Of a DNA stretch of 22,087 nucleotides, positions 1 to 22,087 are shown in pieces (the stretch's first letter is position 1; each line of letters opens with the position of its first letter). Source of the DNA: a virus; IMG/VR virus record IMGVR_UViG_3300021964_000613, positions 1 to 22,087 of that record; one strand, given 5' to 3'. Position numbers and translations under genes: made by a program. Below the pieces are notes generated by a model. That model was not told where the DNA came from, made no database searches, and saw only the letters and a program-made list of their open reading frames with translations.

Positions 1-3000
1 TTACTATTAAAAATCTGGGAAATAAAATTAGAAATAATAATTTAAATCCTAAGGAAATTTTTGCAAATTCTTTTGTATACAATACAAGTGCAAGATACCA
101 AATTGCAAACAATGACACTAACCAATTAGGATCTGATATTGATAAATCCAGTTTAAAGGTTGGGGACGAAGTTGAAATATTGGAAAGAGGATCTGAAATA
201 TCTACAGGAACAAATACATATATTCAAAGTATTGATATCACAGCAAACACTTTAAATCTACAAAACAGACCTAATTTAGATGTTAATAAAAAGTATGATA
301 TAAGAAGAAAATTAAATAAAACAAGTTCTTCAGGATATGAGTTTGAAAGTGGATCTTTAGTATCTGATGTTCTTAATGTATATGTTGATGGTAACAAGTA
401 TGCATATGTCGCATCAAATTCAGTTCCCTCTGAGATAAGAGAATTTGAAGATGAATCTAGAAATATTATAAAAAATTATCGACATGATATTTCATCAGAA
501 CTTAAATCTATTGACATTTCTAGTTCTGAAAATCTTCAGGATGATGTGGTTGAGGGATTGTATAATACTATTTCTATTGATGGAACTGAACATCCATTTT
601 TGACTGGAGATCTTGTATATTATTTTTCAGATGGAGAACCTCTTGTTGGATTAGATACTGGCACATACTATACAGAAAGAATATCGAATAAAAAGTTTAA
701 ACTATTCAATTCTCAAAGTTTAATAGGATCGGAAAATAATCTCAAGTTCCAAATTCCAACGTCTGGAATGGGAACACATACTTTTATTTTAAATTCTCAA
801 AAAGATATTGATCTTGGAATACAAAAACTTTTAAGAAAGTTTCCTTTAGGGAAAAATATTGAAAAAAAATCAGGTACTAATACAGTTCCTGGAACTGTTG
901 GAATGTTAATAAATGGTGTTGAAATTTCTAATTATAAATCAAATGACGTTATTTACTATGGACCTATAGAAGGTGCAAATATATTATCTGGAGGAAGTGA
1001 CTATGATGTAATAAATCCTCCAAATATTAATGTTTCAGTTGGTAATGGTGATGCTGCAAAAATTCAACCAGTTGTTAGTGGAAAATTTGAAAAAGTATAT
1101 GTAGATACTCAAGATTATAATATTGACAAAATTTCCTCTATCGATATTTCCGGAGGAAATGGGTCAGGAGCAATTATTGAGCCTGTATTAGTTAATAGAC
1201 CTAGAGATGTATTATTTAATGCTGATGAATTTTCTGTAGGTGGGGGTGTTAGTGAGAATACTAATCAAATTATATTTTTAACAGATCACAATTTTAAGAA
1301 TGGAGAAGAAATTGTTTATAATTCTTTAGGAAATACTCCAATATTATTAGAAAGTGATAAAGAATTTCCAAATAATTCTACTTATTTTGTCGGAGTTACT
1401 AATAATACAACTATAAAGTTATATTATAATTTGTCCGATCAACAATCTGGAATTAATACCGTCGGCATATATACTGGATCATCTGGAGTACATAGATTTT
1501 CAACACTTTCTTCCAAAAAACAAATTGAATATATAAAAATTATTAATGGTGGAGAAGGATATACTAATAGAAAACTCATTGTCAAATCTTCAGGAATATC
1601 AACATCACAAAATTCTATTAATTTTAAAAATCACGGATTTGGTGATGGAGAGATTGTAGAATATGATTATGAAACCAGTTCAATTTCCGGACTTTCAACA
1701 ACTAATCAATATTATATTTTAAAAATTGATGATGATTCCTTTAGATTATGCAATGCTGGTGTTGGAGGAACAATTTATTCAAATTATGAGAGAAAAAAAT
1801 ATGAAAAATTTGATAGCACAGGATCTGGATATCAGTACTTTAAATATCCAGATATTTCAGTTTCCATCAAATATAATACTGTAGGATTTGGAACTACTAC
1901 ACAATCAAATGAAGAATTAGTTATAACTCCTGTAGTAAAAGGAAGTATTATAGATGCATATGTCTATGAATCTGGAACTGGATATGGATCCACAATATTA
2001 AATTTCAAAAAAAATCCAGTAATTACTGTTCTCAATGGAAAATATGCACAATTAACTCCTAATATTATTGATGGAAAAATTACAGGTGTTTCTATCAGTT
2101 ATGGTGGAAGTGAATATTATTCTACTCCAAATTTATTAGTTTCTGGTTCTGGAACTGGAGCAGAATTGAGATCGATTGTTAGTAATGGACAAATAACTGA
2201 GGTTAAAGTTCTTAATTCTGGAAGTGGATATTCACAATTAGACACAAAAATTAAAGTTATTTCTTCAGGAAAAAATGCATTTATTGACCCACAAATAAGA
2301 AAGTTGACACTTAATGATAATGTAGCAAGGTTTACTGATGGAGAAGTTTTAAGTAAAGGTAAAGATAAATTACAATATTCTGTGTCAAAATATTTTGAAG
2401 ATCTGAGGGATTCTTTCTTGGAAGATGAATCATCGTCTACTAAAATTTCTGGAATTATTGGATGGTCTTATGATGGAAATCCAATTTATGGTCCATATGG
2501 ACATAGTGACCCTTCAGCAGGTACAGGTAAAAAAGCACTCCAATCTGGATACATTCTCAATACATCAAATGTCATAGACAGACCTTCAGGATTTGATGGT
2601 GGATTTTTTGTTGAGGATTATCAATATGACGGAACTGGAGATTTGGATGAATATAATGGCAGATATGAAAAAAATAATGAATATCCAAATGGTGTTTATG
2701 CTTATCATGCAACGATAGATCAATTTCCATATTTTATTGGTAATAAGTACAGGTCAAAATTAATTTCAGATTCTGATTTGAATCAATCATTTGACTTCAA
2801 CAATTCAAATCTATTAAGAAATACTCTTCCATATAAAGTATCAGAAACAGGTGCAGATTATGATTTCTTCAATGAAACCAGTGATATTCTTGACCAAAAA
2901 ATAGAAGTTTTATCAACAACATCAGATTCAATTCAATCTATAGAAATTCAAAATTCTGGAAATAACTATAAAGTTGGAGATACATTAGAATTTGACGAAA

Positions 3001-6000
3001 CCGGAACTTCTGGGAGTGGATTGAATGTTGCAGTTAAATCAATAAAAGGAAGAGATATTGTAGATGTGAGTACTAATTCTACTTCATATCCAGATTCTAT
3101 TTTTACATGGAATTCTTCCGATAAAGTTAAAGTATCAATATTACCAAATCATAATCTTTCAGATAATGATTATATTACAATTTCTGGATTTTCAACAAAT
3201 CTTTCATCTTTAAATGGAACGCATAGAATTTCAGTTCCAAAATATGCAAATGGAAGATGCCTTTCTACCATAAGTTCAGCATCTGCAGGATTTACAACAG
3301 AAATTTATGTCGCACCAATTCCAGAACAAATATCAATAGGCAGTAGTATTGGTATTGGAACAGAAACTCTGAGAGTACTTGGAATATTTAAAAATGAAAA
3401 TATTCTTAGAATTGAAAGAAGTTTATCGGGAGTATCTCATGCAGTTGGTACTGCAGTATCATTCTTACCAGATTCATTTACAATTTCCAAATCTGTAGAT
3501 AAATTTGAATCAAAAATAGATGATAAGGTGTTCTTTAACCCCAGAGAATCTGTTGGAGTTTCAACAATAAATGGAGTTGGATATAGTACATCATTTACTT
3601 TTGGAAATATTTCAACAGTAAATAGAAGTATTCCATCCAAAGGAATTTATATTGACAATCACCCATTTAAAACGAATCAACCTGTTACTTATGTTGTTGG
3701 GACTGGAACAACTTTAATAGTTTCTACTGACGGATTGGTTTCATCAGAAGACTTTATCAATACATTCCCAAATCTGTTTGTCGTTAACAAAAATCCAAAT
3801 CTTATTGGATTAAAGACTTCCATCAATGGTGAAGAATTATATTTCCATTCTAATGGAGATGATAATGACACATATTCATTTGAATCCAATTCAACTCAAA
3901 TATTAGGTAGTATAGAAAAAAATGAGGTTACAGTTTCTGTTTCTACCTCTCATAATCTACAATTGGGTGACAATATAACCTTAAATATTAATCCAAATCT
4001 TTCTGTTGGAATTGGAACTTCTACTGCAGTTCGTGTTGTTTATAAATCGGACATTGATAATATTATAGTCAATCCAATCGAATTTAATTCTTCAGGAATT
4101 GACACAACAACCGATGAAATTACTATCACAGAACATAATTTAAAAACTGGAGATAAAGTTTTATATGAAGATAGTGGATTTGAGGAATATTTTGTATATA
4201 AAGTAGATACTAATAAATTTAAATTATGCGAAACATATTTTGATAGTCAACAAAATCCACCAGTTACTATTGATTTTACTTCATCTGGAGGTTCTTCTCA
4301 ATTTATTTCATTAATAAATCCAGAAATAAATCTAATCAAAAACAATGATTTAGTATTTGATTTATCAGATACATCTTTATCTGGATACAAATTTAAAATA
4401 TTTACTGATAGTGAATTCAATAATGAATTTATTTCTACAGGATCTACAAACACTTTTAATGTATCTGGTGTAGGAACGGTGGGTGTTTCTACTGACGCAT
4501 CATTAACATTAAAATATAGTTCTCAAATTCCGGAAGAACTATATTATACTTTAGAAAAAGATGGAGTATTATTAGATTCTGATACCGAAATTAAAAATTA
4601 TTCCGGCATAAAATATAAAAATAGTACATATGATGGGACATATTCCATTGTTGGAATAGGTACAACTACTTTCAATATAATTATTGATAAAAAACCAGAA
4701 AGTCTTTCATATTCTTCATCCGAATGTGACGTTTTAGAATACTCAACAACATCAACAAATGAATCCGGGCCCGTTAACTCATTCAACATTTTATCAAAAG
4801 GATCTGGATATAAAAAATCACCTATCCTAAAATCAGTAAATTCTGTATCAGGATCAGATTTGATTGTAAATCTTGAATCAAATAAAATTGGATCTATTAA
4901 AGAAACAAAAGTTATAAGTAATAGGTTTACATATTCCTCCGATAAAACATTAAGACCCAAAGTTAATGCATCCCCAAATCTCATATTAAAAGACTTTAGT
5001 ACGATAGATCAAATATCGATTATTAATGGGGGTGATGGATATACAACGGCTCCAACAATTACCATCATAAATTCTACAACAAGAGATGAGATACAATCTG
5101 GATTAATAAATGCAAAAATAACAGGATCTGCAATTTCTTCTATAGAAATTTTAGTACAACCAAAAGGTTTACCTGATGATACTGTAGAGATCTTTACTAC
5201 TAATAATAGCAACGGAATTTCAATTGAAAAAGTTGAATCTATAGATTCGGTAACCTTTGATTGTATAATATCTACTCCAATAGGTGGATTTTCTACACAA
5301 CCATTTTATGCTGGAGATCAAGTTTTTATTGAAGGGATTCAAAAGGTTGATGATGATGGAGATGGTTTCAATTCTTCCGATCTTGGATATAAATTCTTAA
5401 GCGTAGATAGTTATGATGATAGTGAAGTCAATGATAAAGTAAGAATCAGTGTATCTGGACTTACTACAAATACTGGTAATGCGAAAGTAATTCAAGATTT
5501 CAGTGGTGTTATAATTAACAAAACTGATTATCCTACATTTAAAGTATCACAGAAAGAATCTGAATTTTTTATTGGTGAAAAATTATCATCTAATGGAATT
5601 ATTAGAGACTTAGTAGTAGCAAAAAATGAAGAAAATTCCATAAAAGTTTCCGGATTATATGAATTATCTTTAGGAGAAGTTATTACTGGAAATCAATCTG
5701 GCACTATTGCTACAATCGAATCATTACGTATAAATGAAGGATATTTTAATGTTGGATATTCCAATTTAAAAAATATTGGATGGGATAATGAAATTGGCAA
5801 GTTAAGTGAAGATTATCAAGTTTTAGAAAATAATGATTATTATCAAAACTTGTCATATTCTATAAAAAGTTCAATAACATATAATGATCAGCAATCACCA
5901 GTCGAAAATTTAGTTCATACAAGTGGATTGAAAAACTTTGCAGATACTCAAATATCTCAGAATGTAACTGCAGGGACAGAAACAACTGATGATGGTTTTG

Positions 6001-9000
6001 TAGTCATATATGATGTTATTGATGAAAAAAGAGTTGATACTATTAACAATTTTGACAATGTTATTGATGTCAATGTTGTAGATTCAAAATCAAAATCCTT
6101 AAAGTTCCAAAACAAGAAACTTTCCGATTATACGACTTTAAAAAACCTTAATGTTTTAAAGATTGATGATATTAGTGATCAATTTTCAAATTCAGAAGCA
6201 GAAAATACTGAATTTTTAACAATAGAAGAAGTTGATGATGAATTATATTATAATTATTTGATTAGAGTTACTAGTGAAGATAATAGTGAAATTCAATTGA
6301 CTGATATCACAATTCTTAGTGATGGTGTTAACACAACTATTGTCGAAAATGAATCTTTATACAATTCAACATCTCCTTACGGTTCGTTTGATATAGATGA
6401 AAATGAATTTGATGAAACTTTCCTGAAATTTTATCCAAATGACCCATTCAATACAAATTATGATGTAAAAATTATCAGGCAAGTGTTTAATACAACATTT
6501 GCTGGGATAGGAACAACATCCATTGGACTTATCGACTTAACTGGGTCTGTTATTGTAGAAAATACTGTAGTTGGGGTAGGAACAACAACTCTAATTTCAT
6601 TAGATTCTTCAGATGTTAGATCATTATATATTAATACACAAATAATTAATGAAGATACTTTAGAAATGAATTATGTGAGATTGTATATCACACATAATGA
6701 TATAGATTCATTTACGTCAGAATATTATATTGATAATACCTTATCATCCTTTACTGGTGATTTTATAGGAAGCTTCCGTTCAGAGTTAAGTGGAGGAGTT
6801 TTATCTGTATTATATGAAAACGATTCTGAAGAAGAAATTAAAATAAGAAGTAACATTGTTGGATTTGGAACAACTGCTCTTGGAGCAGGAACTTATAGAT
6901 TCAAATCTTCTGATCAATCTGATGGACAAGAACGAAGTGCTACCTATAATGCAACTTATTATTCTACAGTAGGTGCTGCAGTAACAACGGTACATTCGTT
7001 GGATAGTGGATTATTCAATGCTTCAAAATCTTTAGTTCAAGTCAGCATAGGATCCACTAAAGCACTTCATCAAGTTATGATGATTTCTGATGGGACAAAT
7101 GTTTATACTCAACAATTGCCTATTCTTTCAGCATCTAATACTGAATTTTTGGATGATGCTTCAGGAATTGGAACGTTTGGTGGAGAAATATCCGGAGGTA
7201 ATTTATTATTAAAATTCTATCCAGATTCAGAACAAACAGGACAAATTGATATTGAAGTATTTAATAGATCATTGTATTCTGATCTTGATATTCTTAATGA
7301 CTATGATGATTTGACTTATGGATCAGTAACAGAAAGTATTGATGAAAAGTTTTATAATGCTATCAATCTCGATAGAATTAATAAAACCAATTTCAAATTG
7401 ACCAGTGATAATATTCCAATTTTCTCAAAACAATTCAATCCAAATTCAACATCTCTTGTAGCAAATACTGGAATATTTACAATTCCAAATCACTATTTTA
7501 TGACTGGGGAAGAATTAATTTATACTGCCGCTTCATCAATCGTCGGTGTTGCGACTAGTGTAATGGAAACACCAAGTGGAGATTTGCCATCAACAGTATA
7601 TGCAATTAAATTGTCAGAGGATACATTTAAAGTTGCAACAACACTTAATGATGCTCAAAGTGGTATTGGTACAACATTTACTTCATTAGGTGGAGGAAAT
7701 GCTCATAGATTTACTATGGCAAAGAGAAATAGTAAGTGTATCATCACTGTTGATAAGTTAGTACAATATCCCATAGCATTTACAGGAATAGAATATTCTT
7801 TATCTGGCAATGTTGGAGGTTCATTAGGAATTAATACTACTATTGTATCATTATCTGGAATATCTTCAATTAGACCAAGAGATATATTATTAATTGATGA
7901 TGAATATATGGGAGTGACTAATGTTGGATTGGGAACAACGAATATTGGCCCGATTACAAATGTTGGAACTATCAACTTGGTTGAAGTTGATAGAGGATTT
8001 GTTGGATCTTCTGCATCATCTCATACAGATGGTAGTTTAGTCAATGTTTATAGAGGATCATTTAATATTGTCGATGATGAAATTCATTTTTCAGAAGCAC
8101 CTAGAGGCAATCCACAGATTGATAAAACAAAATATAACCTAGATTACGAAACATCATCATTTACTGGTCTGGCATTTCTTAGATCAGATTATAGTGACAA
8201 TAAAGTTTATGATGACATATCCGACCAGTTTACAGGAATTGGTAGAACATTTACATTAACTGTTGGTGGAGCAAATACTACTGGAATTGGAACTTCTGGT
8301 GGAAGTGGTCTTGCTTTCATTAATAGCATTTATCAATCACCAAAAACTCAAAATAATCCATCAGTATTTAATTATGAAATTTTGGAAGATTCTATTGCAG
8401 GAATATCTACTATAGAATTTTCTGGAATTACTAATCCAGATGATCCACTTCAATACATAACTTCAGACTATGATGTTAATGTGAATGAAACTCCAAGAGG
8501 AGGTATCATAGTTTCTTATGGATCCACTCCAGGACTTGGTTTTGCTCCACTTGTAGGTGCTTCTGTAACTGCTGTTGTGGATGTTGGTGGTGCTATCGTA
8601 TCTGTTGGATTAGGAACAACTGATAATCTTGGGTCTGGATATAATGGACTAGTTTCTATTGGAGTAAGTGTTTTTGAAGAGGGACATTCTGGAATTCCAG
8701 CAGAAATAACAGCAACAGTTGGTGCTGGTGGCACATTATCATTTAACATTGATGAACCAGGAACTGGATATACTAATCCACAAATATTTGTATCTGATCC
8801 ATCTTATAAAAATCTTCCTGTTATTGGAGTATCTAGATTGGGAGTTGGAGCAACAACTGAAACTGGAATTGGATTATTGGTAGATCTTAAGGTTGGAGGT
8901 TCTACTGGAATAGGGTCTACTTATTTTGAAGTAACAGAAGTCAAATTCTCAAGACCTGGATATGCATTTAGAAAGGGTGATGTGTTTAAACCTGTCGGAT

Positions 9001-10571
9001 TAGTTACAGACGCTTCACTTTCTTCTCCATTATCAGACTTTACAATCACTGTAGTTGATACATATACCGATAGCTTTGCTGCTTGGGAGTTTGGAGAACT
9101 TGATTATATTGATTCTATTAAAGAATATCAAAATGGAACAAGAACTAGATTCCCATTATTCTACAATTCAGAACTTCTTAGTATAGAACCCGAAGAAAAT
9201 TCTGCAATTGAGAAAAATATTAATAATGTATTAATAATTTTCATTAACGGCATTATTCAAGAACCGGTAACTAACTACATATTTGAAGGTGGGACCTCAT
9301 TTGCATTTACAAAGGCTCCATTGCCAGAAGACGATATTGAAATTTATTTTTACAGAGGTACTAAAGGAGTTGATTCCGAAAGTGAAGATGTAAAAACAAC
9401 TATAGAAAGAGGTGATATTGTCCAAGTTATTAGCAATAACATATATCCCGACACAATAACACAGGATGAAAGAACAGTTTACGATATATCATCTTCTGAT
9501 ACTATTGAAACTAATCGATATTTTGGACTTGGAATTGATGAAACAATTTACAAACCTGTTTCTTGGACAAAGCAAAAAACTGAAAGAAAAATTAATGGTG
9601 AATATGTCTATAAGTCAAGAGATTCTTTAGAAGCAGTAATACATCCTGTTGCAAGAATTATTAAAGACGTATCTACATCTGATACTGAAGTGTTTATTGA
9701 AAACTCTGAACTGTTTAGTTATGAAACAGATAATGGATATACTGATAACTCCACACCATGCGATGGATTAATTATTGAAAATACAAATCCAATTACTGCT
9801 ACATTTACTGCCACAATTGGTGGTGGTGCGGTTAGTGGTATAACCACGACTAATCCAGGTTTTGGATATCTCCCAGATCAAACCACTATAGAGTTGAAAT
9901 TTACTTCTCCGGTAGGTGTAGGAACAACTGCTACAGCAACAGCATCAGTTACTGCTGGGGTTGTTACTTCAGTCACTATTACAAATCCTGGATCTGGATA
10001 TACGGTTGCCCCTACTATATTTGCAGAAACACCAAATCTCAATATTGAAAAAATTACAGGATTTACTAATATTGAAGGATTCTCAGGTATTGTAACTGGA
10101 ATTACAACAACTACAGGAACAGGAGGAAATCCATTAGCACTTCAATTCACGATTGCCAGCAATAACTTTACTGGATTATCAACTGGATATCCTATTTACA
10201 TCTATGATACTCAAATTGGTAGTGGAGTTACATCAATCAATAGTTCAGATTCTGAAATTGTTGGTATCGGAACCACATGTTTAGACAATATATATTATAT
10301 CTCAGATTGGTCTTATAGTTCTACAATAGGAATCTTAACTTGTAATGTAAAATCGGATTCTAATATAATCGGAATTGGGACAACTGGAAATGCATCAAAT
10401 CCAGTCGGAAAATATTCATGGGGAAGATTATCTGGAGGAACAAGATCCTCAAGTCCAATATCTATCGGAGTTACTGGAAATATTGTTTCTGGTCTTTCAA
10501 CATACCCAACGATTCAAAGAAGAGGAATTGGAATTAGAAAAACTGGAGCACTTCCCAAAATTGAAATATAA
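1..10571 (+). CDS. Giant modular virion structural protein in the gene 7 position, YHYH domain, 5' partial
   Basis: The reading frame is open from the first complete codon (position 3) to TAA at 10569-10571, giving 3522 residues with the start outside the window. An apparent TTG start at 180 is only an artefact of the cut. The protein lies directly upstream of gp8, where T4 has baseplate wedge gene 7 (about 1030 residues), so a baseplate wedge or tail-periphery role is inferred from position and beta-rich composition. Visible parts in order: about eight His-Asn/Gly/Pro-Phe/Leu...Gly-Asp modules, clusters of GxGY repeats, a YHYH-type domain (2451-2760), a block of three ~125-residue repeats (6289-7275), and a C-terminal region (about 9060-9760) with an Asn-Gly-x-x-Gln fibre-type motif and the least repetitive sequence. 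There is no signal peptide or membrane segment in the visible part. Virion structural protein is near certain; homology to gp7 itself is unproven. Confidence 0.85.
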   Translation, partial: TIKNLGNKIRNNNLNPKEIFANSFVYNTSARYQIANNDTNQLGSDIDKSSLKVGDEVEILERGSEISTGTNTYIQSIDITANTLNLQNRPNLDVNKKYDIRRKLNKTSSSGYEFESGSLVSDVLNVYVDGNKYAYVASNSVPSEIREFEDESRNIIKNYRHDISSELKSIDISSSENLQDDVVEGLYNTISIDGTEHPFLTGDLVYYFSDGEPLVGLDTGTYYTERISNKKFKLFNSQSLIGSENNLKFQIPTSGMGTHTFILNSQKDIDLGIQKLLRKFPLGKNIEKKSGTNTVPGTVGMLINGVEISNYKSNDVIYYGPIEGANILSGGSDYDVINPPNINVSVGNGDAAKIQPVVSGKFEKVYVDTQDYNIDKISSIDISGGNGSGAIIEPVLVNRPRDVLFNADEFSVGGGVSENTNQIIFLTDHNFKNGEEIVYNSLGNTPILLESDKEFPNNSTYFVGVTNNTTIKLYYNLSDQQSGINTVGIYTGSSGVHRFSTLSSKKQIEYIKIINGGEGYTNRKLIVKSSGISTSQNSINFKNHGFGDGEIVEYDYETSSISGLSTTNQYYILKIDDDSFRLCNAGVGGTIYSNYERKKYEKFDSTGSGYQYFKYPDISVSIKYNTVGFGTTTQSNEELVITPVVKGSIIDAYVYESGTGYGSTILNFKKNPVITVLNGKYAQLTPNIIDGKITGVSISYGGSEYYSTPNLLVSGSGTGAELRSIVSNGQITEVKVLNSGSGYSQLDTKIKVISSGKNAFIDPQIRKLTLNDNVARFTDGEVLSKGKDKLQYSVSKYFEDLRDSFLEDESSSTKISGIIGWSYDGNPIYGPYGHSDPSAGTGKKALQSGYILNTSNVIDRPSGFDGGFFVEDYQYDGTGDLDEYNGRYEKNNEYPNGVYAYHATIDQFPYFIGNKYRSKLISDSDLNQSFDFNNSNLLRNTLPYKVSETGADYDFFNETSDILDQKIEVLSTTSDSIQSIEIQNSGNNYKVGDTLEFDETGTSGSGLNVAVKSIKGRDIVDVSTNSTSYPDSIFTWNSSDKVKVSILPNHNLSDNDYITISGFSTNLSSLNGTHRISVPKYANGRCLSTISSASAGFTTEIYVAPIPEQISIGSSIGIGTETLRVLGIFKNENILRIERSLSGVSHAVGTAVSFLPDSFTISKSVDKFESKIDDKVFFNPRESVGVSTINGVGYSTSFTFGNISTVNRSIPSKGIYIDNHPFKTNQPVTYVVGTGTTLIVSTDGLVSSEDFINTFPNLFVVNKNPNLIGLKTSINGEELYFHSNGDDNDTYSFESNSTQILGSIEKNEVTVSVSTSHNLQLGDNITLNINPNLSVGIGTSTAVRVVYKSDIDNIIVNPIEFNSSGIDTTTDEITITEHNLKTGDKVLYEDSGFEEYFVYKVDTNKFKLCETYFDSQQNPPVTIDFTSSGGSSQFISLINPEINLIKNNDLVFDLSDTSLSGYKFKIFTDSEFNNEFISTGSTNTFNVSGVGTVGVSTDASLTLKYSSQIPEELYYTLEKDGVLLDSDTEIKNYSGIKYKNSTYDGTYSIVGIGTTTFNIIIDKKPESLSYSSSECDVLEYSTTSTNESGPVNSFNILSKGSGYKKSPILKSVNSVSGSDLIVNLESNKIGSIKETKVISNRFTYSSDKTLRPKVNASPNLILKDFSTIDQISIINGGDGYTTAPTITIINSTTRDEIQSGLINAKITGSAISSIEILVQPKGLPDDTVEIFTTNNSNGISIEKVESIDSVTFDCIISTPIGGFSTQPFYAGDQVFIEGIQKVDDDGDGFNSSDLGYKFLSVDSYDDSEVNDKVRISVSGLTTNTGNAKVIQDFSGVIINKTDYPTFKVSQKESEFFIGEKLSSNGIIRDLVVAKNEENSIKVSGLYELSLGEVITGNQSGTIATIESLRINEGYFNVGYSNLKNIGWDNEIGKLSEDYQVLENNDYYQNLSYSIKSSITYNDQQSPVENLVHTSGLKNFADTQISQNVTAGTETTDDGFVVIYDVIDEKRVDTINNFDNVIDVNVVDSKSKSLKFQNKKLSDYTTLKNLNVLKIDDISDQFSNSEAENTEFLTIEEVDDELYYNYLIRVTSEDNSEIQLTDITILSDGVNTTIVENESLYNSTSPYGSFDIDENEFDETFLKFYPNDPFNTNYDVKIIRQVFNTTFAGIGTTSIGLIDLTGSVIVENTVVGVGTTTLISLDSSDVRSLYINTQIINEDTLEMNYVRLYITHNDIDSFTSEYYIDNTLSSFTGDFIGSFRSELSGGVLSVLYENDSEEEIKIRSNIVGFGTTALGAGTYRFKSSDQSDGQERSATYNATYYSTVGAAVTTVHSLDSGLFNASKSLVQVSIGSTKALHQVMMISDGTNVYTQQLPILSASNTEFLDDASGIGTFGGEISGGNLLLKFYPDSEQTGQIDIEVFNRSLYSDLDILNDYDDLTYGSVTESIDEKFYNAINLDRINKTNFKLTSDNIPIFSKQFNPNSTSLVANTGIFTIPNHYFMTGEELIYTAASSIVGVATSVMETPSGDLPSTVYAIKLSEDTFKVATTLNDAQSGIGTTFTSLGGGNAHRFTMAKRNSKCIITVDKLVQYPIAFTGIEYSLSGNVGGSLGINTTIVSLSGISSIRPRDILLIDDEYMGVTNVGLGTTNIGPITNVGTINLVEVDRGFVGSSASSHTDGSLVNVYRGSFNIVDDEIHFSEAPRGNPQIDKTKYNLDYETSSFTGLAFLRSDYSDNKVYDDISDQFTGIGRTFTLTVGGANTTGIGTSGGSGLAFINSIYQSPKTQNNPSVFNYEILEDSIAGISTIEFSGITNPDDPLQYITSDYDVNVNETPRGGIIVSYGSTPGLGFAPLVGASVTAVVDVGGAIVSVGLGTTDNLGSGYNGLVSIGVSVFEEGHSGIPAEITATVGAGGTLSFNIDEPGTGYTNPQIFVSDPSYKNLPVIGVSRLGVGATTETGIGLLVDLKVGGSTGIGSTYFEVTEVKFSRPGYAFRKGDVFKPVGLVTDASLSSPLSDFTITVVDTYTDSFAAWEFGELDYIDSIKEYQNGTRTRFPLFYNSELLSIEPEENSAIEKNINNVLIIFINGIIQEPVTNYIFEGGTSFAFTKAPLPEDDIEIYFYRGTKGVDSESEDVKTTIERGDIVQVISNNIYPDTITQDERTVYDISSSDTIETNRYFGLGIDETIYKPVSWTKQKTERKINGEYVYKSRDSLEAVIHPVARIIKDVSTSDTEVFIENSELFSYETDNGYTDNSTPCDGLIIENTNPITATFTATIGGGAVSGITTTNPGFGYLPDQTTIELKFTSPVGVGTTATATASVTAGVVTSVTITNPGSGYTVAPTIFAETPNLNIEKITGFTNIEGFSGIVTGITTTTGTGGNPLALQFTIASNNFTGLSTGYPIYIYDTQIGSGVTSINSSDSEIVGIGTTCLDNIYYISDWSYSSTIGILTCNVKSDSNIIGIGTTGNASNPVGKYSWGRLSGGTRSSSPISIGVTGNIVSGLSTYPTIQRRGIGIRKTGALPKIEI
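573..4310 (+). repeat. Dispersed 'H-N-F-x-x-G-D' beta modules (seven copies in this stretch)
   Basis: Seven related segments share a beta strand, then His followed by Asn/Pro/Gly and Phe/Leu, then often Thr/Asn/Asp-Gly-Asp/Glu and a hydrophobic-x-Tyr strand. The longer copies end in a phrase like TYYxxxIxxxxFKL. The conserved His codons are at 591, 1287, 1632, 3150, 3660, 3951 and 4134. An eighth copy is at 7491 in the same gene, and a weak one at 17906 in the DUF4815 protein. The pattern resembles the FCCH-like beta domains often annotated in phage tail proteins (named after the ubiquitin-activating E1 FCCH domain). That family link is from memory of the pattern; the repetition itself is read directly from the sequence. 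Confidence 0.65.
2451..2760 (+). other. YHYH-type domain within the giant structural protein
   Basis: This is residues 817 to about 919 of the visible protein. It opens with GWSYDGNPIYGPYG, continues through a Gly/Tyr/Asp-rich stretch (FDGGFF, DEYNGRYE) and ends with GVYAYHATIDQFPYFIG, with Tyr-Ala-Tyr-His at 2697-2708. This arrangement (DGNPIYGPYG, then a YxYH signature, then FPYFIG) is that of the YHYH family, which is known mainly from secreted bacterial proteins and is also found in large marine phage structural proteins. The family's biochemical role is not established. The conserved Tyr, His and Asp residues would allow metal or ligand binding, but that is inference. Confidence 0.75.
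6289..7275 (+). repeat. Three tandem ~125-residue repeats in the giant structural protein
   Basis: Three consecutive segments share the same plan. Each has a strand ending in Ser-Asp-Gly or an equivalent (SDGVNTT at about 6317, THNDIDS at about 6691, SDGTNVY at about 7086). A Thr/Ser-rich loop follows, then a Gly-Ser-Phe or Gly-Gly strand, then a 'gly-x-LxLxFYP' strand (KFYPND, SVLYEND, KFYPDS), and finally a short strand of the type DxKIIR, EIKIRS or DIEVFN. The linkers between them carry GIGTT or GFGTT phrases and a Leu-x-x-Asp-Ser phrase. The period is about 375-400 bases. The copies have diverged strongly at the DNA level, so the duplication is old. Confidence 0.6.
9225..9365 (+). other. 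Fibre-type 'V-x-x-N-G-x-x-Q-x-P' beta domain near the C-terminus
   Basis: The segment reads as a hydrophobic strand, Ile-Asn-Gly-Ile-Ile-Gln-Glu-Pro, then Asn-Tyr with an aromatic strand, 'FAFTKAPLPEDD' and 'IEIYFYRG'. This is the plan seen in many phage tail fibre and baseplate proteins (function name not established): NG-x-x-Q, then YxxxG, then xFxxAPxxGD, then a final strand. A looser copy lies at about 8300-8450 (FINSIYQSP, then NYEILED, then IEFSG). It marks the C-terminal third as tail-periphery material. Confidence 0.55.
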
Positions 10572-10579
10572 AATTATCG

Positions 10580-10587
10580 TATAAATA
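10580..10587 (+). promoter_or_regulatory. T4-type late promoter upstream of gp8
   Basis: TATAAATA is an exact match to the T4 late promoter -10 element and to the NATAAATA form described for marine T4-like phages. It sits in the 33-base gap between the giant gene and gp8, with its last base 17 bases before the ATG. The following bases, TCTAAA, are identical to those after the second such element at 19469, giving a 14-base shared string. Transcription would begin roughly 6 bases downstream, leaving a very short leader with no clear Shine-Dalgarno sequence. Confidence 0.8.
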
Positions 10588-10604
10588 TCTAAAAAACTAT
10601 CAAT

Positions 10605-12122
10605 ATGGCTGCATTCGTAACAGATCAATTTAGAATATTGAATGCTGGTTCCTTTGTAGAGTCTATCAGTAATAATTCTTATTATGCATTTTTAGGACTA
10701 TCAAATCCAACTGCGACTGGATTTGGCAGAACTGATAATTGGAATACTAGTTCAGCAAATAATCCAGTAGATAATTTTCAATATTTATCTCATTATAGGG
10801 ATACAAGTCTTTTTGGCAAAAAAATACCTGCAGATAATGCTAGAAGAGTTGTAAGAAAGGTTGAATGGATTTCAGGAAATTCTTATGATATGTATAGGCA
10901 TGATTATAGACAAGGAAATTCATCTCCAGTCAGTAAAACGGTTAGATTGTATGATGCAAATTATTATGTAATAACAAGTGAATTTAAAGTTTATATTTGC
11001 ATTGATAATGGTTCTTCTGGATTAAATCCAACTGTAGCAGCATCTTCACTTGAACCAAACCACACTGATGTAGAACCAGTTAAATATTCTGATGGATATA
11101 GATGGAAATATTTGTTTAGAATTTCTCCATCAGATGTTATTAAATTTGATTCTACAGAGTATATTGTAATCCCAAATAATTGGACAACAACTACAGATTC
11201 TGAAATTGAAATAATAAGAGATGGTGGGAATTCTGAAAGTAATAATAATCAAATAAAGAAAGTATATATTGAAAATGTTGGGGCTGGATATACTAACCAA
11301 ACTGCGAATATTTTAGGTGATGGTGAGGGTGGACAAGTTTCTATAGTAACGACAAATGGTGTTATAACTGATGTTGTTGTAACTCAAGGTGGAAGAGGAT
11401 ATACTTATGGTATTATTGATCTACCCAATACATCAAATCCGGCAAAATTAATTCCAATTATTCCTCCATCAAAGGGACATGGGTATGATATCTATCAAGA
11501 ATTAGGTGCAGATAAAGTGCTCATTTATGCAAGATTTGATGACTCTACTAAAGATTTTCCAATAGATACAAAATTTTCACAAGTTGGAATTATAAAAAAT
11601 CCAGAAACATTTTCGGAAACAAATGTATCAACAGGAACAACTTTTACGGGAAGTACTTTTTCATCATTATATTCTGTTGCATTGACAGAATCTAGAAATG
11701 TAGTAATTGGAGAAGAAATACAACAAAATCAAGGTAATGATATTATAGCTAAAGGATACGTTGCTTCTTTTGATAAAGAAACTAAAATTCTTAAGTATTA
11801 TCAAGATAGGTCATTGTGCTTTGGTAATAAAAATGACCAAACAGAAAGTCTTGAGACTAAAAATATTGCAAAATTTGTCAATAACAAAGAAATATCTTTT
11901 ATATCTTCTGGAGGATCTAATGGAGTAGTTGATACTAATGTAAATGGTAATGTGATGACACTCAATTTAAAACAGATTAATTTGGGAGTTACATTTACAA
12001 ATGGACTTGCAAATCCAGAGATAAATAAAAAGACAGGGGATATAATTTATATTGATAATAGACCCGTTGTTCAGAGAGACTCTAGACAAAAAGAAGACGT
12101 TAAAATCATTCTGGAATTCTAA
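10605..12122 (+). CDS. 8: Baseplate wedge protein gp8
   Basis: This protein is a structural subunit of the baseplate wedge, where T4 gp8 dimers bridge gp7, gp6 and gp10. It has 505 residues, against 334 in T4. Matches to gp8 as I recall it include an N-terminal 'TDQFRILN' strand, SDGYRWKYLFRI followed by EYIVIP (residues 162-190), FSQVGIIKNP (324-333), and the C-terminal GDIIYIDNRPVV ending in KIILEF (478-505), closely paralleling the T4 terminus. Residues about 216-290 carry two GxGYT repeats (GAGYTNQ, GRGYTYG) with no counterpart in T4 gp8, which explains part of the extra length. The ATG follows a late promoter; the ribosome site is weak. The downstream DUF4815 gene follows after 5 bases. 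The identification is strong. Confidence 0.93.
   Translation: MAAFVTDQFRILNAGSFVESISNNSYYAFLGLSNPTATGFGRTDNWNTSSANNPVDNFQYLSHYRDTSLFGKKIPADNARRVVRKVEWISGNSYDMYRHDYRQGNSSPVSKTVRLYDANYYVITSEFKVYICIDNGSSGLNPTVAASSLEPNHTDVEPVKYSDGYRWKYLFRISPSDVIKFDSTEYIVIPNNWTTTTDSEIEIIRDGGNSESNNNQIKKVYIENVGAGYTNQTANILGDGEGGQVSIVTTNGVITDVVVTQGGRGYTYGIIDLPNTSNPAKLIPIIPPSKGHGYDIYQELGADKVLIYARFDDSTKDFPIDTKFSQVGIIKNPETFSETNVSTGTTFTGSTFSSLYSVALTESRNVVIGEEIQQNQGNDIIAKGYVASFDKETKILKYYQDRSLCFGNKNDQTESLETKNIAKFVNNKEISFISSGGSNGVVDTNVNGNVMTLNLKQINLGVTFTNGLANPEINKKTGDIIYIDNRPVVQRDSRQKEDVKIILEF
11250..11474 (+). repeat. GxGYT beta-repeat inserted in gp8
   Basis: Residues about 216-290 of gp8 read as two units of strand-'GxGYT'-strand-'Gly-Gly/asn-Gly', separated by a TTNGVITDVVV strand. 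The same unit occurs many times in the giant upstream protein (for example at about 2100-2240, 5023-5052 and 9984-10012) and once or twice in the downstream DUF4815 protein (about 17505-17660). It lies between the EYIVIP segment and the GHGYDIYQELGA segment, both of which look like ordinary gp8. Confidence 0.65.
12020..12027 (+). promoter_or_regulatory. Possible late promoter inside the end of gp8
   Basis: GATAAATA fits the looser NATAAATA late promoter form and lies 100 bases before the start of the DUF4815 gene. It is within coding sequence of an AT-rich genome, lacks the TCTAAA extension of the two good elements, and could easily be chance. Confidence 0.25.
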
Positions 12123-12127
12123 AAAAG

Positions 12128-15100
12128 ATGGCACAAAAAACCGACTTAAATATCAGTCCTTATTATGACGATTTTGATAAGGATAAAAACTTTTATAAGG
12201 TTTTATTTAAACCAGGATATCCAGTTCAAGCTAGAGAACTGACAACCTTACAGTCTATTTTACAAAATCAAGTAGAGACTTTTGGAAGTAATATATTTAA
12301 AGAAGGTTCTATGGTCCTTCCAGGATCTATAACTTTTGATAATGATTATTCTGCAGTCAAATTAAATTCATCAAATCTTGGAGTAGATATTTCAATCTAT
12401 ATTAAGAATTTTATTGGAACAACCATAACAGGAAGATCATCTGGAGTTAGTGCTACAATCAAAAATGTTGCATTAACAACTGACAGTGATTTAGTAGAAT
12501 ACGTTACAATTTATGTAAAATATTCAGCAGCAGGAAATAATTCCGAAACAATATCTTTTCAAGATGGGGAACAGTTAATTGCAAGTCAAAATGTAGTATA
12601 TGGAAATACTACCATTACTGCAGGAACTCCATTTGCTTCTTTGATAGAATTGAATGCAACATCTACAGGATCTGCAGCTTCTATTGATGATGGAGTTTAT
12701 TTTGTAAGGGGAAACTTTGTAAATGTTTCTAAGCAGACTCTTATATTAGATTATTATACAAATACCCCATCATATAGAGTTGGTTTAAAAATATCAGAAA
12801 CTATTGTTAATGCAAAAGATGATGAATCATTATATGATAATGCAAAAGGATTTACCAATTTTGCTGCACCAGGAGCTGATAGATTTAAAATAGATTTAAC
12901 TCTAATAAAAAAATCAATATCTGATTTTAATGATACCGATTTTATAGAAATTCTTAGAGTTGATGATGGAAAAATTAAAAAAATCGTCAACAAATCAATT
13001 TATAACTTAATTAGAGATTATATTGCAGAAAGAACTTTTGATGAGTCTGGACATTATACTGTCGATGAATTTAGATTAAATATTGCCAATTCTCTGAATG
13101 ATAGAATAGATAATGATGGCATATTTTTAGAGAATGAGACTACAGAACAGGGAAATATACCATCAGATGATTTAATGTGTGTTCAGGTATCTCCTGGAAA
13201 AGCATATGTTGCTGGATATGATGTCAAATTAGATGCAACAGCAACAATTGACGTAGAAAATCCAAGAGACACTCAAAATGTTTCAAACATTAATGTTCCT
13301 TTTGAGATGGGACATCTTTTGAGGGTGAATAATGTTGCAGGAGCACCAGAAGAAAATGAAACTATTGAGTTAAAAAGTCAATTTAAAGGTGATACTCCAC
13401 AAACTATAGGACAAGCAAGAGTATATACTTTCAATTTAACAGATGCTGCATATTCTGATGCAACAACTCAATGGGACTTATATCTATACGATATTCAGAC
13501 ATACACCAACTTAACATTTAACAGAAGTGTAACCGGCACAGAAATTCGTAAAACTTCTTTTATAAGAGGAAAAAGTAGTGGTGCAAGTGGATATGCAGTT
13601 GCTGCAGGCAGTGGCACATCTTTAAATATCTATCAAACATCAGGAACTTTTGTTGCTGATGAGCAGGTGACAATTAATGGTGTTGATACTGCATTGAGTA
13701 TTAAAGAGTTTACTGTTTATGGAATTAGAGATATTAAATCCGTTTCTCAAACTGGACTAGTTTCAACTCCATTTACTGCAGATACTGTTCTGAGTAGAAA
13801 GAAAATTCAAGGAATTAGTCAAGTTAGTATTGCAGGAACTACTTTAACAAGTCCAGGAAAACTTTTTACTGGCATTAAGGTTGGGGATGTTGTTAAATAT
13901 CAGGATGGAACAAATTTAAGATATAATAGAGTTGATAGTATATCAGGAAATTTAGTATCAATAGCAGTAACTTCAATTAACACTGTGTCTGGAGTTTTTG
14001 AAGGTGGTATTGGATCAAATGGAACTTACAATATTGAACTTGCAGTTCCAGAACTAAGAAATAGTGAGAATGCATTTTTATATGCAAATCTTCCAGATTT
14101 CAACATTTCTTCAGTCAATCTTTCAGATTCTCAACTTTCTGTAACTAGACAAATCAGACCTTTAACTATTTCTGGAAATTCAGTAACATTTAACTTATCC
14201 AGTGTAACTGGAATTACTAGTGCATCATTTGAAGCATTTGATCAAGAAAGATATTCTGTACACTATAATAGTGGTGGAATTGGAACAATTACATCCGATT
14301 CCTTCTTTTTAAGTGGAAATGATGTAACTATTACAGGATTGGATAATGGTAGCAATGTTGTTGTAAATGCAACTCTCAAAAAGAATGGTATTCAAAGTAA
14401 AATCAAAAAATATACAAGAAGTGCTTTAAATATTGTAAATCTTTCTACTCTTGCTCGTTCTGGTGCTGCAACTAGTGATTCAATTAATGACGGTTTAACT
14501 TTCAATCCATATTATGGTCTTAGAGTTCAAGATGATCAAATTTCTCTAAATGTTCCTGATGTTTCTAAAGTTCTTGCAGTATACGAATCTACAAATACTT
14601 CAGACCCAACTTTAGATAGAATTCAATTTCCTATAATATCCCAAGTTGATACTGACGCAATTATAGGTGAAGATATTATTGGTTCTGATAGTGGAGCATT
14701 AGCAAGAATTGTCACAAAACCATCTTCAAATAATCTTGGTATTGTATATCTTAATGATAAAAAATTATCTGTTGGAGAAAACGTAACTTTCAAAGAGTCA
14801 AATATAGTTTCTACACTTGAACAAATAACTCTCGGAAAATATAAAAATATCACGAATAATTTTACCCTAGATAAAGGTCAAAGAGATGAGTATTATGATT
14901 ATTCAAGGTTAGTTAGAGTTGGTTCTCAAATACCTGAGAGAAGAATCTTGGTAGTTTATGACCATTATACTGTACCATCATCTGATAATGGGGATGTATT
15001 TACTGTTCTTAGTTATGATGCTGACAGGTTCTCCGAGGATATTCCAAATATAGGTCCCAGAAATATTAGAGCATCCGATACTCTCGACTTTAGACCAAGA

Positions 15101-18100
15101 GTACAGAATTTTATAGTAACAACAACATCATCACCATTTGATTTTAGTTCAAGAAACTTTGGAACAGATCCAAAGTTTGTGTTAAAGCCTGGTGAAGGAT
15201 CTTTAATTGGGTATGATTTTTATCTGCCAAGAATTGATAGGGTATATCTTGATAAATTTGGAAGTGTTATTGTCAGAAAGGGAATTTCTTCTATAGAACC
15301 AGTTCCACCAGCAAATGAAGATCCCAATTTGATGCAGTTGGCAGAAATTAGTCTTCCTGCATATTTGTATAATGTAGATGATGCTTCTATTAATATGATA
15401 GATAATAGAAGATATACTATGAGAGACATTGGTACTCTGGAAGACAGAATTGAAAATCTTGAGAGAGTTACTTCTTTAAGTTTATTAGAACTTAATACAG
15501 AATCTTTAAGAATAGAAGATTCTCAAGGAAATAATAGATTTAAGAGTGGAATATTTGTAGATGATTTCAATGATAAATCACTATCTGATAATAATTTAAC
15601 AACTGCCAATATTATTGGAGGTGAACTTAGACCATTTGCTACAAGAAATTCTTTACAACAGAGACCTATTCCTGCAATAGAAATTGCAGAAAATGAGTTA
15701 GATTTAACAGAAAATTATGATCTATTGGATCCAAATGTACAAAAGACTGGTAATGTTATCACTTTAAAATATGATTCTATAGATTGGTTAAGTCAATCTT
15801 TTGCAACACAAGTTGAAAATGTAAATCCATTTCATGTTGTTGAATATAATGCTCTGGTCAAACTTTCACCAGATACTGATACCTGGGTGAGAACCTTAAA
15901 ACTTCAACCAAGAATTATTGAAAGAAATGTTCGAAGAACTATTAGAGGAAGAAGAAACGAAACAAGAGTAGATGTAGGTTCAAATACCGAAACGGTCTTT
16001 GTTTCTTCAGGAACAGAAAAATATATTCGTTCAAGAAACGTTTCATTTTTTGGAACTCTTTTTAGACCTCTTGCAAGACATTATCAATTCTTAGATAATC
16101 ATAGCAATTTAGATTTTATTCCAAAACTTATTGAAATTGCAAATTCTTCCACCTTACAGAATTATGGATCTTCTAATGGAGCATTCCAAATTGGGGAAAC
16201 TATAAGGGTATTTAATGGTGAAAATAGAATAGGAACATTTAGATTAGCATCATCAAATCATAAAACAGGAAAATTCAATTCCCCAACAACAACTTATTCT
16301 ACCAATCCATACATAACTTCAGAATCCATACCCTCTGGATATAGTCAGTCTTCAAAGACTATAAACATTGATTTAAATTCTTTGTCTTCTGAAGCACAAG
16401 GAGACTTTAGTGGATATATTGAAAAGGGTGCAAAGATAGTTGGTCAGACTAGCGGAGCAATTGCATACGTAAAAGATTTAAGACTCATTTCTGATGTTAA
16501 TGGATCTTTGTTTGGATCATTTTTTATCAAAGATCCACACACAAATCCAGCACCAAATCCAAGAATTTTTACTGGTAAGAAAACTTATAGGTTAAGCAGT
16601 AGTTCCACAAATGAAACTCCATTACCAGGAAGTACTCTTATTTCTTCCGGTACTGCGACTTATACTGCGAATGGAACTTTCCGATCGTTCCAAGATGTAA
16701 CTACAATTACTACAACTACTACTACTAGAGTAAGAAGAAAAGATCCATTAGCCCAAACTTTTACTGTTGGTAGAGACATTGAGGCTCCGGACTTCAGTGG
16801 AGATAATGATGATGATAATGGAGTATTCTTGACAGAACTAGATCTGTTTTTCGCATCAAAACCGAGTGGAAATCAACCACTTACAGTTCAAATAAGAACT
16901 GTTCAACTAGGAATTCCAACTTTGAATTCTATTGGAGAATCTAAAACTTTATCTCCAATTGAAATCCAAACTTCATCTAATGGAAACACTGCAACTAGAG
17001 TAAAATTTGATTATCCAATTTATCTTGCTCCAGGACAAGAATATGCAGTAGTTTTACTTGCCCCAAATTCGGATCAATATGAGGTTTGGACTGCAAAAAT
17101 GGGAGAGAAAACTATTGATACTCAGAGTTTACCAGATTCTGAGGCAATAATATATTCAAAACAATTTGCACTTGGAAGTTTATTCAAGTCTCAAAATGGA
17201 TCTACATGGACTCCTGCACAAGAATCTGATCTTAAATTTAAACTCTATAAAGCAAGATTTGCATCAAATATCGGTATCGTACATTTTGGCAACCCTCCAC
17301 TTGATGAGAGTAATGGATATGTCCCAACTCTACAAAATAATGCCCTTACAGCACTACCAAAAAATGTAACTCTTGGAATTACTACAATTTCTTCTGGAGA
17401 TTCATTACTCAATATTTTAACTTCCGGAAGAAGAATTGCAGGTGCAGGAAACTCTTTTGGAACTATTGTTTCTACAGGAAGTTCTGTTTCTGGAATCACG
17501 ACAACGAATGCAGGTACAGGTTACACATCTCGTAGTAATGTTTCTACTCTTAATGTTTTTGGTCAGGGAACCAATTTGACATTGGATATTGACTCTATCG
17601 ATTCCGATGGTGCTATTACTGGTTTATCGATAAACAATCCTGGAAATGGATATCAAGAAGGTGATATTATTACCATTGAAAATGGATCAAATGAAACTGG
17701 AAGAGATGCTATTATTACAATATCTCAAATTAATGGTATTGACACATTATATCTTACTAATGTTCAAGGATCAATTCCGACTGGTCCATTAGTTTATTAT
17801 GATACAGATTCCACAACTGTCTCTCTAGCATCGACAAATGTTACAAGTTCAACCCCAGATTCTGAATTAAATTCTGGAAATTATTTGCAGGTTCAGCATT
17901 TTAATCATGGGATGTATGCAAACAACAATAAAGTTAAGTTAAACGATATTGAATCTGATACTGCACCATCTACTTTAAGGACAAGTATTGATTTTACAAC
18001 TGGATTGGGTGGATTCATTCAGGTTGAAGATTCTTCAGTGTTCGAAACTTTTGAGGGACAACCAGTAAGTGCAACAAATTTGGGATATATTAAAATTGGA

Positions 18101-19249
18101 GATGAAGTTATTGAATATAGTGCAGCATCTTCAAATCAATTGACTGTCAAGGCAAGAGCAATAGAAGGTATTGTAGAAAATCATGAGGTTGGTGCAAAAG
18201 TATTTAAATATGAATTTGCTGGAATATCTTTACGAAGAATTAATAATGTAGTTTATGATATTTCCGATACTGGAATTGAAAGTAATTCATATTATATTGA
18301 GATTGATAGAGGAACAACATCAACCATAGAAGGAAAATCTATCAGTAGTAATAATAGATCTACTGACGGAACTTATCCCCAAGTATCATTTGCTTCGGAA
18401 TTAATTGGTGGAGGAAATGAAATCAAAGCAACTGAAAATATATTATTCAACAGAATTAATCCAAGATTTAATATTTTATCTCCAGGAAGACAAACTTCAG
18501 TATCTGCAAATATTAGAAGTACTTCAGGAACAAGTGTTGATGGTAATGAAGTTTCTTTCAATTTGGCAAATAATATTGAACCAGTAACTCCAAATCAAGA
18601 AAACGATTTAAGTTCTGTTCGTATGGTTTGTTCTAGAGTCAATGAACTAAATCAATCTGCATTTGACAATGTATCTGGAAGAAGATCTTTCAATTCTACA
18701 TTGACTTTAAATACATCTAATGAAAATCTTTCTCCAATGATATTCATTAATGACTCTACGGTAGAATTTATTTCTGACAATATCAACAAACCGATAACAA
18801 ATTATGCAGAAGACTCTAGAGTAAATTCAATTTCCGCAGATCCTCACGAATCTGTTTATGTTTCAAATGCAGTGTCTCTTGCACAACCAGCAGATTCTCT
18901 CAAAGTTATATTGACTGCTTACAGACCCGATCCAGCAGATATTAGAGTTCTTTATAGTTTAGTTAGAGAAGATTCTATAGGAATTGAACAGGAATTTGAA
19001 TTATTCCCAGGATATAATAATTTACAATCAACTTCGGAAGGATCCTTGAGAGTTGTAAATGCAGCATTAAATGATGGAAGACCTGATGTTAGAGTCCCTG
19101 CAAGTGAGAAAGGTCAGTATCTGGAATATGAATTTACTGCAAATGATCTTCCAGATTTTAGTGGATATAGAATTAAAGTTGTTATGTCCTCTAGCGATCA
19201 GGCAAACTATCCAATAATTAGAGACCTTAGAACTCTTGCATTGAAATGA
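12128..19249 (+). CDS. DUF4815-type large tail/baseplate structural protein
   Basis: The protein has 2373 residues and begins with the DUF4815 signature: SPYYDDFDKDKNFYKVLFKP, then QARELTTLQSILQNQVETFG and the IFKEGSMVLPGS phrase. Around residues 1104-1150 there is a short coiled coil (RIENLERVTSLSLLE) leading to NRFKSGIFVDDF, a recurring landmark of these phage proteins. A poly-Thr linker (about residue 1525) precedes DPLAQTFTV (1539), which opens a beta-sandwich-like stretch to about 1710. GxGY repeats (about 1790-1845), one weak His module and an 'RAIEG...H..G' module follow. The C-terminus (YEFTANDLPDFSGYRIKVVM) is well ordered and less repetitive. It sits where T4 has genes 9 and 10, so a peripheral baseplate or fibre-attachment role is inferred. 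The start ATG has only a weak upstream purine run. Structural protein: confident; exact position in the virion: unknown. Confidence 0.85.
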   Translation: MAQKTDLNISPYYDDFDKDKNFYKVLFKPGYPVQARELTTLQSILQNQVETFGSNIFKEGSMVLPGSITFDNDYSAVKLNSSNLGVDISIYIKNFIGTTITGRSSGVSATIKNVALTTDSDLVEYVTIYVKYSAAGNNSETISFQDGEQLIASQNVVYGNTTITAGTPFASLIELNATSTGSAASIDDGVYFVRGNFVNVSKQTLILDYYTNTPSYRVGLKISETIVNAKDDESLYDNAKGFTNFAAPGADRFKIDLTLIKKSISDFNDTDFIEILRVDDGKIKKIVNKSIYNLIRDYIAERTFDESGHYTVDEFRLNIANSLNDRIDNDGIFLENETTEQGNIPSDDLMCVQVSPGKAYVAGYDVKLDATATIDVENPRDTQNVSNINVPFEMGHLLRVNNVAGAPEENETIELKSQFKGDTPQTIGQARVYTFNLTDAAYSDATTQWDLYLYDIQTYTNLTFNRSVTGTEIRKTSFIRGKSSGASGYAVAAGSGTSLNIYQTSGTFVADEQVTINGVDTALSIKEFTVYGIRDIKSVSQTGLVSTPFTADTVLSRKKIQGISQVSIAGTTLTSPGKLFTGIKVGDVVKYQDGTNLRYNRVDSISGNLVSIAVTSINTVSGVFEGGIGSNGTYNIELAVPELRNSENAFLYANLPDFNISSVNLSDSQLSVTRQIRPLTISGNSVTFNLSSVTGITSASFEAFDQERYSVHYNSGGIGTITSDSFFLSGNDVTITGLDNGSNVVVNATLKKNGIQSKIKKYTRSALNIVNLSTLARSGAATSDSINDGLTFNPYYGLRVQDDQISLNVPDVSKVLAVYESTNTSDPTLDRIQFPIISQVDTDAIIGEDIIGSDSGALARIVTKPSSNNLGIVYLNDKKLSVGENVTFKESNIVSTLEQITLGKYKNITNNFTLDKGQRDEYYDYSRLVRVGSQIPERRILVVYDHYTVPSSDNGDVFTVLSYDADRFSEDIPNIGPRNIRASDTLDFRPRVQNFIVTTTSSPFDFSSRNFGTDPKFVLKPGEGSLIGYDFYLPRIDRVYLDKFGSVIVRKGISSIEPVPPANEDPNLMQLAEISLPAYLYNVDDASINMIDNRRYTMRDIGTLEDRIENLERVTSLSLLELNTESLRIEDSQGNNRFKSGIFVDDFNDKSLSDNNLTTANIIGGELRPFATRNSLQQRPIPAIEIAENELDLTENYDLLDPNVQKTGNVITLKYDSIDWLSQSFATQVENVNPFHVVEYNALVKLSPDTDTWVRTLKLQPRIIERNVRRTIRGRRNETRVDVGSNTETVFVSSGTEKYIRSRNVSFFGTLFRPLARHYQFLDNHSNLDFIPKLIEIANSSTLQNYGSSNGAFQIGETIRVFNGENRIGTFRLASSNHKTGKFNSPTTTYSTNPYITSESIPSGYSQSSKTINIDLNSLSSEAQGDFSGYIEKGAKIVGQTSGAIAYVKDLRLISDVNGSLFGSFFIKDPHTNPAPNPRIFTGKKTYRLSSSSTNETPLPGSTLISSGTATYTANGTFRSFQDVTTITTTTTTRVRRKDPLAQTFTVGRDIEAPDFSGDNDDDNGVFLTELDLFFASKPSGNQPLTVQIRTVQLGIPTLNSIGESKTLSPIEIQTSSNGNTATRVKFDYPIYLAPGQEYAVVLLAPNSDQYEVWTAKMGEKTIDTQSLPDSEAIIYSKQFALGSLFKSQNGSTWTPAQESDLKFKLYKARFASNIGIVHFGNPPLDESNGYVPTLQNNALTALPKNVTLGITTISSGDSLLNILTSGRRIAGAGNSFGTIVSTGSSVSGITTTNAGTGYTSRSNVSTLNVFGQGTNLTLDIDSIDSDGAITGLSINNPGNGYQEGDIITIENGSNETGRDAIITISQINGIDTLYLTNVQGSIPTGPLVYYDTDSTTVSLASTNVTSSTPDSELNSGNYLQVQHFNHGMYANNNKVKLNDIESDTAPSTLRTSIDFTTGLGGFIQVEDSSVFETFEGQPVSATNLGYIKIGDEVIEYSAASSNQLTVKARAIEGIVENHEVGAKVFKYEFAGISLRRINNVVYDISDTGIESNSYYIEIDRGTTSTIEGKSISSNNRSTDGTYPQVSFASELIGGGNEIKATENILFNRINPRFNILSPGRQTSVSANIRSTSGTSVDGNEVSFNLANNIEPVTPNQENDLSSVRMVCSRVNELNQSAFDNVSGRRSFNSTLTLNTSNENLSPMIFINDSTVEFISDNINKPITNYAEDSRVNSISADPHESVYVSNAVSLAQPADSLKVILTAYRPDPADIRVLYSLVREDSIGIEQEFELFPGYNNLQSTSEGSLRVVNAALNDGRPDVRVPASEKGQYLEYEFTANDLPDFSGYRIKVVMSSSDQANYPIIRDLRTLALK
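16700..16727 (+). repeat. ACT/ACA trinucleotide tract encoding a poly-Thr linker
   Basis: A run of ACT and ACA codons, broken by one ATT, encodes TTITTTTTT just before a basic RVRRKDP segment in the DUF4815 protein. It separates the SSGTATYTANGTF region from the DPLAQTF domain. Such a tract can change length by slippage, so the linker may vary among relatives. Confidence 0.6.
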
Positions 19250-19449
19250 CAAAATTAATTAAAGTTAAAGATCATCCTCATCTTTATCGAGATGGGGATA
19301 CCGGTGCCATCATTAATTACGATACTTTAGGTTATAATCAACGAATTAAAAGAATTGAGTCTCAAAAATCTCAAAAAGAAGAGTTGGATGATATGAAACG
19401 TGATATTGAAGAAATAAAATCTTTACTTAAAGATTTTCTGAATAAATAA
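19246..19449 (+). CDS. Small 67-residue protein with charged helical C-terminus
   Basis: Its ATG overlaps the stop of the DUF4815 gene (ATGA), which suggests translational coupling and co-production with that protein. The N-terminal half reads KVKDHPHLYRDGDTGAIINY, a compact phrase of the type seen in small conserved proteins next to tail genes of marine T4-like phages. The C-terminal 35 residues are rich in Glu, Lys and Asp with Leu/Ile/Met at heptad-like spacing (LDDMKRDIEEIKSLLKDFL), predicting an amphipathic helix or coiled coil. There is no signal peptide or membrane segment. I do not recognise a named T4 counterpart. A small baseplate or assembly partner is possible from context only. 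The gene itself is secure: it is tightly spaced, starts by overlap, and fills an otherwise empty stretch. Confidence 0.8.
   Translation: MTKLIKVKDHPHLYRDGDTGAIINYDTLGYNQRIKRIESQKSQKEELDDMKRDIEEIKSLLKDFLNK
19441..19448 (+). promoter_or_regulatory. Weak late-promoter-like site at the end of the small gene
   Basis: AATAAATA matches the NATAAATA form and overlaps the stop codon of the 67-residue gene, 28 bases before the much better TATAAATA element. It is probably chance in AT-rich DNA, but it could give a second start for the downstream operon. Confidence 0.2.
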
Positions 19450-19468
19450 GATCTTCCATATCCAATAA

Positions 19469-19476
19469 TATAAATA
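19469..19476 (+). promoter_or_regulatory. T4-type late promoter for the fibre/neck operon
   Basis: TATAAATA lies in the 55-base gap before the 112-residue gene and is followed by TCTAAA, exactly as at 10580. It would drive the 112-residue gene, the fibre-like gene, gp13, gp14 and whatever follows. The predicted start of transcription (about 19482) falls at the AAGGAA purine run (19481-19486), so that run would be at the very 5' end of the message. Confidence 0.8.
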
Positions 19477-19489
19477 TCTAAAGGAACAT

Positions 19490-19501
19490 ATGCTCATCTG
19501 A
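19490..19501 (+). other. Possible three-codon minicistron (Met-Leu-Ile-stop) before the 112-residue gene
   Basis: AAGGA (19481-19485) is 4 bases from an ATG at 19490 that reads Met-Leu-Ile and then TGA (19499-19501). The real gene ATG is at 19505, 3 bases after that stop and about 19 bases from the purine run, which is too far for normal use. Ribosomes could therefore load at the mini-ORF and reinitiate. It may equally be chance. Confidence 0.25.
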
Positions 19502-19504
19502 ATA

Positions 19505-19843
19505 ATGGCAGTATTTGTATCAAATATAGTAATTGAGCAGGGATTTAATTTTGATACTACGTTTATATTGGAAGATACAGTCACAACTAACTTATTGGAC
19601 TTGACTGGGTATACGATAGAATCTCAACTCAGAAAAACTTACACATCTTCATCGGCAGTTTCTTTTGCATCTACAATTACAAATCCTACTCAAGGACAGA
19701 TTGAAATATCATTAGGATCCACAATTACTTCCGATTTAAAAGAAGGTAGGTATGTTTATGACATTAAGGCAACAACAAATGGTGGATCTGTGCTGAAGTT
19801 AGTAGAAGGTTCAGCACTAGTAAGACCAGGAGTGACTAGATAA
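19505..19843 (+). CDS. 112-residue beta-sandwich virion protein, unassigned
   Basis: The protein is mostly predicted beta strand. It opens with VIEQGFNFDTTFILED, continues with DLTGYTIESQLRKTY and a Thr-Asn-Pro-Thr-Gln-Gly-Gln turn, and ends with GRYVYDIKAT and a VEGSALVRPGVTR tail. A strand, 'DLTGxxIxxxxR', a 'xGxIxLxL' hairpin and a 'GxYxYDI' strand is the plan of small phage baseplate adaptor domains such as the N-terminal domain of lactococcal BppU. I consider this a resemblance rather than an identification. It is first in the operon from the late promoter at 19469 and overlaps the next ATG by one base (TAATG). From its place between tail genes and neck genes, a virion connector role is likely. 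The start at 19505 preserves the whole conserved-looking strand; no good ribosome site is at normal distance. Confidence 0.8.
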   Translation: MAVFVSNIVIEQGFNFDTTFILEDTVTTNLLDLTGYTIESQLRKTYTSSSAVSFASTITNPTQGQIEISLGSTITSDLKEGRYVYDIKATTNGGSVLKLVEGSALVRPGVTR

Positions 19844-20736
19844 TGCCAGAAATAAGAGCTAGAGTCGGATCTCAAAATGTAGTTCGTGTTTTATCAAATG
19901 CATCTTCTCCTCCGTCAAATTTAATCGATTTAAGAGATGTAAATAGTAATTTTAAAACTGAAGATGGGATGATCCTTGTTTGGGATTTACCATCCCAAAA
20001 ATTTATAATGACAAGTGTCATTGATTCTTCATCTTCAACAATTAGTGGAATTGCTTATTATACAAATACTACTGATAATGTTTTAGGGGATCCAAACTCC
20101 GGTGCAGTTCAAATTGATGGTGGAGTTGGGATTAATAAAAATCTTACTGTTGGCAGTGGATTAAACGTATTTGGATTATCAACCTTTTCTTCTAATGTTG
20201 ATATCAATGCATCAGTTGACATTTCTAACGATGTAGTTGTTGGTGGTGGACTAACTGTAAACGGAACATCAGAATTTATTGGAAGTGCTATCTTTAGAGG
20301 AGGCACTATTGGGATTGGTGATTCTGTAAGTGATGATATTAATGTTTCTGGTGAATTTATATCTAATTTAGTTCCAAATACAGATAATACTTATGATCTT
20401 GGTATTACATCTCAGAGATGGAGAAATGGTCTATTTTCTGGATTAGTAACTACCACCAATTTATATGTATCTGGCATATCTACTTTTGCAAATAATTTAG
20501 ATATTTCCGGTGATTTAAATATTGTTGGATTTGTATCAGTTACTGAAGGTCTTTATTATGATAATGAATATGATGGACCCAATGGTATTGCATTTTTTGA
20601 TAATAATGGAAAATTGACTGGAGCAGCTAGTACAGAGTCTGCAATTGATACAAGTAACTATATATTAACAACACTAGAAACAGCAGGAATAGGAACTCCT
20701 GTATGGACAAGCACTATTGATGGAGGAGAATACTAG
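19843..20736 (+). CDS. Tail-fibre-like beta-helical protein (297 residues)
   Basis: Residues about 1-85 form an N-terminal domain (RARVGSQNVVRVLS, then DGMILVWDLPSQKF). Residues 85-230 are short irregular beta repeats rich in Gly, Asn, Val and Ser (GGVGINKNLTVGSGL, then VVVGGGLTVNGTSEF and similar), typical of intertwined trimeric fibre shafts. Residues 180-200 contain NTYDLGITSQRWRNGLFSG, a landmark common in phage fibre proteins. The C-terminus ends in PVWTSTIDGGEY. It sits where T4 carries gene 12 (short tail fibre) and wac (whisker), but shows no similarity in plan to the wac coiled coil. Host-contact or neck-fibre function is inference. It has AGGAG at 19828-19832, overlaps the upstream stop by one base, and itself overlaps the gp13 start. 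Confidence 0.8.
   Translation: MPEIRARVGSQNVVRVLSNASSPPSNLIDLRDVNSNFKTEDGMILVWDLPSQKFIMTSVIDSSSSTISGIAYYTNTTDNVLGDPNSGAVQIDGGVGINKNLTVGSGLNVFGLSTFSSNVDINASVDISNDVVVGGGLTVNGTSEFIGSAIFRGGTIGIGDSVSDDINVSGEFISNLVPNTDNTYDLGITSQRWRNGLFSGLVTTTNLYVSGISTFANNLDISGDLNIVGFVSVTEGLYYDNEYDGPNGIAFFDNNGKLTGAASTESAIDTSNYILTTLETAGIGTPVWTSTIDGGEY
20722..20728 (+). promoter_or_regulatory. Strong ribosome binding site supporting the GTG start of gp13
   Basis: GGAGGAG lies 7 bases before the GTG at 20736 and is the best Shine-Dalgarno sequence in the window. It sits inside the last codons (Gly-Gly-Glu) of the fibre-like gene. The next in-frame ATG is about 70 codons in, past conserved gp13 sequence, so GTG is the start. 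The strong site may compensate for the weaker GTG codon. Confidence 0.8.
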
Positions 20737-21575
20737 TGGCAAAACCAAGCACAAGACAAGGATTGATAGATTACTGTCTGAGACAATTAGGTGCTCCTGT
20801 TCTGGAAATCAATGTTGCTGATGAGCAAATAGATGATTTAGTGGATGATGCAATTCAATATTTTAATGAAAGACATTATGATGGTGTCGAAAGAATGTAC
20901 TTGAAATATAAAGTTACTCAGGAAGACCTTGATAGGGGAAAAGCAGGAGGAACTGATGGTGTTGGAATAGTTACTACTACAGGAACTTCCAATATTTCTG
21001 GCATTTCCACTACTTTTAATTTTTACGAAACATCAAACTATATTCAAGTTCCAGATTCCGTAATTGGTATTGAAAAAATATTTAAATTTGATACCAGTTC
21101 TATTTCCGGTGGAATGTTTAGTATCAAGTATCAACTATTTTTGAATGACTTATACTATTTCAATTCCGTAGAACTTTTGCAATATGCAATGACGAAATCT
21201 TATCTGGAAGATATTGATTTCTTATTGACTACAGATAAGCAAATACGATTCAATAAAAGACAAAATAGATTATACTTAGATATTGATTGGGGAGCACAAT
21301 CAAAAGATACTTTTTTTGTGATTGATTGCCATAGAGCTCTTGATCCAGAAGATTTCAGCAAAATCTATAATGATAGTTTTATGAAGAAATACTTGACTTC
21401 TCTCATAAAGAGGCAGTGGGGTCAAAATCTAATTAAATTTAATGGTGTCAAACTTCCAGGCGGGATTGAATTAAATGGAAGACAAATATATGAAGATGCT
21501 CAAAGAGAACTTGAGGATATAAAGCAAAGAATGTCTATGGAATATGAACTTCCACCAATCGATCTTATAGGATAA
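20736..21575 (+). CDS. 13: Neck (head completion) protein gp13
   Basis: In T4, gp13 and gp14 complete the DNA-filled head and form the neck to which the tail joins. This protein has 279 residues (T4 about 309). It shows the marine gp13 N-terminus (TRQGLIDYCLRQLGAP, then DDAIQYFNERHYDG), a central region with NDLYYFNSVELLQYA and RFNKRQNRLYLDIDWG, and a C-terminal helical segment beginning KRQWGQNLIKFNGVKLPGG, the family's most conserved phrase. Residues about 68-100 contain a Gly/Thr-rich insertion (GTDGVGIVTTTGTSNISG) of the same flavour as the tail proteins upstream. It starts with GTG overlapping the upstream TAG by one base. gp14 follows after 2 bases, which fits their joint assembly. Confidence 0.95.
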   Translation: MAKPSTRQGLIDYCLRQLGAPVLEINVADEQIDDLVDDAIQYFNERHYDGVERMYLKYKVTQEDLDRGKAGGTDGVGIVTTTGTSNISGISTTFNFYETSNYIQVPDSVIGIEKIFKFDTSSISGGMFSIKYQLFLNDLYYFNSVELLQYAMTKSYLEDIDFLLTTDKQIRFNKRQNRLYLDIDWGAQSKDTFFVIDCHRALDPEDFSKIYNDSFMKKYLTSLIKRQWGQNLIKFNGVKLPGGIELNGRQIYEDAQRELEDIKQRMSMEYELPPIDLIG

Positions 21576-21577
21576 TT

Positions 21578-22087
21578 ATGGCATTAAATCCTTTTTTCTT
21601 ACAAGGTTCTTCTAATGAACAATACTTGATTCAAGATTTAATTAATGAGCAGTTAAAAATATATGGAATAGATGTCTATTACATTCCAAGAAAATTTATA
21701 AGAACTGACGATATATTTAAAGAGGTCGAAACCTCAAAATTTGATGATAATTATATTATTGAAGCATATCTAGAAAATTATGAAGGATATGCACCTGGCA
21801 GTGATTTGATGACTAAGTTTGGATTGAGATTAAAAAATGAAATTAATTTAGTTATATCAAAAGAAAGATTTGAAGAGTTTATTGTTCCATTGATGTCCGG
21901 AAGACAAGTTGGAATTGATAGAGAAAGAATAACAGATTATGAAGTAGAGTTGACGACTAGACCTAAAGAAGGAGACTTAATATATTTTCCTTTGGGTCAG
22001 AGATTATTTGAAATTAAAAGAGTTGAGCATGAAAAACCTTTTTACCAATTAGGCAAAAATTATGTCTTTGAACTTCAATGCGAACTT
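21578..22087 (+). CDS. 14: Neck protein gp14, 3' partial
   Basis: The frame is open from ATG at 21578 to the window end, giving 170 codons; T4 gp14 has about 256. It begins ALNPFFLQGSSNEQYLIQDL and continues INEQLKIYGIDVYYIPRKFI, the characteristic N-terminus of T4-like gp14. Later phrases are EAYLENYEGYAPGSDLMTKFG, DYEVELTTRPKEGDLIYFPLG and an LFEIKRVEHEKPFYQLG strand, all typical of the family. It partners gp13 in the head-tail connector (neck). AGGA at 21569-21572 serves as ribosome site, overlapping the end of gp13. Downstream in T4-like phages gene 15 normally follows. Confidence 0.95.
   Translation, partial: MALNPFFLQGSSNEQYLIQDLINEQLKIYGIDVYYIPRKFIRTDDIFKEVETSKFDDNYIIEAYLENYEGYAPGSDLMTKFGLRLKNEINLVISKERFEEFIVPLMSGRQVGIDRERITDYEVELTTRPKEGDLIYFPLGQRLFEIKRVEHEKPFYQLGKNYVFELQCEL

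Follow-up and report, generated by a model that had tools for sequence, protein, structure and literature searches.

Introduction

The question raised by the stretch of DNA considered here (the window: 22,087 nucleotides, the entire IMG/VR contig IMGVR_UViG_3300021964_000613) is what kind of protein occupies the slot of gene 7 in a T4-like phage when the ORF directly before gp8 encodes at least 3522 residues. An initial annotation, made from the sequence alone, had identified this giant as the occupant of the gene 7 slot, and considered it not settled by the sequence whether it is an inflated gp7, a fusion of gp7 with fibre domains, or a replacement. Among marine viruses, T4-like cyanophages and pelagiphages rank with the most abundant; we know of no baseplate structure for them, and none was found in the literature. 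A published statement holds that cyano- and pelagimyophages lack gp7 and carry the protein VrlC in its stead (PMC7029224).

The analysis described below indicates that the ORF is, very probably, an orthologue of T4 gp7 whose core is split around a large insertion, the inserted and appended modules perhaps serving as outer baseplate; the choice of an inflated gp7 is based on the homology of two core segments, their order and position, the existence of bridging proteins, synteny, and the graded spacing between the segments.

Gene Order and Integrity of the Reading Frame

The window derives from a T4-like cyanophage near S-SKS1, the 3′ part of the gp7 gene being 77% identical at the DNA level. 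The gp7 frame (3..10571, + strand; PHROG 2885) extends without interruption between base 3 and a stop at 10571, comprising 3522 codons, and is open at the 5′ end because the contig starts there, exactly as first described. In the relative L011, gp7 is complete (3939 aa), starts 1 nt after gp6 and is 97.1% identical over the part present in the window; therefore, about 417 N-terminal residues, core segment 1 included (see below), lie upstream of the window. Gene order in the relatives is gp25-gp6-gp7-gp8, with gp7 beginning a few nt past gp6 (PF21379, PHROG 219), and in every complete relative the ORF before the giant is gp6, so that the separate upstream gp7 that the initial annotation had asked about is not found in them. 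The slot is thus flanked by gp6 in the relatives and, in the window, by gp8 (10605..12122, + strand; PF09215, PHROG 438), followed by VrlC, a DUF4815 protein of 2373 aa (12128..19249, + strand; PF16075, PHROG 358). A 67-aa ORF at 19246-19449 overlaps the VrlC stop, and ORFs of similar size at this place are annotated as "virion structural protein" in S-SKS1 and S-T4. Further 3′ are found a small fibre-assembly protein, a 297-aa fibre-like ORF, an ORF (20736-21575) which can be assigned to gp13 by synteny with S-SKS1, and gp14. While in T4 gp9-gp12 and wac lie between gp8 and gp13, here only VrlC and three short ORFs are present, an arrangement in keeping with a baseplate periphery carried by gp7 and VrlC.

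A giant ORF might also be a polyprotein cut after synthesis, or an artefact joining separate genes. The gene of S-SKS1, which is broken into four or more ORFs that differ in frame, could be taken in favour of this; however, the frame breaks of that record are found also in VrlC and look like sequencing errors, and uninterrupted versions of the gene occur in many independent contigs and isolates. Moreover, the S-SZBM1 orthologue (S-SZBM1_208, directly after gp6 and carrying both core segments) has been reported as one 724-kDa product, with 71 peptides from purified virions identified by mass spectrometry (PMC9146016, Table 1), though the peptide coverage of 13.5% is too low to speak firmly against cleavage. 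Taken together, an origin of this kind is very improbable; as to the window itself, an assembly artefact was ruled out by the intact complete versions (3865-4133 aa) present in several independent contigs. In the S-SKS1 record (L001:5857-18243, 19808-27167), gp7 and VrlC are each distributed over several frames and are intact in all relatives; these breaks are probably sequencing errors.

The gp7 Core: Segment 1

Core segment 1, corresponding to T4 residues ~645-861 (the helical part and domain V), constitutes the extreme N-terminus of the protein in the complete relatives; for the window phage, which lacks that part in the contig, it is deduced from relatives 91-97% identical to the window gp7 where they overlap. 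A profile of the gp7 proteins of T4, Aeh1 and Vibrio phage F86 matches the marine N-termini in profile-profile comparison (Prob 93.7, E 2e-7), and with Melnitz, phiM12 and Syn1 added hhalign gives Prob 96.8 and E 2.5e-10, T4 724-841 being aligned to 190-342. The independently built PHROG 2885 finds T4 gp7 at 730-758 (E 1e-4). The two families are bridged by gp7 proteins of ordinary size: that of phiM12 matches both the T4 family (E 1e-10; PHROG 964, E 9e-7) and the cyanophage family (E 7e-13; PHROG 2885, E 2e-21), and HTVC008M (E 9e-34) and Desulfovibrio phage 7757 (E 8e-27) provide further links.

This relationship surfaced only through profile-profile comparison, bridging gp7s and Foldseek. 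Pfam Gp7_helical, Gp7_5th and Gp7_6th match neither the relatives' N-terminal part nor the window; a PDB sequence search with the N-terminal alignment and an NCBIfam search of the N-terminal part gave no match; and the Pfam profile PF21871 matches nothing anywhere, controls included, and is uninformative. The C-terminal 1200 residues, which the initial annotation had proposed for a search against gp7, turned out to be the wrong place: the T4 gp7 profile has no significant match there, and a PDB sequence search no match to T4 gp7; the homology resides instead in the ~340 N-terminal residues beyond the contig end and in core segment 2. The architecture also differs from the Straboviridae type, in which a decoration of about 640 residues precedes the core, since the core of the relatives begins at residue ~1. 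In S-SZBM1 (L129:8728-28587) and S-RIM2 (L045:3143-22279), about 500 extra residues separate the first helices of segment 1 from its "FYxxKG" helix.

Structural comparison points in the same direction. Although AlphaFold modelled residues 1-750 poorly overall (pLDDT 52), the single PDB match of the model below E 1e-3 in Foldseek is 5iv5_BJ (E 4e-4), which we take to be gp7, as this 1004-residue chain of the T4 baseplate is not known to fit any protein but gp7, and the gp7 sequence is among those listed for entry 5iv5. As to a predicted fold unrelated to baseplate wedges, which the initial annotation had named as refuting its reading, the best PDB match of the N-terminal model is T4 gp7. VIA-align pairs model residues 237-407 with residues 762-853 of 5iv5_BJ (Z 7.8, 89 residues, 3.3 A), a range collinear with the sequence match and in agreement with Pfam gp7 domain V at 766-861; since this Z is no higher than that of unrelated rows and the match involves a small part of the model, it is to be regarded as support and not as proof. 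F1-ATPase and other small-barrel matches in the fold comparison were set aside as common-fold hits. Model residues 308-376 (beta module A), inside the range matching domain V, form a small barrel that in the model looks like an insertion within domain V. The model of residues 2344-3522 is uninformative (mean pLDDT 34).

The gp7 Core: Segment 2 and Graded Spacing

Core segment 2, C-terminal of segment 1, is present in the window itself, at 5796..5981 (+ strand; residues 1932-1993, "...ENNDYYQNLSYSIKSS...VENLVHTSGLKNF..."; profile E 2e-7), and corresponds to the T4 region following domain V (~841-907, "...RSRSYYVMKIKSNLPSSRWKSDVIRFVHPVGF"). The profile, for which only T4, Aeh1, Desulfovibrio phage 7757, Melnitz and HTVC008M were used, with no reversed control below 0.14, finds one place in the window and one main place in every relative, the weakest matches being those of S-T4 (E 7e-5) and Sf-CH5 (E 4e-5).

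Segment 2 lies 107-115 residues beyond the "FYxxKG" motif of segment 1 in T4, Aeh1 and F86, and 136 beyond it in Desulfovibrio phage 7757; this spacing takes intermediate values in Melnitz (420), HTVC008M (554), phiM12 (836) and Syn1 (1615), and reaches 2149 in L011, 2262 in P-SSM2, 2748 in S-RIM2 and 2819 in S-SZBM1. Small gp7s extend 20-290 residues past segment 2, giants 1400-3040, and the protein of the window phage about 1530.

These observations bear on the proposal that an unrelated giant, or VrlC (PMC7029224), has replaced gp7. In its favour it may be noted that a plain phmmer search of the window part does not find T4 gp7 in the PDB, and that the T4 gp7 family profile has no significant match in the window part. 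On the other hand, both core segments, in the right order, occur in every complete relative, the two families are joined by gp7s of normal length, and VrlC, when searched by profile for segments 1 and 2, contains neither, sharing only a beta module with gp7; replacement is thus scarcely credible. The ORFs following gp6 in HTVC008M and Melnitz-1 can likewise be assigned to gp7, by core homology and position. Because the post-gp6 protein of HTVC008M is gp7 and VrlC is without the core segments, the published statement of a gp7 absence and a replacement by VrlC (PMC7029224) is not upheld. PHROG 3465 names the same HTVC008M/Melnitz-1 ORF "head closure Hc2", a label which, given this assignment, looks wrong; the HTVC008M ORF (L048:19436-22486) is annotated as "putative structural protein" and that of Melnitz-1 (L039:11515-14205) as "hypothetical protein".

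Beta Modules and Duplicated Block

The recurring beta modules noticed at first sight are real: sliding profiles of gp7 give 57 secondary matches at E<1e-3 in gp7, gp8 and VrlC, compared to 0-2 matches in shuffled or reversed target controls, while BLASTP of gp7 against itself reveals no repeats. Module A ("STKGFP..GLLKIDDEIITYTG") occurs twice in the N-terminal region that precedes the window, where it interrupts the core itself, and once in VrlC. Its barrel in L011 (gp7 residues 73-124) matches "tail tube B" of Skadi-1 and Skadi-6, unrelated podophages of Pelagibacter (E 2e-3, with 50% identity over 52 residues), hinting that module A may circulate widely as a tail module.

Modules B ("H.F.TGE.V.Y...FKL") and C ("GGxGY..P.I.V") occupy the insertion together with the C-terminal region, all copies being identified on the + strand by sliding profiles. 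Module B occurs at 558..809 ("...TGDxVYY...FKLY"), 1248..1529 ("DHNFKNGEEIVYN...TIKLYYN"), 1605..1760 ("NHGFGDGEIVEYD...SFRLCN"), 4008..4235 (more than one copy, "TSHNLQLGDNI...EHNLKTGDKVLYE...KFKLCE") and 7467..7724 ("NHYFMTGEELIYT...TFKVAT"); module C occurs at 1029..1196 ("SGGxGY...P.I.V"), at 2019..2285 (again in copies, recurring in gp8, residues 179-268, and in VrlC, residues 1778-1863), at 4971..5168 ("INGGDGYTTAPTITI") and, in the C-terminal third, at 8571..8873 (residues 2857-2957) and 9774..10124 (residues 3269-3374, "NPGSGYTVAPTIF"). VrlC thus shares both modules A and C with gp7, and gp8 shares module C.

A block described as triplicated proved to be a duplication, the two copies (6570..6857, residues 2190-2285, and 6969..7259, residues 2323-2419, "GGNLLLKFYPDSE"; both + strand) being linked by profile at E 1e-4; a possible third, diverged copy at 6255..6452 (+ strand, residues 2085-2150) is weak, reaching E 0.04 only.

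Conservation and the Role of the Extra Residues

The view that ordinary unique structural sequence is confined to the C-terminal third was not confirmed: this third also bears two copies of module C, and conservation, like dN/dS (about 0.24), stays even from one end of the ORF to the other, indicating purifying selection. Close relatives, L122 among them, lack the segment 9774-10046, which bears a module C copy. Over its final 175 residues L122 gp7 shows 100% identity to the window (10044-10568), against about 78% for the remainder, a sign of what may be a recent recombination near the gp7-gp8 junction. The missing segment and the jump in identity point to module gain, loss and recombination; modules appear to have been gained, lost and exchanged among gp7, gp8 and VrlC.

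According to a different explanation, a gp7 core has been fused to receptor-binding (fibre or adhesin) domains, so that the ~3500 extra residues mainly bind the host and a YHYH domain cuts or binds envelope polymers. Some modules do resemble, in the fold comparison, the small beta barrels of tail and tailspike proteins. Receptor-binding tips are usually hypervariable, whereas the extra part is collinear among relatives and evenly conserved, mostly at 56-79% identity per 100 residues; the same modules are found in gp8 and VrlC, and the Pfam search gives no fibre or lectin family.

The YHYH domain reported in the initial annotation is confirmed (2412..2735, + strand; residues 804-911, as placed by PF14240 and ortholog alignment): its PF14240 match (E 2e-20) scores 73.8 bits against a curated cut-off of 25. 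Such domains have been predicted to be tail-associated metal-dependent hydrolases, with histidines and an aspartate at the proposed metal site (PMC7824862), and are listed among possible host-recognition domains (PMC7029224), roles that would favour receptor binding; yet the signature histidines are not conserved, reading YAYH in the window and YAYF in L034 and S-SRM01. In this comparison, which covered the signature motif only, their erosion makes the hydrolase role (PMC7824862) doubtful for the YHYH domain of the window. On balance, the fusion with receptor-binding domains is unlikely.

Proposed Architecture and Its Meaning

We are thus left with the inflated gp7, the answer picked by the evidence among the three initially considered; the identity of the protein, the order of its core and the position of the segments may, on sequence grounds, be taken as established. 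In T4, where six gp7 copies are present in the baseplate, the peripheral layer is made of the gp7 N-terminal domains and other proteins. T4 gp7 is the wedge protein joining a pair of gp6 chains, and the (gp6)2-gp7 heterotrimer comprises a three-helix bundle and a trifurcation domain (PMC6300606). In the protein of the window phage, segment 1 (helices and Pfam gp7 domain V) is, judging by the relatives, N-terminal, segment 2 follows ~2150 residues on, and ~1530 residues come after it; the core would pack against a pair of gp6 chains in the T4 manner, and the beta modules, whether inserted or appended, would project outward to form a peripheral baseplate layer, possibly carrying fibres or host-contact surfaces. 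The outward-facing role of the modules is the weakest step of this scheme, and could equally well prove right or wrong. The complete gp7 of the window phage type has a mass of 428 kDa; assuming six copies as in T4, these would amount to 2.6 MDa, compared to 0.72 MDa for T4 gp7.

More tentatively, and with somewhat less chance of holding than of failing, it may be proposed that accretion of modules into one loop of the wedge core gave rise to the outer baseplate of Kyanoviridae and related phages, a module pool shared by gp7, gp8 and VrlC having replaced T4 gp9-gp12, with the stepwise intermediates (spacing ~110-2800) still living. Placing the gp7 core corrects the published claim of a missing gp7 (PMC7029224), pinpoints ~400 residues of a ~430-kDa chain as the part expected in the wedge bundle, and makes available a graded natural series for studying baseplate growth.

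Comparison with Known Systems

The size of the protein, singled out at first as remarkable, is ordinary for its family: cyanophage gp7s in the databases span 3274-6619 aa, one having been seen in virions, and annotated gp7s measure 3895 (S-SRM01), 4749 (S-T4), 4878 (Sf-CH5), 5195 (P-SSM2), 6378 (S-RIM2) and 6619 aa (S-SZBM1). Giant gp7s being already known in cyanophages, the informative part is the position of the core and its splitting; the protein is an inflated gp7, family-ordinary in size and informative in architecture. It is a full-length member of PHROG 2885 ("baseplate wedge subunit", 4179 positions; 2921 bits, best stretch 419-3327, reaching 4178 C-terminally), and its C-terminal third matches 101 phage records, mostly annotated as gp7 or "baseplate wedge initiator".

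With the cyanophage gp7s of PHROG 2885 (P-SSM2, S-SRM01, S-T4, S-SKS1; 3895-5195 aa), the window protein, ~3940 aa if complete, shares family over the whole length and gene order, with no essential difference; S-SKS1 gp7 is about 75% identical to it in the C-terminal third. S-SZBM1_208 and S-RIM2 gp7 likewise carry both core segments in the same slot, but are larger, their first insertion, inside segment 1, being about 500 residues longer. In the gp7s of HTVC008M (a Pelagibacter phage; 1016 aa), Melnitz-1 (a Methylophilales phage; 896 aa) and phiM12 (a Sinorhizobium phage; 1007 aa), segment 1 is also N-terminal and an insertion precedes segment 2, whereas the spacing is 420-836 as compared to about 2150 residues and there is little C-terminal extension. 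Finally, T4 gp7 (1032 aa; PDB 5IV5, 5HX2) has a homologous core and occupies the same gp6-gp8 slot, but its motif and segment 2 are only ~107 residues apart, and its core is C-terminal (643 onward) and is preceded by about 640 residues of other domains.
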